Positions 1 through 64,000 of a DNA stretch of 64,000 nt are shown piece by piece (position 1 is the stretch's first letter; the number at the start of each line of letters is the position of its first letter). The stretch is from Yeosuana aromativorans. GTDB taxonomy: Bacteria > Bacteroidota > Bacteroidia > Flavobacteriales > Flavobacteriaceae. Under the pieces are notes generated by a model, which was not told the DNA's origin, did no database searches, and was given only the letters and a program-made list of their open reading frames with translations. A program made the translations under genes and the position numbers. Location: the NCBI RefSeq assembly GCF_014646655.1, contig NZ_BMNR01000002.1:647942-711941 (forward strand), given 5' to 3'.

Positions 1-1650
1 CATATCACTTTCAAACGTAGAATAATAATATGGGGTTTGTGCCTTAAATTCTGCTGCACAAGTATCAACCAGTTTATAAACCCTATTCACACCAAATTCC
101 TCGCGTTTATTGTAAACCTGACTTTCCAAACAACCCAACATGTGGGCTATTTGTCTGTCTCCATAGCCTTTTTGCTTAGCCTCCAGCAATAAATCTTTCT
201 GAATGGTATCTATATTGTAAGTGGATATTTCTTTTTGAAGGAAAAACAAGTCTTCAAATTGTCTTAAAAACCACATGTCAATCTTAGTGATTTCATGAAT
301 CCTGCTCAATGGGATTCCCATCTGGATAGCATCATAAATTATAAAGACCCGATCCCATGATGCATATGTGAGCTTTTCTATAATCTGCTCGTAGTTTTTG
401 TTTTCTTTACCATCAGCCCCAAGTCCGTTTCTCTTAATCTCCAATGATTGTGTGGCTTTATGGAGTGCCTCTTGGAATGAGCGTCCTATACCCATAACTT
501 CACCAACCGATTTCATTTGAAGTCCCAGTGTACGGTCACTACCTTCAAATTTATCGAAATTCCAACGTGGAATTTTTACAATCACATAATCCAGTGTTGG
601 CTCAAACAAAGCGGAAGTGGATTTTGTGATTTGGTTTTGCAACTCATCCAAATGATAGCCTATAGCTAATTTAGCTGCAATTTTAGCAATGGGGTAACCC
701 GTTGCTTTACTGGCCAAAGCCGAAGACCTTGACACCCTTGGATTGATTTCTATAGCTATAATATCCTCATTTTCATCCGGACTCACCGCAAACTGCACAT
801 TACATCCGCCCGCAAAATCACCTATGCTTCGCATCATATGGATGGCCATATCACGCATTTTTTGATAGGTCCTATCACTTAAAGTCATAGCTGGAGCTAC
901 CGTAATGGAATCTCCTGTATGAATCCCCATTGGATCCATATTTTCAATGGAACAGATAATGACCACATTGTCATTAGCATCTCTTAGAAGCTCTAATTCA
1001 AATTCTTTCCAACCAATCAAAGCTTTATCAATCATCACTTCATGAATAGGAGACTCTTCCAACCCATGCGTTAACAATCTATCAAAATCTTCTTCTCTAT
1101 GAACAAAAGACGCTCCTGCTCCACCAAGTGTAAAAGATGCTCTAATAACCAAAGGGAATCCAAACTCTTGGGCTATTTCTTTCCCTTTTAAATAGGATGT
1201 GGCCGTTGCTTGGGGCGCCATTGGAATGCCAATTTTAAGCATCAACTCTCTAAACTTCTCACGATCTTCCGTAATATTGATAGCATCAATATCTACACCA
1301 ATAATCTCAACGCCAAAGTCGTTCCAAATGCCCTTTTCATCCGCTTCGATACATAAGTTCAAGGCTGTTTGACCTCCCATAGTAGGCAAAACGGCATCAA
1401 TTTGTGGATGTTCTTTTAAAATTTTTATCAATGATTTTGTGGTAAGCGGCAACAAATACACATGGTCTGCCATGGAAGGGTCCGTCATAATTGTTGCTGG
1501 ATTGGAATTGATTAAAATCGTTTCTATTCCATCTTCCCGTAATGATCTTAGGGCTTGAGATCCTGAATAATCAAACTCACATGCTTGCCCTATGATGATA
1601 GGACCAGAACCAATGATTAGTATAGATTTTAGCTTTGGATTTTTTGGCAT
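1..1650 (-). CDS. carB: Carbamoyl-phosphate synthase large subunit, N-terminal part (cut by window edge)
   Basis: The large subunit makes carbamoyl phosphate from glutamine-derived ammonia, bicarbonate and two ATP, feeding pyrimidine and arginine synthesis in the cytoplasm. The gene starts at 1650 and runs off the left edge, so only the first 550 residues are present (family length about 950-1070). The N-terminus carries the GSGPIIIGQACEFDYSG motif, followed by the first ATP-grasp domain with GFPLVIRASFTLGGAG and the metal-binding region EINPRVSRSSALASKATGYP. The start of the oligomerisation domain follows. The reading frame is intact. It lies about 100 bases downstream of rpmH on the same strand, separated by a probable terminator, so it may depend partly on read-through. 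Identification is from motif recognition and is very secure. Confidence 0.97.
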   Translation of the reverse strand, partial: MPKNPKLKSILIIGSGPIIIGQACEFDYSGSQALRSLREDGIETILINSNPATIMTDPSMADHVYLLPLTTKSLIKILKEHPQIDAVLPTMGGQTALNLCIEADEKGIWNDFGVEIIGVDIDAINITEDREKFRELMLKIGIPMAPQATATSYLKGKEIAQEFGFPLVIRASFTLGGAGASFVHREEDFDRLLTHGLEESPIHEVMIDKALIGWKEFELELLRDANDNVVIICSIENMDPMGIHTGDSITVAPAMTLSDRTYQKMRDMAIHMMRSIGDFAGGCNVQFAVSPDENEDIIAIEINPRVSRSSALASKATGYPIAKIAAKLAIGYHLDELQNQITKSTSALFEPTLDYVIVKIPRWNFDKFEGSDRTLGLQMKSVGEVMGIGRSFQEALHKATQSLEIKRNGLGADGKENKNYEQIIEKLTYASWDRVFIIYDAIQMGIPLSRIHEITKIDMWFLRQFEDLFFLQKEISTYNIDTIQKDLLLEAKQKGYGDRQIAHMLGCLESQVYNKREEFGVNRVYKLVDTCAAEFKAQTPYYYSTFESDM

Positions 1651-1698
1651 TTTTACTTTTTGTGTTTTCTGGTTTATTAAAAATTTTGTTATAAGATA

Positions 1699-1732
1699 TA
1701 AAAAAAGGCGTTACACCTAAGCAACACCTTTA
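1699..1732 (-). terminator. Rho-independent terminator after rpmH
   Basis: On the minus strand, AAAGGTGTT pairs with AACGCCTTT (one G-U pair, 10-nt loop) and runs into a stretch of seven T. It sits between rpmH and carB. Confidence 0.75.
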
Positions 1733-1754
1733 ATTTATTGGAAATGAAAAATCA

Positions 1755-1916
1755 TTATTTTTTATGTCTAGCTTCAGATGATACCGACAATCTTTTTCTT
1801 CCTTTAGCTCTTCTTCTAGCTAACACCTTTCTACCATTAGCAGACGCCATTCTTTCTCTGAAACCGTGCTTGTTTCTTCTCTTTCTTTTTGATGGCTGAA
1901 ACGTTCTTTTACTCAT
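1755..1916 (-). CDS. rpmH: 50S ribosomal protein L34
   Basis: A 53-residue, very basic protein of the large ribosomal subunit. It begins [19 protein letters not shown] and continues [21 protein letters not shown], the invariant L34 signature. The length is normal for Bacteroidota, which have a slightly longer C-terminal tail (here [12 protein letters not shown]) than the 46 residues of E. coli. It has its own promoter upstream and a terminator downstream. The gene is not next to rnpA or dnaA here; carB follows instead. The identification is certain from sequence. Confidence 0.98.
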
Positions 1917-1986
1917 TGCCTAATATCTTTAAATCTGAATAATTGTATTTGTTTTTTTAATTTTTGGGTTTCCCTAAAACCGAGCG

Positions 1987-2017
1987 CAAATATACAAAGA
2001 GTTTTTACTTTGACAAA
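1987..2017 (-). promoter_or_regulatory. rpmH promoter (flavobacterial type)
   Basis: On the minus strand a perfect -7 element TATATTTG (1987-1994) is preceded, with a 19-nt spacer, by TTTG at 2014-2017, matching the -33/-7 pattern of Bacteroidota housekeeping promoters. The start of rpmH lies about 70 nt downstream. Confidence 0.7.
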
Positions 2018-2216
2018 CCTTATTTTAAAAATATTTTCATTAATTGAATTTTAAAATACTTTCCTTGTAAAGCTAATATTTTTGGGCACCTTGTTGATTT
2101 TTTGTGAAAGCTCCATTAGGTCCTTTTGATAAAAATTTAGTTTCTTTGCAGTCAGAAAAAGACTTTTGCACATCTCAAACATTAAACGTGCATATAACCT
2201 TTTATTAAACCATACA

Positions 2217-2792
2217 ATGTACAACAAAATCATAAAACTTATTATAGCGGCTGGTATTATAGCGTATGCCGTATATCAATTTACAGAAGGATTTATAGGC
2301 AATGGTATCATGCTTATATTATTATCATTGGTCTTTGTGTTTTTATACTTTAAAAACGAATTTATTTTATTGGCTTTTTTAAGGTTAAGGAAACAAGATT
2401 TTGAAGGCGCTAAAAAATGGCTCAACAAAATTAAAAACCCAGAGTCTGCCTTAGTCACCAAACAACAAGGATATTATAACTATTTGCATGGTATCATGGT
2501 ATCACAAACCAATATGAACGAAGCCGAAAAATATTTTAAAAAGGCTATTTCTTTAGGGTTGTCCATGGATCATGATTTGGCCATGGCTAAATTAAATCTA
2601 TCTGGTATAGCCTTTTCAAAGAGACGAAAACAAGAAGCCCAAAAACTACTGTCTGAAGCTCAAAAACTGGACAAACAAGGTATGTTGACCGACCAGATAA
2701 AACTGATGAAGGAAAACATGAAGCGTGCCCAAATACCTAACCAACACTACGGAACCGGCGGTTCTATAAGAGCACAAAAACGAAGAGGATAA
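2217..2792 (+). CDS. Membrane-anchored TPR-like protein of unknown function
   Basis: A 191-residue protein if translation starts at MYNKIIKLI (2217); an upstream in-frame ATG at 2166 would add 17 residues that do not look like a signal. Two hydrophobic segments (about residues 4-20 and 27-44) anchor it in the inner membrane. The soluble remainder contains helix-pair repeats of TPR character, such as GYYNYLHGIM...EAEKYFKKAISLG and LAMAKLNLSGIAFSKRRKQEAQKLLSEAQKL. The C-terminus is basic and glycine-rich. TPR domains usually hold protein complexes together; the partner is unknown. It faces the next gene, with the two stops 7 bases apart. Confidence 0.75.
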   Translation: MYNKIIKLIIAAGIIAYAVYQFTEGFIGNGIMLILLSLVFVFLYFKNEFILLAFLRLRKQDFEGAKKWLNKIKNPESALVTKQQGYYNYLHGIMVSQTNMNEAEKYFKKAISLGLSMDHDLAMAKLNLSGIAFSKRRKQEAQKLLSEAQKLDKQGMLTDQIKLMKENMKRAQIPNQHYGTGGSIRAQKRRG

Positions 2793-2799
2793 GAGCGGT

Positions 2800-3729
2800 T
2801 TAGTGCACGCTGTTGTAATATCCCTTTTCGGGAATTTCAATCATATACTTTTTACCGGATTTATTAGCAAGGAATCTGTCCCGTAACCAAGGGTTATGTA
2901 TTTTTAAAATTTTGTAATTGATGCCGAAATCCTTGGCGAATTTTGTAAAATCACTAACAGAAGAATCCACTTCTACCTTAAAAGTTGGGATATTGTTATA
3001 TAAGTCCTTTTCCCTAAAGTTAAAACCGTACCTGTCAGGATGTGTCAAGATTTCCTTTAACGCCACTATTCTAAACACATATCGACCGGTTTCTTCCCCT
3101 AACAACAAATCATAATAATTGGACACCTCTTGTTCTTCCAAACGCCTTGAGATACCAGTGTCACCAGCGTTATAAGCCGCTGCCGCAAGTGTCCATGAAC
3201 CCAATTTTTCTTTTGAATTCAGCAAATATTTACAAGCCACTTCCGTTGACTTTTCAAGATTGTAGCGTTCATCTACATTATCATTAACCTCTAGGCCATT
3301 CTCTTTGGCGGTAGCCTTCATAATTTGCCAAACACCAGTTGCATTGGCACTAGAAACGGCATTGGTCAAGCCACTTTCAATCACTGCCAAATATTTAAAA
3401 TCATCAGGCACACCATTCTTTTTCAAAATAGGTTCAATAATGGGAAAGTATTTTTTGGCTCGTTTAAACATTAACAATCCGTTTGATTGCCAATAGGTGT
3501 TAACAAGCAACTCCCTATCTATTCGTTCGTGTATGTCTGGATCTGTTAGCGGCAAAGGTTCGCCCGCAAAATTCAAGCTTTCTGGTATTTGTAAGGCATA
3601 TACATTATAATCATTGATGAGTTTTTTTTCAAAATTCTCATCTGTTGGGGCGTCTTGAAGGGCATAAATAAATAAGGCTGTTAAACTTAATAATCCCACA
3701 AACGCAAGTGCTCTTTCTATAGTCTTCAT
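2800..3729 (-). CDS. Membrane-bound lytic murein transglycosylase (MltD-like SLT domain)
   Basis: Predicted to cleave the beta-1,4 bond between N-acetylmuramic acid and N-acetylglucosamine in peptidoglycan, forming 1,6-anhydromuropeptides, in the periplasm. I place the start at MKTIERALAF (3729), giving 309 residues with an N-terminal hydrophobic anchor at residues 8-24; a longer frame to 3798 overlaps the upstream gene. The SLT domain has the catalytic glutamate in LAVIESGL (E118), then GVWQIM (132-137) and the conserved AAYNAG motif. No LysM repeats follow, unlike E. coli MltD, although the C-terminal segment (VDSSVSDFTKFAKDFG...LKIHNPWLRDR) resembles a degenerate carbohydrate-binding tail. 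It follows the alpha/beta hydrolase gene by 34 bases and is probably co-transcribed with it. Confidence 0.88.
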   Translation of the reverse strand: MKTIERALAFVGLLSLTALFIYALQDAPTDENFEKKLINDYNVYALQIPESLNFAGEPLPLTDPDIHERIDRELLVNTYWQSNGLLMFKRAKKYFPIIEPILKKNGVPDDFKYLAVIESGLTNAVSSANATGVWQIMKATAKENGLEVNDNVDERYNLEKSTEVACKYLLNSKEKLGSWTLAAAAYNAGDTGISRRLEEQEVSNYYDLLLGEETGRYVFRIVALKEILTHPDRYGFNFREKDLYNNIPTFKVEVDSSVSDFTKFAKDFGINYKILKIHNPWLRDRFLANKSGKKYMIEIPEKGYYNSVH

Positions 3730-3763
3730 AGCTAATAAGTTTTGCTTAAAATTAATAAATATT

Positions 3764-4429
3764 TTAATCTGATAAAATAATATCTGGTAATTGTTCATTA
3801 AACCATTTATACTTGTTGATGATCATAATATGCGTTCCATTTTTAATGGTGATACAGTTTTCAATGTTCTTTATTGGAAACACAGCATCGTTTTCACCAT
3901 GAACATGAATAATATTCGGAATTATGGTTTCTTGGTTCCAGTTGACCATTTGCTCAATGGCCCAATCCAAATACTTACTATCACTCACAGATAGGTATCG
4001 CTTATATAATTCCAACCGTTTTTTTACATTAGAACCAAACGCATATTTGGCAAAGGCATCAATATTTGTTGCCAATTTAGTAGGCAAAAGTTTGTAGGCC
4101 TTGGTCACTTTTGCCAAAAGCATGCGCTTGGGTAGTTCATGCATGGTTTTCACACTTGATATAATAATTAACTTTCTGTATTTAATATGCTTACTGATTT
4201 CTTGTACCAAAACGCCTCCAAATGATACCCCAATCAAAACACAATTTGAGTATTTAATATTACTTGAAATTCGCACTGCATAAGCCTCAAGTGATTCATT
4301 ATCAGTAGGTATTATCCATTCCAGATAATGAACAGCAAAGCGCTCTTCAGGCAGTTTTATATACTCAAATATTTTGGGGCTCGCTGCCATCCCTGGCATT
4401 AAATAGACATGTATTATCTCTTGATTCAT
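3764..4429 (-). CDS. Alpha/beta-fold hydrolase
   Basis: A 221-residue cytoplasmic protein with an alpha/beta hydrolase fold. The nucleophile elbow is GVSFGG (residues 67-72, Ser69), the acid is probably Asp181 in HGENDAVFP, and the base His200 in NGTHIMI. An oxyanion-type MPGMAAS loop lies near the N-terminus. The triad order and spacing fit a small esterase or thioesterase-like enzyme; the substrate cannot be told. There is no signal peptide. It is transcribed just ahead of the lytic transglycosylase gene, which may be co-expression without shared function. Confidence 0.82.
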   Translation of the reverse strand: MNQEIIHVYLMPGMAASPKIFEYIKLPEERFAVHYLEWIIPTDNESLEAYAVRISSNIKYSNCVLIGVSFGGVLVQEISKHIKYRKLIIISSVKTMHELPKRMLLAKVTKAYKLLPTKLATNIDAFAKYAFGSNVKKRLELYKRYLSVSDSKYLDWAIEQMVNWNQETIIPNIIHVHGENDAVFPIKNIENCITIKNGTHIMIINKYKWFNEQLPDIILSD

Positions 4430-4473
4430 AAGGTTTTAACCTTTGTATATCGCCTCTATAACGATTTTTTTTG

Positions 4474-4481
4474 TAAATTTG
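4474..4481 (+). promoter_or_regulatory. -7 promoter element for the GNAT-like gene
   Basis: TAAATTTG matches TAnnTTTG and lies 65 nt ahead of the start at 4546. No good -33 element is visible at the expected distance. Confidence 0.5.
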
Positions 4482-4545
4482 CAACACAAAGCTATATAAA
4501 TTAGCGTTCACTGGTTACTATTCTTTTCAAATAAAACACTTTATC

Positions 4546-4842
4546 ATGATTGATGCTGCAGAATTAATAGACAATGATTTTTTACGTCAGTTTGAAATCA
4601 AAATTGACGATCACCTTGCTAAAATTGAGTATTCCTTACAAGAACGAAAGATTTTCTTGACCAAATTGGTTATTCCTGATGACATCAATAGTGAAAATTT
4701 TAGCAACGAATTTTTAACTGCTGTCTTTGAACAAATTGAGGACCGTAACCTAAGCATTGTTCCAACAAGTCCTGAAATAGCGAAATTTGTTAGAAAAAAC
4801 AGAAAATACAAGCGAATGCTTCCTGTTGGCGTAAGAATTTGA
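4546..4842 (+). CDS. Small GNAT-like N-acetyltransferase domain protein
   Basis: A 98-residue protein resembling the short, single-domain GCN5-related acetyltransferase family (YjdJ/GTLF3B-like). The visible pattern is an N-terminal strand pair (FEIKIDDHLAKIEYSLQERKIFLTKLVIP), a helix ending LTAVFEQIEDRNLSIVPTSPEIAKFVRKN, and a closing KYKRMLPVG. In this small family the segment IVPTSPEIAKFVRKNR corresponds to the usual 'C.Y...Y..KHPEY' region; the tyrosines are not conserved here. The reaction would be acetyl transfer from acetyl-CoA, with unknown acceptor. It stands alone between two minus-strand genes, with its own promoter and a shared terminator. Confidence 0.7.
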   Translation: MIDAAELIDNDFLRQFEIKIDDHLAKIEYSLQERKIFLTKLVIPDDINSENFSNEFLTAVFEQIEDRNLSIVPTSPEIAKFVRKNRKYKRMLPVGVRI

Positions 4843-4862
4843 TTTTTATCAAAAAAACTAAT

Positions 4863-4895
4863 AAAAAGCCCAGAACATACGTTTTGGGTTTTTTA
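4863..4895. terminator. Bidirectional terminator between the GNAT-like gene and mtaB
   Basis: CCCAGAAC pairs with GTTTTGGG (one G-U) over a 4-nt loop, flanked by A and T runs, so it can stop transcription from both convergent genes. Confidence 0.75.
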
Positions 4896-4896
4896 T

Positions 4897-6228
4897 TTAC
4901 AGGGCAAACTCATTGACAAATTCAAACCTTACCAAACCATCATCATCAATATTGGTGAGTTCTATATCGTGCAATGTATTGACTAAATCAGGGTTCCATG
5001 GGGTTTTTACTTTCACATAATTTTCTGTAAACCCATGAATATAGCCTTCTTTGTTTTCACTTTCAAACAGCACGGTTCTAGTGGTTCCTAGTTGGCTTTC
5101 ATAAAAGGCACGACGCTTTTTAGCTGAAAGTCCACGCAACATTTTACTGCGCTTATGTCGTACATTCATAGGTACAACACCATCCATATCTACCGCTTCC
5201 GTATTATCTCTTTCGGAATAGGTAAACACATGCAAGTATGAAATATCAAGTTCATTTAAAAAATGATAGGTCTCTAAAAAATGTGCATTGGTTTCACCAG
5301 GAAATCCAACAATCACATCAACCCCTATGCATGCATGTGGCAAGACTTCTTTAATTCTTGAAACACGGTCAACATACAATTCCCGATTGTAGCGACGTTT
5401 CATCTTTTTTAAAATGTCATTACTTCCCGACTGTAACGGAATATGAAAGTGAGGCACAAAGGTATTGCTGTTAGAAACAAAATCAATAGTCTCGTTCTTT
5501 AAAAGATTGGGTTCAATGGACGAAATACGCAAACGCTCAATGCCTGCAACCTCATCCAAAGCTTTTACCAATTCAAAAAAAGTATGTTCATGCTTTTTGT
5601 TACCAAACTCACCTTTTCCGTAATCTCCAATATTTACACCCGTTAGAACAATTTCCTTAATATCCTGTTCTGCTATTTCCTTGGCATTCTTTAAGACGTT
5701 CTCTAAAGCATCACTCCTGGAAATACCCCGTGCCAACGGAATGGTACAATAGGTACATTTATAGTCGCAGCCGTCTTGCACCTTTAAAAAGGCTCGGGTT
5801 CTATCACCTATTGAATAACTTCCAACATAAAAATCGGCGTCTTCAATTTCACAGGAATGCACTTCTCCAAAATCGTTTTTTGATAAGTCGTTCAAATAAT
5901 CGGTAATCTTGAATTTTTCGGTAGCTCCCAAAACCAAATCCACGCCATCAACATCAGCTAATTCCTGTGGTTTTAACTGGGCATAACAACCCACAGCTGC
6001 CACAAATGCCTTAGGATTGGTCTTTTGAGCTTGCTTAACAATGGTTTTAAAACGCTTGTCGGCATTTTCAGTAACCGAACAGGTATTGATTACATATATA
6101 TCAGCTTGTTCTGAAAAATCAACACGGTCAAAACCTTCATCTGTAAAACTTCTGGCTATGGTTGATGTTTCAGAAAAATTCAGTTTACAACCTAAAGTAT
6201 AAAATGCGACTTTTTTTCTAGCGTTCAT
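4897..6228 (-). CDS. mtaB: tRNA t6A37 methylthiotransferase (MtaB-type radical SAM enzyme)
   Basis: Adds a methylthio group to N6-threonylcarbamoyladenosine at position 37 of ANN-decoding tRNAs. The 443-residue protein has the three family domains. The UPF0004 domain has Cys14 (TLGCKLN), Cys50 (NTCSVTENAD) and Cys81 (VGCYAQ). The radical SAM domain has the cluster motif Cys154-x3-Cys158-x2-Cys161 (GCDYKCTYC). A C-terminal TRAM domain covers about residues 375-443. The NTCSVTENADKR and GVNIGDYGKG segments favour MtaB over MiaB or RimO. The start at 6228 follows a promoter-like element. It stands alone, divergent from the peptide-binding lipoprotein gene. Confidence 0.95.
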   Translation of the reverse strand: MNARKKVAFYTLGCKLNFSETSTIARSFTDEGFDRVDFSEQADIYVINTCSVTENADKRFKTIVKQAQKTNPKAFVAAVGCYAQLKPQELADVDGVDLVLGATEKFKITDYLNDLSKNDFGEVHSCEIEDADFYVGSYSIGDRTRAFLKVQDGCDYKCTYCTIPLARGISRSDALENVLKNAKEIAEQDIKEIVLTGVNIGDYGKGEFGNKKHEHTFFELVKALDEVAGIERLRISSIEPNLLKNETIDFVSNSNTFVPHFHIPLQSGSNDILKKMKRRYNRELYVDRVSRIKEVLPHACIGVDVIVGFPGETNAHFLETYHFLNELDISYLHVFTYSERDNTEAVDMDGVVPMNVRHKRSKMLRGLSAKKRRAFYESQLGTTRTVLFESENKEGYIHGFTENYVKVKTPWNPDLVNTLHDIELTNIDDDGLVRFEFVNEFAL

Positions 6229-6250
6229 TCTTGTATTTTTACCAAGTGGG

Positions 6251-6258
6251 CAAATTTA
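6251..6258 (-). promoter_or_regulatory. -7 promoter element for mtaB
   Basis: The minus-strand reading is TAAATTTG, a perfect TAnnTTTG match 23 nt ahead of the mtaB start. The -33 box is not clear. Confidence 0.5.
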
Positions 6259-6273
6259 CAACTTATAAATGAT

Positions 6274-7902
6274 ATGATAAAACCAATGGCTTTCATCTTA
6301 AGACAATCATTCATCTATCTTTCAATAAGTTGTATAGTCTCAGTATTGTTTTCTTGCAGAAATGACGCCAGTAATATCAATGAGTCTCTTGTTTTTAGAT
6401 ACAATGAACACAAAAACATTGGTTCTTTGGATCCAGCTTTTTCAAAAGATATTGCCGATATCTGGGCAACCAATCAGTTATTCAATGGTTTGGTACAAAT
6501 GGATGACAGCCTTCATGTTCAACCCTGTATTGCCAAACATTGGACTGTTTCAAAAGATGCCCTAACCTATTCCTTTTTTTTACGAAATGATGTTTACTTT
6601 CATAAAGATGTTCTATTTGGAAAAGATTCAACCAGAGCAGTAACTGCTTATGATTTTGAATATAGTTTCAATAGACTGCTTGATAAAAAAATAGCATCTC
6701 CAGGTGGCTGGGTTTTAAACAAAGTTGATACGTTTAAAGCCATTAATGATAACCTGTTTCAAATTAAATTAAAACAACCATTTCCTGCTTTTTTAGGGCT
6801 ACTGACCATGAAATACTGTAGCGTAGTCCCCAAGGAAATTGTTGATTTTTATGGAACAGATTTTCGCTCACACCCCATTGGCACAGGGCCTTTTATGTTT
6901 AAACGTTGGGAAGAAAACATTAAACTGGTTTTTAGAAGAAATCCTGATTATTTTGAAAAAGACAGCTCAGGAAAAAGCTTACCTTATTTGGAAGCGGTTG
7001 CCATTACTTTTTTACCCGATAAACAAAGTGAATTTTTGCAGTTTACACAAGGCAATATCGATTTTGTTTCGGGGTTGGACGCTTCCTATAAGGATGACAT
7101 TTTAACTGCTGATGGGAAGCTCCGTGATACATATAAGAAAACTGTCAATATGATACGCGGCCCTTATTTGAATACCGAATATCTAGCATTTTTTATGGAT
7201 TCCAATATTTCTGAAATACAATCTGAATCCATTCGAAAAGCCATAAACTATGGCTTTGACCGTCAAAAAATGATGGTGTATTTACGTAATGGTGTGGGCA
7301 TACCTGCCAACGGTGGTTTTATTCCCAAAGGATTACCTGGATATAATGGTAAGATTGGTTTTAATTACCAACCCGAAAAAGCCAAAGAATTGGTCTCTAA
7401 ATACATCACTGAAAGTGGCAACAAAAACCCAGAAATTACCATTACCACTACCAGTAACTATTTGAGCTTCTGCGAGTACATCCAAAAAGAACTGCAAAAA
7501 ACAGGGTTAACGGTACATGTAGATGTCATTCCTGCGGCAACCTTAAAAGAAGCCAAAGCCAATGGCAAACTGGATCTATTTAGGGCCAGTTGGGTTGCAG
7601 ATTATCCTGATGCCGAAAACTATCTGTCCCTATATTATAGTAAGAATTTCGCACCAAACGGCCCCAATTACACGCACTTTAAGAATGATCTATTTGATGA
7701 GTGGTTTGAACAATCTTTTACAGAAACCAACACCAAACAACGTGAACTATTATATTCCAAAATGGACTCGTTGGTGATGCAAAAAGCTCCTATTGTTCCT
7801 TTATTTTATGATGAAGTGGTCAGGTTTACTAGAAAAAATGTTAAAGGCTTGGGAATAAACCCAACTAATTTATTGGAATTGAAAAAAGTTAAGAAAGATT
7901 GA
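6274..7902 (+). CDS. ABC-type peptide-binding lipoprotein (SBP_bac_5, OppA/DppA-like)
   Basis: A 542-residue extracytoplasmic solute-binding protein, expected to capture oligopeptides or similar ligands. A signal sequence ends in a lipobox (SVLFSC, Cys28), so it is lipid-anchored. The family 5 pattern is clear: GSLDPAFSKDIADIWATNQLFNGLVQ near the N-terminus, AKHWTVSKDALTYSFFLRNDVYFHKD, the YDFEYSFNRLLD region, HPIGTGPFMFKRWEEN, and late IRKAINYGFDRQKMM and DYPDAENYLSLYYS motifs. ATG codons at 6274 and 6286 are both possible starts. No permease or ATPase genes for a transporter lie nearby, so its partners must be elsewhere. Convergent with the YhhN-like gene, with 14 bases of overlap. Confidence 0.9.
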   Translation: MIKPMAFILRQSFIYLSISCIVSVLFSCRNDASNINESLVFRYNEHKNIGSLDPAFSKDIADIWATNQLFNGLVQMDDSLHVQPCIAKHWTVSKDALTYSFFLRNDVYFHKDVLFGKDSTRAVTAYDFEYSFNRLLDKKIASPGGWVLNKVDTFKAINDNLFQIKLKQPFPAFLGLLTMKYCSVVPKEIVDFYGTDFRSHPIGTGPFMFKRWEENIKLVFRRNPDYFEKDSSGKSLPYLEAVAITFLPDKQSEFLQFTQGNIDFVSGLDASYKDDILTADGKLRDTYKKTVNMIRGPYLNTEYLAFFMDSNISEIQSESIRKAINYGFDRQKMMVYLRNGVGIPANGGFIPKGLPGYNGKIGFNYQPEKAKELVSKYITESGNKNPEITITTTSNYLSFCEYIQKELQKTGLTVHVDVIPAATLKEAKANGKLDLFRASWVADYPDAENYLSLYYSKNFAPNGPNYTHFKNDLFDEWFEQSFTETNTKQRELLYSKMDSLVMQKAPIVPLFYDEVVRFTRKNVKGLGINPTNLLELKKVKKD

Positions 7903-8584
7903 CCTTGTATTGTTGTCCTTCTATGACTCCTAAAACAATATAATACATAGAAATCCCATAAAACATCATAATAAAAAAATCCTCAAAAGGCAGGTGTTGC
8001 TTAAATGTTTTTATAGCCATCATACTCTCGCTGATTATATAAATCATCACTCCCACGAATACATACATATAACTCTTTTTACCGCAAACACCTTTTCTTA
8101 AATAAGCAAATTGAAACATTAACAACGATAGAAAAAAGCTTACAAGTGCAGGCACCAAGAACTCCTTAAGCCCATTAAGAACTATACTAATTAAAAAAAC
8201 AGCATAAGCAAACATTATGATTGAAAAGGGAACCAGTCTTAAAACATCAAAATCATTTTTATGGGAAAAATTAAAGCTGAAAAACACTTTCCCTATTGAG
8301 AAAAACAACAAACTCAATCCTAAAAAAACAATATTGTTATGGTTTATTATCAACAAATCCCCAATAAGAAAAGAACCTAAGCCCAAAAACATCCATACAT
8401 GTTTTTTATCATCACTTCCTGCTTTATTTTTAAAATAATAGCCTAACAGAAATAACACTATCAAAGGTTTGGATATAAATCTGTAGGGAAATATAGGACA
8501 ATACAATTTTACTAAAACATCAACCAATAGAACTATAAAGAATACAATTGTAAACTTTGTGTTGCAAGTAAAAATGCTCTTCAT
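7889..8584 (-). CDS. YhhN/TMEM86-family integral membrane protein (lysoplasmalogenase-like)
   Basis: A 231-residue protein with about eight hydrophobic helices and little soluble sequence. The pattern fits the YhhN family, whose mammalian member TMEM86B hydrolyses lysoplasmalogens: an early SKPLIVLFLL (38-47), then GDLLI with Asp76, a KVFFSFNF helix, and a late GVMIYIISESMMAI helix (178-191). In typical members the late motif reads G.xxFxxSDxxLA; here the acid is Glu186, not Asp. Bacterial function of this family is poorly known, so the enzyme activity is only inferred. It lies 141 bases beyond the PD40 protein gene on the same strand; a possible -7 element (rc of CAAACTTA, 8640-8647) may drive it separately. 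Confidence 0.72.
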   Translation of the reverse strand: MKSIFTCNTKFTIVFFIVLLVDVLVKLYCPIFPYRFISKPLIVLFLLGYYFKNKAGSDDKKHVWMFLGLGSFLIGDLLIINHNNIVFLGLSLLFFSIGKVFFSFNFSHKNDFDVLRLVPFSIIMFAYAVFLISIVLNGLKEFLVPALVSFFLSLLMFQFAYLRKGVCGKKSYMYVFVGVMIYIISESMMAIKTFKQHLPFEDFFIMMFYGISMYYIVLGVIEGQQYKVNLS

Positions 8585-8725
8585 TTAGGTGTTAGGGAAA
8601 ATTAAATTCTGGCTGAAAATATAAAAAATACCCATACACCAAACTTAATTAGTCACTTTTTAGATGAAATGCTACAATTTTTAAATTAGCCTTTATTATT
8701 AAATTATTTTAATGGTCAAAACCGA

Positions 8726-9643
8726 CTAATTCAAAGTAAAGTAATAGATGTCATCTTCTCCTTTTCCACCGGCTCGTTTTGAAGAAAAATATCCCGATGC
8801 ATTATCTGCATCAATAATAAAACAGACATCATCTTCATTACTGTTTATTGGCTTAGGTAATTTCACTGCTTTTTCAAATTCACCTTTAGCATTCAAAACA
8901 CATTTATAGATATCATAACCACCAAATCCACCAGGTCTGTTTGATGAAAAATAAAGGATATTATCAGCACTCATAAAAGGAAACATTTCACCACTATATG
9001 AATTGACAGTTGACCCTAAATTTTTAGGCTGGCTATAGGTGTTATTTGATAAAATGTCAACCTTAAAAATATCAGATGTTCCTTTGGCGCTTTCCTTGCC
9101 TCCTCTAATATTAGCTGTAAAATATAGGGTTTTGCCATCAGGACTTATTACTGGATGCGCATACGAATAACGCGGTTTACAAAATGGCAACACCTTAAAA
9201 TCAGTCCAGCCAACACCTTCCTTGTATTCAGCTACTTCAATATGGAAATTGCTCTCTTTGTAGTCGCCTTTGGGTTTGTTGCGCCTATTTATGTAATTGG
9301 TAGTAACATAAAGCTTTTTTTTATCAGGTGAAAAAACAGCATTTGTTATTTGAAAAACATCTTCTTTTGGATCAATTTGAAGAAGTTTAACATTGTTGAT
9401 ATTGCCTGTTTCATCTTTTATACCGGTATATAAAGTTAAAATACCTTGATCAAAAAAGGTTTTTATCTTTCCGTTTTTATTCAATAAATATGATGTGAAC
9501 AAAACCTCATTAGACTGACCAACAGATAAACCAAAATGCGGTTTGTCGTCATTTATATCAATATTCTTAACAATGTAATTGGGTGATTGAGAGAATCCTG
9601 AAAAGTTCAAAATAAAACACAAACAAGTAAGCAATACCTTCAT
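8726..9643 (-). CDS. Secreted PD40/WD40-like beta-propeller protein
   Basis: A 305-residue exported protein with a signal peptide (KVLLTCLCFILNFSGFSQS). It is built from TolB-like PD40 repeats: FSPDKKKLYVTTN, ISPDGKTLYFTANIRGG, MSADNILYFSSNRPGGFGGYDIYK and a final GYFSSKRAGGKGEDDIYYF. In Bacteroidota such repeats often precede OmpA domains in cell-envelope proteins (PorE-like), but here there is no OmpA or peptidoglycan-binding domain, so it is a propeller alone. It is probably periplasmic or surface-located and may bind glycans or proteins. The gene starts 38 bases after the end of the GlmU-like gene and is probably in its operon. Confidence 0.8.
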   Translation of the reverse strand: MKVLLTCLCFILNFSGFSQSPNYIVKNIDINDDKPHFGLSVGQSNEVLFTSYLLNKNGKIKTFFDQGILTLYTGIKDETGNINNVKLLQIDPKEDVFQITNAVFSPDKKKLYVTTNYINRRNKPKGDYKESNFHIEVAEYKEGVGWTDFKVLPFCKPRYSYAHPVISPDGKTLYFTANIRGGKESAKGTSDIFKVDILSNNTYSQPKNLGSTVNSYSGEMFPFMSADNILYFSSNRPGGFGGYDIYKCVLNAKGEFEKAVKLPKPINSNEDDVCFIIDADNASGYFSSKRAGGKGEDDIYYFTLN

Positions 9644-9681
9644 AACTTCAATAAAATAAAATTAAAGTTACTAAAAGTTAT

Positions 9682-10857
9682 CTATTCCCGTCTATATTTT
9701 TTGGTCTGCTCAAAAACATGCTCCAATATGTCCGCATCTTGTTGGGTGAATTCCATGTTGCGTCTAGACATTACTGTTTTGGCAACTTCAAATGCTTTTT
9801 TGGTTAAATACGTTGTAAATCCCCCATATCCGCCCCAAGTGAAACTTGGTATGAAATTACGGGGAAATCCACTTCCAAAAATATTGGCGTTTACACCCAC
9901 AACCGTTCCTGTATTGAACATGGTATTTATGGCACATTTACTGTGATCACCCATAATAAGTCCGCAAAACTGCAACCCAGTTTTAGTAAAACTCTCTGTT
10001 TGGTAATCCCATAATCGCACTTCAGAATAATCGTTTTTAAGATTTGAATTATTAGTGTCAGCACCAAGGTTGCACCATTCTCCTAAAACGGCATTTCCTA
10101 AAAATCCATCATGCCCTTTGTTTGAATAGGCAAAAAGAACCGAATTATTGACTTCGCCTCCAACTTTACTGTATGGCCCAATGGTTGTTGGTCCATAAAT
10201 TTTAGCTCCCATTTTAACGATGGCACCTTCACAAATTGCTAACGGTCCGCGAACAAGTGCACCTTCCATGATTAAAGTATCTTTTCCAATATAAATAGGG
10301 CCATTTGTAGCATTAAGTGTAACAAATTCCAAAGTAGCACCTTCTTCTATAAAAATATTTTCCGGATCAATCACATTGTTACTGGACGGAATTGGTTTTG
10401 ATTTCCTGTCTTTGGTTATCAAGTTAAAATCATCTTGAATAGCCTCACCATTTTTTGAAAAAATATCCCATGTATGTTCAATTCTGATAATATCATCATT
10501 AAATTCAATGGCTTCAAAAGTTGAGAAATCAATATTTTCTTGGGCTTCTTTTGTAAAAAAAGCAATAATATCTTCATCTTTAAAGATAGCCTGATTATTT
10601 TCAAGTCCTTTGACCATTTCAACCAATTCAAAATTTGGAAGATAGGAGGCATTGATCATAATGTTCTCTTCCATTTCAACCATCGGATACTTCTCAGACA
10701 AATAATCTTCAGTCACTGTAGTGGTTGTAGAGTCCAGATAAGCTTCCCATTTTTCGCGAATGGTCAATATGCCAACCCTAATATCGGCAACGGGTCTGGT
10801 AAAGGTTAAAGGCAGCAGGTTATTCCTAAAAGGACCGTCAAAAAGAATATAGTTCAT
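9682..10857 (-). CDS. GlmU-like putative sugar nucleotidyltransferase with left-handed beta-helix
   Basis: A 391-residue protein of the Bacteroidota 'putative sugar nucleotidyltransferase' family. The N-terminal domain opens with ILFDGPFRNNLLPLTFTRPVADIRVGILTIREKW, which resembles a nucleotidyltransferase fold but lacks the classic GxGTRLxP loop. From about residue 170 to 340 runs a hexapeptide beta-helix (PIYIGKDTLIMEGALVRGPLAICEGAIVKMGAKIYGPTTIGPYSKVGGEV). The segment GHDGFLGNAVLGEWCNLGADTNNSNLKNDY is similar to the GlmU acetyltransferase domain. It may form a nucleotide sugar or acetylate one for envelope glycans; the true substrate is not known. First gene of a probable operon with the PD40 gene. 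Confidence 0.8.
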   Translation of the reverse strand: MNYILFDGPFRNNLLPLTFTRPVADIRVGILTIREKWEAYLDSTTTTVTEDYLSEKYPMVEMEENIMINASYLPNFELVEMVKGLENNQAIFKDEDIIAFFTKEAQENIDFSTFEAIEFNDDIIRIEHTWDIFSKNGEAIQDDFNLITKDRKSKPIPSSNNVIDPENIFIEEGATLEFVTLNATNGPIYIGKDTLIMEGALVRGPLAICEGAIVKMGAKIYGPTTIGPYSKVGGEVNNSVLFAYSNKGHDGFLGNAVLGEWCNLGADTNNSNLKNDYSEVRLWDYQTESFTKTGLQFCGLIMGDHSKCAINTMFNTGTVVGVNANIFGSGFPRNFIPSFTWGGYGGFTTYLTKKAFEVAKTVMSRRNMEFTQQDADILEHVFEQTKKYRRE

Positions 10858-10928
10858 GAGGCTTGCAAGTTATATGCTAAAGTTAATAGTTTTATGCTAT
10901 GTACCTTAAACCATTCGTTATTATGCAC

Positions 10929-10936
10929 CAAAAGTA
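10929..10936 (-). promoter_or_regulatory. Possible -7 element for the GlmU-like gene
   Basis: The minus-strand reading TACTTTTG matches TAnnTTTG and lies 72 nt ahead of the start at 10857, just after the rpmE2 terminator. No clear -33 element. Confidence 0.4.
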
Positions 10937-10953
10937 GATTAATTGCGCAAAAT

Positions 10954-10984
10954 AAAAAAGCCTTTCAGTAATAGAAAGGCTTTT
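10954..10984 (-). terminator. Terminator after rpmE2
   Basis: AAAAGCCTTTC pairs with GAAAGGCTTTT around a 7-nt loop, followed on the minus strand by a T run. Confidence 0.85.
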
Positions 10985-11003
10985 AAAATATATTGTGTTA
11001 AGC

Positions 11004-11255
11004 TTATTTTTTAAACTTAGCATATTTGTTTTTAAACTTATCAATACGACCAGCGGTATCAACTAATTTAGATTTACCTGTATAGTAAGGATGAGATGTT
11101 CTTGAAATCTCCATCTTAACAAGTGGATATTCAACACCATCAACTTCAATCGTTTCATTTGTATTGGCGGTAGATTTTGTTAAAAAAACATCATCATTAG
11201 ACATGTCTTTAAAAGCTACTACTCTATAATTTTCTGGATGTATACCTTTTCTCAT
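11004..11255 (-). CDS. rpmE2: 50S ribosomal protein L31 type B
   Basis: An 83-residue large-subunit ribosomal protein. It has the L31 core ([19 protein letters not shown]...[32 protein letters not shown]) but contains no cysteine at all, so it is the zinc-independent type B form. The C-terminal [17 protein letters not shown] is the usual basic tail. It has its own promoter and terminator. In bacteria with two L31 genes the type B copy is induced by zinc starvation, but in many Bacteroidota it is the only copy and constitutive; no zinc-uptake regulator site is evident here. Confidence 0.97.
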
Positions 11256-11291
11256 CGCTAAACGCTTTAATTCTTTTCAATTTTGGAAGTG

Positions 11292-11321
11292 CAAATTTAA
11301 GTATTTTTTACAAATGAACAA
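11292..11321 (-). promoter_or_regulatory. rpmE2 promoter
   Basis: Minus strand: perfect -7 TAAATTTG (11292-11299) with a TTG -33 element at 11319-11321, spacer 19 nt. Confidence 0.6.
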
Positions 11322-11366
11322 TACTTTTTAATATTTTTTATTTTACCCCTTTATGTAACGTTTTAT

Positions 11367-11374
11367 TATCTTTG
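11367..11374 (+). promoter_or_regulatory. -7 element for the DUF4199 gene
   Basis: TATCTTTG, a TAnnTTTG match, 39 nt ahead of the start at 11414. Confidence 0.5.
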
Positions 11375-11413
11375 TTTACTAACTAGTCAACTAATTTAAA
11401 AACCAAAATTATT

Positions 11414-11932
11414 ATGGAACCACAACAACTATCTCCTGGTAAATTTGCTAGAAACTATGGCGTTATTTTAGGAATCATCCTCATTCTTATAGCCGTTATC
11501 ATGTATGTAACCGGTATGCAACTTGAAGGCGTTCAATGGCCAATGTACATTTACTATGTAATCTTCCCTGTATCTATTTTTTATGCCATAAGCCAATACA
11601 AAAAAGCACAAGGTAATGTATTGTCACTGGGAGAAGCCATAAAAATTGGGCTTGTTATAGCCGTTATAAGCGCTTTGGTTTATGCGGTTTATAATTTATT
11701 GTTCAACTACGTTATTGATCCAGAGTTCACAAAAGAAGCTGTTAAGGCTGAATTGGACAGAATGTTGGAAAGCGGCAAAATGACCGAAGAAATGATTGAA
11801 CAAACTGCCAAAATAAGAGAGATATTTACAAATCCGTTTGTAGGAACCACTATCTGGATTGCTTTAAGCGCCATTTTTGGTTTGATTTACTCATTGATTG
11901 CCGGATTGATAATGAAACGCGAGCAACAATAA
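11414..11932 (+). CDS. DUF4199 inner-membrane protein
   Basis: A 172-residue protein of the Bacteroidota-specific DUF4199 family, function unknown. It has four hydrophobic segments: about 13-31 (NYGVILGIILILIAVIMYV), 39-58, 75-98 (AIKIGLVIAVISALVYAVYN) and 142-165. The helical loop between the third and fourth segments (residues 104-140) is rich in charged residues and methionine (KAELDRMLESGKMTEEMIEQ). It precedes the family 2 glycosyltransferase by 54 bases on the same strand, a neighbourhood often seen in this family, which suggests a link to polyprenyl-sugar or envelope synthesis; that is inference. Confidence 0.85.
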   Translation: MEPQQLSPGKFARNYGVILGIILILIAVIMYVTGMQLEGVQWPMYIYYVIFPVSIFYAISQYKKAQGNVLSLGEAIKIGLVIAVISALVYAVYNLLFNYVIDPEFTKEAVKAELDRMLESGKMTEEMIEQTAKIREIFTNPFVGTTIWIALSAIFGLIYSLIAGLIMKREQQ

Positions 11933-11986
11933 AAGCTTATTTTATTTTGAGTATTTTTGAAGCTTCAATTATTGAGATAAATTTAC

Positions 11987-12934
11987 ATGAACATATCTGT
12001 AGTCATACCACTACTTAATGAACAAGAATCATTAACAGAATTATATGATTGGATTGCAAAAGTTATGCAGTCCAATCATTTTTCTTATGAGATTATTTTT
12101 ATTGATGATGGCAGTGACGACAACTCATGGGAAACCATAACCCAACTTTCTGCAAAAGACAAACAGGTTAAAGGCATTCGGTTTCTAAAGAATTACGGAA
12201 AATCACAAGCACTTCATGCTGGTTTTGAAAAGGCCCAAGGCGATGTGGTCATCACCATGGATGCCGATTTACAGGATAATCCAGATGAAATACCTGAACT
12301 TTACAACATGATTATCAAAGACGGCTTTGATCTGGTTTCTGGCTGGAAAAAGAAACGTTATGATGCTATCCTGTCAAAAAATTTGCCTTCAAAATTATTT
12401 AATTGGGCTGCCAGAAGAACATCGGGTGTCAAATTACACGACTTCAATTGTGGTCTTAAAGCCTATCGTTTAGAGGTTGTCAAGCACATAGACGTAAATG
12501 GTGAAATGCACCGCTACATCCCTGTGCTATCAAAAAATGCTGGTTTTAATAAAATCAGTGAAAAAGTTGTACAGCATCAAGCCAGAAAATATGGAGAAAC
12601 CAAATTTGGTATGGACCGTTTTATCAATGGTTTTTTAGACCTCATAACCATTTGGTTTTTATCCCGTTTTGGTAAACGCCCCATGCACTTATTTGGAAGC
12701 TTAGGTGTTATCATGTTTGCCATTGGTTTTGGTTTTTCATTATATTTAGGTATTGACAAAATATTTTTGAATCCCTTTGGAAGATTAATTACAGAACGTC
12801 CTCAGTTTTATATTGCCTTGTCAACCATGATTATTGGCACACAATTTTTTGTTGCCGGATTTTTGGGCGAAATTATATTGAGAACAAAACCAGAAAAAAA
12901 ACGCTATTCCATTAAATCTGAACTAAATTTTTAA
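11987..12934 (+). CDS. Family 2 glycosyltransferase (DPM1/GtrB-like, membrane-anchored)
   Basis: A 315-residue GT-A enzyme expected to transfer a sugar from a nucleotide donor to a polyprenyl phosphate at the inner membrane. The catalytic domain has SVVIPLLNEQESL, the IDDGSDDNSWE donor site (39-49) and the metal-binding MDADLQDNPDEIP (Asp92-x-Asp94). QARKYGETKFGMDRF is the typical QxxRxxGxSKY-like motif of this group. Two C-terminal helices (about 234-256 and 270-295) anchor it, as in GtrB and ArnC relatives. It probably supplies undecaprenyl-phosphate-linked sugar for envelope glycans. Neighbouring DUF4199, sugar mutase and MsbA-like exporter genes are all co-directional. Confidence 0.9.
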   Translation: MNISVVIPLLNEQESLTELYDWIAKVMQSNHFSYEIIFIDDGSDDNSWETITQLSAKDKQVKGIRFLKNYGKSQALHAGFEKAQGDVVITMDADLQDNPDEIPELYNMIIKDGFDLVSGWKKKRYDAILSKNLPSKLFNWAARRTSGVKLHDFNCGLKAYRLEVVKHIDVNGEMHRYIPVLSKNAGFNKISEKVVQHQARKYGETKFGMDRFINGFLDLITIWFLSRFGKRPMHLFGSLGVIMFAIGFGFSLYLGIDKIFLNPFGRLITERPQFYIALSTMIIGTQFFVAGFLGEIILRTKPEKKRYSIKSELNF

Positions 12935-12986
12935 GTCATTTTAATTAATTTTGACTTTTAGTGTTAACAAACAAATTCCATAAACC

Positions 12987-14717
12987 ATGATACATATAGA
13001 ACCAGAACTTTTAAATAGAGTCAATACTTGGTTAACACCATCTTTTGATGACGATACCCAAACCCAAATAAAAGAAATGATTGCATCAAATCCTGTTGGC
13101 TTGAAAGAAAGCTTTTATAAGGATTTGGAATTTGGAACTGGTGGTATGCGTGGTGTTATGGGTGTAGGAAGTAACCGGATAAACAAATACACACTTGGCA
13201 GAAGCACTCAAGGATTAAGCGAGTATATGCTTGACTATTTCCCTGGTGAAACACCAAAAGTTGCTATTGCTTATGACTGTAGACATAATAGCAAAACATT
13301 AGCAAAAGTTGTTGCCAACGTATTTTCTGCAAATGGCATAGAAGTCTTTCTTTTTGAAGACCTCCGCCCTACTCCAGAATTATCCTTTGCCTTAAAACAT
13401 TTAAACTGCCACTGCGGAATTGTGCTTACAGCATCGCACAACCCACCAGAATACAATGGGTACAAAGTTTATTGGCAAGATGGCGGTCAATTAGTGCCTC
13501 CTCAGGACGATGCCATCGTCAATAAAATAAACAACACAGAATACGCTAATATTAAGTTTAAAGCCAATGAATCTTTAATCAATTATATAGGAAAGGATAT
13601 TGATAATGTCTTTATTGATGCTTCATTAAAAAATGGAAGTTTTAATATTTCCCAATCAGCTAAAGACAATTTAACCATCGTATTCACATCGTTACACGGA
13701 ACATCCATCACTTTGGTTCCTGAAACCTTAAAACGGGCTGGTTATAAAAACGTTCATATTGTTAAGGAACAAGAAGTGCCAAATGGTGATTTTCCAACGG
13801 TGGCCTCTCCAAATCCAGAGGAACCTGCCGCATTAAAAATGGCTTTGGAACTGGCCGAAGAAGTAAATGCCGATATTGTGATAGGTACTGATCCTGACTG
13901 TGACAGATTGGGTGTTGCTGTTCGCAATTCTGAAAACAAACTGCAATTACTCAACGGAAACCAAACCATGGTCGCTATGACCGATTTCTTATTGAAACAA
14001 TGGAAATCAAATGGAAACATTAAAGGAGAGGAATTTATTGCTTCAACTATAGTGTCTACACCTATGATGAGCGCTCTAGCCAACGCCTACCAAGTTGATT
14101 GCAAGATTGTTTTGACTGGTTTTAAATGGATTGCTAAACTCATCAAAGATTTTAACACGTTAAACTTTATTGGTGGTGGCGAAGAAAGCTTTGGCTTTAT
14201 GGTTGGTGATTTTGTAAGAGATAAAGACGCCGTTACATCTACGCTTTTAGCTTGTGAAATTGCAGCCCAAGCTAAGGCTAATGGCAGTTCGTTTTTCAAC
14301 GAGCTTATAAACTTGTACGTTTCACATGGTTTCTACAAAGAACGATTAATTTCCCTAACAAAAAAGGGCATTGAAGGTGCACAGGAAATCAAACAAATGA
14401 TGATTGATGCCAGAGAGAATCCTTTAAAAGTGGTGAATGGTTCTAAAATCGTGAAAATTGACGATTATCAGTTATCCATTTCAAAAAACTTAATCACTGG
14501 TGAAGAAACCACCATTGATATTCCAAAATCCAACGTACTTATTTACAAGACTGAAGACGGCAGTCAAATTGCTTTGAGACCAAGTGGAACAGAACCTAAG
14601 ATAAAGTTCTATATAAGCGTAAACACTAAATTGGACAATGTGTCAGCATTTAAAGCTACGGAACAAAAATTGGAAAGCAAAATAGACGCTATTGTAAAAG
14701 ACATGAAATTAGCTTAG
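12987..14717 (+). CDS. Alpha-D-phosphohexomutase (phosphoglucomutase/phosphomannomutase)
   Basis: A 576-residue enzyme that interconverts hexose 1- and 6-phosphates through a phosphoserine intermediate. The catalytic loop is [13 protein letters not shown] with Ser150. The metal site is Asp302-x-Asp304-x-Asp306 (GTDPDCDR). The sugar-binding loop GGGEESFGF and the phosphate-binding [12 protein letters not shown] near the C-terminus are all present. Length and N-terminal [12 protein letters not shown] place it with the bacterial PgcA-type group that can act on glucose and mannose phosphates. The start follows the glycosyltransferase gene by 52 bases. Its product would feed nucleotide-sugar synthesis. 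Confidence 0.93.
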
Positions 14718-14805
14718 TCTTAAACAATAAGTCTATTAAATTATGCTCTTTTGCTAATGGCATCTGATCATAAAAACAACATTACAAACAGATGACACTT
14801 AGTTA

Positions 14806-16632
14806 ATGAACCAATTTATAAATATCCTAAAATACGCTAAACCTTATAAACGGTTTGCGTTAGGGCATATCATATCAAATATTCTTTATGCATTATTTGG
14901 TGCACTTTCTTTTATGGCACTAATACCCATGTTAGACGTGCTTTTTAAAGAGAACACCCAAAAGGCTATCAAAGAACCCGTTTATCAAGGAATTGGCCAT
15001 CTTAACGCCTATTACAAGGATTTTATGGCATACCAGATTAATCTGTATGCCCAGCAAGATAAAGCTAAAGCACTCATTTTTATTATTGCTTTTATTATCA
15101 TCATATTCTTACTGAAAAACCTATTTAGTTATTTGGCCTATTATTTTATGGTCTTTTTACGAAATGGTGTGGTAAGGGATTTAAGAAATGCCGTGTATAA
15201 AAAAACAGTGGAATTACCTCTTTCATTCTTTTCTGAACAGAAAAAAGGTGATATCATGGCGCGTGTCACCAACGATGTAACAACCTTACAGTATTCTATG
15301 TTGCCTGTTCTGGAGCTCATTTTCAGGGAGCCACTCAGTATTATTTTTACTGTAATTATAATGCTTATTATAAGCGTAAAACTTACCATTTTTGTCTTTA
15401 TTTTTATTCCTTTATCTGGTGTGGTCATTTCCAGAATTGGCAAAAGTTTAAAACGAAAATCCGATCGCGTTCAAAAAGAACAAGGCGTTATATTGTCAAC
15501 CATAGAAGAAACCTTAACAGGTTTGAGAATCATAAAAGGATTTAACGCCGAAGGTATCTTCAACCAGAAGTTCAATGAGTCAACATCTAGGTTCTACCAT
15601 TTTTCAAATAAATTATTAAACCGTCAAAACCTAGCATCTCCAACCAGTGAAATATTAGGCGTCATTGTTATCTCAATACTTTTATGGTATGGCGGTCAAT
15701 TGGTGCTAGTAGACAAGTCATTGGATGGCAGCTCTTTTATTGCCTATATTGGTCTGGCCTATAATATTTTAGTGCCCGCTAAAGCAATCTCCAGAGGACT
15801 TTACAATATCAAACAAGGTAATGCGGCTGCAGAAAGAATACAAGAGATTATTGATACACCTAACCCTTTAAAGGACAAGGAAAATGCACTTATTAAAACA
15901 GGTTTTGATTCTCAAATTGTATTTGATAACATCTCTTTTAAATATCAAGACGAGTATGTTTTAAATGATTTTTCCTTAACCATTCCAAAAGGAAAAACTG
16001 TTGCGTTGGTTGGGCAATCAGGAAGCGGAAAATCTACCATTGCCAATCTAATCACGCGTTTTTATGATGTCAATAAAGGGTCTATTTCTATTGATGGCAT
16101 TGACATTAGAGACCTGTCAACACCTTCCTTAAGGCAACAACTCGGTATTGTTACCCAAGATGCCATTTTGTTTAACGATAGCATTAAAAACAATCTGAAA
16201 CTAGGAAAATTTGATGCTACTGATGAAGAGGTCATCGAGGCCTTAAAAATTGCTAATGCTTGGGAGTTTGTAAAGGACTTACCAGATGGTATTGATACTA
16301 ATATTGGCGATTCAGGCAACAAACTCTCTGGTGGACAAAAACAACGACTAAGTATTGCCAGAGCGGTATTAAAAAGTCCGCCAATAATGGTTTTGGACGA
16401 AGCCACTTCGGCTCTTGACACAGAAAGCGAGCGCTTAGTACAAGTTGCTTTAGAGAACATGATGAAAAACAGAACATCCATTGTGATTGCCCACAGGCTT
16501 TCTACCATCAAAAATGCTGATGAGATTGTGGTTTTGAACAAAGGGAAAATAGTAGAACAAGGAAAACACAACGAACTTATTGCCAAAAATGGTGTCTACA
16601 AAAAACTGGTGGACATGCAAAGTTTTGAATAG
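14806..16632 (+). CDS. MsbA-like ABC exporter (fused permease and ATPase)
   Basis: A 608-residue half-transporter, expected to act as a homodimer in the inner membrane and to export a lipid or other hydrophobic substrate. Six transmembrane helices lie within residues 20-340. The nucleotide-binding domain follows with Walker A GQSGSGKST (403-411), the signature LSGGQKQRLSIARA, Walker B IMVLDEATSALD and the switch histidine in IVIAHRLS. The family includes MsbA (lipid A flippase), which would suit the upstream glycan genes, but substrate cannot be read from sequence. The gene ends at a strong terminator, closing this co-directional block. Confidence 0.92.
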   Translation: MNQFINILKYAKPYKRFALGHIISNILYALFGALSFMALIPMLDVLFKENTQKAIKEPVYQGIGHLNAYYKDFMAYQINLYAQQDKAKALIFIIAFIIIIFLLKNLFSYLAYYFMVFLRNGVVRDLRNAVYKKTVELPLSFFSEQKKGDIMARVTNDVTTLQYSMLPVLELIFREPLSIIFTVIIMLIISVKLTIFVFIFIPLSGVVISRIGKSLKRKSDRVQKEQGVILSTIEETLTGLRIIKGFNAEGIFNQKFNESTSRFYHFSNKLLNRQNLASPTSEILGVIVISILLWYGGQLVLVDKSLDGSSFIAYIGLAYNILVPAKAISRGLYNIKQGNAAAERIQEIIDTPNPLKDKENALIKTGFDSQIVFDNISFKYQDEYVLNDFSLTIPKGKTVALVGQSGSGKSTIANLITRFYDVNKGSISIDGIDIRDLSTPSLRQQLGIVTQDAILFNDSIKNNLKLGKFDATDEEVIEALKIANAWEFVKDLPDGIDTNIGDSGNKLSGGQKQRLSIARAVLKSPPIMVLDEATSALDTESERLVQVALENMMKNRTSIVIAHRLSTIKNADEIVVLNKGKIVEQGKHNELIAKNGVYKKLVDMQSFE

Positions 16633-16652
16633 TTTCTAATTAAATAAAAAGT

Positions 16653-16689
16653 AAAAAAGGATAGAGATTTGGGCTTCTATCCTTTTTTT
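16653..16689 (+). terminator. Terminator after the MsbA-like gene
   Basis: GGATAGA pairs with TCTATCC, with flanking A and T runs extending the stem; ends in seven T. Confidence 0.85.
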
Positions 16690-16941
16690 GTTTATTGCTA
16701 GACTTGGGGCAGACTAACAACATAAGTAGATTTTGATATTGTAAAATTAAATCAAAAAAAACTATCCTGCAAGAAAAAATGCATTTAATCGTATTAAAAA
16801 TACATTTCATCGATTATTTTAAACCTATATAGTTATAAATCAGCTATTTAATATTTTCATAAATTTTAAATAATTTTACTGTAAATTAAAGGCGTTTAAA
16901 CTTTTAGTAATTTGAACAGTCTAAATCTGTAAAAGGCACGC
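16690..16941. other. Gene-free region before the ECF sigma operon
   Basis: About 250 very AT-rich bases with no open frame or RNA structure that I can support. The motif GTAATTTG at 16905-16912 is close to but not a proper TAnnTTTG element. The sigma promoter must lie here but I cannot place it. Confidence 0.5.
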
Positions 16942-17484
16942 GTGACTCCAGAACATCAATTAGTAGAACAGCTAAAATCAAAGCAGCATATAGATCAAGC
17001 CTTTAAAGAATTGGTGTCTTTATACAAGGAGCGGCTGTATTGGCATATACGGAATATTGTAAAATCACATGACGATACCGATGATGTTTTACAAAACACC
17101 TTTATAAAGATTTACAAAAACATTCATGCCTTTAAAGGAGACAGCAAGTTGTTTTCATGGATGTACAGAATAGCAACAAATGAAGCCATAACATTTATAA
17201 ATAAAAAAGCTAAGCAATTACAAATTTCAAATGAAGAGGTGCAACAACAGGCAATTGAAAATCTAACAACAGACGTTTATTTTGAAGGCAACAATATTCA
17301 GTTGGAATTACAAAAAGCCATAGCCACCCTACCTCAAAAACAACAAATGGTTTTTAACATGAAGTATTTTGAGGAATTGAAGTTTAAAGATATGGCCGAT
17401 ATTTTAAATACCAGCGAAGGCGCCCTGAAAGCATCATACCATATTGCGGTAAAAAAAATCGAGAAGTATTTAACTAGAAATTAA
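16942..17484 (+). CDS. ECF-type RNA polymerase sigma factor
   Basis: A 180-residue sigma70-family factor with GTG as start codon; no in-frame ATG lies upstream of region 2. Region 2 shows LYKERLYWHIRNIVKSHDDTDDVLQNTFIKIYKNIHAFKGDSKLFSWMYRIATNEAITFI, with the usual D-A-x-D-x-x-Q pattern as DDTDDVLQ. Region 4 is IATLPQKQQMVFNMKYFEELKFKDMADILNTSEGALKASYHIAVKKI. It heads a three-gene cluster with an anti-sigma-like membrane protein and a Spy-like periplasmic protein, so it probably controls an envelope-stress response. Confidence 0.92.
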   Translation: MTPEHQLVEQLKSKQHIDQAFKELVSLYKERLYWHIRNIVKSHDDTDDVLQNTFIKIYKNIHAFKGDSKLFSWMYRIATNEAITFINKKAKQLQISNEEVQQQAIENLTTDVYFEGNNIQLELQKAIATLPQKQQMVFNMKYFEELKFKDMADILNTSEGALKASYHIAVKKIEKYLTRN

Positions 17485-17517
17485 ACCTTTACCAAAAAAA
17501 ACAGTCTTATAAGTACA

Positions 17518-18018
17518 ATGAAAAAGAGACGTATAGAACATATTGAAAAAACAGGTTTTAAAGTACCGGAGACCTATTTCAAAGATTTTGAGGACACCTT
17601 ATTAAGTGAGTTGAATCTTAAGGATAAAGTTTCTGCAACAGGTTTTCAAGTTCCTGAAGATTATTTTGAATCGTTAGATGAATCTATTTATAGCCGTGCC
17701 TCCAAAAACAAACAAGGTAAAGTCATTGATCTGGTTTCTTTTAAAAGAACAGCGTACACAGTTGCTGTTGCAGCTAGTTTAGTGCTTATGTTTAGTGTGT
17801 TTTTCAATAAAAAAGAACCATTAACTTTAGACAGCATTGAAACAGCTAGTATAGAAAATTACATTTTGAATGAAGATCTTGAAACAACTGATATAGCATC
17901 ATTATTTTCAAATGTTGATGCATCTAATTTAAATGACATGGACGTGAATTTAAATTCTGATTCATTGGAAGATTACCTTTTGGAAAATTTAGATGTTGAT
18001 GATTTGATTTCAAACTAA
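17518..18018 (+). CDS. Anti-sigma-like single-pass membrane protein
   Basis: A 166-residue protein that I cannot assign to a named family with certainty. Residues 12-21 (TGFKVPETYF) and 41-50 (TGFQVPEDYF) are near copies, so the cytoplasmic N-terminus carries a duplicated F-x-VPE-x-YF motif. One transmembrane helix follows (about 80-96, YTVAVAASLVLMFSVFF). The rest is a very acidic outer domain rich in Asp, Asn and Leu, ending VDDLISN. The position 33 bases after the sigma gene and the topology (cytoplasmic motif, one helix, outer domain) fit an anti-sigma factor. It lacks a zinc-binding HxxxCxxC motif, so it would be a non-ZAS type. Confidence 0.7.
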   Translation: MKKRRIEHIEKTGFKVPETYFKDFEDTLLSELNLKDKVSATGFQVPEDYFESLDESIYSRASKNKQGKVIDLVSFKRTAYTVAVAASLVLMFSVFFNKKEPLTLDSIETASIENYILNEDLETTDIASLFSNVDASNLNDMDVNLNSDSLEDYLLENLDVDDLISN

Positions 18019-18036
18019 TAACCTAATAGTAAAAAC

Positions 18037-18477
18037 ATGAAAAAAACACTCACAACAGTCTTTGTTTTAGGTTTTTATCTACTATCATTTTCGCAAGATA
18101 ATAGAGACAAAATAAAAACCTTAAAAATTGCCTATATAACAGAAAAATTAAACTTAACCGAAAAGGAAGCCCAAGCGTTTTGGCCCATCTATAATAACTT
18201 TGAAGATGAATTTATGAGGCTTAAGCACCAATCATATGATAAAAGAAAGAATGTGGATTTGCAAAACATATCAGATAAAGATGCTGAAGCTTTACTAAAT
18301 GAAATCCGCTCAATGGAAAATAAAAAATATACACTTAAAGAGAATTTTATAAATGACTTATCAAAAGTTATTCCTGCTAAAAAAATAATTCTGCTCAACA
18401 AAGTTGAAGACGACTTTAAGCACAAAATGTTTGAGGAGTTTAAAAACAGGCGAAGAATGCAGCAACCTAGGCAATAA
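18037..18477 (+). CDS. Spy/CpxP-like periplasmic protein of the sigma operon
   Basis: A 146-residue secreted protein with signal peptide (KKTLTTVFVLGFYLLSFSQ). The mature part is nearly all helical and highly charged. It begins with IAYITEKLNLTEKEAQAFWPIYNNFEDE, the pattern of the small 'sensor of ECF-26-type sigma' proteins, and resembles the LTxxQ repeats of Spy and CpxP. It may be a periplasmic chaperone that senses misfolded protein and signals to the upstream membrane protein. Third gene of the operon, 18 bases after the second, followed by a terminator. Confidence 0.75.
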   Translation: MKKTLTTVFVLGFYLLSFSQDNRDKIKTLKIAYITEKLNLTEKEAQAFWPIYNNFEDEFMRLKHQSYDKRKNVDLQNISDKDAEALLNEIRSMENKKYTLKENFINDLSKVIPAKKIILLNKVEDDFKHKMFEEFKNRRRMQQPRQ

Positions 18478-18508
18478 AAAAAGAGGAACAACTTGTTCCT
18501 CTTTTTTT
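18476..18508. terminator. Bidirectional terminator
   Basis: A 33-nt near-perfect inverted repeat: GAGGAAC and GTTCCTC with flanking A7 and T7 runs. It lies between two convergent genes and overlaps the stop codons of both. Confidence 0.9.
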
Positions 18509-19553
18509 ATTGCCTGAATATTAATTTAGAAATTCTGCCATTACCTGAAGCATATGCAACGGTATCATTTAAAAACCTAAGGGTATAAAATCCTTCATCA
18601 CTTATATGTCTCCAATTATATCCGCCATCATTAGAGAAATCAATGCCCTTAAATCCTAACGCAATTAACTCTTTCCCATTTCTATTAGGCACATACTGCA
18701 CACAGCTTCTGTAACCCGGCGTTTTGTTTTTTGCAACTACGTACCAGGTTTTTCCACCATCTTCAGTCAATATTTTATTACTGTATGTATCATCTGGATT
18801 GGTATAATCGCCCCCAATGGCAAAACCATGAAGCGTATCATAAAAGTCAATTGAATAAATGCCTTCAGTAGCTTTTTCTTGTACTATTGGGGTTTTAAAA
18901 ACCTCCCAAGTATGTCCCTTGTTTTCAGAATAATGGACATTTCCGGCAGTTGTTGCAACCCATGTTTTATCCCCAATGATTTTAATATTGGTGTTACTTG
19001 CCGCAAAAGCCCCTTCGCCTTCTTCCGCTTTTGGCAAATCTTCACATGGAATTTTATTCCATGTACTTCCTCCATCCCTGGTAATTATAATGGATAAGCA
19101 TCCGTTTACACTATCCCCAATGGCAATGCCTTCTTGGTCATTCCAAAAGTTTAGAGCATCATAAAAAACACCCGGACCTTCTTCTTTGTAAACCAATTCC
19201 ATTTCACCAGAATCACCAGTCTTAAATAATAATGCCGGGGTATCAATACTCAGCATAAAAAAATCATTTGATGTATGACCAATCGCTCTAAACTGTAAAT
19301 TCAAACTATCAAACTCCTGTTTAGAAATCAACCAACTCTTCTTCAAAGGATTGTAAAGTCCAAAAGCATTGTTATTGGCCGCAAAGGCTAAACTACCATC
19401 TTTTAGGATGTCAATAGCTCTAATGCTTAACAAAGAATCCTGTAGAATTGTTTCTGTTTCTACTTTGGAAATATTTCGAGGCATAAATGTGTCCTTTCTT
19501 TTGCAGGAAAGTAAAATTGATGATATTATAATAACGAAAAGGAGTTGTTTCAT
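18507..19553 (-). CDS. BNR/YCF48-like beta-propeller lipoprotein
   Basis: A 348-residue lipoprotein (lipobox SILLSC, acyl-Cys at residue 17). The protein contains repeated Asp-box motifs: ITRDGGSTWNKI, YSENKGHTWEVF, LTEDGGKTWYVV and FSNDGGYNWRHI, the usual S/T-x-D-x-G-x-x-W pattern of sialidase-type and YCF48 propellers. Such proteins are annotated variously as oxidoreductase or glycosyl hydrolase, but no catalytic residues of a sialidase are recognisable, so I would not give an enzyme function. It stands alone between a convergent terminator and the divergent RsmB-like gene. Confidence 0.82.
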   Translation of the reverse strand: MKQLLFVIIISSILLSCKRKDTFMPRNISKVETETILQDSLLSIRAIDILKDGSLAFAANNNAFGLYNPLKKSWLISKQEFDSLNLQFRAIGHTSNDFFMLSIDTPALLFKTGDSGEMELVYKEEGPGVFYDALNFWNDQEGIAIGDSVNGCLSIIITRDGGSTWNKIPCEDLPKAEEGEGAFAASNTNIKIIGDKTWVATTAGNVHYSENKGHTWEVFKTPIVQEKATEGIYSIDFYDTLHGFAIGGDYTNPDDTYSNKILTEDGGKTWYVVAKNKTPGYRSCVQYVPNRNGKELIALGFKGIDFSNDGGYNWRHISDEGFYTLRFLNDTVAYASGNGRISKLIFRQ

Positions 19554-19630
19554 CTACTTTATTTTTTATAAAAATAGGAAAGTCAACTTAATAAACAGAT
19601 AAACCATTTAACAAATCAACATTTAAAATG

Positions 19631-19638
19631 TAACTTTG
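19631..19638 (+). promoter_or_regulatory. -7 element for the RsmB-like gene
   Basis: TAACTTTG, a TAnnTTTG match, 18 nt ahead of the ATG at 19657; implies a very short leader. Confidence 0.5.
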
Positions 19639-19656
19639 CACCCTTATTTATAAAAC

Positions 19657-20871
19657 ATGCGATTACACAGAAATTTATGCTTTTCGGTTATAGACGGATT
19701 AACCTTAATTTTTAACGAAGGAAACTATGCCGATAAAGTTATTCAACAACTTTTAAAACGCGACAAACGATGGGGTGCTAGAGACAGGGCTTTTGTTGCT
19801 GAAACCACTTATGATATTGTTCGTTGGAAACGTTTATATGCTGAAATTGCAGAAGTTAAAGAACCGTTTGACAGAGATAATCTTTGGCGTATGTTTGCCG
19901 TTTGGGCAACCCTAAAAGGTATTAAACTGCCCGACTGGACTTATTTTGAAAACACACCAACCCGAAAAATAAAAGGTCGTTTTGATGAACTTTCCAAAAT
20001 TAGAAAACTAAGGGAATCCATTCCAGATTGGTTGGATGAATTAGGCGAAAAAGAATTAGGCAAAGCTGTTTGGACCAAAGAGATTGCTGCATTAAATGAG
20101 CAAGCCGATGTTATTTTAAGAGTCAACACCCTTAAAACAACCAAGGAAGCATTGCAAGCTGAATTGTTTGACCAAGACATCGAAACAGATGTTTTACCAA
20201 ACTATCCAAATGCCTTAAAACTTAAAGAACGTGCCAATGTATTTCAAACGGAACAATTTAAAAACGGTCTATTTGAAGTTCAGGACGCCTCATCACAATT
20301 GGTTGCAGAATTTTTAAATGTCCAACCAGGCATGCGTGTGGTGGATACTTGTGCTGGTGCTGGAGGCAAAACATTGCATATAGCTTCCTTGATGGAAAAT
20401 AAAGGTCAAATTATCGCATTGGATATTTATGCCAATAAACTCCACGAATTGAAACGACGTGCCAAACGAAATGGTGCCCATAATATTGAAACCCGCTCCA
20501 TTGAATCAACCAAAGTCATTAAGAAGCTATATGACAAAGCAGATCGTGTCTTGATTGATGCGCCATGTTCTGGTTTGGGTGTGCTGCGCAGAAACCCTGA
20601 TGCCAAATGGAAATTGCAACCCGATTTTGTTGAAACCATCAAACAAACACAACAAGACATTTTACAGCAATACTCCAGAATGGTAAAAGTTGGTGGCCAA
20701 CTGGTGTACGCAACCTGTTCTGTGTTACCATCTGAAAACCAAAAGCAAATTGACACATTCTTAACATCTGAATCTGGAAAAAATTTTACTTTTGTAAAAG
20801 ACAACAAAGTGCTTGCCCATAAATCTGGCTTTGATGGGTTCTATATGGCATTGTTGGAACGAAAACAATAA
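19657..20871 (+). CDS. RsmB/NOL1-type rRNA cytosine-C5 methyltransferase
   Basis: A 404-residue S-adenosylmethionine-dependent enzyme that methylates cytosine C5 in RNA, probably 16S rRNA as RsmB does. The N-terminal half is an NusB-like RNA-binding region with RWGARDRAFVAETTYDIVRWKR. The methyltransferase part has the SAM motif VVDTCAGAGGKTLHIA (228-243), the DAPCSGLGVLRR motif with Cys304 and the catalytic YATCSVLPSEN with Cys354. Both cysteines of the family mechanism are present. Seven bases separate its end from the endonuclease gene, but that gene has its own leader sequence. Confidence 0.92.
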   Translation: MRLHRNLCFSVIDGLTLIFNEGNYADKVIQQLLKRDKRWGARDRAFVAETTYDIVRWKRLYAEIAEVKEPFDRDNLWRMFAVWATLKGIKLPDWTYFENTPTRKIKGRFDELSKIRKLRESIPDWLDELGEKELGKAVWTKEIAALNEQADVILRVNTLKTTKEALQAELFDQDIETDVLPNYPNALKLKERANVFQTEQFKNGLFEVQDASSQLVAEFLNVQPGMRVVDTCAGAGGKTLHIASLMENKGQIIALDIYANKLHELKRRAKRNGAHNIETRSIESTKVIKKLYDKADRVLIDAPCSGLGVLRRNPDAKWKLQPDFVETIKQTQQDILQQYSRMVKVGGQLVYATCSVLPSENQKQIDTFLTSESGKNFTFVKDNKVLAHKSGFDGFYMALLERKQ

Positions 20872-20881
20872 CTATTCTAAC

Positions 20882-21988
20882 ATGAAACACATTTACTTTC
20901 TTTTTTTATTTATTTCAACATTCAGTTTTGCTCAACCTGCAGGTTATTACAATACTGCAACCGGAACTGGCGCTACCCTAAAGACCCAATTACACAATAT
21001 CATCAATAATAATTTCAATAGCTCATCTACATCAAATTATGGAGATTTATGGACGTTGTATGATGATACTGCTTTTAAGGACCATTATTATGACAACGAT
21101 GGCACTTTGGTAGATTTATATACTGAAATACCTTCTGGGTCTGACATATATACATTCACAACCATTACAGATCAATGTGGAAATTATAGTGGAGAAGGTG
21201 ATTGTTATAATAGAGAGCATGTTATACCTAAATCATATTTTGGTGGTAGTGACGTGTATCCTATGTATTCTGATGCAAATTTCGTGTTTCCATCTGATGG
21301 GTATGTTAATGGAAAACATAGCAACTATCCATATGGGGTAGTTGCTTCTGCCAGTTATACGTCTTCAAACGGCTCTAAATTAGGCAACAGTCTAAATTCT
21401 GGATATTCCGCAGGCTATTCAGGAACTGTTTTTGAACCCATTGATGAATTTAAGGGTGATGTAGCAAGAGCATACTTTTACTTTTCAACACGTTATGAAG
21501 ACCAATTGTCTGACTTCTATGCCAATTATTCTACAAGTGAGGTTAGTGTCATGTTTGATGGGACAACAATGCCTGCATTTAGTCCAACATTTTTAAATAT
21601 TTTATTGACTTGGAATGAACTAGATCCTGTTAGCCAATATGAAATAGATAAAAATAATGCCGTCTACACATTTCAAGGAAATAGAAATCCTTTTATTGAT
21701 CACAATGAGTATGTAACTAAAATTTGGGGAAGTGCATTATCAACTAATGATTTAGCTCCAATCAAATTTAAAATCTATCCAAATCCTATAAAAGATAATT
21801 TTGTATATATTTCATCAACCCAAGATTTAGATGTCATCATTTATAATGTTTTGGGAAAAACCATTGAAACAAAACATATCAGTCCAAATAACAACAAAAT
21901 TGACGTTAGCAATCTAAGTAAAGGCATTTATTTGATAAAGCTTACCTCAGATCAAGGTAGCGTCACAAAAAAATTAGTTAAACAATAA
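20882..21988 (+). CDS. Secreted endonuclease I with type IX sorting domain
   Basis: A 368-residue exported nuclease. I start it at MKHIYFLFLFISTFSFAQ (20882), which gives a proper signal peptide; a longer frame from 20813 overlaps the previous gene. The catalytic domain (about 20-285) has the endonuclease I beta-beta-alpha-metal motif NREHVIPKSYFGG, DANFVFPSDGYVNGKHSNYPYG and GDVARAYFYFSTRY. The last 75 residues (FKIYPNPIKDNFVYI...NLSKGIYLIKLTSDQGSVTKKLVKQ) are a type A C-terminal sorting domain, so it is exported by the type IX system and either released or attached to the surface. Probable role: degrading extracellular DNA for phosphate and nucleosides. Confidence 0.93.
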   Translation: MKHIYFLFLFISTFSFAQPAGYYNTATGTGATLKTQLHNIINNNFNSSSTSNYGDLWTLYDDTAFKDHYYDNDGTLVDLYTEIPSGSDIYTFTTITDQCGNYSGEGDCYNREHVIPKSYFGGSDVYPMYSDANFVFPSDGYVNGKHSNYPYGVVASASYTSSNGSKLGNSLNSGYSAGYSGTVFEPIDEFKGDVARAYFYFSTRYEDQLSDFYANYSTSEVSVMFDGTTMPAFSPTFLNILLTWNELDPVSQYEIDKNNAVYTFQGNRNPFIDHNEYVTKIWGSALSTNDLAPIKFKIYPNPIKDNFVYISSTQDLDVIIYNVLGKTIETKHISPNNNKIDVSNLSKGIYLIKLTSDQGSVTKKLVKQ

Positions 21989-22011
21989 ATCCCAACAAAA
22001 GCTTATCTGTT

Positions 22012-22040
22012 AAAACCGTCTTTTTTTGGACGGTTTTTTT
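22012..22040 (+). terminator. Terminator after the endonuclease I gene
   Basis: AAAACCGTC pairs with GACGGTTTT over an 8-nt loop, followed by a T run. Confidence 0.85.
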
Positions 22041-22052
22041 ATTTTTAAAGTA

Positions 22053-22913
22053 ATGGATCCAACTTTTAAAGAACATATTGCAAGTCTCCTTGGTGAAGCA
22101 ATAAAAAACTTTCATCACATGACAGGTGGAGATATTTCCCAAGCTTTTAAAATAACTACCGAACACAACCACTATTTCATTAAAATAAATACTACCAAAA
22201 ATGCGCTCAACATGTTTCAAACAGAAGCGGACGGGCTTAGATTAATTAATGAAGCAAACACTATAAAAACCCCAAGGGTTTTGCTTTGTGACACATTTGA
22301 AAACGCATCGTTTTTGCTCATGGAGTTTATTGATAATAAAACACCTTCAAGTCTTGATTTTAAAAATTTAGGAATACAACTAGCCCAATTACATCAGGTT
22401 ACTTCAGAACACTTTGGATTGCATCAAGATAACCTTATTGGCAGTTTACCCCAAAGTAATTCCAAGCATAAGTCTTGGATAGACTTTTACACAAAAGAAC
22501 GCTTGATCCCGCAATTGAAACTGGCAAAACAAAATGGTTTCCTTTCACCTAATGAATGTCCTTCAGAAAACCACATCAAAGAACGTTTAGAATCGTTGTT
22601 TTTAAACATCAAACCATCCTTATTGCATGGCGATTTGTGGAGTGGCAATTATTTGATTTCAAAAAAAGGCGAACCGTATTTAATTGATCCTGCCATTTAT
22701 TTTGGGCACCATGAAGTTGATATCGCCATGACCAAATTATTTGGTGGTTTTGGAAAGGACTTTTATGATTCATATCACAGCATATTTCCTAATGATAAAA
22801 AAACACCATCACGAATAGAAATTTATCAATTATATTATCTTATGGTTCATTTGAATTTATTTGGAAAATCCTATTACCCATCAGTAAGTAGCATACTCAA
22901 AAAACATTTTTAA
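22053..22913 (+). CDS. Fructosamine kinase family protein
   Basis: A 286-residue kinase of the fructosamine/ketosamine-3-kinase family, which phosphorylates sugars attached to amines so that the glycated product falls apart (deglycation). I start at MDPTFKEHI (22053); a longer frame from 22026 begins inside the previous terminator. The fold is aminoglycoside-phosphotransferase-like: MTGGDISQAFKI glycine loop, LLMEFI hinge and the catalytic LLHGDLWSGNYL with Asp194, then LIDPAIYFGHHEVDIAMTKLFGG. It sits alone between endonuclease I and purL and is probably a housekeeping repair gene. Confidence 0.9.
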   Translation: MDPTFKEHIASLLGEAIKNFHHMTGGDISQAFKITTEHNHYFIKINTTKNALNMFQTEADGLRLINEANTIKTPRVLLCDTFENASFLLMEFIDNKTPSSLDFKNLGIQLAQLHQVTSEHFGLHQDNLIGSLPQSNSKHKSWIDFYTKERLIPQLKLAKQNGFLSPNECPSENHIKERLESLFLNIKPSLLHGDLWSGNYLISKKGEPYLIDPAIYFGHHEVDIAMTKLFGGFGKDFYDSYHSIFPNDKKTPSRIEIYQLYYLMVHLNLFGKSYYPSVSSILKKHF

Positions 22914-22988
22914 CGCCATTGTTAAAAATACTGTTGATAACAGCTTGGCCAATCCGTAAAAAAGCAAACTTAAATGAACAAAAAAGTG

Positions 22989-22996
22989 TATTTTTG
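22989..22996 (+). promoter_or_regulatory. -7 element for purL
   Basis: TATTTTTG matches TAnnTTTG, 31 nt ahead of the ATG at 23028. It lies downstream of an earlier in-frame ATG (22974), which argues for the later start. Confidence 0.55.
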
Positions 22997-23027
22997 CACT
23001 TTAAAACACAACCATAAAATATCTAAA

Positions 23028-26000
23028 ATGATTCATTTCTTTGGAAACGTAAACAGTACCGTTTTTGCTGTTCAAACAACAAAAGAATTATCAACGGAAA
23101 CCATATCAAAATTAGAATGGTTATTTGGCAACCAGCCCAAGATAGAACAAGCATCACTCGATGCTTTTTTTGTTGGTCCACGTGCTGCCATGATTACACC
23201 TTGGAGTACCAATGCCGTTGAAATTACCCAAAACATGGGAATTACCGATATACTGAGAATTGAGGAATTCCATGCTGTTTCAAAAGACTTCAAAGATTTT
23301 GACCCCATGATTTCAGAGAAATTCAACGGGTTGAACCAAGATTCATTTACTATACAAATCACACCTGAACCCATTCTGAATATTGAAGATATTGCAGCTT
23401 ATAATGAGCAAGAAGGGCTGTCGTTAAGTAACGAAGAAATTACATATTTAGAAAACGTTTCAAAAAAAATTGGAAGACCACTTACAGATTCTGAAGTGTT
23501 TGGTTTTTCACAAGTCAACTCAGAACATTGTCGCCATAAAATATTTAACGGGACATTTATTATAGATGGTGAAGAGAAACCAACGTCCCTTTTTAAGCTC
23601 ATCAAAAAAACATCCGAAACGCATCCAAACGATATTGTTTCGGCTTACAAAGACAATGTGGCTTTTATAAAGGGGCCTGTGGTGGAACAATTTGCTCCAA
23701 AAACAGCTGACAAACCTGATTTTTATGTAACCAAGGATTTTGAATCGGTTATTTCATTAAAAGCCGAGACCCATAACTTCCCAACAACTGTGGAACCCTT
23801 TAATGGAGCCGCTACCGGATCGGGAGGTGAAATCAGGGATCGCCTTGCTGGAGGTAAAGGGTCTTTACCTTTAGCTGGAACAGCTGTTTATATGACTGCG
23901 TATTCCAGATTGGAAGCCAACAGACCTTGGGAACAAGCGTTTCCAGAACGTAAATGGTTATACCAAACACCCATGGACATTTTAATAAAGGCATCCAATG
24001 GTGCATCAGACTTTGGCAATAAATTTGGGCAGCCACTTATTTGTGGTTCTGTTTTAACCTTTGAACATGAGGAAGACGCACGTAAATTAGGGTTTGACAA
24101 GGTGATTATGCAAGCTGGTGGGATTGGTTATGGAAAAGCCGACCAAGCTTTAAAAGACAAGCCTAAAAAAGGAGACAAAATAGTGATTCTTGGTGGTGAT
24201 AACTACCGAATTGGTATGGGAGGTGCTGCCGTATCATCTGCAGACACCGGTGAATTTGCATCGGGTATTGAATTGAATGCGGTACAACGCTCCAACCCCG
24301 AAATGCAAAAGCGTGCAGCTAATGCCGTAAGAGGTATGGTAGAAAGCGATGAAAACCACATTGTATCTATCCATGATCACGGTGCCGGAGGCCATTTAAA
24401 TTGTTTATCTGAATTAGTAGAGGATACTGGTGGAAAAATAGATTTAGATGCGCTACCTATTGGAGATCCAACCCTTTCTGATAAGGAAATTATTGGTAAC
24501 GAATCCCAAGAACGTATGGGATTGGTGATAGACAAGGACCATATTGACATCCTTCAGCGTATTGCAGACAGGGAACGCTCCCCCATGTACACAGTTGGTG
24601 ATGTGACTGGTGATAACCGATTTACTTTTGAATCGGAAACCAATGGGCATAAACCAATGGATTTAGCCATGGAAGACATGTTTGGAAGTTCCCCAAAAAC
24701 CATTATGACCGACAAAACCGTTGAAAGAGTTTATAACAGCATATCTTATAACAAAGATGCATTTTACGATTATCTAGACCAATTACTCCAATTGGAAGCT
24801 GTTGCCTGTAAAGATTGGTTAACCAACAAAGTAGATAGGTGTGTTGGTGGTAAAGTAGCCAAACAACAATGTGTCGGCCCTTTACAATTACCTCTCAACA
24901 ATGTGGGTGTTATGGCGCTTGACTATAAAAGAAAAGAAGGTATCGCAACATCTATAGGGCACTCGCCCATTTCTGGTTTAATCAACCCAGTTTCCGGAAG
25001 CAGAAATTCAATAACCGAAGCGTTGACCAATATAATTTGGGCACCGTTAAAAGATGGTTTACAAAGTGTGTCATTGTCAGCAAACTGGATGTGGCCTTGC
25101 AAAAACGAAGGTGAAGATGCTCGTTTATATGAAGCCGTTAAAGCTGTTTCAGAATTTGCGATTGATTTAGGAATCAATATACCTACGGGTAAGGATTCCT
25201 TATCCATGAAACAAAAATACCCTAACGAAGAGGTAATTGCTCCAGGAACCGTTATCGTTTCGGCTGCAGCCAATTGCACTGATATTACCAATGTGATTGA
25301 GCCTGTTTTTAAAAGACATGCTGGCGCTATTTATTATATCAATCTATCACAAGATAATTTCAAACTCGGTGGAAGTTCCTTTGCCCAAATAGTCAACAAA
25401 ATAGGAAATGAGACGCCTAATGTACAAGATGCCAACTACGTAAAAACGGTTTTTAACACCATTCAAGAATTAATAAAGCAACATAAAATTGTTGCCGGTC
25501 ATGATGTAGCCTCTGGAGGTTTAATAACCACTTTATTGGAAATGTGCTTTGCCGATAACCATTTAGGAGCTGAATTAGATGTGACCGAATTAGCTGAAAA
25601 AGATTCATTTAAGCTATTATTTTCAGAAAATGCCGGTATCGTTATTCAAGCTAAAGACGCTTCAATAGAACATTTTTTAACAGAACGCAATATTGAGTTT
25701 TTCAACATTGGAAACATAACTGAAAGTGATGTGCTGAGCATTATTAATGGAACGGATGTATTTACCATGACTATTTCTCGTTTACGTGATATGTGGTATA
25801 AAACATCTTACTTGTTGGACCAAAAACAAACAGCCAATAATTTAGCTCAAGACCGCTACAACAACTATAAAAATCAACCACTGCAATATAAATTTCCTCA
25901 ACATTTCAATGGAAAATTACCTAAGATAGATTTAAACAAACCAAGACCAAAAGCAGCTATTTTAAGAGAAAAAGGAAGTAATTCTGAAAGAGAAATGGCC

Positions 26001-26690
26001 AATGCCTTGTATCTAGCTGGGTTTGATGTGAAAGATGTTCATATGACCGATTTAATTTCTGGTCGCGAAACCCTTGAAGACATTCAATTCCTAGGTGCTG
26101 TTGGAGGCTTCTCAAACTCTGACGTTCTAGGTTCAGCTAAAGGTTGGGCTGGAGCTATCAAGTACAACGAAAAGGCGAACGAAGTCATTAAAAACTTCTT
26201 TAAGCGCGAAGACACCTTGTCCGTTGGTATTTGTAACGGTTGTCAGTTATGGATGGAATTAGAATTGATTAACCCAGAGCACGATGTTCACGGTAAAATG
26301 GTTCACAACAATTCTCACAAACACGAGAGTGCCTTTACTTCGGTAACCATTCAGGAAAACAACTCAGTAATGCTTTCTAGCCTAGCTGGAAGCACTTTAG
26401 GTGTTTGGATTTCTCATGGTGAAGGTAAATTTAACCTGCCAAAATCTGAAAACCAGTACAACATTGTTGGTAAATACGCTTATGCGGAATACCCTCACAA
26501 TCCAAACGGTTCTGATTACAACACTGCTATGATGTGTGATAAAACAGGTCGTCACTTAGTAACCATGCCGCACATTGAACGCTCTACTTTCCAATGGAAT
26601 TGGGCGCACTACCCTGACAACAGAAAAGACCAAGTGTCTCCTTGGTTAGAAGCGTTTGTAAATGCTAGATTGTGGTTAGAAAATAAATAA
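23028..26690 (+). CDS. purL: Phosphoribosylformylglycinamidine synthase, single-chain form
   Basis: Converts FGAR, ATP and glutamine into FGAM, the fourth step of purine synthesis. This is the large single-chain type (1220 residues here; about 1295 in E. coli). Start chosen at MIHFFGNVNS. The N-terminal PurS-like part is followed by FGAR-AT domains with FSQVNSEHCRHKIFNG, LKAETHNFPTTVEPFNGAATGSGGEIRD and a second half with GKDSLSMK. The C-terminal glutamine amidotransferase carries the nucleophile in VGICNGCQLW (about residue 1066) and the HIERSTFQWNWAHYP segment. It has its own promoter and a shared terminator with ppdK. Confidence 0.97.
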   Translation: MIHFFGNVNSTVFAVQTTKELSTETISKLEWLFGNQPKIEQASLDAFFVGPRAAMITPWSTNAVEITQNMGITDILRIEEFHAVSKDFKDFDPMISEKFNGLNQDSFTIQITPEPILNIEDIAAYNEQEGLSLSNEEITYLENVSKKIGRPLTDSEVFGFSQVNSEHCRHKIFNGTFIIDGEEKPTSLFKLIKKTSETHPNDIVSAYKDNVAFIKGPVVEQFAPKTADKPDFYVTKDFESVISLKAETHNFPTTVEPFNGAATGSGGEIRDRLAGGKGSLPLAGTAVYMTAYSRLEANRPWEQAFPERKWLYQTPMDILIKASNGASDFGNKFGQPLICGSVLTFEHEEDARKLGFDKVIMQAGGIGYGKADQALKDKPKKGDKIVILGGDNYRIGMGGAAVSSADTGEFASGIELNAVQRSNPEMQKRAANAVRGMVESDENHIVSIHDHGAGGHLNCLSELVEDTGGKIDLDALPIGDPTLSDKEIIGNESQERMGLVIDKDHIDILQRIADRERSPMYTVGDVTGDNRFTFESETNGHKPMDLAMEDMFGSSPKTIMTDKTVERVYNSISYNKDAFYDYLDQLLQLEAVACKDWLTNKVDRCVGGKVAKQQCVGPLQLPLNNVGVMALDYKRKEGIATSIGHSPISGLINPVSGSRNSITEALTNIIWAPLKDGLQSVSLSANWMWPCKNEGEDARLYEAVKAVSEFAIDLGINIPTGKDSLSMKQKYPNEEVIAPGTVIVSAAANCTDITNVIEPVFKRHAGAIYYINLSQDNFKLGGSSFAQIVNKIGNETPNVQDANYVKTVFNTIQELIKQHKIVAGHDVASGGLITTLLEMCFADNHLGAELDVTELAEKDSFKLLFSENAGIVIQAKDASIEHFLTERNIEFFNIGNITESDVLSIINGTDVFTMTISRLRDMWYKTSYLLDQKQTANNLAQDRYNNYKNQPLQYKFPQHFNGKLPKIDLNKPRPKAAILREKGSNSEREMANALYLAGFDVKDVHMTDLISGRETLEDIQFLGAVGGFSNSDVLGSAKGWAGAIKYNEKANEVIKNFFKREDTLSVGICNGCQLWMELELINPEHDVHGKMVHNNSHKHESAFTSVTIQENNSVMLSSLAGSTLGVWISHGEGKFNLPKSENQYNIVGKYAYAEYPHNPNGSDYNTAMMCDKTGRHLVTMPHIERSTFQWNWAHYPDNRKDQVSPWLEAFVNARLWLENK

Positions 26691-26713
26691 ACTATCTGTT
26701 TTAATATAAAACA

Positions 26714-26751
26714 AAAACCCGAAGTAAGACATACATCTCACTTCGGGTTTT
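26714..26751. terminator. Bidirectional terminator between purL and ppdK
   Basis: AAAACCCGAAGT pairs perfectly with ACTTCGGGTTTT over a 14-nt loop. Confidence 0.88.
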
Positions 26752-26769
26752 CAAACTTAAAACAAACAA

Positions 26770-29499
26770 TTACATGGTTTTTTTAATAGCCGCTTGTGCT
26801 GACGCAATACGTGCTATTGGCACTCTATAAGGTGAACAACTCACATAGTTCATACCTGTATTGTAGCAGAATTCAACTGAACTTGGTTCGCCACCATGTT
26901 CGCCACAAATACCAACTTTTAAATTTGGTTTTGTGCTTCTGCCCTTTTCGGTTCCCATTTTAACCAATTGGCCTACGCCCTCTTGGTCAAGTACTTCAAA
27001 TGGATCTACTTTAAGAATACCTTTTTCTATATAGATTGGCAAAAATTTACCAGCATCATCTCTTGAATAACCAAAGGTCATTTGGGTTAAATCATTGGTT
27101 CCGAATGAGAAAAATTCCGCTTTCTCAGCAATTAAGTCTGCTGTTAATGCCGCTCTTGGTATTTCTATCATTGTTCCAACCAAATATTCAATGGTATCAC
27201 CGTACTCTTCAAAAACTTTTTCAGCAGTACTTCTAATGATACCTTCCTGCATTTCAAACTCTTGAATGGTTCCAATAAGTGGCACCATAATTTCTGGTTT
27301 GGCCACAATGCCTTTAGCCTTTAAATTTAAAGCTGCTTCAATTATGGCCCTTGCTTGCATTTCAGTGATTTCTGGATACGTATTTCCTAATCTACAGCCT
27401 CTATGTCCAAGCATTGGGTTAAATTCTTCCAATTCAGAAATTTTACTCTTAACAGCTTCCAAGGAAATATGCATGTCTTCAGCCAACTCTTTTTGTTGAA
27501 TTAATTGGTGAGGCACAAATTCATGCAATGGTGGATCTAACAATCTTACCGTAACAGGTAAGCCCTGCATAGCCTCAAAAATGCCTTCAAAGTCTTCACG
27601 TTGCATTGGTAATAATTGTTCCAAAGCATGTTTTCTACCTTTAACGGTGTCTGCTAAAATCATTTCACGCATGGCTTTAATACGATCTACTTCAAAGAAC
27701 ATATGCTCTGTTCTAGTAAGACCGATACCTTGAGCACCAAAAGTACGTGCTATTTTGGCATCTTTAGGCGTATCGGCATTGGTTCGTACTTGCATGGTAG
27801 CATATTTATCTGATAACTTCATGAGTTCAGCAAACTCTCCACTTAATTCTGGTTCGCTTGTGGCCACTTTACCTTCAATGATATTACCTGTAGAACCGTT
27901 TAATGAAATCCAATCACCTTCGTGATATTCTTTACCATCAACGGTTAAGGTTCTTGTTTTATAATTGATTTTCAAAGCACCGGCTCCAGATACACAACAT
28001 TTACCCATTCCTCTAGCTACTACAGCAGCATGTGATGTCATACCTCCACGAGCAGTTAAAATACCTCGGGCAACATTCATGCCTTCCAAATCTTCTGGAG
28101 AGGTTTCAATACGTGTTAGGATGGTGTATTTATATTTATCGGCTTCATCAGCAAAAAATACAATTTGTCCTGTTGCCGCACCAGGTGATGCTGGTAATCC
28201 TTGAGCAATCACATGGGCACGTTTTAATGCTTTTGGATCAAAAACCGGGTGCAATAACTCGTCCAATTTGTTTGGTTCAATTCTAAGAAGTGCTTGTTTT
28301 TCATCAATTAGACCTTGTTTTAGCATATCCATGGCTATTTTAACCATAGCTGCTCCAGTACGTTTCCCGTTTCTGGTTTGCAACATCCAAAGTTTTCCAT
28401 CTTGAATGGTAAACTCCATATCTTGCATGTCTTTATAATGGTCTTCCAGTTTTTGTTGGTAGTCATTCAACTCTTTATAAATACTTGGCATCAATTCTTC
28501 TAATGATGGGTAATTTTTTGCTCTGTCTTCTTCTTCTACTTTTGCTAATTCTGCCCAACGAAGTGATCCTAATTTTGTAATTTGTTGAGGCGTTCTGGTA
28601 CCTGCAACCACGTCTTCTCCTTGCGCATTGATTAAATATTCACCATTGAAAACATCTTCACCGGTTCCGGCATCTCTGGTAAAGCAAACACCTGTACCAG
28701 AATTATCGCCCATGTTTCCGTAAACCATAGCTTGAACGTTTACGGCTGTTCCCCAATCTGATGGATATCCGTGCATTTTTCTGTAGTAAATGGCCCTATC
28801 ACTGTTCCAACTATTAAATACCGCTATGACTGCACCCCAAAGTTGGTCCCAAGGGTTTGTTGGAAAATCATGACCTGTACGTTTTTTTACGGCTTCTTTA
28901 AAATCATAAACCAAATCCTTTAAATCCTGAATAGTAAATTCAGTATCCAATTGAATATTTCTTTTGTGCTTAAGCGCCTCCATGATTTCTTCAAACGGAT
29001 CAATATCATCTTTTGATTCTGGTTTCATTCCCAAAACCACATCACCGTACATTTGAATAAAACGACGGTAAGAATCCCATGCAAAACGTTCGTTATTGGT
29101 TCTTTTGGCCAGTCCTAAAACCACCTCATCATTCAAACCTAAATTCAAAACAGTATCCATCATACCTGGCATGGAAACACGTGCTCCTGATCGTACTGAT
29201 ACTAACAGCGGATTTTCAGCATCTCCAAACTTGGCATCCATAATGGTCTCAATATTGGCAACAGATTGTTCTACTTCTGGAAGGATCATATTTACTACAG
29301 CTTCTTGACCAAGAAGATTATATTCTGTACAGACTTCGGTTGTAATTGTGAAACCAGGCGGCACCGGTATACCAATTAAACTCATTTCAGCTAAGTTAGC
29401 TCCTTTGCCTCCTAAAAGGTTTTTCATCTTGCTATTTCCATCGGCCGTTTTATTGCCGAATTTATAGACTCTGGTTTTTACCGACTCTAAGGTTTCCAT
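26770..29499 (-). CDS. ppdK: Pyruvate, phosphate dikinase
   Basis: Interconverts pyruvate + ATP + phosphate and phosphoenolpyruvate + AMP + pyrophosphate; it can work in gluconeogenesis or, in reverse, give PPi-driven ATP yield at low energy. The 909-residue chain is of normal length. The ATP-grasp domain comes first (KMKNLLGGKGANLAEM, SVRSGARVSMPGMMDTVLNLG), then the phosphohistidine domain LTARGGMTSHAAVVARGMG with His490, then the PEP-binding barrel with GIGLTRTEHMFF, LGHRGCRLG, FSFGTNDLTQM and VGICGEHGGEPSS. The promoter has a perfect -7 element with an Fnr-like box 33 nt upstream, so I infer induction at low oxygen. Confidence 0.97.
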   Translation of the reverse strand: METLESVKTRVYKFGNKTADGNSKMKNLLGGKGANLAEMSLIGIPVPPGFTITTEVCTEYNLLGQEAVVNMILPEVEQSVANIETIMDAKFGDAENPLLVSVRSGARVSMPGMMDTVLNLGLNDEVVLGLAKRTNNERFAWDSYRRFIQMYGDVVLGMKPESKDDIDPFEEIMEALKHKRNIQLDTEFTIQDLKDLVYDFKEAVKKRTGHDFPTNPWDQLWGAVIAVFNSWNSDRAIYYRKMHGYPSDWGTAVNVQAMVYGNMGDNSGTGVCFTRDAGTGEDVFNGEYLINAQGEDVVAGTRTPQQITKLGSLRWAELAKVEEEDRAKNYPSLEELMPSIYKELNDYQQKLEDHYKDMQDMEFTIQDGKLWMLQTRNGKRTGAAMVKIAMDMLKQGLIDEKQALLRIEPNKLDELLHPVFDPKALKRAHVIAQGLPASPGAATGQIVFFADEADKYKYTILTRIETSPEDLEGMNVARGILTARGGMTSHAAVVARGMGKCCVSGAGALKINYKTRTLTVDGKEYHEGDWISLNGSTGNIIEGKVATSEPELSGEFAELMKLSDKYATMQVRTNADTPKDAKIARTFGAQGIGLTRTEHMFFEVDRIKAMREMILADTVKGRKHALEQLLPMQREDFEGIFEAMQGLPVTVRLLDPPLHEFVPHQLIQQKELAEDMHISLEAVKSKISELEEFNPMLGHRGCRLGNTYPEITEMQARAIIEAALNLKAKGIVAKPEIMVPLIGTIQEFEMQEGIIRSTAEKVFEEYGDTIEYLVGTMIEIPRAALTADLIAEKAEFFSFGTNDLTQMTFGYSRDDAGKFLPIYIEKGILKVDPFEVLDQEGVGQLVKMGTEKGRSTKPNLKVGICGEHGGEPSSVEFCYNTGMNYVSCSPYRVPIARIASAQAAIKKTM

Positions 29500-29540
29500 A
29501 TGATTCTGTTTTTTTTATGTTTTTTTATCTTTAATGTTGA

Positions 29541-29548
29541 CAAAATTA
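29541..29548 (-). promoter_or_regulatory. -7 element of the ppdK promoter
   Basis: Minus-strand TAATTTTG, a perfect TAnnTTTG match, 41 nt ahead of the ATG. The usual -33 region is overlapped by the Fnr-like box at 29571-29584. Confidence 0.65.
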
Positions 29549-29570
29549 GATAGTATAAAAGACCCATTCA

Positions 29571-29584
29571 ATGACATAAATCAT
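29571..29584 (-). promoter_or_regulatory. Fnr-like box upstream of ppdK
   Basis: Plus-strand ATGAC-ATAA-ATCAT (ATGAT-TTAT-GTCAT on the coding strand). Its centre (29577.5) is exactly 33 nt from the centre of the ppdK -7 element, the same geometry as at the ccoI, ccoS and hemN promoters. Confidence 0.6.
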
Positions 29585-29733
29585 ATAATTGAAGTTTTTT
29601 AAGTGTTACATAATGCACTCAATGCTTTAATAACAAAAGCCTTACTACTTGTACCGTGCTTTTTTTTGTCTTGCATTTGTAAATCATTTTTAATTTCCTA
29701 TTTTGCAAGACACTAAACTTTTTAAATTACACC

Positions 29734-31506
29734 ATGCCTGAGATTACCAGAATTTTTGATATTCCTCAATATCAACTTGAGACATACAATTTAAATGAAG
29801 CATTGAACACCAAGTATCATGGTGAATGGGTGTCTATTTCATCTCAAGAATATATCAATCAGGCAAATGCTATAAGTAGGGGCTTGCTTAGGCTAGGTGT
29901 TAAACAAAATGATAAGATTGCGGTTATTTCCAGCACAAACAGGACCGAATGGAGCGTTTTGGATATTGGTGCGCTACAAATTGGCGCTCAAAATGTCCCT
30001 ATTTATCCAACTATTGCCAAGGAAGATTATGAATATATTTTAAATCATTCCGAATCCATTTACTGTTTTGTGTCAGATACTGAGGTTTTAGAAAAACTTA
30101 ACGCTGTTAAATCAAGCACAAACTTAAAAGGAGTCTATACATTTGATGAGATTGCAGGAGAAAATAATTGGAAAGAAGTTATAGAACTCGGAACGGATGA
30201 CAGTAACCAAAATGATGTTGATACCAGAAAAAAAAGCGTAAAACCCCATGATTTAGCAACTATTATCTATACATCTGGAACTACCGGAAAACCTAAAGGT
30301 GTGATGCTGTCCCATAACAATTTAATTTCCAATGTACTGGATAGTGAAAAGCGAGTGCCTTTTGAATATGGACAATCCAAAGCTTTGAGTTTTTTACCGA
30401 TTTGCCATGTATTTGAACGCATGATACTCTATTTGTATCAGTATTGTGGTGTCTCCATTTATTTTGCTGAATCCATTGACAAAATGAGTGACAACCTAAA
30501 AGAGGTCAAACCCAATGTCATGACAGCCGTACCTAGACTCTATGAAAAAGTTTATGATAAAATTGTAGAAAAAGGTGCTGAATTAAAAGGCATAAAACGT
30601 GCTTTGTTTTTCTGGGCAATTGATTTAGGTTTAAAATATGAGCCTTACGGAAAAAATGGCTTTTGGTATGAACTGCAATTAAAGCTGGCCAGAAAATTAA
30701 TCTTTAGCAAATGGAAAGAAGGTCTTGGCGGTAATTTAGACTTGATGGTTTCAGGAAGCGCCGCCCTGCAACCCAGATTAACACGCACCTTTGCTGCCGC
30801 AGGTATGCCTATTATGGAAGGCTATGGCTTAACAGAAACCTCTCCCGTCATATCAGTTAATGATATGAGAGATGGTGGTTTTAGAATTGGAACGGTTGGA
30901 CGTGTTATTGATAACGTAGATGTAAAAATAGCTACTGATGGTGAAATATTGGTCAAAGGTCCAAACATTATGTTAGGGTATTACAAAGATCCTGAAAAAA
31001 CGGCTGAAGTAATGACAGATGGTTATTTCCATACAGGTGATATTGGCGAAATTAGCGCCGATGGTTTCCTTAAAATAACTGATAGAAAAAAGGAAATGTT
31101 CAAAACCTCTGGTGGCAAATATGTGGCACCTGCGCTTATTGAAAACGAATTAAAACAATCGCATTTTATTGAACAGGTCATGGTGATAGGCGAAGGTGAA
31201 AAAATGCCAGCAGCCCTGATACAACCAGACTTTCAATTTATTAAACACTGGATAGAAAGAAAACATAAGGACATCAAGCCTGATAACGTTTCTATAGTAA
31301 ATTCTCAAATACTTAAAGACCGCATTCAAATAGAAGTGGACAAAGCCAATAAAAAATTTGGACACTGGGAACAAGTTAAAAAGTTTGAACTAACTCCTGA
31401 AATATGGTCTGTTGAATCTGGACTCCTTACTCCTACCATGAAATTGAAACGTAAAGAAATAAAGGCACACTACAAAGATCTTATTGAGAAAATATACCGT
31501 CCTTAA
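29734..31506 (+). CDS. Long-chain acyl-CoA synthetase (AMP-forming)
   Basis: A 590-residue adenylate-forming enzyme that activates fatty acids with ATP and CoA. The ATP/AMP signature IIYTSGTTGKPKG lies at 177-189, followed by FLPICHVFERM, the acyl-site motif EGYGLTETSPVIS and FHTGDIGEISADGFLKITDRKKEMFKTSGGKYVAP. The length and the FLPxxHxFER block match the long-chain FadD15/ACSL-like group, not short-chain synthetases. It lies about 2.4 kb ahead of a beta-oxidation operon on the same strand but is separated by two intergenic gaps and its own leader, so it is functionally related but not in that operon. Divergent from ppdK. Confidence 0.93.
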   Translation: MPEITRIFDIPQYQLETYNLNEALNTKYHGEWVSISSQEYINQANAISRGLLRLGVKQNDKIAVISSTNRTEWSVLDIGALQIGAQNVPIYPTIAKEDYEYILNHSESIYCFVSDTEVLEKLNAVKSSTNLKGVYTFDEIAGENNWKEVIELGTDDSNQNDVDTRKKSVKPHDLATIIYTSGTTGKPKGVMLSHNNLISNVLDSEKRVPFEYGQSKALSFLPICHVFERMILYLYQYCGVSIYFAESIDKMSDNLKEVKPNVMTAVPRLYEKVYDKIVEKGAELKGIKRALFFWAIDLGLKYEPYGKNGFWYELQLKLARKLIFSKWKEGLGGNLDLMVSGSAALQPRLTRTFAAAGMPIMEGYGLTETSPVISVNDMRDGGFRIGTVGRVIDNVDVKIATDGEILVKGPNIMLGYYKDPEKTAEVMTDGYFHTGDIGEISADGFLKITDRKKEMFKTSGGKYVAPALIENELKQSHFIEQVMVIGEGEKMPAALIQPDFQFIKHWIERKHKDIKPDNVSIVNSQILKDRIQIEVDKANKKFGHWEQVKKFELTPEIWSVESGLLTPTMKLKRKEIKAHYKDLIEKIYRP

Positions 31507-31650
31507 GGAGTTTTATCTTATTTTGATATTAACAACTATTTAAAATTATAGGTTTAATTTAATAGTATTGATAAATATTTTATTAAAATTTTATGTTTTT
31601 ATCATTATTTTAATATATTTAACATTACTAACTAATTAATTTCTATACAG

Positions 31651-32043
31651 ATGAAAACAAAAAATTTCCTTGGTTCCGGTATTGCCGGTGGTATTGCAAA
31701 TTTCTTATTGGGATGGCTTTTTTATGGAATCCTGTTTAAAGACTCATTCCCTCAGCCAGCTGAAAGCCCAAATACAATGCTTTTAATAGCGCTAGGTTCT
31801 TTGACTTTTGGTTTATTTATTGCCTACATTTTTACCAAATGGGCACAGATTTCAACCATAAGCTCTGGAGCTAAAGCAGGTGCTGTTATAGGTTTTTTCA
31901 TATCCTTGTCAATGAATCTATTCAATTTGGCAATGAACAGCGATGCGACTATACAGATGCTACTTACAGACTTAGGAATCTCAATTGTAATGACTGGTAT
32001 AACAGGTGCTGTTATAGCTTATGTTAACGGAAAAATGGGCTAA
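31651..32043 (+). CDS. Small four-helix membrane protein (DUF1761-like), unknown function
   Basis: A 130-residue hydrophobic protein with four predicted transmembrane segments at about 7-29 (GSGIAGGIANFLLGWLFYG), 43-62, 74-95 and 104-126. The first helix is glycine-rich (GSGIAGGIAN), and the layout resembles the DUF1761 family, but I cannot be sure of the match. No catalytic or binding motif is visible. It has a separate leader and a downstream terminator, so it is a single-gene unit between the acyl-CoA synthetase and the marR gene. Confidence 0.7.
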   Translation: MKTKNFLGSGIAGGIANFLLGWLFYGILFKDSFPQPAESPNTMLLIALGSLTFGLFIAYIFTKWAQISTISSGAKAGAVIGFFISLSMNLFNLAMNSDATIQMLLTDLGISIVMTGITGAVIAYVNGKMG

Positions 32044-32064
32044 TACATTATATAATATCATTTT

Positions 32065-32090
32065 AAAAACGCCTTTATGGGCGTTTTTTT
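32065..32090 (+). terminator. Terminator after the small membrane protein gene
   Basis: AAAAACGCC pairs with GGCGTTTTT over a 6-nt loop, ending in seven T. Confidence 0.88.
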
Positions 32091-32124
32091 ATACACTAAA
32101 TTCTTTGGCAAAACCTTTGTTAAA

Positions 32125-32144
32125 TTATTATGCGTGCATAATAA
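32125..32144 (+). promoter_or_regulatory. Perfect palindrome, probable operator of the MarR-type regulator
   Basis: TTATTATGC and GCATAATAA are exact inverted repeats separated by GT. The 20-bp site ends 7 nt ahead of the -7 element at 32152-32159, so a bound repressor would cover the -33 region. Confidence 0.7.
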
Positions 32145-32151
32145 ATTTTTG

Positions 32152-32159
32152 TATATTTG
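32152..32159 (+). promoter_or_regulatory. -7 element for the marR/beta-oxidation operon
   Basis: TATATTTG is a perfect TAnnTTTG match, 18 nt ahead of the ATG at 32178. It contains the alternative TTG codon at 32157, which is therefore unlikely to be the start. Confidence 0.65.
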
Positions 32160-32177
32160 GATTTGAAAAAATCAACC

Positions 32178-32618
32178 ATGAAAGACAAAACCATTGATTA
32201 TGTTCTGAGAACCACTTGGTTAGCAGTCTCAAAAATGTATAATGAGGAAGCACAGAAATTTGAAAGTACCATGGCTACAGGGTTAGCCTTATTAAACATT
32301 GATCAAGAAAAAGGAACACCATCAACCGCTTTAGGCCCTAAAATGGGCATGGAAGCCACCAGTTTATCGCGTATCCTAAAAACCATGGAAAAGCGAGGAT
32401 TGATTGAAAGGCGTGCCAATCCAGAAGACGGCAGAAGCGTTCTGATTCATCTAACAGAATTTGGCAGAGAAAAAAGAGCATACTCAAAGGAAAAAGTGCT
32501 CACGTTTAATGAAGCCATCAGAAACAATATTTCTGAAGAAAAATTGAACCATTTTTATGAGGTAGCTGAATTAATCAATGATATGATCACCAATAAGAAA
32601 ATTTATAATCAAACCTAA
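32178..32618 (+). CDS. MarR-family transcriptional regulator
   Basis: A 146-residue winged-helix regulator starting MKDKTIDYVLRTTW. The DNA-binding part shows TALGPKMGMEATSLSRILKTMEKRGLIERRANPEDGRSVLIHLTEFGREKR, the MarR recognition helix and wing with the usual D-x-R (DGRS). Flanking helices would form the dimer interface. It is the first gene of an operon with three beta-oxidation enzymes (next gene 20 bases on), and a perfect 20-bp palindrome lies in its promoter. I infer an autoregulated repressor released by a fatty acid or acyl-CoA. Confidence 0.92.
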   Translation: MKDKTIDYVLRTTWLAVSKMYNEEAQKFESTMATGLALLNIDQEKGTPSTALGPKMGMEATSLSRILKTMEKRGLIERRANPEDGRSVLIHLTEFGREKRAYSKEKVLTFNEAIRNNISEEKLNHFYEVAELINDMITNKKIYNQT

Positions 32619-32638
32619 TAAGTAGATTACTATATATA

Positions 32639-35032
32639 ATGAGCAAACGCAGAATTAAAAAAATAGCCGTTATTGGTTCTGGAATTATGGGAAGTGGCAT
32701 AGCTTGTCATTTCGCTAATATAGGTGTAGATGTCCTATTATTGGATATTGTACCCAGAGAATTAAATGACGCTGAAAAAGCAAAAGGATTAACTTTAGAA
32801 GATAAAGTAGTCAGAAATCGAATTGTAAATGATGACTTGGCCAAAGCTTTAAAATCAAAGCCCTCTCCTATTTATCATCAAAAGTTTGCTGATAGAATTA
32901 CCACGGGCAACTTAGAAGATGATATTGCTAAAGTAAAGGATGTCGATTGGATCATGGAAGTGGTTGTAGAACGCTTGGATATTAAAAAGCAGGTGTTTGA
33001 AAAACTTGAAAAACACAGAGCTCCCGGCACTTTAATAACATCTAACACCTCAGGAATCCCTATTCATTTTATGAGTGAAGGACACAGTGAGGATTTTCAA
33101 AAGCATTTTTGTGGAACCCATTTTTTTAATCCAGCACGATACTTAAAATTATTTGAAATCATTCCTGGCCCAAAAACAGACAAATCTGTAATTGAGTTCC
33201 TAAAAGGTTATGGCGAACAATTCCTAGGTAAAACATCGGTTATCGCTAAAGACACGCCTGCCTTTATAGGAAACCGAATTGGCATCTTTGGCATTCAAAG
33301 TTTATTTCATCAAGTCAAAGAATTGGATCTAACAGTTGAAGAAGTTGATAAATTAACTGGCCCTGTTATTGGTCGCCCAAAATCAGCTACGTTCAGAACC
33401 GTTGATGTTGTAGGATTGGATACTTTAGTTCATGTGGCCAACGGTATTTATGAGAATTGCCCAAATGATGAAGCCCATGAACTTTTTAAACTACCGGATT
33501 TCATCAATACCATGATGGAAAACAAATGGTTGGGCAGTAAAACCGGCCAAGGTTTCTATAAAAAAGAGGGCAAAGACATTAAAACGCTTGATTTAAATAC
33601 CTTAGAATATAGAGATAAAAAATCAGCCAAATTTGCAACTTTAGAACTCACCAAAACGGTTGATAAAGTGATTGACCGTTTTAAAATACTGGTCTCTGGG
33701 AAAGATAAAGCTGGCGATTTCTACCGAAAGAATTTTGCAGCCATGTTTGAATATGTATCCAATAGGATTCCTGAAATTTCTGATGAGCTCTATAAAATAG
33801 ATGATGCCATGAAAGCTGGATTTGGTTGGGAGCACGGACCATTCCAAATTTGGGATGCCATTGGCGTCGAAAAAGGTATCGAACTCATGAAAGCCGAGGG
33901 CAAACAACCAGCCGCTTGGGTCCATGAGATGATTGCATCAGGAAACACCTCATTTTATACTGTTAAAGATGGTGCTACCTATTATTACGACATTCCAAAT
34001 AAATCACAAGAAAAAGTACCTGGACAAGACGCCTTCATTATTTTAGATAACATTAGAAAATCCAAAGAAGTCTTTAAAAATTCCGGCGTAGTCATAGAAG
34101 ATTTAGGTGATGGTATTCTAAACTGTGAATTCCAATCAAAAATGAATACCATTGGAGGTGATGTGCTATCAGGACTCAATAAAGCCATTGATTTAGCCGA
34201 AAAAGACTTTGCGGGATTGGTTATAGGCAATCAAGCTGCCAACTTCTCTGTAGGTGCCAATATAGGCATGATTTTTATGATGGCCGTAGAACAAGAATAT
34301 GACGAACTCAACATGGCCATTAAACATTTCCAGGATACCATGATGCGCATGCGATATTCATCCATACCGACTATTGCAGCACCTCACGGAATGGCTCTTG
34401 GTGGCGGTTGCGAATTATCCATGCACGCCGATAAAGTAGTGGCAGCTGCAGAAACCTACATAGGTTTGGTAGAGTTTGGTGTTGGTGTGATTCCTGGTGG
34501 TGGCGGTTCAAAGGAAATAGCATTGAGAGCCTCTGATACCTTTAGAAAAAATGATGTGGAGCTCAATGTATTGCAAGAGTATTTCTTAACAATAGGAATG
34601 GCAAAAGTTTCTACGTCTGCCTATGAAGCCTTTGATTTGGGCATTTTACAAAAAGGCAAAGATATTGTTGTTGTCAATAAAGATAGACAAATAGCCACCG
34701 CTAAAGCCTATGCCAAATTAATGGCCGAACAAGGTTACACAAAGCCTGTAAAACGCAAGGACGTCAAAGTACTTGGAAAACAAGCATTGGGTATGTTTTT
34801 AGTGGGAACGGATTCTATGGAAGCAAGTCATTATATTTCAGAACATGATCATAAGATTGCTAACAAACTGGCTTATGTAATGGCCGGTGGCGATTTGTCC
34901 GAGCCCACTTTGGTCACCGAACAGTATTTGTTGGATCTAGAACGTGAAGCTTTCTTAAGTTTATGTACAGAACGCAAAACCTTAGAACGCATTCAACATA
35001 TGTTGAAGACAGGAAAACCTTTAAGAAATTAA
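32639..35032 (+). CDS. Bifunctional 3-hydroxyacyl-CoA dehydrogenase / enoyl-CoA hydratase
   Basis: A 797-residue enzyme for the hydration and second oxidation steps of beta-oxidation. The dehydrogenase comes first: Rossmann motif VIGSGIMGSGIACHFANIG (10-28), STSGIPI-like SNTSGIPI and GTHFFNPARYLKLFEII. The crotonase domain is at the C-terminus (about 485-690) with VGANIGMIF and MALGGGCELSMHADKVVAAAETYIGLVE. This order is the reverse of E. coli FadB, where the hydratase is N-terminal. The thiolase gene starts 4 bases after its stop, so subunits may form a trifunctional complex; that is inference. Confidence 0.94.
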   Translation: MSKRRIKKIAVIGSGIMGSGIACHFANIGVDVLLLDIVPRELNDAEKAKGLTLEDKVVRNRIVNDDLAKALKSKPSPIYHQKFADRITTGNLEDDIAKVKDVDWIMEVVVERLDIKKQVFEKLEKHRAPGTLITSNTSGIPIHFMSEGHSEDFQKHFCGTHFFNPARYLKLFEIIPGPKTDKSVIEFLKGYGEQFLGKTSVIAKDTPAFIGNRIGIFGIQSLFHQVKELDLTVEEVDKLTGPVIGRPKSATFRTVDVVGLDTLVHVANGIYENCPNDEAHELFKLPDFINTMMENKWLGSKTGQGFYKKEGKDIKTLDLNTLEYRDKKSAKFATLELTKTVDKVIDRFKILVSGKDKAGDFYRKNFAAMFEYVSNRIPEISDELYKIDDAMKAGFGWEHGPFQIWDAIGVEKGIELMKAEGKQPAAWVHEMIASGNTSFYTVKDGATYYYDIPNKSQEKVPGQDAFIILDNIRKSKEVFKNSGVVIEDLGDGILNCEFQSKMNTIGGDVLSGLNKAIDLAEKDFAGLVIGNQAANFSVGANIGMIFMMAVEQEYDELNMAIKHFQDTMMRMRYSSIPTIAAPHGMALGGGCELSMHADKVVAAAETYIGLVEFGVGVIPGGGGSKEIALRASDTFRKNDVELNVLQEYFLTIGMAKVSTSAYEAFDLGILQKGKDIVVVNKDRQIATAKAYAKLMAEQGYTKPVKRKDVKVLGKQALGMFLVGTDSMEASHYISEHDHKIANKLAYVMAGGDLSEPTLVTEQYLLDLEREAFLSLCTERKTLERIQHMLKTGKPLRN

Positions 35033-35036
35033 AAAC

Positions 35037-36227
35037 ATGAAACAAGCATATATAGTAAAAGCATACAGAACAGCCGTTGGCAAAGCCCCAAAAGGCACCT
35101 TCCGCTTTAAAAGGGCTGATGAATTGGGCGCAGAGACCATTCAATATATGATGAAAGAATTACCGAATTTGGATGTAAAACGAATTGATGACGTTATTGT
35201 TGGTAACGCCATGCCAGAAGGCTCCCAAGGCCTTAACATGGCCCGGTTTATTTCATTAATTGGACTAAACAGTGTGGATGTTCCTGGCGTTACGGTTAAC
35301 CGTTTTTGTTCTTCAGGTATTGAGACCATTGCCATAGCAGCTGCCAAAATACAGACAGGAATGGCCGATTGCATTATCGCAGGTGGCGCTGAAAGCATGA
35401 GTTCCGTACCCATGACCGGTTTCAAACCAGAGTTAAATTACAACACAGTGAAATCCGGTCATGAAGATTATTATTGGGGTATGGGAAATACAGCCGAAGC
35501 AGTGGCCAATCAATTCAACGTCTCACGTGAAGACCAAGATGAGTTTGCTTATAATTCTCATATGAAAGCATTGAAAGCGCAAGCAGAAAACCGTTTTCAA
35601 GATCAAATTGTACCTATCAAGGTTGAGCAAACGTATGTTGACGAAAACGGTAAAAAAGCTACTAAAACATATACTGTCACCAAAGATGAAGGACCTCGTG
35701 CCGGAACAAGCATTGAAGCCTTATCCAAATTACGCCCTGTATTTGCAGCTAACGGAAGTGTAACTGCGGGCAATTCGTCACAAATGAGTGATGGCGCAGC
35801 CTTTGTAATGGTCATGAGCGAGGATATGGTGAAAGAATTAAATTTAGAACCTATAGCCCGATTGGTCAATTATGCGGCGGCTGGAGTTGAACCCAGAATC
35901 ATGGGAATTGGCCCCGTAAAGGCCATTCCTAAAGCTTTAAAACTTGCAGGTTTAAAACAAGATGATCTGTCATTAATTGAACTGAATGAAGCATTTGCTT
36001 CGCAATCATTGGCCGTTATAAGAGAATTAAAGCTAAACCCAAATATTGTCAATGTAAACGGTGGCGCCATAGCACTTGGCCATCCTCTTGGCTGTACAGG
36101 GGCCAAATTATCCGTACAGCTATTTGACGAAATGCGCAAACAAAACATGAAAAACAAATACGGAGCGGTCACCATGTGCGTTGGAACCGGACAAGGGGCT
36201 TGTGGCATATTTGAATTTTTAAATTAA
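35037..36227 (+). CDS. Acetyl-CoA acyltransferase (thiolase)
   Basis: A 396-residue thiolase for the final cleavage step of beta-oxidation. All catalytic residues are visible: nucleophile Cys91 in NRFCSSGIETIA, His349 in GGAIALGHPLGCTGA and Cys381 in CVGTGQGACGIFE. The NEAF motif (ELNEAFASQ) is present. The segment FRFKRADELGAETIQYMM and the FadA/FadI-like length favour a degradative rather than a biosynthetic thiolase. It is tightly coupled to the preceding bifunctional enzyme gene and to the acyl-CoA dehydrogenase gene 16 bases later. Confidence 0.95.
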   Translation: MKQAYIVKAYRTAVGKAPKGTFRFKRADELGAETIQYMMKELPNLDVKRIDDVIVGNAMPEGSQGLNMARFISLIGLNSVDVPGVTVNRFCSSGIETIAIAAAKIQTGMADCIIAGGAESMSSVPMTGFKPELNYNTVKSGHEDYYWGMGNTAEAVANQFNVSREDQDEFAYNSHMKALKAQAENRFQDQIVPIKVEQTYVDENGKKATKTYTVTKDEGPRAGTSIEALSKLRPVFAANGSVTAGNSSQMSDGAAFVMVMSEDMVKELNLEPIARLVNYAAAGVEPRIMGIGPVKAIPKALKLAGLKQDDLSLIELNEAFASQSLAVIRELKLNPNIVNVNGGAIALGHPLGCTGAKLSVQLFDEMRKQNMKNKYGAVTMCVGTGQGACGIFEFLN

Positions 36228-36243
36228 AATATAAAATTAAAAA

Positions 36244-38052
36244 ATGGAAACAACAGATAAAGATATTCTAAGAGGAGGTCAATTTCTTGTAAAAGAAACT
36301 AACTGTAACGATGTGTTCACGCCTGAAGATTTTTCAGAAGAACAAAAAATGATGAAGGATGCAGTTAAGGAATTCAATGATCGAGAAATCATTCCCAATA
36401 AACCTCGTTTTGAAGCAAAAGATTATGCCTTTACAGAAGCCTGTATGAAAAAAGCAGGCGAATTAGGTTTTTTGGGGGTCGCAGTTCCTGAAGCTTATGG
36501 CGGATTGGAAATGGGCTTTGTTTCCACGATGCTTGTTTGTGATTATATCTCAAGTGGTACAGGCTCATTTAGCACCGCTTTTGGTGCACATACCGGAATA
36601 GGAACTCTTCCTATTACCCTTTACGGAACTGAAGAACAAAAACAAAAGTACATTCCAAAATTGGCCACAGGAGAATGGTTTGGTTCGTATTGCTTGACAG
36701 AACCCGGCGCCGGTAGCGATGCCAACTCAGGTAAAACAACGGCAACAATTTCTGATGATGGTAAAAGTTATAAAATCAACGGACAAAAAATGTGGATTTC
36801 AAATGCCGGTTTTTGTCACTTGATGATTGTTTTTGCGCGCATTGAAAATGATAAAAATATCACTGGTTTTATTGTAGAATATGACAAAGAAAACCCTAAT
36901 GGTATTACACTTGGTGAAGAAGAGCACAAATTAGGAATCCGAGCCTCCTCTACCCGACAAGTATTCTTTAACGACACGGTTGTTCCTGTTGAAAATATGT
37001 TATCTGAACGAGGTAACGGATTTAAAATTGCCATGAATGCCCTTAATGTAGGACGTATTAAATTGGCCGCAGCCTGTTTGGATTCTCAAAGACGTATTAC
37101 CACAACTGCAGTTCAATATGCGACCGAGAGAAAGCAATTCAACACGCCCATTGCAGACTTTGGCGCTATTAAAGTAAAATTGGCTGAAATGGCAACCAGT
37201 GCTTATTCTGGAGAATCTGCTTGCTATAGAGCTGCTAAAAATATTGAAGATCGTATTGCCTTGAGAATAGCGGCAGGTAACAGTCATCAAGAAGCCGAAC
37301 TCAAAGGTGTTGAAGAATATGCTATTGAATGTTCAATATTGAAAGTAGCTGTTTCGGAAGATGTGCAAAACTGTGCCGACGAAGGCATCCAAATTTTTGG
37401 TGGTATGGGATTCTCAGAAGACACTCCTATGGAAGCCGCTTGGAGAGATGCCCGTATTGCCCGGATTTATGAGGGAACCAATGAAATAAACCGTATGCTT
37501 TGTGTGGGCATGTTAGTAAAAAAAGCCATGAAAGGCCATGTGGATTTATTAGGTCCCGCAACAAAAGTTCAAGAAGAGCTTATGGGAATTCCGTCTTTTG
37601 AAACTCCCGATTATTCAGAGTTATTTTCAGAAGAGAAAGACATGATTGCCAAACTTAAAAAAGTGTTTTTGATGGTAGCCGGAGCTGCTGTTCAAAAATT
37701 CGGGCCAGATTTAGAAGACCATCAACAATTATTATTGGCCGCATCAGATATATTGATTGAAATCTATATCGCAGAATCTACTATTTTAAGAACTGAAAAA
37801 AATGTGAAACGTTTTGGTGAAGCTTCTCAAAAAGTTCAGATTGCCATGGCTAAATTATATTTATACAACGCCGTTTCAATTGTTGAAAAAAATGGCAAGG
37901 AAAGTATCATATCATTTGCTGAAGGAGACGAACAACGCATGCTGCTTATGGGCTTAAAACGTTTTGTGAAATATGTGAACTACCCAGATATTGTTGATTT
38001 AAGAAAAGAAATCGCCGAAAAAGTAAAAGCTGAAAACAAATATTGTTTTTAA
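36244..38052 (+). CDS. Acyl-CoA dehydrogenase
   Basis: A 602-residue FAD enzyme for the first step of beta-oxidation. The flavin and substrate motifs are YCLTEPGAGSDANSG (149-163) and WISNAG (184-189), with RKQFNTPIADFGAIKVKLAEMA and the catalytic Glu410 in RIYEGTNEINRML. The chain is longer than the usual 380 residues and has a C-terminal extension of about 180 residues, as in the VLCAD/ACAD9-like branch that handles long-chain substrates. The extension is helical (EEKDMIAKLKKVFLMVAG...). Last gene of the MarR-controlled operon, followed by a terminator. Confidence 0.95.
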   Translation: METTDKDILRGGQFLVKETNCNDVFTPEDFSEEQKMMKDAVKEFNDREIIPNKPRFEAKDYAFTEACMKKAGELGFLGVAVPEAYGGLEMGFVSTMLVCDYISSGTGSFSTAFGAHTGIGTLPITLYGTEEQKQKYIPKLATGEWFGSYCLTEPGAGSDANSGKTTATISDDGKSYKINGQKMWISNAGFCHLMIVFARIENDKNITGFIVEYDKENPNGITLGEEEHKLGIRASSTRQVFFNDTVVPVENMLSERGNGFKIAMNALNVGRIKLAAACLDSQRRITTTAVQYATERKQFNTPIADFGAIKVKLAEMATSAYSGESACYRAAKNIEDRIALRIAAGNSHQEAELKGVEEYAIECSILKVAVSEDVQNCADEGIQIFGGMGFSEDTPMEAAWRDARIARIYEGTNEINRMLCVGMLVKKAMKGHVDLLGPATKVQEELMGIPSFETPDYSELFSEEKDMIAKLKKVFLMVAGAAVQKFGPDLEDHQQLLLAASDILIEIYIAESTILRTEKNVKRFGEASQKVQIAMAKLYLYNAVSIVEKNGKESIISFAEGDEQRMLLMGLKRFVKYVNYPDIVDLRKEIAEKVKAENKYCF

Positions 38053-38075
38053 TTAATTGTGACTAACTCAAATGC

Positions 38076-38112
38076 AAAAACGTTCCAAATTTAATTTTGG
38101 AACGTTTTTTTA
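38076..38112 (+). terminator. Terminator of the beta-oxidation operon
   Basis: A 14-bp perfect stem (AAAAACGTTCCAAA with its complement) over a 7-nt loop, ending in a T run. Confidence 0.9.
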
Positions 38113-38133
38113 TTAATTTTAAAGAAAAATTTC

Positions 38134-39465
38134 ATGAAAAAAATACTGGTTATTCTTTCACTTTTTTTAGCAATTCAAAATCTTTCCGCCCAAACTGATC
38201 TTAAATTATATCAAATCATTGATAGTATTTCGTCAAAACGAATTGCAAAAGATATTCAAACACTAGTGGATTTTGGAACCAGAAATACGTTTAGTGATAC
38301 ACTGTCCAACAAACGCGGTATTGGGGCTGCAAGGCGCTGGATAAAATCAGAGTTTGAATCTATTTCAAAAAATTGCAACAACTGCCTGGATGTATTTTAT
38401 GAAAAAGACTTTGTCACCAAAGAAGGTAACAACAGGGTTCCTCATGATGCTTGGATTGTTAATGTAGTAGCCATACAAAAAGGGACAAAACACCCCAATC
38501 ATTATATCATTATGAGCGGCGATATTGATTCTAGAAATAGTGACGGACAAGATTTTACAAATGATGCTCCTGGGGCAAATGATAATGCTTCAGGTATGGC
38601 AGGAACTATTGAAGCGGCCCGTGTTTTAAGCAAGTACACGTTTGAAAACAGTATAGTATATTTAGGGTTATCTGGTGAAGAACAAGGTTTGTTTGGTGGT
38701 CAAGGTATGGCCAAATACGCCAAGGAACACAATTGGAACATAATTGGCATTCTAAATAACGATATGATTGGAAATATTGCCGGAATTGATGGTGTTATAG
38801 ATAACAGAACATTTAGAATTTTTTCTGAACCTGTGCCGCCTACCGAAACCGATCGTGATCGCCTTTTACGTCGTTACTATGGTGGTGAAGTAGACGGGAT
38901 TTCTCGTCAACTAGCACGTTATGTATATAAAACCACAAAAACCTACATGCCTGAAATGAATCCTATGATGGTTTATAGATTAGACCGATTTGGTCGTGGT
39001 GGCCATCATCGTCCATTTAACGATTTGGGATTTGCTGGAATACGAATCATGGAAGCTCATGAAAACTACAACCGCCAACACCAAAATATTAGAAAAGAAA
39101 ATGGCATTGAATACGGCGATGTTATAGATTATGTAAACTTTGATTATGCTAAAAAACTAACGGCAGTTAATGCAATCAATCTGGCAAGTCTAGCATGGGC
39201 TCCACCCGCTCCAAAAAATGTGGCCATAGGAGGTGTTGTTGAGCCTTCGGTAAAACTTAAATGGGATAAGGTAAATGGTGCCGTTGGATATAAAATATAC
39301 TGGAGAGACACCACCTCTCCAACGTGGGACAATAGCCGGTATGTAGGTGATATTTCAGAATTTATGCTTGACGGTATTGTTATTGATAATTATTTTTTCG
39401 GGATAGCTGCTGTTGGAGAAAATGGATTTGAAAGCCCTGTTGTATTTCCTAAAACTGTATTATAA
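38134..39465 (+). CDS. Secreted M28 metallopeptidase with fibronectin-like tail
   Basis: A 443-residue exported aminopeptidase-like zinc enzyme. The signal peptide is KKILVILSLFLAIQNLSAQ. The M28 zinc site is seen as DAPGANDNASGMAGTIEAARVL (bridging Asp about residue 148), SGEEQGLFGGQGMAKYA (catalytic Glu pair about 182-183) and NNDMIGN. A late GGHHRPFNDLGFAGIRIMEA supplies the last histidine. The final about 90 residues (APPAPKNVAIGGVVEPSVKLKWDKVNGAVGYKIYWRDT) form a fibronectin type III-like domain. No type IX sorting domain is present, so it is probably periplasmic. It is 3 bases ahead of the M1 peptidase gene and is co-transcribed. Confidence 0.9.
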   Translation: MKKILVILSLFLAIQNLSAQTDLKLYQIIDSISSKRIAKDIQTLVDFGTRNTFSDTLSNKRGIGAARRWIKSEFESISKNCNNCLDVFYEKDFVTKEGNNRVPHDAWIVNVVAIQKGTKHPNHYIIMSGDIDSRNSDGQDFTNDAPGANDNASGMAGTIEAARVLSKYTFENSIVYLGLSGEEQGLFGGQGMAKYAKEHNWNIIGILNNDMIGNIAGIDGVIDNRTFRIFSEPVPPTETDRDRLLRRYYGGEVDGISRQLARYVYKTTKTYMPEMNPMMVYRLDRFGRGGHHRPFNDLGFAGIRIMEAHENYNRQHQNIRKENGIEYGDVIDYVNFDYAKKLTAVNAINLASLAWAPPAPKNVAIGGVVEPSVKLKWDKVNGAVGYKIYWRDTTSPTWDNSRYVGDISEFMLDGIVIDNYFFGIAAVGENGFESPVVFPKTVL

Positions 39466-39468
39466 TAA

Positions 39469-41115
39469 ATGATTATGAAATTATACGTGACTGCCACCAT
39501 CTTATTATTGTTTTGCTTGACTATCAGCGCCCAAGGCTTATTGACAGAAAAACAAATTTTTACACATCAAGACACCCTAAGAGGTAGTATAACACCAGAA
39601 CGCGCCTGGTGGGATTTAACCTATTATCACTTAAATGTTAAGGTTGAACCAGATACTAAGTTTATATCTGGCAGCAATACCATTCAATATAAGGTTGTTG
39701 ATACCCAAAAAGATTTGCAAATAGATTTACAACCGCCTTTAAAAATAACCAAAGTGACACAAAATGGAGAAGAATTAAATGTGGTTGATGACGGCAATGC
39801 CCATTTTATCAAGCTCAAAAATAACCAGCCTATTGGCAGTATTCAAACCATTGAAGTCTCTTATGAAGGCCACCCCAAAGAAGCTGTTAGAGCGCCATGG
39901 GACGGTGGATTTTCTTGGGCAAAGGATGATAAAGGCAATGATTTTGTCGCGACATCCTGTCAAGGTCTTGGAGCCAGTGTCTGGTGGCCTTGTAAAGATC
40001 ATATGTATGATGAAGTGGATAGTATGCTAATCAGTGTAAATGCTCCAAAAGGTTTAATGGATGTTTCCAATGGAAGGCTCAGGAGCATTGAGCAATTTGG
40101 TGACACAAAAACATATAATTGGTTTGTAAAAAACCCAATCAACAATTATGGCGTGAATGTAAACATTGGTGATTATGCTCATTTTTCTGAAGTTTATGAT
40201 GGCGAAAGAGGGCATTTGGATATGGATTATTATGTATTAAAAGATCATCTTGACAAAGCAAAGGAACATTTTAAGGACGCTCCAAAAATGATGAAAGCTT
40301 TTGAGTATTGGTTTGGCCCCTACCCGTTTTATGAGGATGGCTATAAACTCGTGGAAGTACCATATTTAGGGATGGAACACCAGAGTTCTGTTACATACGG
40401 AAATCATTTTATGAACGGCTATTTAGGAAGCGATTTATCTGGAACCGGTTGGGGACTAAAGTTTGATTTTATTATTATCCATGAATCCGGCCATGAATGG
40501 TTTGCCAACAATATTACATATAAAGACATCGCCGATATGTGGATTCATGAAGGGTTTACAGCGTATTCTGAAAATTTATTTTTAGATTATTATTACGGAA
40601 AAGAAGCCTCAGCCGACTATGTTATAGGAACAAGAAAGAACATACAAAACGACCGACCAATCATTGGGCACTACGATGTTAACAATGAAGGTTCTGGAGA
40701 CATGTATTACAAAGGTGCCAATATGTTGCACACCTTAAGGCAACTTGTTGATGATGATGACAAATGGCGACAAATATTACGTGGACTCAATAAGACATTT
40801 TACCATCAAACGGTCACTACCAAACAAATTGAGGATTATTTAAGTCAAGAAACAGGCATTGATTTAACTGCTTTTTTCAATGAATATCTGAGAACCACAG
40901 ACATTCCCACTTTGGAATATTTATTGGATAAAAACGAACTAAAATACCATTGGACACATATTGTTGACAACTTTGATATGCCCGTTCAAGTGTGGATTAA
41001 TGATAAAGAACAATGGCTGTTTCCAAAAGCAGATTGGCAGACGATAATTTTAGATTCCAATAACAATGTTTTAAAAGTTGACAGAGACTTTTATGTAAAT
41101 GTAAACAAGCTGTAA
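39469..41115 (+). CDS. Secreted M1-family aminopeptidase
   Basis: A 548-residue zinc aminopeptidase with an N-terminal signal (KLYVTATILLLFCLTISAQ). ATGs at 39469 and 39475 are both possible. The gluzincin motif is HESGHEWFANN (His338, Glu339, His342) with Glu361 in WIHEGFTAYSE, the normal HExxH-18-E spacing. The substrate motif, GAMEN in most M1 enzymes, here reads GMEHQ (301-305), as in some leukotriene-A4-hydrolase-like and flavobacterial members. It lacks the long C-terminal domain of PepN. With the adjoining M28 enzyme it would shorten peptides in the periplasm. Confidence 0.92.
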   Translation: MIMKLYVTATILLLFCLTISAQGLLTEKQIFTHQDTLRGSITPERAWWDLTYYHLNVKVEPDTKFISGSNTIQYKVVDTQKDLQIDLQPPLKITKVTQNGEELNVVDDGNAHFIKLKNNQPIGSIQTIEVSYEGHPKEAVRAPWDGGFSWAKDDKGNDFVATSCQGLGASVWWPCKDHMYDEVDSMLISVNAPKGLMDVSNGRLRSIEQFGDTKTYNWFVKNPINNYGVNVNIGDYAHFSEVYDGERGHLDMDYYVLKDHLDKAKEHFKDAPKMMKAFEYWFGPYPFYEDGYKLVEVPYLGMEHQSSVTYGNHFMNGYLGSDLSGTGWGLKFDFIIIHESGHEWFANNITYKDIADMWIHEGFTAYSENLFLDYYYGKEASADYVIGTRKNIQNDRPIIGHYDVNNEGSGDMYYKGANMLHTLRQLVDDDDKWRQILRGLNKTFYHQTVTTKQIEDYLSQETGIDLTAFFNEYLRTTDIPTLEYLLDKNELKYHWTHIVDNFDMPVQVWINDKEQWLFPKADWQTIILDSNNNVLKVDRDFYVNVNKL

Positions 41116-41305
41116 ATGCCAGATAACCTTCCTGAATTATTTTTTAAAGGCGATGAGAAACGGCGTAAATAATTTCAAACAATCATTTTTCATCTTTATC
41201 TTATTCTATGTGAAAGTTGGGGTTTATAGAAATAATTTCATTGTTATTAAATTTTAAAAGCAAAATAGTTTAGATTTACATGCTCCCTAAGCAACGTACT
41301 GTAAA

Positions 41306-43771
41306 ATGAAAAAAGCTATTTCCGTATGTGCCTTGTGTTTAATTTTTTCTTCGTTTTTTGTTTTCAATAGGAATAATTTTACTGACCTAGTTCAAGAAAA
41401 ACTTCAAAATTACAGCACCAATGAATGGCCTGAAAAAGTTTATGTCCAAACAGACAAACCTTATTATTCTATTGAGGACAACATTTGGTTTTCAGCCTAT
41501 TTGGTAAATGGTATAACACATACCAAAAGTTCTAAAAGCTCGGTGCTTTATGTTGAACTAATTAATGATAAAGACAGTATCCTTGACAAGAAAAAATTAT
41601 TTATAAATGATATCAGTGCAGCTGGTGATTTTAAAATTGGCAAAGATTGGGTAGCAGGCAAATATATGTTAAGAGCCTATACCAATTATATGAGAAATAG
41701 TGACTCCATACACTTCTTCCAAAAAGAAATACCCATTTTGGCTTTAGACAAGAAAGAGGAACCAGATAGTTTAGAGTATAAAAAAGCATCACAAGATTTT
41801 ACAATTCCCGAGAAACCAGATTTAAATTTTTATCCTGAAGGAGGTTATTTGGTGGAAAATGTGATGAACAAAGTTGCTATTAAAATCAAAAATGATATTT
41901 ATAATAAAATAAGCCTTACCGGTAACATTATTGATAGTGACAATAATTTAGTGTCAAAATTTTCAACACTAGATTTTGGCCTTGGTTTATTCTTTTTAAA
42001 ACCATTACCAAATAAAACATACTATGCTATTGTAGACGTAAATGGTTCTGAATACAAATATCCTTTACCTAAAACTTTGACTCAAGGATATGTATTAAGC
42101 GTTAACAATAAAGGAAGTTATTTAATAATTGACATTAAGTCTACAACACCAAAAGGACTTGCCGGTACATATCTTGTGGCTCATCAACGAGGTGAGATGT
42201 TATTTAACAAATTGGAGGCTGAAAACAAAAATAATTACTCTCTTAAATTACCCACCACTGAATTACGTGACGGCGTATTACATTTAACACTGTTCAATCC
42301 TGAGGGTAATCCCGTTTGTGAACGTTTGGTTTTTGTGGATAATCCTAAAAACAAGGCAACAGTTGAGATAAAAAAAGATAAAGAATTTTTGGGTACAAGG
42401 GAAAAAATTTCTTTAAAATTAAATACAAAAGACAACGCCGGAAACAATCTTCCAAGCCATTTATCAATGAGTGTGAGAGATTTAAATTCGTTTCCATACA
42501 ACAATCGTTCAGAAAATATTAAAACATGGTTATTGCTCAATTCTGACTTAAGAGGAGAAGTTAAAGACCCTGGTTATTTTTTTACAAATGACAATAGTCT
42601 TAAAATGCAATATCTTTTGGATTTGGTTATGATGACAAATGGATGGAGCCGTTTTACTTGGCAAAGTTTATTGTACAGTGAAAAAAGACCGTACAAATAT
42701 CCTGTTGAAAAAGGCATTACCATTTCAGGAACCACCAAATTTTTAAGATCGCCATATACAGCTACATCTACCGAAACCAGATTAACGTTTTTAGGAAACC
42801 CAATTACTCAAGAGCCTAGTAAAAAATCTGATTCTGAAGGGAAATTTAGCTTTGGCCCTTTTGTATTTTATGATTCCATACAAACCATAGTGGAGGCAAG
42901 ACTAACAAATTTTAAATCAACAGAAGATAAAGACAGAAATGTTTTGATTTTGATGGATCAAAATACCCCAAGTCCGAAAGTTAGCAGAAAGAATGTTTTT
43001 AAAAGCAATATAAACTCTGAAAGCCAAATTGCTAACTTTTTGAAAATGTCAAAATATATAAGTGATATTAATTTAGAATATGACCAACAAAGGCAAAAAC
43101 TAGAAGAAATTACCATTATAGCAAGAAAAAAAACCGAAGAAAGCGAAAGACAAAAGGAAATGGATAGTAGGGCACGTTATGGAACTCCCAGTAACAGATT
43201 GGATGTAGAATCTGACGTAACTCTAAGCGGACAAAGTGTTTTTAATTTATTGATGCGTTTTCCAGGTATTAATGTTTTTGGAAATACTATTTCCATCAGA
43301 GGAGGCGGAGAACCTAAAATACTTTTAGACGATTTTGAGATTGATACTGAATTTTTAACAACTTTATACGCAAATGAAGTCTCCTTTATAAATGTTTATA
43401 AAGGAGCCGATGCAGCCATGTTTTCAAATGCAGGTAGTGGCGTGATCGCCATTTATTCCAAAACAGGAAATGGAAGATTTTCTAGAAATGTAAAAAGAAA
43501 AGCTGGCATCATAAACTTTGCGGCTCAAGGGTTTTATACCGCCAGAGAATTCTATTCCCCAGATCCTATCAATGGCTTTGAAGCGGCCATCAATGCCGAC
43601 GTTAGAACGACACTTTATTGGGAACCTGAAATAAGAATAACAGAGCAACAACAAACCAAAGAAATTTCGTTTTTTACATGCGATATGAAAAGTGATTACA
43701 TTATCGAGGTTGAAGGTGTCTCAGACTCCGGAATTCCATTACATCAAATTAGTACTTTTTCAGTGCAATAG
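41306..43771 (+). CDS. Large envelope protein with MG2-like domains and TonB-receptor plug, no barrel
   Basis: An 821-residue protein with a signal-like N-terminus (KKAISVCALCLIFSSFFVFN). The first part, EKVYVQTDKPYYSIEDNIWFSAYLVNG, resembles the macroglobulin MG2 domain found in large Bacteroidota envelope proteins. Beta-sandwich-like segments follow. Residues about 631-720 look like a TonB-dependent receptor plug: LSGQSVFNLLMRFPGINVFGNTISIRGGGEPKILLDDFEID...VYKGADAAMFSNAGSGVIAIYSKTG. The chain ends about 100 residues later, so there is no 22-strand barrel. Its role is unknown; it may bind an outer-membrane partner. Stands alone after a 190-base gap. Confidence 0.8.
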   Translation: MKKAISVCALCLIFSSFFVFNRNNFTDLVQEKLQNYSTNEWPEKVYVQTDKPYYSIEDNIWFSAYLVNGITHTKSSKSSVLYVELINDKDSILDKKKLFINDISAAGDFKIGKDWVAGKYMLRAYTNYMRNSDSIHFFQKEIPILALDKKEEPDSLEYKKASQDFTIPEKPDLNFYPEGGYLVENVMNKVAIKIKNDIYNKISLTGNIIDSDNNLVSKFSTLDFGLGLFFLKPLPNKTYYAIVDVNGSEYKYPLPKTLTQGYVLSVNNKGSYLIIDIKSTTPKGLAGTYLVAHQRGEMLFNKLEAENKNNYSLKLPTTELRDGVLHLTLFNPEGNPVCERLVFVDNPKNKATVEIKKDKEFLGTREKISLKLNTKDNAGNNLPSHLSMSVRDLNSFPYNNRSENIKTWLLLNSDLRGEVKDPGYFFTNDNSLKMQYLLDLVMMTNGWSRFTWQSLLYSEKRPYKYPVEKGITISGTTKFLRSPYTATSTETRLTFLGNPITQEPSKKSDSEGKFSFGPFVFYDSIQTIVEARLTNFKSTEDKDRNVLILMDQNTPSPKVSRKNVFKSNINSESQIANFLKMSKYISDINLEYDQQRQKLEEITIIARKKTEESERQKEMDSRARYGTPSNRLDVESDVTLSGQSVFNLLMRFPGINVFGNTISIRGGGEPKILLDDFEIDTEFLTTLYANEVSFINVYKGADAAMFSNAGSGVIAIYSKTGNGRFSRNVKRKAGIINFAAQGFYTAREFYSPDPINGFEAAINADVRTTLYWEPEIRITEQQQTKEISFFTCDMKSDYIIEVEGVSDSGIPLHQISTFSVQ

Positions 43772-43778
43772 AAAATAG

Positions 43779-43786
43779 TATTTTTG
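43779..43786 (+). promoter_or_regulatory. -7 element for the YdeI-like gene
   Basis: TATTTTTG matches TAnnTTTG, 32 nt ahead of the TTG start at 43819. It lies just after the stop of the previous gene. Confidence 0.5.
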
Positions 43787-43818
43787 GTTTAAGATTCTAA
43801 AACCAAATTTTAAAACGA

Positions 43819-44394
43819 TTGGAAATTCCTGAACTATATTTTAAAACCGATGAAGAATGGCGAAACTGGTTGCATGACAACCATTATGTTGTAAAAGGCG
43901 TTTATTTAATATTTTATAAAGTAGAACACGAAAAAGACAGCATGCGTTGGGAAGATGCGGTGAAAGTGGCCCTCTGCTATGGATGGATTGATTCTACCGT
44001 GAAAAGTTTAGGTAATGGCAAACGCCGACAATACTTTACACCCAGAAATGATAAAAGTGTGTGGAGCGCTCTAAACAAACGATATATCAAAGAACTGCTG
44101 GATTCAGATTTAATGCATGAGGCAGGTTTGGAAAAAATTAAAATAGCCAAACAAAATGGCAGCTGGACAGCTCTGGATGATGTTGAAAACGGTATCATTC
44201 CAGAAGATTTACAACTTGAATTTGATAACAATCCAACAGCTTTTAATAATTACCAAAACTTTGCGCCTTCATACAGAAAGAGCTATTTATACTGGCTCAA
44301 CCAAGCCAAACGAGACACTACTAGACAAAAGCGCATAGCTGAAATCATAAGCCTTTGTGCTGAAAACATCAAATCAAGAGGTGGTGATTGGTAA
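43819..44394 (+). CDS. YdeI/OmpD-associated family protein
   Basis: A 191-residue protein of the YdeI/OmpD-associated ('bacteriocin-protection') family, cytoplasmic, function poorly defined. The core reads ELYFKTDEEWRNWLHDNHYVVKGVYLIFYK, MRWEDAVKVALCYGWIDSTVKSLGNGKRRQYFTPRNDKSVWSALNKRYI, and a C-terminal SYRKSYLYWLNQAKRDTTRQKRIAEII. The start is TTG: an in-frame stop lies at 43798-43800 and no ATG or GTG occurs between it and the first conserved residues. A promoter-like element upstream agrees with this. It runs towards the glycosyltransferase gene. Confidence 0.85.
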   Translation: MEIPELYFKTDEEWRNWLHDNHYVVKGVYLIFYKVEHEKDSMRWEDAVKVALCYGWIDSTVKSLGNGKRRQYFTPRNDKSVWSALNKRYIKELLDSDLMHEAGLEKIKIAKQNGSWTALDDVENGIIPEDLQLEFDNNPTAFNNYQNFAPSYRKSYLYWLNQAKRDTTRQKRIAEIISLCAENIKSRGGDW

Positions 44395-44444
44395 AAGTTT
44401 TTATGCTGTTCAAAATCCATCAAGAAATTGTTCTTATTACCGCG

Positions 44445-45728
44445 CTATGCCGTAAAAATATTGGTTTCCATGGTTTGTTGATTAATGGAATTTGCAAATA
44501 TTTTCAACATACGTTTGGCAATACCGGTCCAACCAAAGTTACGGCGCGCAAACCGAGCACCTTCAACAGATAGTTCATTTCGTAATCTAGGATATAAAAG
44601 AGGCATGGACATCATAGCACCAAATTCTACTGGTCGATGCGGATCAGCAAACAAAGCCTGATTACCAAACTTAATCAAATCATACAATCCGCCATGAACG
44701 GTAACAATGCTTGGCGTACCGCAGGCCATCGCCTCTATGGCGACCATTCCAAAAGGTTCATATCTCGAGGGCATTGTAAAAATATTGGCAGAGCGGTACA
44801 CATTGGCCAGATCTTCATCAGCTACATAATTCTTCCATGTTATTTTATCAGAAATACCGAGCTCTCCAGCCAAAGTCTTTAGCTTTTCAATACCCTTGTT
44901 ATCCTGATCCGATTGATCTCCCCCTATGGCTGCTACCAAACGCGCTTCAGGACACAATTCAAAAACGGTAGGCAAAGCTTGCAAAAGCAAATCGTAACCC
45001 TTATTGTGAGCCATACGGCCTAGTGCGAGGATATCAGAAGGATGAATGTCATATTTGGTTCTAATTTTATCATTTTCTTTGGAAGGCACCGGATAAAACC
45101 GGTTTTCGTTAATTCCTGGTGGAATCATGCCGCAATTACGCGGCAGCACATCATATTGTTGTGTCAGCAAATCTACTTGAGGTAATGTAGTTGCTATTAC
45201 ATAATTGCACATTTGATATACAAAATACTCTTTTCTGATGCGCTCTTTAAACCGATAGGTTTTCTCCATTTTCTTTTCGTCCATATCACTACCCATTGTA
45301 TGTCGTTTCCACCAACCCAGTGAATGCGGGGTGTGAACATGTGAAATCCCCAGTTCCTCAGCTATTTTTTGTCCAGCCCAACCAGCATCCCAATAATGGG
45401 AGTAAACAATGTCGTATTTTTTACGTTCCTTTTTTATGGCTGCTAAACAGTTAGTTACAAACTTTTTTAAATGGTCATGCATATCTTCCTTTCGGATGAA
45501 TTTTTTACCTCCAAAAGGAATGCGCCACACACTAAAATTCTCATCAACATGATCGTATTCTGGCTGATCTTCAAACTGACGGGTTACCAAATCCACTTGC
45601 TTACCAAGTCGGCTAAACCGTTCAGCCAGTTCCAAAACATAAACCACTTGTCCTCCTGTATCTGGTTTTCCTAATTCAGCATTAGCACCTACATATCCGT
45701 GTAAAGAGATCATCAATATCGACTTCAT
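44445..45728 (-). CDS. Sucrose-phosphate synthase-like glycosyltransferase (GT4)
   Basis: A 427-residue GT-B enzyme. The N-terminus HGYVGANAELGKPDTGGQVVYVLELAERFSRLGKQVDLVTRQ has the glycine loop of sucrose synthases and sucrose-phosphate synthases. Next come SHYWDAGWAGQ and HTPHSLGWWKR, also typical of that group. The donor domain has LALGRMAHNKGYDLLLQALP and the E-x7-E motif in PSRYEPFGMVAIEAMACGTPSIVT. It would make sucrose 6-phosphate from a nucleotide-glucose and fructose 6-phosphate, though a related acceptor is possible. It has no phosphatase domain; that lies in the preceding gene, 5 bases upstream, and the two are one operon. Confidence 0.85.
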   Translation of the reverse strand: MKSILMISLHGYVGANAELGKPDTGGQVVYVLELAERFSRLGKQVDLVTRQFEDQPEYDHVDENFSVWRIPFGGKKFIRKEDMHDHLKKFVTNCLAAIKKERKKYDIVYSHYWDAGWAGQKIAEELGISHVHTPHSLGWWKRHTMGSDMDEKKMEKTYRFKERIRKEYFVYQMCNYVIATTLPQVDLLTQQYDVLPRNCGMIPPGINENRFYPVPSKENDKIRTKYDIHPSDILALGRMAHNKGYDLLLQALPTVFELCPEARLVAAIGGDQSDQDNKGIEKLKTLAGELGISDKITWKNYVADEDLANVYRSANIFTMPSRYEPFGMVAIEAMACGTPSIVTVHGGLYDLIKFGNQALFADPHRPVEFGAMMSMPLLYPRLRNELSVEGARFARRNFGWTGIAKRMLKIFANSINQQTMETNIFTA

Positions 45729-45733
45729 AATTT

Positions 45734-47821
45734 TTAATTTTTAGTTATTTTTAAATCATGGCAAGCAGAAATATATTGTGCTGCCGACCAAGCTTGATAG
45801 GCTTTTCCCATAGGTTTTCCTGTGGTTCCATGTGCCCATTCTGTAAATTCCCAGTCTTCACTAACACCTTCTTTGTTTAATAACGCTAGCTTGTATAATT
45901 CAGAAAGTGCCATATCTTTTAAGCCTAATTTATTAATGAATTTCACCCAAAACCCACCCACAAACGGCCAAATGCCACCATTGTGGTAGTGATTGGGCAA
46001 ATTGAGCAGATTTACCGTGTAATACGGGCGCCAATCGGGGTCGCCCGGGTTTACAACAGGATATACATTGGCTATCGGAAAGGGTTCATTAACACCGGAA
46101 CCCAACATAAAACGAAGAGTTTGATGTGCTTTTTCTGAATCGACTGCGCCGTGTAAAAAGGCCAACACATTACCCACAGTATCACATCGCCAACTAAAAT
46201 CAAAAGGGGTAACTTGAGCAATTAAATAGGCCGTATCGCCCAATGTAAACTGCCGTTCTGCAAAAGATACAGACTGAAATAATTTTTGTTGCGTAGAAGG
46301 CCAAAAATTTTGCAATATCTCTTTTTTAATGACCTGTGACCAGCGTATATACTCACCAGCTTTTTCATAGTTACCTAACATTTCCAGCATGCGACCAAAA
46401 CACACATTGGCTCTATACCAAAGAATCTCATCGTAAAGTATATTGTAACTCCTACCAAATAAATCTGTCCAGTCCCCTGCTTCAGGGATTTCCAGCAAGG
46501 CATCATTATTGGAATCATGGGCGCCAAGCCATCTCATGGTATCTTGTATGTCTGAGATATGCAAGCGCAGAAACTCAATATCTTTTGTGGCCATAATATA
46601 TTCATAAAATGCAATGACCACCCAAAGTCCGCTATCTATAGAACAAATCCCACCAACACCAGAATAATCTGGCATATTATCTTTAATACGAACATTAGAA
46701 GGAATTTGTCCATTTGGAGTGATATGCTCAAACAACGTAATGAGTGTTTGGCGCTGACACTGCTGAATGTCTTTATCATGCTTGTCAAGAGGCAGTGATC
46801 CTATAATGGTTATGGCCCCATCCCTAGCCCAAACACTGTGATAGTTTTCATCGGTACCGTTTGGAATGTTATCCTTTATGGAACAAGCGGAAAAACCAAG
46901 TGGTGTAATATTTTTTTTAAGGGCTTCAATGGCTTTTAAGTAGCCCTCTTTAATTAAACCAATTTTTTCGTCGTCTTTCTCTGTAACGATATGGTTGGTT
47001 TCTTTTTGAATGAAATAATCTTCGGCACGTGTTTCTTCACAACTAACCATGGCGTCTTCAGGGAGTACATTAAAATAAATCAATCCCTCTATGATACCAT
47101 CTCCTTTTTCTTTTTCAGAATGATATACTTGCCTGTATTTGGTGTATTTATAGAGTTCTTCATGGGCATTGGCTACCACAATGCCCTTAACAAATTCCAA
47201 ACCAAACATAGCGGTGTCATTACCACTATCTCCAGCAACCAAAGTATCACTTGCTCTTAACTCAAGTTTTTTTAACAGCCATTGCAAGGCATTCCCTTTA
47301 TTGGCCCATTTAGGCAGCACATCCAAAAACTTGTCTCCTGAATACACAATATTGACATGCATATCTGCCTTGGCAAAATCCTCTTCAATACTATCAATAA
47401 GCTCTGGGCTGGCATCATGAAAATAGTAACTGCGCTTATAAGAATGCTGAAACTTGATTGGTTGTTCACTGATGGGATGGTCTATATTTTTGATAATATC
47501 CTCTACAGCTTCTAAATCCCATCCATCATCAAGGATTTCATTAAATTCCTTGACAACGCTTTTCTTTTTGAAATCATAAATAAGTGTTCCTACCCCTGCA
47601 ATAACGTAATCTGGTTTTGGCAAAACACCCGTATCAACCAAATGAAGTACATCATCGATTAACCGACCCGTATTGTAAGTTAGCAGAACGTCGTTTTTGG
47701 GTTTATACTTTTTCCATATTTTGGTGAAGTTGCTTTTTAGCGTATGGAAATCTATTAAGGTATTATCAATATCAAAAGACAAGAGTTTGATGTCATTCTC
47801 TTTCTTTAAACTTAAACTCAT
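45734..47821 (-). CDS. Fusion of sucrose-phosphate phosphatase (HAD-IIB) and invertase/glucosidase-like (alpha/alpha)6 domain
   Basis: A 695-residue two-domain protein. Residues 1-250 are a HAD-IIB phosphatase with SFDIDNT (Asp17, Asp19), YNTGR (49-53), GVGTLIYDF (76-84), IVYSGDKFLDVLPKWANKGNALQWLL and AGDSGNDTAMF, all as in sucrose-6-phosphate phosphatases. Residues about 285-690 look like a GH100 neutral invertase or amylo-1,6-glucosidase-type toroid: YHSVWARDGAI (Asp334, candidate acid), NGQIPSNVRI, AGDWTDLFGRSYN, NHYHNGGIWPFVGGFW (609-624) and EWAHGTTGKPMGKAYQAWSAAQYI. Both domains keep their key residues. No signal peptide, so cytoplasmic. First gene of the operon. Confidence 0.82.
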   Translation of the reverse strand: MSLSLKKENDIKLLSFDIDNTLIDFHTLKSNFTKIWKKYKPKNDVLLTYNTGRLIDDVLHLVDTGVLPKPDYVIAGVGTLIYDFKKKSVVKEFNEILDDGWDLEAVEDIIKNIDHPISEQPIKFQHSYKRSYYFHDASPELIDSIEEDFAKADMHVNIVYSGDKFLDVLPKWANKGNALQWLLKKLELRASDTLVAGDSGNDTAMFGLEFVKGIVVANAHEELYKYTKYRQVYHSEKEKGDGIIEGLIYFNVLPEDAMVSCEETRAEDYFIQKETNHIVTEKDDEKIGLIKEGYLKAIEALKKNITPLGFSACSIKDNIPNGTDENYHSVWARDGAITIIGSLPLDKHDKDIQQCQRQTLITLFEHITPNGQIPSNVRIKDNMPDYSGVGGICSIDSGLWVVIAFYEYIMATKDIEFLRLHISDIQDTMRWLGAHDSNNDALLEIPEAGDWTDLFGRSYNILYDEILWYRANVCFGRMLEMLGNYEKAGEYIRWSQVIKKEILQNFWPSTQQKLFQSVSFAERQFTLGDTAYLIAQVTPFDFSWRCDTVGNVLAFLHGAVDSEKAHQTLRFMLGSGVNEPFPIANVYPVVNPGDPDWRPYYTVNLLNLPNHYHNGGIWPFVGGFWVKFINKLGLKDMALSELYKLALLNKEGVSEDWEFTEWAHGTTGKPMGKAYQAWSAAQYISACHDLKITKN

Positions 47822-48049
47822 AATGTTTTAAAATTCTAAAATGTTTATTTGACTTTTTTGGTAAAAAACCAATCAAAAATAACCTGTTAGCTTGCTTAAT
47901 ATACTGAAAAAAATTAAGTACATCCCAAAAATCAGACGATTAAAGGAAGCTAAAACTTATTTTTACGAGTATAAAAATAATGGACGGTGAATACTATGGA
48001 TTTCGAAATTATATAGCCTTAAACCAATAATTTAAAAATAGTAAAAAGA
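47822..48049. other. Gene-free region upstream of the sucrose-type operon
   Basis: Contains the -7 element at 47874-47881 and otherwise AT-rich sequence; no open frame or hairpin that I can support. The AAA ATPase gene ends at 48050. Confidence 0.5.
47874..47881 (-). promoter_or_regulatory. -7 element for the sucrose-type operon
   Basis: Minus-strand TATTTTTG, a TAnnTTTG match, 52 nt ahead of the ATG at 47821. Confidence 0.5.
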
Positions 48050-49516
48050 TTAAATTCCACTGATAAAGCTACCATATGGATCTTTAAATTGCGTACCTTC
48101 CGTGAAACGATATTTGCTTAATTGTTTAAATTCCACCAAGGCCCAAAGCACAAATTCCTTCACAAAATAACTGTCTTCTTTTGCTAAATTAGGTTGGTGC
48201 TCCCCTAGCAAATCATCTAATGGTGAAATCGCATCCAAGAGGGCTTTGTATTCTTTTTCCCTTAGGTCATCCAATAATTCAAAGCCATCTTTTTGGTTGA
48301 AAAACCAAGACACGATATCATCATAGGGACTTTCATCATCTTGTTTTTTTAACTTTTCTATTTTAGGAAAAAACTCTTCAAACAAACTTTTTACTGCTTC
48401 ACCTATTAAATTGTAAGCCACAACTGCTGCGCCTTCCTGCTCGCCTTCATACACCAATTCAACCTTACCAGTTATAGAAGGAATGATACCTATAAAATCA
48501 CTTAACCTTACCAAAGTTTTTGCATCACCGGATTTTAAGGCCCTTCGCTCTGCCGTGCTTAATAAATTTTCCAATGCTGTTATGCTCAACCGAGCACTGA
48601 CACCACTTTTGGCATCAATAAAATCACTTTCGCGAGCCTCAAAAACAATTTGTTCTAATAAATCCCTGGCCAAATCGGGTACAATTACCATATCTTTTTG
48701 ACTTTCAACAATCTTAGCTTCTTGCTCAGTAATCAACCTAGCGGTTTCAATATCGGTTGGATAGTGCGTTAAAATCTGGGACCCAATTCTATCTTTAAGC
48801 GGTGTAACAATACTACCTCTATTAGTATAATCTTCAGGATTGGCAGTAAACAAAAACTGGATATCCAATGGCAATCTCACTTTAAAACCTCGTATTTGGA
48901 TATCACCTTCCTGTAGAATATTAAACAACGCTACTTGTATTCTTGCCTGCAAATCGGGCAACTCATTAATGACAAAAATACAACGGTTAGCTCGTGGAAT
49001 CATACCATAATGAATCACACGATCATCTGCATAACTTAACTTTAAATTGGCTGCTTTAATGGGGTCAACATCACCAATAATATCCGCCACGGTCACATCG
49101 GGTGTTGCTAGTTTCTCGGCAAAGCGCTCACTTCTGTGCAACCAAGCAATAGGAGTATCATCTCCTTTATCCTTGATGAGTTCAATGGCATAACGAGAAA
49201 TTGGTTTGAAAGGATCATCATTAACTTCGGAACCTTCCACATACGGAATATACTCATCCAACAAGTTAAGCATCAATCGAGCTAAACGTGTTTTTGCCTG
49301 ACCGCGCAACCCTAACAAATTAATATTGTGGCGTGACAGAATAGCGCGTTCCAATTCTGGAATGACGGTGCTCTCATAGCCATGAACACCCTCAAATGTC
49401 GTTTCCTTATTCTTTATTTTCTGAATTAGGTTGTCTCTTAATTCATCTTTTATGGATCTACTTTTATATCCTGAAGCCTTTAATTGTCCTAGTGTTTTTA
49501 TGCTTTCTATATTCAT
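48050..49516 (-). CDS. MoxR/magnesium-chelatase-I-like AAA+ ATPase
   Basis: A 488-residue AAA+ protein, partner of the VWA protein encoded just upstream. Start chosen at MNIESIKTLG (49516) because the VWA stop codon is at 49518-49520 and AGAGG lies 5 bases ahead of this ATG; a longer frame to 49561 would overlap. Walker A is NLLGLRGQAKTRLARL, Walker B is CIFVINELPD, sensor 1 is FLFTANPEDYTNRGSIVTPLKDRIG. MoxR-VWA pairs act as chaperones that load metals or assemble complexes; the client is unknown. It is close to the Fnr-cbb3 region but separately controlled. Confidence 0.9.
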   Translation of the reverse strand: MNIESIKTLGQLKASGYKSRSIKDELRDNLIQKIKNKETTFEGVHGYESTVIPELERAILSRHNINLLGLRGQAKTRLARLMLNLLDEYIPYVEGSEVNDDPFKPISRYAIELIKDKGDDTPIAWLHRSERFAEKLATPDVTVADIIGDVDPIKAANLKLSYADDRVIHYGMIPRANRCIFVINELPDLQARIQVALFNILQEGDIQIRGFKVRLPLDIQFLFTANPEDYTNRGSIVTPLKDRIGSQILTHYPTDIETARLITEQEAKIVESQKDMVIVPDLARDLLEQIVFEARESDFIDAKSGVSARLSITALENLLSTAERRALKSGDAKTLVRLSDFIGIIPSITGKVELVYEGEQEGAAVVAYNLIGEAVKSLFEEFFPKIEKLKKQDDESPYDDIVSWFFNQKDGFELLDDLREKEYKALLDAISPLDDLLGEHQPNLAKEDSYFVKEFVLWALVEFKQLSKYRFTEGTQFKDPYGSFISGI

Positions 49517-49517
49517 A

Positions 49518-50648
49518 TTAGCCTCTAATTCTCTTTTTTCTATTGGTTTCATAATCTTCAAAAATCATTTCTCCCAAGCCTTTTAAACCTGTGTAAAATG
49601 CTTTGCCTTGATTGGCAAAGGTAAATTCCCTAACAAACTGCATTAAATATGGGTCTTGAGCTATCATAAACGTAGTTATGGGAATGTGTAAACGCCTGGC
49701 TTGCTGCGCCATGGCATAGCACTTATTGGTAATGTAAGGGTTCAACCCAACGCTGTCTTTGTAATATTGTCCATCTGACATTCTAAGACAACTCGGTTTG
49801 CCATCAGTAATCATAAAAATTTGTTTGTTGGTATTTCGTTTTCTGCGAAGTAAATCCATTGCCAGTTGTAACCCTGCTACGGTGTTGGTATGATAAGGTC
49901 CTACTTTTAAATACGGTAAATCCTTGATTTCTATTTGCCAAGCATCATTACCGAACACCAAAATATCTAACGTATCTTTTGGATACCGTGTGGTAATGAG
50001 TTCGGCCAACGCCATGGCTACTTTTTTTGCTGGCGTGATTCTATCTTCACCATACAAAATCATACTATGACTGATATCAATCATCAATACCGTACTCATC
50101 TGGGATTTGTGAAGGGTTTCCTCTACTACTAAATCGTCTTCTGAAATACTGAAATCTCCAACACCATGATTTATTTGTGCGTTTTTCAAGCTTTCGGTCA
50201 TCGATACTTTATCCAAAGCATCCCCAAACTGATAGTTCCTAAAATCTCCAGTATGTTCATCGCCCAGGCCTGGACTTTTACTTTTATGGCTGCCTTGACC
50301 ACTTCGTTTAATGTTCCCAAAAATTTGATCCAAAGCTTGTTGCCGAATAGCACGTTCAGTTTTTGCGGTAATGGCCATGCCTCCACTATTTCCATCAGGG
50401 TCAATTTCCTCACGTATGTAACCTTTCTTTTTGAGGTCTTCAATAAAATCATCAATGGTATAATCGGGAGTTGTTAAGCTATATTCTTTATCCAATTCAC
50501 GTAACCAATCAATGGCTTCATCAAAATCGCCGGATGTATGGGTAATCAGCTCCTTGAAGATGTCAAAGAGTTTTTCAAAAGGAGATTGATTGGGAGCTTC
50601 ATACGTCTTAAAAACAAAGCCCTTTTTTTTAAACGTCTTTTTTGTCAT
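49518..50648 (-). CDS. VWA-domain protein, partner of the AAA+ ATPase
   Basis: A 376-residue protein with a C-terminal von Willebrand factor A domain. The metal-ion-dependent adhesion site is Asp191-x-Ser193-x-Ser195 in MIDISHSMILYGED, with the later ITDGKPSC and the threonine in HTNTVAGLQ. The N-terminal 180 residues are helical and charged with a conserved GDFRNYQFGDALDKVSMTESLKNA linker. It lacks a signal peptide. Gene order VWA then ATPase, with the ATPase start directly after its stop, suggests translational coupling. Confidence 0.9.
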   Translation of the reverse strand: MTKKTFKKKGFVFKTYEAPNQSPFEKLFDIFKELITHTSGDFDEAIDWLRELDKEYSLTTPDYTIDDFIEDLKKKGYIREEIDPDGNSGGMAITAKTERAIRQQALDQIFGNIKRSGQGSHKSKSPGLGDEHTGDFRNYQFGDALDKVSMTESLKNAQINHGVGDFSISEDDLVVEETLHKSQMSTVLMIDISHSMILYGEDRITPAKKVAMALAELITTRYPKDTLDILVFGNDAWQIEIKDLPYLKVGPYHTNTVAGLQLAMDLLRRKRNTNKQIFMITDGKPSCLRMSDGQYYKDSVGLNPYITNKCYAMAQQARRLHIPITTFMIAQDPYLMQFVREFTFANQGKAFYTGLKGLGEMIFEDYETNRKKRIRG

Positions 50649-50738
50649 AGCTGTATAAAATTAATACAATTTGAACAAAATAACACGCGTCCCGTGATTG
50701 GATTTATTTATACAGTAAAAAGGAAATCAAATAGAAGG

Positions 50739-51416
50739 TTACTCAACACGCTTTAGGCCTTCCAAATCAATTATTTTGATTTGTTTGCCAATGGTAGTTA
50801 TCAAGTCTTCTTTCTTGAATTGTGACAAAACACGTATAGTTGATTCTGTAGCGGTTCCTATAATATTGGCGAAATCTTCCCTTGATAACAACACGCTCAA
50901 TGTACCATCTGACTTAGTGCCAAAATTATCGTTGATGTAAATCAAGGTTTCTGCCAAACGTTGACGGACCGATTTTTGAGCCATGTTTACTATAATGTCA
51001 TCGGCTTCTTTTAAATCCATGGCCATTTCTTTCAGTACATCAAACGTAAAAGCCGTATTTTTTTGAAGGTCGTTCATGATTTCTGATTTTGGAATAAAAC
51101 ACACCTCCATATCATTCAATGCTACGGCACTAAGGTTTACACTTTCGTCACTTACCAATGAGCGTTGCCCTATCAATTCACCCTTAACAACCAATTTAAT
51201 GATTTGATCTTTACCGTTTGAGCTCAACTTAGTCAGTTTACAGATACCTTCCCGAATGCAATAAATGCCTTTAAGCGAATCGCCTTCCTCAAAAATCACC
51301 TCACCTTTCTTGACAACTCTTGAGGTTTTACATTCAGAAATTCTGATCAACTCCTCTTGACTCAATGTCTTTAATGAGTTGAATTGTTTAATGATACATT
51401 GTTCACACTTACCCAT
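50739..51416 (-). CDS. Crp/Fnr-family transcription regulator (Fnr-like)
   Basis: A 225-residue regulator with a cyclic-nucleotide-type beta-roll (about 28-125) and a winged helix-turn-helix. The recognition helix reads LSREDFANIIGTATESTIRVLSQF; Glu191 and Arg195 match the Glu and Arg that contact the TGA core in E. coli Fnr, but the serine between them is replaced by isoleucine (Ile194). Cysteines are at 4, 7, 29, 53, 59 and 106. Cys4-x2-Cys7 and Cys106 recall the cluster ligands of Fnr, although the N-terminal spacing differs. Divergent from the cbb3 oxidase operon, with an Fnr-like box between. Proposed role: oxygen- or redox-responsive activator. Confidence 0.88.
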   Translation of the reverse strand: MGKCEQCIIKQFNSLKTLSQEELIRISECKTSRVVKKGEVIFEEGDSLKGIYCIREGICKLTKLSSNGKDQIIKLVVKGELIGQRSLVSDESVNLSAVALNDMEVCFIPKSEIMNDLQKNTAFTFDVLKEMAMDLKEADDIIVNMAQKSVRQRLAETLIYINDNFGTKSDGTLSVLLSREDFANIIGTATESTIRVLSQFKKEDLITTIGKQIKIIDLEGLKRVE

Positions 51417-51435
51417 AGTAACATATAAAGAGCAA

Positions 51436-51443
51436 CAAAATTA
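51436..51443 (-). promoter_or_regulatory. -7 element for the fnr-like gene
   Basis: Minus-strand TAATTTTG, a perfect TAnnTTTG match, 19 nt ahead of the start. Its centre is 44 nt from the Fnr-like box centre, that is 33 plus one helical turn. Confidence 0.6.
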
Positions 51444-51476
51444 CGTAAAACACAACAAATATCATATTTTATGAAT

Positions 51477-51490
51477 ATGACATATATCAT
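51477..51490 (+). promoter_or_regulatory. Fnr-like box between fnr-like gene and ccoI
   Basis: ATGAC-ATAT-ATCAT within the larger perfect repeat ATATGA-N6-TCATAT (51475-51492). Centre 51483.5, 33 nt from the centre of the ccoI -7 element. Confidence 0.65.
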
Positions 51491-51512
51491 ATTTCAAACA
51501 GTACATTTTTAA

Positions 51513-51520
51513 AATATTTG
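51513..51520 (+). promoter_or_regulatory. -7 element for ccoI
   Basis: AATATTTG, one mismatch to TAnnTTTG, 31 nt ahead of the ATG at 51552. Confidence 0.5.
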
Positions 51521-51551
51521 CATTTAGGTACAAAAAAGAGCAAATTAGTTT

Positions 51552-53948
51552 ATGGAACATCATTCATGTTTCCACTGTGGTTTAGACACAAAAGATTCTG
51601 AAATTATTTTTGATGGAAAATCATTTTGTTGCAATGGTTGTAAAACCGTTTACGAAATTTTTTCAGCAAATGATTTAACCTGTTATTACGACTTACAGCA
51701 AGCGCCCGGAGCAACACCAAAAGACATTGAGGGTAAATATAACTTTTTGGAAAACCCAAAAATCATTGAACAACTATTGGAGTTTAATGATGGAAATACC
51801 CAAATAGTTACCTTGTATATACCTCATATTCACTGTAGCTCCTGCATTTGGATTTTAGAAAATTTAAACAAAATCCATCCATCTGTAAGTGTTTCCATTG
51901 TGAATTTTGGTAAGAAGAATGTAAGGATAACCTATAATGCCGAATTGCTCTCCTTAAAAGATTTAGTCATCCTATTAAACAGTATTGGGTATGAACCTTT
52001 TATAAGTTTAGATGATTACAGCACTGGCAAAAAACATATTGACCGTTCATTGATTTACAAATTGGGAATTGCTGGATTTGCCTTTGGAAACGTGATGTTT
52101 TTATCGTTTCCAGAATATTTTGATCTGTTTACCAATAAAACTGGAATTAATGAATTTTGGTTAGAACAATACAAACCACTTTTTAGATGGTTGATGTTTG
52201 CCTTTTCTGTTCCAGTTGTATTCTATTCCTCTCAAGAATATTTTATTTCAGCATTTAAAGGACTTCGTTCAAAAATTTTAAATATTGATGTGCCCATTGC
52301 CTTAGGCATTTCAGTATTGTTTATTAGAAGTACGTTTGAAATCATTTTCAATCATGGCTCTGGTTTTTTTGATAGTTTGACAGGCTTGGTTTTCTTTTTG
52401 TTGCTAGGACGGTTCTTTCAGCAAAAAACATATACATTCTTATCGTTTGAACGCGATTACAAATCCTACTTCCCTATCGGAATCACTAAAATAATATCAG
52501 ACGGCACCGAAGAATCCATTCAGGTATATGATATTGAAAAAGGCGACCGGTTATTGATACGGAATGAGGAACTGATTCCTGTGGACTGTATTTTAATAAA
52601 AGGAAACGCGCGAATAGACTATAGTTTTGTGACAGGCGAATCAAAAACAGTCATAAAAAACTCAGGTGATAAATTATTTGCCGGTGGAAAACAGTTGGAC
52701 GGTAGCATAGAAGTGGATGTTTTAAAATCAGTTGAACAAAGCTACTTAACCCAGCTTTGGAGCAATGACGTATTTAAAACTGACAAAGAAAAAACCTTTA
52801 CATCCATTACCAATAATATCAGTCAATACTTTACCGTAGTAGTCTTATCCATTGCCTTTATCACAACTGCTTATTGGCTTTTGGTAGATTCCAGTAAAGC
52901 CTTGAATGTGTTTACATCCATACTGATAATTGCATGCCCATGCGCCTTTGCATTGTCAGCTCCGTTTACATTTGGAAATATCCTGCGCATTTTAGGCAAG
53001 AAAAAATTCTATTTAAAAAATGCCAGCGTTATTGAACAATTGGCAAAAATCAATACCATTATTTTTGACAAAACCGGTACCATAACAGCTAATAAAGATA
53101 CCCAAATAGAGTATGAAGGCGTTGCACTTTCTACTGAAGAAGAAGCTATATTAAAAAGCACTTTAAGAGGTTCCAATCATCCATTGAGTCGATCGTTATA
53201 CAATATTTTGGATGAGCATGATATTTTAACTTTGGATTCCTATGAAGAATATTTAGGCGAAGGTATTTCCGGTCAATACAAACAAAGCCACATAAAAGTA
53301 GGTTCTGCCCCTTTTGTGGGACGTGCTACTGATACCGCTACGTTAAACACTTCAGTTCACATCAGCAGCAATAACGCTTACAAAGGAAAATTTACTTTTT
53401 ATAATGCCTATAGAAAAGGATTGTCGCAACTATTCAACCAACTGAAAAAACACTATGATTTGGCGATTCTTTCGGGAGATAATGAAGGTGAGAAAGAAAA
53501 CTTGACCAAATTATTACCGGCTAAAACAAAACTGTTGTTCAACCAAAAACCAGAAGACAAACTGGAATACATCAAATACCATCAAAGTGAAGGTGCCCAT
53601 GTTTTAATGGTTGGCGATGGATTGAACGATGCAGGTGCTTTGGCACAAAGCAATGTTGGCATTGCCATTTCAGAAAATGTCAATGTGTTTTCTCCTGCTT
53701 GTGATGCCATTTTGGATGCCTCAAAATTTGACCAATTGTATCAATTTATAAAATTATCCAAGACATCTTTAAAAATCATTAAATGGAGTTTTGCGCTATC
53801 ATTTATATATAATGTTGTTGGCCTTTATTTTGCAGTAACCGGGCAATTAGCTCCAGTAGTAGCAGCTATCTTAATGCCTTTGAGCTCGATTAGCATAGTC
53901 AGTTTTACAACTCTTGCAACAAATGTGGCAGGTAGAAAATTAAAATAA
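51552..53948 (+). CDS. ccoI: CcoI-type copper P1B-ATPase
   Basis: A 798-residue copper-exporting ATPase that delivers copper across the inner membrane for the CuB site of cbb3 oxidase. An N-terminal cysteine-rich segment (CFHC, Cys6/Cys9; FCCNGC, Cys26/27/30) precedes a heavy-metal domain with HCSSC (Cys95, Cys98). Then follow membrane helices, TGES (361-364), the ion-path CPC motif (462-464 in IIACPCAFAL), the phosphorylated Asp506 in DKTGT, and GDGLNDAGAL. This domain set is that of CcoI/FixI rather than CopA. First gene of the oxidase cluster, with an Fnr-like box at its promoter. Confidence 0.95.
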   Translation: MEHHSCFHCGLDTKDSEIIFDGKSFCCNGCKTVYEIFSANDLTCYYDLQQAPGATPKDIEGKYNFLENPKIIEQLLEFNDGNTQIVTLYIPHIHCSSCIWILENLNKIHPSVSVSIVNFGKKNVRITYNAELLSLKDLVILLNSIGYEPFISLDDYSTGKKHIDRSLIYKLGIAGFAFGNVMFLSFPEYFDLFTNKTGINEFWLEQYKPLFRWLMFAFSVPVVFYSSQEYFISAFKGLRSKILNIDVPIALGISVLFIRSTFEIIFNHGSGFFDSLTGLVFFLLLGRFFQQKTYTFLSFERDYKSYFPIGITKIISDGTEESIQVYDIEKGDRLLIRNEELIPVDCILIKGNARIDYSFVTGESKTVIKNSGDKLFAGGKQLDGSIEVDVLKSVEQSYLTQLWSNDVFKTDKEKTFTSITNNISQYFTVVVLSIAFITTAYWLLVDSSKALNVFTSILIIACPCAFALSAPFTFGNILRILGKKKFYLKNASVIEQLAKINTIIFDKTGTITANKDTQIEYEGVALSTEEEAILKSTLRGSNHPLSRSLYNILDEHDILTLDSYEEYLGEGISGQYKQSHIKVGSAPFVGRATDTATLNTSVHISSNNAYKGKFTFYNAYRKGLSQLFNQLKKHYDLAILSGDNEGEKENLTKLLPAKTKLLFNQKPEDKLEYIKYHQSEGAHVLMVGDGLNDAGALAQSNVGIAISENVNVFSPACDAILDASKFDQLYQFIKLSKTSLKIIKWSFALSFIYNVVGLYFAVTGQLAPVVAAILMPLSSISIVSFTTLATNVAGRKLK

Positions 53949-53954
53949 AAAAAT

Positions 53955-53968
53955 ATGATTTATATCAT
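53955..53968 (+). promoter_or_regulatory. Fnr-like box upstream of ccoS
   Basis: Perfect palindrome ATGAT-TTAT-ATCAT directly after the ccoI stop. Centre 53961.5 is 33 nt from the -7-like TATTTTTA at 53991-53998. Confidence 0.65.
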
Positions 53969-53990
53969 TTTACATAAAAACACATGAACC

Positions 53991-53998
53991 TATTTTTA
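53991..53998 (+). promoter_or_regulatory. -7 element for ccoS-ccoNO
   Basis: TATTTTTA, one mismatch to TAnnTTTG (A for the last G), 20 nt ahead of the ccoS ATG. Confidence 0.45.
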
Positions 53999-54018
53999 AC
54001 CCCTAATTTAAAACAAAC

Positions 54019-54204
54019 ATGAGTGTCATTTATATTCTGCTTACAATAAGCATTATTGTAGCTGTCATCTTTTTTATCGCGTTTATTTTGGCTGTAAAAA
54101 ATGGACAATATGATGACAGTTATACCCCTTCGGTTCGTATGCTTTTTGAAGACGAGCTAGTCAAAGAAAAACCAAATAAATCAATTCAAACCAAACAAGA
54201 TTAA
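54019..54204 (+). CDS. ccoS: cbb3 oxidase assembly protein CcoS
   Basis: A 61-residue single-pass membrane protein needed for maturation of the cbb3 oxidase cofactors. The N-terminal helix [31 protein letters not shown] is the whole of the family signature, with the typical NGQYDD ending that follows the membrane segment. A short, charged tail follows. Small size, position between ccoI and ccoNO, and an Fnr-like box in front all agree with this. Confidence 0.92.
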
Positions 54205-54215
54205 CTATTACTACT

Positions 54216-56402
54216 ATGGAAGTACAACAGTTTCAATACGATAATAAAATCGTAAAAAATTTCATCTATGCCACCATGCTTTGGGGCGTTGTGGGAATGT
54301 TGGTGGGCTTATTACTGGCCTTTTTATTTTTGTTTCCTACCTTAACAGAAGGCATATCATGGCTTAGTTTTGGTCGTTTAAGACCTTTACACACCAATGC
54401 CGTTATTTTTGCTTTTGTGGGAAATGCCATTTTTGCCGGTGTTTACTACTCGTCACAACGATTGCTTAAGGCGAGAATGTTTAGTGACACATTAAGTAAA
54501 ATCAATTTCTGGGGGTGGCAACTTATCATTGTTGGTGCCGCAATAACATTACCACTTGGTTTCACAACCTCTAAAGAATACGCCGAATTGGAATGGCCAT
54601 TTGATATCGCCATTGCTTTGGTTTGGGTGGTTTTTGGCTGGAACCTCATTGGAACCATTTTAAAAAGAAGACAACGCCATTTGTATGTAGCCATTTGGTT
54701 TTACATCGCCACATTTGTGACGGTTGCAGTACTTCATATTTTTAATAGTTTGGAGTTACCCGTTAGTGCCTTAAAAAGTTACTCGGTGTATGCAGGTGTG
54801 CAAGATGCCTTGGTACAATGGTGGTATGGTCACAATGCCGTAGCATTCTTTTTAACCACACCGTTCTTGGGACTGATGTATTATTTTGTGCCTAAAGCAG
54901 CCAACAGGCCTGTATATTCTTATAGATTATCTATTGTACACTTTTGGTCATTAATATTTATATATATATGGGCAGGACCTCATCACCTGTTGTATACTGC
55001 TCTTCCAGAATGGGCTCAAAACCTCGGTGTTGCATTCTCTGTCATGTTATTAATGCCGTCTTGGGGTGGTATGATAAACGGATTATTGACATTGCGTGGT
55101 GCCTGGGATAAAGTTAGAACTGACCCTGTTTTAAAATTCATGGTCGTGGCCATTACAGGTTATGGTATGGCAACTTTTGAAGGCCCAACGCTATCATTGA
55201 AAAACGTCAATGCCATTGCCCATTTTACAGACTGGATTATTGCCCACGTTCACGTTGGTGCTTTAGCTTGGAACGGATTCTTGACCTTTGGAATGATTTA
55301 TTGGTTGGTACCAAGATTATTTAAAACAAAACTATTTTCAACCGGATTGGCCAATCTGCACTTTTGGATAGGCACTTTAGGTATCATTATGTATGCGTTG
55401 CCTATGTATGTGGCTGGATTTACCCAAGCCAGTATGTGGAAACAATTCAATCCTGACGGTACATTAACCTATGGTAATTTCTTGGAAACGGTTACAGAAA
55501 TCATGCCTATGTACTGGATGCGTGCCATCGGTGGCACTTTATATATAACTGGTATGCTTATTTTGGTTTACAACATTATTGCAACCATTAAAGCTGGAAG
55601 TACTGTAACCGACGAATTAGCCGAAGCACCTGCATTGGAACGCGTTTCCAAAAAACGTTTGGCAGGCGAAGGATGGCATTCATGGTTAGAGCGCAAACCT
55701 GTTAAATTAACCATATTGGCCACTATCGCCATTTTAATTGGTGGAATTGTACAAATCATTCCAACAATCTTGGTTAAATCAAATATTCCAACCATAGCCA
55801 GTGTTAAACCATACACACCATTGGAACTTGAAGGACGTGATATTTATATCCGTGAGGGTTGTGTGGGTTGCCATTCACAAATGATTCGTCCCTTTAGAAG
55901 TGAAGTGGAACGCTATGGAGAATACTCCAAAGCGGGTGAATATGTCTATGACCATCCATTCCTTTGGGGTAGTAAACGTACCGGGCCGGATTTACATCGT
56001 GAAGGTGGTAAGTATTCTGACAACTGGCACTTAAACCATTTGTACGATCCGAGAAGCACCTCCAGTGGTTCCATTATGCCTAGTTATCCATGGCTTATCA
56101 AAAACAAACTTGACAAGTCTCAAACAGAGGCAAAAATGAAAACCATGGTCAGTCTTGGTGTGCCTTATACCGATGAGGATATTGCCAATGCCCAACAACA
56201 AATGGATGAACAAGGCACTCAAATAGAACAAAGTCTTTACAACGACCCAGATTTTGTTCAAAGCTATGAAGCCGACAAGAAAAATGCTGCCGAAAGTGGT
56301 AGTGAGTTTGTTGCAATGAAAGATCGGGAAATAGTCGCTATAATAGCCTATTTGCAACGATTGGGAACTGATATTAAAGTTAAAGATGTAACTAATAACT
56401 AA
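54216..56402 (+). CDS. ccoNO: cbb3 cytochrome oxidase, fused subunits I and II (CcoN-CcoO)
   Basis: A 728-residue fusion of the catalytic haem-copper subunit and the monohaem c subunit. The CcoN part has HTNAVIF (His59), YGHNAVAFF (His206), GPHHLLY (His256, His257) and the haem ligands in [10 protein letters not shown] (His344, His346). About 12 helices cover residues 1-460. A linker with one more helix (about 498-520) leads to the CcoO part with the haem c site Cys549-x2-Cys552-His553 in [15 protein letters not shown]. It reduces oxygen with high affinity. CcoN and CcoO are separate in proteobacteria; the fusion is a known Bacteroidota trait. Confidence 0.96.
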
Positions 56403-56420
56403 TTCAAAAAGAAAGAAATC

Positions 56421-56612
56421 ATGTTGAAATTTGCTAAAAACTACATGGAAACCATTTCAGGCATTGAAATTTATCCAATTATATCTTTACTTATATTCTT
56501 CACGTTTTTTGTGATCCTTTTTTGGTGGGTGTTTACAGCCAAAAAAGACTATATCAAAACGGTGAGCCAACTTCCTTTAGACAATAACAACCAAAACGAT
56601 ATTATATCATGA
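56421..56612 (+). CDS. ccoQ: CcoQ-like small subunit of cbb3 oxidase
   Basis: A 63-residue single-pass protein. The helix IYPIISLLIFFTFFVILFWWVFTAKKDY with an aromatic FWWVF centre and the basic KKDYIK after it is typical of CcoQ/FixQ, which stabilises the assembled oxidase. Its stop overlaps the ccoP start by 4 bases (ATGA), so translation is coupled. Confidence 0.88.
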   Translation: MLKFAKNYMETISGIEIYPIISLLIFFTFFVILFWWVFTAKKDYIKTVSQLPLDNNNQNDIIS

Positions 56613-57565
56613 GAAATCTTATTCCATCCTATATTAGAGTTCCTTTAGTGTTCTTTATCATTTTCGGACTCGTAGAATACTTTGTTGATTCAGGCGAGGA
56701 ACCAGCGTTTATAAAATACCCAATAGTCCTATTATTTTTATTGTTGGTACTATTGGTTCTTATTGCCATTGAAGCCATTATTGGCGCTCTGGAAAACGTG
56801 ATGTTCCAAAGTTTAACCGAAGAAGGCAAGGCACGCTACATGGCATCAAAAAACAAAGTGCCACAGTTCAACTGGATTAAAAACCTCTATAAAAAATTAG
56901 TAGGCACTAAACCTATTGAAGAAGAACATGAACTTATTTTAGACCACAATTATGATGGCATTAAAGAATTGGACAATTCCTTACCGCCTTGGTGGCTATA
57001 TTCTTTTTACGCATCCATTGTGTTTGCAGCCGTTTATTTGATAAACTTCCATATTTTTGGAAATAACAGTCAATATGATGAATTGGCCGAAGAGTATAAA
57101 AAAGCTGAAATCAGTATAGCAGAATACAAAAAGAATGCGAAGGATTTGGTTGATATGAACACCGTAACACTCTTAACAGATGCTGCCGATTTAAATAGTG
57201 GTAAGGCTATTTTTATGCAAAACTGTATTCCTTGCCACATGGCTGATGGTGGTGGTGGTATTGGGCCAAACTTAACCGATAACCATTGGATTTTAGGTGG
57301 CGGTATTAAAAACGTTTTCCATACCATTACTGAAGGTGGCCGTGACGGAAAAGGCATGATAGCTTGGAAACAAAATTTCAAACCATCAGAAATTCAACAG
57401 GTTGCCAGTTATGTATTGTCATTACAAGGCACTACACCTGCCAACCCAAAAGCACCTCAAGGTGATATTATTTGGCCAGAAGAAAATGCACAACCTACTG
57501 CTGAAGCAACTACTGATTCTACCACTGTTGTAGTAGATTCAATAGCTCCAGCACCAACAAATTAA
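56609..57565 (+). CDS. ccoP: cbb3 oxidase c-type subunit CcoP, single haem
   Basis: A 318-residue membrane-anchored cytochrome c that passes electrons to CcoNO. It has three helices (about 10-26, 38-60 and 130-150), the family N-terminal domain with DHNYDGIKELDNSLPPWW (112-129) and one haem-binding site, Cys206-x2-Cys209-His210 (NCIPCHMADGGGGIGPNL). Proteobacterial CcoP carries two such sites; I find only one here. The methionine ligand is probably in GMIAWKQNF. A proline- and threonine-rich tail ends the chain. It overlaps ccoQ by 4 bases. Confidence 0.94.
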   Translation: MRNLIPSYIRVPLVFFIIFGLVEYFVDSGEEPAFIKYPIVLLFLLLVLLVLIAIEAIIGALENVMFQSLTEEGKARYMASKNKVPQFNWIKNLYKKLVGTKPIEEEHELILDHNYDGIKELDNSLPPWWLYSFYASIVFAAVYLINFHIFGNNSQYDELAEEYKKAEISIAEYKKNAKDLVDMNTVTLLTDAADLNSGKAIFMQNCIPCHMADGGGGIGPNLTDNHWILGGGIKNVFHTITEGGRDGKGMIAWKQNFKPSEIQQVASYVLSLQGTTPANPKAPQGDIIWPEENAQPTAEATTDSTTVVVDSIAPAPTN

Positions 57566-57578
57566 AATAAATTTATGG

Positions 57579-57610
57579 GCCAAGCATAAAAATTGTATTT
57601 TATACTTGGC
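57579..57610 (+). other. Long intercistronic hairpin between ccoP and ccoG
   Basis: A 13-bp stem (GCCAAGCATAAAA and its complement with one G-U pair) over a 6-nt loop. It lacks a T run afterwards on the plus strand, so it may be an RNA-stability or attenuation element rather than a terminator. Confidence 0.6.
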
Positions 57611-57635
57611 TCTTTCATCTACTTAGCAAACAAAA

Positions 57636-59060
57636 ATGGAGACCCCAGAAAACGAAAAATTCAGAGATTCAATAGGCACGATTACTGAAGAAGGTAAACG
57701 CGCTTGGGTATTTCCAAAAAAACCTCACGGCAAATTTTATGAGTACAGAAAACTGGTCAGTTATGTGCTTTTGATATTTTTATTTGCAGCGCCTTTTGTC
57801 AAAATCAATGGCAATCAGTTTTTGATGTTCAATATTTTAGAACGTCGTTTTAATATTTTTGGTTTTCCGTTTTGGCCTCAGGATTTCTACTTATTTGTAT
57901 TGTCCATGATTACAGGGGTCATTTTCGTCACGCTTTTTACGGTGGCTTTTGGACGCATCTTTTGTGGATGGATTTGCCCACAGACTATCTTCATGGAAAT
58001 GGTATTTAGACGTATTGAATATTGGATTGATGGCGATCGTGGCAAACAAATAAAATTAAAAAAACAGCCCTGGAATGCTGAAAAAATAAGAAAACGTTTA
58101 TTGAAATGGTTTGTGTTTTTGGTCATTTCCTTTGCTATTGCAAACGTGTTTCTAGCCTATTTAATTGGAGGCGACAAGGTTCTTCAATATATTGTTGAAG
58201 GCCCTTCAAAACACTTAAGCACCTTATTTCCTTTGTTGATTTTTACAGCTGTTTTCTATTTTGTGTTTGCTTGGTTTAGAGAACAAGTCTGTATTATTGC
58301 TTGCCCTTACGGACGACTGCAAGGCGTTTTATTGGACAATAAATCCATTGTTGTGGCTTATGACCACAAACGTGGCGAAGCAGAAAACGGAAGAAAAAAA
58401 TGGCGCAATAACGAAGATAGACAAGCATTGGGCTATGGTGATTGTATTGATTGTTTTCAGTGTGTGCATGTGTGCCCAACCGGTATTGACATCCGGAACG
58501 GAACGCAATTGGAATGCGTCAATTGTACGGCCTGTATTGATGAATGTGATGACATTATGGAAAAAGTAGGCTTTGAAAAAGGACTGATTCGATATGCCAG
58601 TGAAGCTGAAATAGAAAAGAAAGAGCCTTTTAAACTAACGGCACGAATGAAAGGGTATATTGCCGTGCTTGTCATTTTAATTGGAGTGCTCACTGGGTTG
58701 TTGTTTTTAAGAAATGATGTAGAAGCCACCGTGTTGCGTTTACCCGGACAATTGTATGAGCATAAAGCCAATAACATGATCAGCAATGTGTTTACCTATA
58801 AACTGGTCAATAAAACCACAAAGGAAATTGATGATGTTGTGCTGAAGCTCAGAAAATATAAAGGCACTATAAAATTAGTGTCCACAAAAGACAGTTTTAC
58901 AGTACCAGCTCAAGGCATTGCTGAAGGTACCTTGTTTATAGAAATCAATAAAAATGAACTGAAAGGTGACAAAAACAAATTAATGATTGAGGTTTACAGC
59001 CACGACAAACTGATAGAAACCACAACCGTTAACTTTTTAGGGCCAAGAAGTTATAACTAA
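57636..59060 (+). CDS. ccoG: CcoG (cbb3 oxidase accessory iron-sulfur protein)
   Basis: A 474-residue membrane protein of the CcoG/RdxA/FixG family, which reduces copper for delivery to the oxidase. Several helices are mixed with iron-sulfur motifs: FGRIFCGWICPQTIFMEMVFRRIEYWIDGDRGKQ, ACPYGRLQGVLLDN, and the ferredoxin pair GDCIDCFQCVHVCPTGIDIRNGTQLECVNCTACIDECDDIMEKVG. The C-terminal about 110 residues form the periplasmic Ig-like FixG domain (NMISNVFTYKLVNKT...). It is 70 bases beyond ccoP, with a long hairpin between. Confidence 0.95.
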   Translation: METPENEKFRDSIGTITEEGKRAWVFPKKPHGKFYEYRKLVSYVLLIFLFAAPFVKINGNQFLMFNILERRFNIFGFPFWPQDFYLFVLSMITGVIFVTLFTVAFGRIFCGWICPQTIFMEMVFRRIEYWIDGDRGKQIKLKKQPWNAEKIRKRLLKWFVFLVISFAIANVFLAYLIGGDKVLQYIVEGPSKHLSTLFPLLIFTAVFYFVFAWFREQVCIIACPYGRLQGVLLDNKSIVVAYDHKRGEAENGRKKWRNNEDRQALGYGDCIDCFQCVHVCPTGIDIRNGTQLECVNCTACIDECDDIMEKVGFEKGLIRYASEAEIEKKEPFKLTARMKGYIAVLVILIGVLTGLLFLRNDVEATVLRLPGQLYEHKANNMISNVFTYKLVNKTTKEIDDVVLKLRKYKGTIKLVSTKDSFTVPAQGIAEGTLFIEINKNELKGDKNKLMIEVYSHDKLIETTTVNFLGPRSYN

Positions 59061-59073
59061 AAAAATATACACC

Positions 59074-59520
59074 ATGAAATTTAATTGGGGAACCGGAATT
59101 GTTTTAGCATTTATAGGCTTTATAAGCTTTATCATGTACTTTGTTCTAACCATGAATTTTGATAAGAAATTCAATCATGATTTAGTGACCGAGGATTATT
59201 ATAAAGCTGAATTGGCCTATCAAAAAGACATTGACAAACAAAACAATGCCAAAACGCTCAAGGAAAACATCACCTACACAAAAACAAGTGACGGGTTGCT
59301 TATTGAGTTCCCACAAGATTTTGACGCCAAAAAAATTACCGGAAAAGTGTTCCTATACAGACCATCTAACAAACACTTGGATTTTGAAACTCCAATTTCA
59401 ATATCTGAACCTTATTTGCTCGTACCTGACAAACGTTTATTAGATGGTCGTTGGAACCTTACCGTTGATTGGCAATATAATGGAACACCTTATTTATACA
59501 AAGCCTCTATTACTTACTAA
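59074..59520 (+). CDS. ccoH: FixH/CcoH assembly protein
   Basis: A 148-residue protein with one N-terminal helix (WGTGIVLAFIGFISFIMYFVLTMNF) and a periplasmic beta domain. The sequence DLVTEDYYKAELAYQKDIDKQNNA after the helix is the family hallmark. The domain ends with GRWNLTVDWQYNGTPYLYKASITY. It is needed for cbb3 oxidase assembly. It starts 13 bases after ccoG, and the next gene starts 1 base after its stop. Confidence 0.93.
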   Translation: MKFNWGTGIVLAFIGFISFIMYFVLTMNFDKKFNHDLVTEDYYKAELAYQKDIDKQNNAKTLKENITYTKTSDGLLIEFPQDFDAKKITGKVFLYRPSNKHLDFETPISISEPYLLVPDKRLLDGRWNLTVDWQYNGTPYLYKASITY

Positions 59521-59521
59521 C

Positions 59522-60223
59522 ATGTTAATTTCAGCATTTGTATTGGGTTTACTGGGCAGCTTTCACTGTGTAGGCATGTGCGGCCCCATTGCATTTGTGC
59601 TGCCCGTAGATCGTTCCAATACTTATAAAAAAGTGTTACAGATTGGCATGTACCATTTTGGTAGGCTGCTGTCTTACAGCATTATTGGATTGGTTTTTGG
59701 ACTCATCGGCAAAGGCCTGTACCTATTTGGTTTTCAGCAACAACTTTCCATTATTATTGGTGTTATTATGATTGTTGCCGCCATTATTCCTTACAAAACA
59801 TTTAATAAATACAATCTATCCAAGCCCATTTATAGAATTATTTCAAAAGTTAAATCAGGTTTAGGAACGGCTTTAAAGAAAAAGACGCTGGATACCTTTT
59901 TAACCATTGGTTTTTTAAACGGCTTTTTACCATGCGGCTTGGTTTACATGGCTGTTTTTGGCGCCATTGCTTGGGGCAATGCTTTTAAAGGAAGCTTGTA
60001 TATGCTATTTTTTGGACTTGGAACCATCCCTTTGATGACAACTGCTATTTATTTTGGCCATTTTTTAAAAGGTACATTGCGCCAAAAAATACAGAAAGCC
60101 ATTCCTGTTTTTGTGATATTGATTGGTGCTCTTTTCATATTGCGTGGTCTTGGCTTGGGCATTCCTTACATATCACCTGCCCCAATTGTTGAAATGGCCG
60201 GTAGCTCTATGAATTGTCACTAA
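59522..60223 (+). CDS. TauE/SafE-like membrane protein of the cco cluster
   Basis: A 233-residue protein with six helices. I start it at MLISAFVLGLLGS (59522), directly after the ccoH stop; the longer frame from 59444 lies inside ccoH. The cysteine motifs GSFHCVGMCGPIAFVLP (12-28) and NGFLPCGLVYMAV (about 137-149) define the SafE-like (DsbD-related) branch often found at the end of cbb3 operons (CcoS/CcoH neighbours). It may carry copper or thiol-reducing power across the membrane. Last gene of the operon. Confidence 0.85.
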   Translation: MLISAFVLGLLGSFHCVGMCGPIAFVLPVDRSNTYKKVLQIGMYHFGRLLSYSIIGLVFGLIGKGLYLFGFQQQLSIIIGVIMIVAAIIPYKTFNKYNLSKPIYRIISKVKSGLGTALKKKTLDTFLTIGFLNGFLPCGLVYMAVFGAIAWGNAFKGSLYMLFFGLGTIPLMTTAIYFGHFLKGTLRQKIQKAIPVFVILIGALFILRGLGLGIPYISPAPIVEMAGSSMNCH

Positions 60224-60333
60224 ACCAACATTTTTTGCTTATTCCAAGCGGTACAAATTCAAACCCAAATTAATTTATATTTAATTTTAAAAACCTTACA
60301 TTTAATGAGATATAAAAATCAAATTAAATATAT

Positions 60334-60747
60334 ATGAAAAGACATGCAGAAGCCGTTTGGACTGGTACTGGAAAAGACGGAAAAGGACATTTAACAACTC
60401 AGAGCAAGGTTTTGAGCGAAACTCAATATTCATTCTCATCTCGTTTTGAAAACGGTATTGGAACAAATCCTGAGGAATTAGTGGCAGCGGCCCACGCAGG
60501 ATGTTTTACTATGAAACTGGCTTTTAACTTACAAGCCAAAAACCACACTCCGGAATCATTAAATACATCTTGCACCATTACGCTTGAAGATGGTGCCATA
60601 ACCAATTCGCATTTGGTGCTCAAAGCAAAAATTAGCGGAATTTCCAATGGGGAATTTGAGGAATTGGTTAAAGATGCCGAACAAAACTGTCCAATTTCAA
60701 AATTATTGAAAACAAAAATCACTGTCGATTTTACTTTGAACGGTTAA
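60334..60747 (+). CDS. OsmC-family peroxiredoxin
   Basis: A 137-residue OsmC-type protein that reduces organic hydroperoxides using two cysteines. The motif pair is AAAHAGCFTMKLAF (Cys50-range) and DAEQNCPISKLLKT, the typical spacing in this family. The start MKRHAEAVWTGTGKDGKGHLTTQS is normal for OsmC. Upstream about 110 bases are AT-rich and hold no Fnr-like box. It is convergent with uspA. Confidence 0.92.
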   Translation: MKRHAEAVWTGTGKDGKGHLTTQSKVLSETQYSFSSRFENGIGTNPEELVAAAHAGCFTMKLAFNLQAKNHTPESLNTSCTITLEDGAITNSHLVLKAKISGISNGEFEELVKDAEQNCPISKLLKTKITVDFTLNG

Positions 60748-60774
60748 AAAGCCAAAACATAACTTTATATAAAG

Positions 60775-60812
60775 AAAAAAAGGAACAGCTTTTAATAACT
60801 GTTCCTTTTTTA
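60775..60812. terminator. Bidirectional terminator between osmC and uspA
   Basis: AAAAAAGGAACAG pairs with CTGTTCCTTTTTT over a 10-nt loop. Confidence 0.88.
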
Positions 60813-60841
60813 AAATAGAGATTAGTCACTCAACCTATAAA

Positions 60842-61669
60842 TTATACTTTAAAAGTCATTACTGGTAGGCTGGCATGATTGGCAATATCTTCACCAATGC
60901 TTCCTTCCAGAAAATGCGCTATACCTTTTCTGCCATGTGTGGGAATGGCTATGATGTCTGCTCCTATTTTTTTTGAAAAATTCAATATGCCGCTTTCTGG
61001 AGTATAATCTGAAATGCAATGGAAATTTTGCATTTGTTTTAAATGTCCATCTGCTGTCATAAAAAAATCCTTGGCACTTTGCTCAATCTCATCACTACTT
61101 CTAAATCTATCATTTGGTAAATTGACATAGACGATTGTGATTTTTGCATCATTGAACATCTTAAGCACATTGATATAGGCCTTGATGGTTTCTTTACTAA
61201 AATCACAGGCAAAAACAACATTTTTAAAATCTACACTGGCTAATTCATTTTTAACTACCAATACCGGGATATTAGAACTTCTAACAACACGCTCCGTATT
61301 GGAGCCAATTACAAGTTCCTTAACACCGGTCACTCCATGGGACCCCATAACAACAAGATCTGCATGGTGTTTTAGGGCTACCTCATTAACTTCAGTAAAC
61401 ACCTTAAACTGCTTTATAATTGGTGTGATTTTAATGTGTTTTAAATAATCCTTTTTTAGGAATAATTTCAATTCTTGTTCTGCCAGTTTATGAAAGAACA
61501 AGGCTTTTTCTTTTTGGTCACCGCCTGTAGCTGTCAACATAATGTCCGACATTTCCAGCATATTCAAAACAATGATTTCAGTCTTGTTTTTTCGCGCCAA
61601 AGCGGCAGCGGCTTTTAACGCATGTTCTGAATGCTCTGAAAAATCTATGGGAACAATAATCTTTTCCAT
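60842..61669 (-). CDS. Tandem universal stress protein (UspA family)
   Basis: A 275-residue protein with two Usp domains. The first (1-143) has KIIVPIDFSEHSEHALKAAAALA and the nucleotide-binding MGSHGVTGVKELVIGSNTERVVRSSNIPVLVV (G-x2-G-x9-G-S/T). The second (about 150-275) ends IPTHGRKGIAHFLEGSIGEDIANHASLPVMTFKV, a looser match. Proteins of this type bind ATP and help cells survive stress, starvation or low oxygen. It follows hemN by 33 bases on the same strand and so probably shares the hemN promoter with its Fnr-like box. Confidence 0.92.
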   Translation of the reverse strand: MEKIIVPIDFSEHSEHALKAAAALARKNKTEIIVLNMLEMSDIMLTATGGDQKEKALFFHKLAEQELKLFLKKDYLKHIKITPIIKQFKVFTEVNEVALKHHADLVVMGSHGVTGVKELVIGSNTERVVRSSNIPVLVVKNELASVDFKNVVFACDFSKETIKAYINVLKMFNDAKITIVYVNLPNDRFRSSDEIEQSAKDFFMTADGHLKQMQNFHCISDYTPESGILNFSKKIGADIIAIPTHGRKGIAHFLEGSIGEDIANHASLPVMTFKV

Positions 61670-61702
61670 GACAACTTTTCTTTAATTTTCTTAAATGACG
61701 CT

Positions 61703-63067
61703 TTAAACGGTCATGGAAAACAATTGTACATCTGGGGTTTTTCGTTGCAATAATAAATCAAACGCCATACATATATTTCTCACAAAAGGTTGCCCTTTAG
61801 GTAAAACCTTTATGGATGTTGATTGGATTTCCAACAACTCATCCCGTTCCATTTCCTTAAGCTTCATCAACACCTCAGGAATTTCATCAAAACGCATGAG
61901 CTCCGCCTCCCATGAGGTTTCAAAACTGCACATCAAATTAAGAATGTGACGCCTTATGATTAAATCTTCCTCATTCAATATATGACCTCTGTAAACCGGT
62001 AATCTGTTTTGTTCCAATAGGTCATAATAGTCTTCAATCACTTTTACATTTTGGCCAAACCCATACCAGCTATCACCAATGGATGATACACCCAAACCTA
62101 TCATAGTTTGTGTTTTGGAGGCCGTATAGCCCATAAAATTTCTGTGCAAACTTTTGTTTTGCATGGACTTATAAAGAGAATCCGATGGCAATGCAAAATG
62201 GTCCATGCCAATTTCATGATAGCCTACCTCAGTCAACAGCTGTTTACCCAATTCATATTGTTGCCGTTTCAGTTCTGCTTTGGGTAAGTCAGAATCCTTG
62301 AACCCACGTTGACCGTTTCCTTTAATCCAAGGCACATGCGCATAACTGTAAAACGCCAATCTATCAGGGCATAACTCCTTAGTTTTTAAAATGGTTTGCT
62401 CTACGTGTTCCATGGTTTGAAACGGCAATCCAAAAATAATATCATGACCAACCGATGTATAACCAATTTCACGAGCTGTTTCTGTGGCTCGCTTAACATT
62501 TTCAAATGGTTGGATTCTGTGAATGGCTTTTTGAACCGTAATATTATAATCCTGAACACCGTAACTAACCCGCCTAAATCCAACATCGTACAGTGCTTGC
62601 AAATGAGCTTTTGTAGTATTGTTTGGGTGACCTTCAAAACTAAATTCATGTCCTTTTGCTACAACAGCATCTTTTAAAATACCGTTTATCAAGCGTTTTA
62701 AGTTTTCTGGCTTAAAAAAGGTAGGCGTTCCGCCACCAAGGTGCATCTCCTTTATGATTGGTTTTTCATCAAACAACTCTAAATACAAACCCCATTCCTT
62801 TAAAACGGCATCTATATAAGGTGATTCTACATCATGTTGTTTGGTAATACGTTTGTTACAGCCGCAAAACGTACATAAACTTTCGCAAAAGGGCATGTGA
62901 ATATACAAACTGATACCTTCTGAAGCATTGCTTTCATTAAATGATGTTTTTACTGATGACGTCCAGTTTTCCAAAGAAAATGTATCGTTATCCCAATACG
63001 GAACTGTTGGATAGCTTGTATAGCGCGGTCCCGCAATATTATACTTATTAATTAGTGACTTGTTCAT
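61703..63067 (-). CDS. hemN: Oxygen-independent coproporphyrinogen III oxidase
   Basis: A 454-residue radical SAM enzyme that decarboxylates coproporphyrinogen III to protoporphyrinogen IX without oxygen, in haem synthesis. The cluster motif is Cys61-x3-Cys65-x2-Cys68 with Cys70 (FCESLCTFCGCNKRI). The N-terminus NKYNIAGPRYTSYPTVPYW and GGGTPTFF, SFEGHPNNTT, RVSYGVQDYN and IFGLPFQT segments are diagnostic of true HemN, as opposed to the HemW-like paralogues that lack the NIPGPRYTSYPT stretch. First gene of a two-gene operon with uspA. A box identical to those of the cco genes precedes it. Confidence 0.95.
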   Translation of the reverse strand: MNKSLINKYNIAGPRYTSYPTVPYWDNDTFSLENWTSSVKTSFNESNASEGISLYIHMPFCESLCTFCGCNKRITKQHDVESPYIDAVLKEWGLYLELFDEKPIIKEMHLGGGTPTFFKPENLKRLINGILKDAVVAKGHEFSFEGHPNNTTKAHLQALYDVGFRRVSYGVQDYNITVQKAIHRIQPFENVKRATETAREIGYTSVGHDIIFGLPFQTMEHVEQTILKTKELCPDRLAFYSYAHVPWIKGNGQRGFKDSDLPKAELKRQQYELGKQLLTEVGYHEIGMDHFALPSDSLYKSMQNKSLHRNFMGYTASKTQTMIGLGVSSIGDSWYGFGQNVKVIEDYYDLLEQNRLPVYRGHILNEEDLIIRRHILNLMCSFETSWEAELMRFDEIPEVLMKLKEMERDELLEIQSTSIKVLPKGQPFVRNICMAFDLLLQRKTPDVQLFSMTV

Positions 63068-63084
63068 ACCTGTAATCTTGGTTC

Positions 63085-63092
63085 AAAATTAA
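63085..63092 (-). promoter_or_regulatory. -7 element of the hemN promoter
   Basis: Minus-strand TAATTTTG, a perfect TAnnTTTG match, 17 nt ahead of the start. Confidence 0.6.
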
Positions 63093-63114
63093 TTTAAAAC
63101 GTAATTGCAAAATA

Positions 63115-63128
63115 TGATAATAGTCATA
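63115..63128 (-). promoter_or_regulatory. Fnr-like box upstream of hemN
   Basis: On the hemN strand ATGAC-TATT-ATCAT. Centre 63121.5, exactly 33 nt from the centre of the hemN -7 element. Confidence 0.65.
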
Positions 63129-63199
63129 TTGATTTTTGCAAAAGGCTAAAAATAGCCTTAACTTTAATCGAAATTTAAATTAAAACTTAAAAAAACATT

Positions 63200-63781
63200 A
63201 TGAAAAGCTTATCAATTTTTGCAACTGCAGCGCTATTGTGTCTTACAGTAGCCTGTAAAAATGGTAAAAAAGAAACAAAACAAATGACTGAAGAACCTTC
63301 TATGGAAAAAGAAACCATGAATTCTGAAATTGAAGTCATTAAAGTTGCCTTAGAGCCAAAAAGCGACAGTCATGTTACTGGTAACATTACGTTTACTCAA
63401 GAAAATGGATCGGTAACCATGGTTGCCAATATGGAAGGATTGACTGAAGGCACACATGCCATTCATATCCATGAAAAATCAGATTGCTCAGCTCCTGATG
63501 GAACATCAGCTGGTGGTCACTGGAACCCAACCAACCAACCACATGGCAAATGGGGTGCGCCTGAAGGATACCATAAAGGTGATATAGGAAACTTTACCGC
63601 TGGTGCAGATGGCAAAGGTTCTATAACTTTCACGACTGACCAATGGTGCATTGGTTGTGGAGACCCCAATAAAGACATCCTAGGAAAAGGCGTTATTGTT
63701 CATGAGGGCGCTGACGATTACACATCACAACCCTCTGGTGCCGCCGGAAGCAGAGTAAGTTGCGCTGGCATTATCAAATAA
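63200..63781 (+). CDS. Cu/Zn superoxide dismutase lipoprotein
   Basis: A 193-residue periplasmic or outer-membrane SOD. A signal with lipobox (LLCLTVAC, Cys at residue 19) means it is lipid-anchored. The metal ligands are visible: HAIHIHEKSDCSAPDG (copper histidines), AGGHWNPTNQPHGKWGAPEGYHKGDIGNF (bridging and zinc ligands) and VIVHEGADDYTSQPSG. The disulfide cysteines are Cys95-range (DCSA) and RVSCAG at the end. An extra CIGCG between them is unusual. Divergent from hemN; the Fnr-like box lies between but its spacing fits hemN, not this gene. Confidence 0.93.
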   Translation: MKSLSIFATAALLCLTVACKNGKKETKQMTEEPSMEKETMNSEIEVIKVALEPKSDSHVTGNITFTQENGSVTMVANMEGLTEGTHAIHIHEKSDCSAPDGTSAGGHWNPTNQPHGKWGAPEGYHKGDIGNFTAGADGKGSITFTTDQWCIGCGDPNKDILGKGVIVHEGADDYTSQPSGAAGSRVSCAGIIK

Positions 63782-63800
63782 AAGAACAAACACACAGTTT

Positions 63801-63830
63801 AAAAGCTACTTTATATAAAGTAGCTTTTTT
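63801..63830 (+). terminator. Terminator after the superoxide dismutase gene
   Basis: AAAAGCTACTTTA and its exact complement with a 2-nt centre, ending in a T run. Confidence 0.88.
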
Positions 63831-63869
63831 GTTTTTAATTTATTACTTTCGAAAACACAAACACATTGC

Positions 63870-64000
63870 ATGCATTTAGATTTACTAGTTGAAAAATTCC
63901 AACAACAAGACGTCAAAGCTTTTGAATCATTGTATAATATGTACAGTAAGAGCATGCACGGCGTGATATACAATATTGTTAGGGATTACGATTTAGCAGA
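63870..64000 (+). CDS. RNA polymerase sigma factor (ECF), N-terminal fragment at window edge
   Basis: The first 43 residues of a protein that runs off the right edge. The sequence MHLDLLVEKFQQQDVKAFESLYNMYSKSMHGVIYNIVRDYDLA fits sigma70 region 2.1-2.2 of an ECF factor (FxxLYxxYxxxM...IVxDxxLAED). The ATG at 63870 has no clear promoter within the 90 bases after the sod gene. What it controls cannot be seen here. Confidence 0.75.
   Translation, partial: MHLDLLVEKFQQQDVKAFESLYNMYSKSMHGVIYNIVRDYDLA

Follow-up and report, generated by a model that had tools for sequence, protein, structure and literature searches.

A palindrome at one exact distance from Bacteroidota-type promoters as candidate operator of a low-oxygen regulon in Flavobacteriaceae

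Introduction

What reads a palindrome, ATGAY-N4-RTCAT, that recurs at a fixed distance from the promoter boxes of cbb3 oxidase, haem and pyruvate phosphate dikinase genes in Yeosuana aromativorans? To our knowledge, activation at the unusual promoter of Bacteroidota has been little described. When Flavobacterium psychrophilum is limited for oxygen, its cbb3 oxidase is reported to be strongly induced and haem enzymes to be raised; in the main text of that report, a term count finds no word beginning with fnr or crp (PMC9723704). In the literature searched, which covered few subscription journals, no flavobacterial Fnr regulon with ATGAY sites was described. The sequence analysed here, referred to as the window, is a stretch of 64,000 nucleotides, and it was compared with the remainder of the host genome and with related genomes.

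Results

A search of the window for exact ATGAY-N4-RTCAT palindromes returned four, all of those claimed in the initial annotation; dinucleotide shuffles of the window gave a mean of 0.25 and a maximum of 2, and never 4. The first palindrome (29571..29584, minus strand; ATGATTTATGTCAT on that strand) lies upstream of ppdK, encoding pyruvate phosphate dikinase (26770..29499, minus strand; TIGR01828, 1331 bits), with a perfect -7 box, TAATTTTG, at 29541..29548 on the minus strand, 33 nt from the palindrome centre. The second (51477..51490, plus strand), between fnr and ccoI, is followed by the box AATATTTG (51513..51520, plus strand, one mismatch) and by ccoI (51552..53948, plus strand), which encodes a P-type ATPase with an N-terminal metal-binding domain and is named, as the ATPase of cbb3 oxidase assembly, from its gene context. 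The third (53955..53968, plus strand) precedes the box TATTTTTA (53991..53998, plus strand, one mismatch), ccoS (FixS; 54019..54204, plus strand; PF03597) and a ccoNO fusion encoding cbb3 oxidase subunits I/II (54216..56402, plus strand); the ccoP (FixP), ccoG (FixG), FixH and DsbD_2-type genes that come after (56609..60223, plus strand) probably belong to the same operon. The fourth lies on the minus strand in the intergenic region common to hemN and sodC; its existence was borne out, and its coordinates are corrected to 63114..63127, since 63115-63128 as first given is one base too high. Its box, again a perfect TAATTTTG (63084..63091, minus strand), stands before hemN, encoding oxygen-independent coproporphyrinogen III oxidase (61703..63067, minus strand; TIGR00538, 422 bits).

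At all four promoters the centre-to-centre distance from the palindrome to the TAnnTTTG-type box was exactly 33 nt, and the annotated combination of invariant spacing with two perfect and two one-mismatch boxes was thus seen throughout. Boxes with at most one mismatch occupy 1.0% (plus strand) and 1.25% (minus strand) of window positions, and arithmetic from this frequency puts the chance of four in four sharing one spacing at the order of 1e-5. This value, together with the genome and family controls below, upholds the earlier opinion that such a geometry is hard to get by chance.

The genome-wide scan that the initial annotation had proposed was then run. The host genome contained 60 ATGAY-N4-RTCAT palindromes, compared with 10 for a reversed control pattern. 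When perfect boxes were sought at 31 allowed spacings, 9 of 17 palindrome-box pairs fell at exactly 33 nt, and two further pairs missed this spacing by 1 nt, one on either side. Spacing with flanks could be counted for 52 of the 60 palindromes. When one box mismatch was allowed, 26 of 36 intergenic palindromes had a box at exactly 33 nt (the same set at 42 other spacings gave a mean of 1.1 and a maximum of 3), compared with 0 of 16 palindromes inside ORFs. Moreover, five host palindromes had boxes at 33 nt on both sides.

Across 120 Flavobacteriaceae genomes, again with 31 allowed spacings, 504 of 739 palindrome-box pairs were at 33 nt; the reversed control pattern gave no pair at that spacing in these genomes, but in a phylum sample it gave one hit each in 3 of 247 (G181, G266 and G311). 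Conservation at orthologous promoters, which had been set as a test of the initial reading, was observed. When palindrome and box (TANNTTTR) were each allowed up to one mismatch, the spacing was kept in 76 of 79 ccoI promoters (counted toward ccoI), in 27 of 30 hemN promoters (upstream regions of 30 of 45 strong matches) and in 10 of 10 close ppdK orthologues, the host's own included; a site at 33 nt was also present upstream of ccoNO in 76 of 77 relatives. In 80 related loci, ATGAY palindromes had 78 perfect or 84 one-mismatch boxes at 33 nt, and ten other half-site patterns, with few palindromes each (0 to 32), had none of either kind. In these same loci, one-mismatch boxes also accumulated at spacings of 19 (54) and 56 (57), compared with 84 at 33; these accumulations are tentatively taken as repeats of one orthologous promoter. 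Thus, the observation is real and larger than first noted. The spacing is not special to ATGAY, given that TTGAY palindromes share it more weakly: among the first 150 TTGAY pairs listed, 31 were at 33 nt, against a mean of 4.0 at other spacings.

The fnr gene itself behaved differently. A box at 33 nt was found in only 3 of 80 relatives, which gives no support to class II activation of fnr by its own site, and its control must therefore differ. Of 67 palindromes found there in relatives, 52 had their centre 42-45 nt ahead of the start codon of fnr.

The position of the site relative to transcription can be estimated from the main text of the F. psychrophilum start-site map, which locates a TAnnTTTG box at -12 to -5 (PMC9723704). 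With the box so placed, a distance of 33 nt would put the palindrome centre at -41.5, the class II position, which refines the value of "near -41" given at first. In this, the predicted arrangement resembles the class II FNR/CRP promoters of E. coli, which likewise have a dimeric palindrome with an N4 core centred at -41.5. In sigma-70 promoter numbering, -41.5 is 29.5 nt from T-12 of the -10 element, and here the dyad likewise stands 29.5 nt from the T of the box TA. The two differ in the core promoter, which is of the Bacteroidota type TAnnTTTG here, and in the half-site, which is ATGAY here and TTGAT for E. coli FNR. Judged from sequence, the arrangement appears to be Fnr-type control of class II in a new form.

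Genes for cbb3 oxidase, haem, cytochromes, hydrogenase, molybdoenzymes and ferredoxin oxidoreductases are among the putative targets. Boxes at 33 nt were found for HemA, 2-oxoacid:ferredoxin oxidoreductase, ferredoxin, NiFe hydrogenase small subunit, HypA, molybdopterin oxidoreductase, multihaem cytochromes and Rrf2; the box of MoeA is at 34 and that of ResB at 32. FadL, YceI, TonB and a laminin-G protein are putative targets with no obvious low-oxygen fit. Of the single Fnr regulon first proposed, the content of low-oxygen respiration and haem genes stands, but Fnr need not be the sole binder, since a second regulator shares its recognition residues, as described below.

The Fnr-like regulator (50739..51416, minus strand; recognition helix E-S-T-I-R) consists of cNMP_binding and HTH_Crp_2 domains, and its gene adjoins cbb3 genes, as for FNR, the [4Fe-4S] oxygen sensor of Aliivibrio fischeri and E. 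coli. Twenty diverse Fnr loci were picked by hand. In all 101 Fnr homologues read, C4, C7, C53 and C106 were invariant. When the protein was aligned with A. fischeri FNR, C4, C7 and C106 matched three FNR cysteines, so that three of the four in the canonical set (three N-terminal and one central) were aligned; the third N-terminal cysteine corresponds to N13. C53 is an invariant candidate replacement for that cysteine; FNR has Ala at this position, which in the A. fischeri chain is preceded, three residues earlier, by a further Cys. From the strand list of an AlphaFold model (mean pLDDT 77.6, pTM 0.62), C53 is predicted to lie within one of the strands of the cNMP fold. The canonical FNR pairing of an E-x-x-S-R helix with TTGAT half-sites was not found: Ile stands here in place of the Ser that precedes the recognition Arg, the helix was E-x-x-I-R in 101 of 101 homologues, and the sites are ATGAY. 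A simple rule by which Ser gives TTGA was rejected, as two genomes of family f9 with E-T-A-[ST]-R had neither ATGAY sites nor TTGAY pairs.

The second regulator is a fusion of Response_reg, cNMP_binding and HTH_Crp_2 domains (receiver-Crp) whose gene adjoins that of a FixL-like PAS kinase; 20 such loci were picked by hand from 61 genomes, and E-x-x-I-R was present in 22 of 22 proteins read. Sites were also observed near receiver-Crp genes and their Usp neighbours. Compared with solved structures, the kinase PAS domain matched FixL best (1d06, E 2e-15; aligned HD.Y and GIxR). Of 22 kinases aligned, 21 retained the PAS histidine, in a motif generic in PAS domains. PAS domains that bind no haem commonly carry this aligned histidine, and no haem claim is made for the kinase because the residue is widespread among its PAS relatives. 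The cassette resembles the FixL-FixJ-FixK cascade of rhizobia in its FixL-like kinase and in that it presumably acts on cbb3 and haem genes by way of a Crp-type DNA-binding domain; it differs in that receiver and Crp domains are fused, with no separate FixJ and FixK, and no FixJ regulator of the LuxR-HTH kind was found in it. Two Crp/Fnr-family regulators of the same phylum, likewise comparative-genomics predictions, are described in earlier accounts (PMC1274295; PMC8510549): HcpR2, with motif GTAAC-N4-GTTAC and target hcp, and MalR, proposed for carbon response. Neither fits the ATGAY motif or the regulon.

To relate regulators to sites, Fnr was scored as present at a best E of <=1e-45 and receiver-Crp at E <=1e-70, cut-offs set post hoc from the score gap. 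Among the family genomes, 99 of 105 with Fnr or receiver-Crp had a site, compared with 2 of 15 with neither, 9 of these 15 being smaller than 3 Mb (Fisher p 3e-11, phylogeny ignored). Perfect sites were absent from five family genomes that encode an orthologue of Fnr (G018, G023, G085, G107 and G112) and from one with receiver-Crp (G083). Outside the family, G136, G158, G162, G280 and G333 encoded an E-x-x-I-R homologue and had no perfect ATGAY site at 33 nt, and the link between regulator and site is looser there; 32 genomes were picked by hand for one comparison. In f2, related at the level of the order and represented by three genomes from a single genus, an E-x-x-I-R protein and sites occur together, and none of the four cysteines is present; the operator alone therefore does not imply an Fe-S sensor.

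Discussion

These data make it highly probable that the palindromes are operators of a class II-activated low-oxygen regulon read by two types of regulator. A dimeric Crp/Fnr-type protein would bind ATGAY-N4-RTCAT centred at -41.5, and the bound activator would contact RNA polymerase carrying the housekeeping sigma at the box at -12 to -5, which reads TAnnTTTG or, often, TAnnTTTA. Both regulator types would read this one operator through their common recognition helix, E-x-x-I-R. Of the two, the Fnr-like protein, whose gene adjoins ccoI, probably carries an oxygen-labile Fe-S cluster on C4, C7, C53 and C106, and the receiver-Crp response regulator is presumably phosphorylated by the adjacent FixL-like PAS kinase, which may respond to an oxygen or redox signal. 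A wider proposal is offered tentatively, with our doubts slightly outweighing our confidence: that Flavobacteriaceae, and related lineages reaching to f22, a family in another class, govern life at low oxygen through ATGAY-N4-RTCAT at -41.5 with two sensors of different chemistry, an Fnr with a relocated fourth cluster ligand (C53) and a Ser-to-Ile change in the recognition helix switching TTGA to ATGA, and a FixJ-FixK fusion in a single protein that a FixL-like kinase drives.

If confirmed, the proposed operator and regulators would fill the regulator gap behind the flavobacterial cbb3 and haem induction described in the main text of PMC9723704, and would make the question of oxygen sensing in flavobacteria directly testable. 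The analysis offers candidate promoters by the hundred, all with the activator at one exact position, and with them a simple pattern by which low-oxygen genes can be sought in a family abundant in the sea.

That only one regulator type acts here, Fnr alone or receiver-Crp alone, with the other recognising something else, is unlikely. The hemN site, present in 22 of 22 Fnr-positive genomes compared with 5 of 7 that have receiver-Crp only, favours Fnr at this promoter, and the sites found near receiver-Crp genes and the adjacent Usp genes could belong to receiver-Crp itself. However, sites were present in 26 of 27 genomes having receiver-Crp without an Fnr orthologue and in 39 of 44 having Fnr without receiver-Crp, they were most numerous in genomes with both (median 7, compared with 3 and 3 with one), and the contact residues are the same in both proteins.

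More improbable still, relative to activation by two regulators, is a repressor operator, at which an aerobically active regulator would block the promoter until relieved by low oxygen. A site at -41.5 would overlap the upstream promoter element, where repressors can sit, and the palindromes before the fnr start codon would suit negative autoregulation. In Crp/Fnr promoters, however, a single exact site position marks activators and repressor sites usually scatter; one exact position at many promoters is thus a hallmark of activator-polymerase contact, and the five host palindromes serving boxes on both sides likewise argue against repression. Finally, chance coincidence in AT-rich intergenic DNA, where A/T-rich boxes are common (G+C content of the window, 36%), was ruled out by the shuffles, the reversed pattern, the other spacings, the in-gene palindromes, the ten half-site patterns and the conservation, all of which point the other way.

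Geometry of the window palindromes

The initial annotation had placed four Fnr-like palindromes (ATGAY-N4-RTCAT) in the window, each an invariant 33 nt, centre to centre, from a TAnnTTTG-type -7 box. All four were found, and shuffles of the window gave a mean of 0.25 matches and never four. The sites of ppdK (29571-29584), ccoI (51477-51490) and ccoS-NO (53955-53968) lay where annotated; that of hemN was at 63114-63127 rather than 63115-63128. A box was positioned exactly 33 nt away, towards the gene, in 4/4 cases, and two boxes were perfect and two had one mismatch, as described. By E. coli numbering, the dyad lies as far from the T of TA (29.5 nt) as it does in class II FNR promoters. In a published start-site map of Flavobacterium psychrophilum, the TAnnTTTG box occupies -12 to -5 (PMC9723704), which would centre the box at -8.5 and the palindrome at -41.5. 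A Cu/Zn superoxide dismutase gene (PF00080; 63200-63781) was also observed, divergent from hemN across the hemN palindrome; on its strand, one-mismatch boxes were located at 14 and 42 nt from the palindrome, not at 33.

The 33-nt spacing in the host genome

When the Y. aromativorans genome (3.76 Mb, 34 contigs) was searched, 60 palindromes were found versus 10 for the reversed pattern. Over 31 allowed spacings, 17 palindrome-box pairs with a perfect box were counted, nine at exactly 33 nt, with one pair 1 nt shorter and one 1 nt longer. Flanks were read for 52 of the 60 palindromes. When one box mismatch was allowed, 26 of the 36 intergenic palindromes had a box at 33 nt (mean 1.1 and maximum 3 at 42 other spacings), as did 0/16 inside ORFs; TAnnTTTA was a frequent mismatched form. 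Five palindromes (L170:2121, L024:1531, L006:1501, L015:1501 and L019:1501 in the host) had boxes at 33 nt on both sides, arranged as for divergent promoters. Such palindromes, for example those between NiFe hydrogenase small subunit and HypA or between oxidoreductase and ferredoxin, are each predicted to be one operator for two divergent promoters.

Candidate targets were annotated by Pfam, NCBIfam and the placement of palindrome and box. Boxes at 33 nt preceded genes for cbb3 oxidase and its assembly, HemN, HemA, pyruvate phosphate dikinase, pyruvate/2-oxoacid:ferredoxin oxidoreductase with a divergent ferredoxin, NiFe hydrogenase small subunit placed back to back with HypA, a cytochrome c arranged likewise with an Rrf2 regulator, molybdopterin oxidoreductase, an Fe-S protein, multihaem cytochromes, thioredoxin, DnaJ, and CBS and Usp proteins. 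MoeA had a perfect box at 34 nt and ResB one at 32 nt. FadL, YceI, TonB and a laminin-G protein had no obvious low-oxygen fit, and several targets had no Pfam match.

Conservation in relatives and across the phylum

Orthologous promoters were scored for a palindrome and a TANNTTTR box 33 nt apart, up to one mismatch being allowed in each. Among 80 related loci, many from MAGs and some from genera that include Yeosuana, Flavivirga and Algibacter, the arrangement was kept in 76/79 ccoI and 76/77 ccoS-NO promoters, bearing out the conservation on which the proposed regulon depended; the first T of the ccoI box was mostly absent among the promoters listed. For hemN it was kept in 27/30, eight of the 27 having CTGAY in place of ATGAY; the three misses (G048, G049, G020) came from genomes without an Fnr orthologue, and all 22 Fnr-positive genomes had the site. 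Close ppdK orthologues had the site in 10/10 cases, and the two distant copies without it both belonged to G058, a genome with neither regulator described below.

In relatives, 52 of the 67 palindromes found were centred 42-45 nt ahead of the fnr start codon; in the window (50739-51490) this distance was 67 nt. A box at 33 nt towards fnr itself was present in 3/80 relatives. This placement and rarity would suit negative autoregulation of fnr.

Across 120 genomes (119 genera) of the Flavobacteriaceae, 504 of 739 pairs were at 33 nt, the remaining 235 being divided among 30 other spacings; with the reversed control, no pair in these genomes was at 33 nt. In a draw of 247 genomes from the phylum, the site at 33 nt was detected in 26/27 genomes of the family, 3/3 of the order's other family (f2), 11/31 of the remaining genomes in the class (1-2 sites each), 4/5 of f22, a family from another class, and 2/181 of all others; the reversed control matched once in each of 3/247 genomes.

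Two regulator types with a shared recognition helix

Seven host proteins matched HTH_Crp_2, six above the cut-off. An E-[ST]-x-I-R recognition helix was present in three, namely the Fnr-like protein beside ccoI (50739..51416, minus strand) and two response regulators with fused receiver, cNMP and HTH_Crp domains (receiver-Crp); the remaining four had a different helix. When 101 Fnr homologues were aligned (the window protein, 80 relatives and 20 hand-picked diverse family members), C4, C7, C53 and C106, as well as the helix E-x-x-I-R, were invariant in 101/101. C4, C7 and C106 align with cysteines of A. fischeri FNR, whereas the third N-terminal FNR cysteine corresponds to N13, C53 lies opposite an Ala, and the FNR Ser ahead of Arg is replaced by Ile. 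Because the protein departs from canonical FNR in both ligand set and helix/half-site, it was not classed as an FNR member; it probably works like canonical FNR. A 2005 study reports that recognition-helix residues covary with Crp/Fnr motifs and names positions 180 and 181 (PMC1274295), which differ from the helix position changed here.

Outside the family, all four readable f22 orthologues had the four cysteines and E-x-x-I-R, and a fifth was interrupted. Two genomes of family f9 kept the cysteines with the helix E-T-A-[ST]-R and had no ATGAY sites and no TTGAY pairs. Three f2 genomes of one genus (L273, L274, L275) lacked all four cysteines together, had the helix E-S-A-I-R and carried ATGAY sites at 33 nt; DNA recognition would be kept there and the presumed cluster lost. 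Helix and site are loosely linked outside the family, where G136, G158, G162, G280 and G333 had an E-x-x-I-R homologue without a perfect site. These small samples agree with a pairing of helix Ile and ATGAY, and with the four cysteines forming a single unit, and are proof of neither.

The first host receiver-Crp copy was preceded by a PAS histidine kinase and followed by a Usp gene that carries a palindrome of its own, with a perfect box 33 nt away. Such PAS kinase, receiver-Crp and Usp cassettes were located at L171:3703-6940 and L174:1125-5220. FixL was the best structural match of the first kinase's PAS domain (1d06, E 2e-15), and the two align at the HD.Y histidine. Since this histidine, kept in 21/22 aligned kinases, lies inside a generic PAS motif, haem is only possible; the second cassette's kinase lacked the FixL-like histidine. 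All 22 receiver-Crp proteins (two from the host, 20 hand-picked from 61 genomes) had E-[ST]-x-I-R.

The site was present in 34/34 genomes with both regulators (median 7), 39/44 with Fnr only (median 3), 26/27 with receiver-Crp only (median 3) and 2/15 with neither (median 0); for neither versus any regulator, Fisher p was 3e-11 with genomes treated without phylogenetic correction. Nine of the 15 genomes with neither were below 3 Mb, and one of the six of at least 3 Mb had the site. G083, G023 and G085 (3-4.2 Mb) had an E-x-x-I-R regulator and no perfect site at 33 nt, CTGAY-type variants being outside this count.

These findings are most simply explained by a class II low-oxygen regulon with one operator read by two regulator types. 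The analysis shows the operators, their spacing and conservation, their co-occurrence with the regulators and the helix identity; we infer that Fnr-like and receiver-Crp proteins would bind the common operator and activate low-oxygen genes in class II fashion, with putative cluster and sensing steps. Class II Fnr control is already known; what sets this variant apart as new is its ATGAY operator, its Bacteroidota core promoter and its pair of regulators. No earlier account of an ATGAY Fnr regulon in flavobacteria was found in the literature reachable, mostly outside subscription journals; a 2021 paper assigns the Flavobacteriales homologue to carbon sensing (PMC8510549).

TTGAY palindromes

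TTGAY palindromes also peaked at 33 nt, with 31 of the first 150 pairs listed, where other spacings averaged 4.0, which suggests that the geometry is general among Crp/Fnr-type activators of this phylum. One such site in the host, TTGATGTATGTCAA (L149, minus strand; C5:273983-274026), has a perfect box at 33 nt and is located between a Crp-type gene with the helix E-N-L-S-R, directly behind which it lies, and the next gene, to which it is upstream; this genome has in it a second palindrome of identical geometry.
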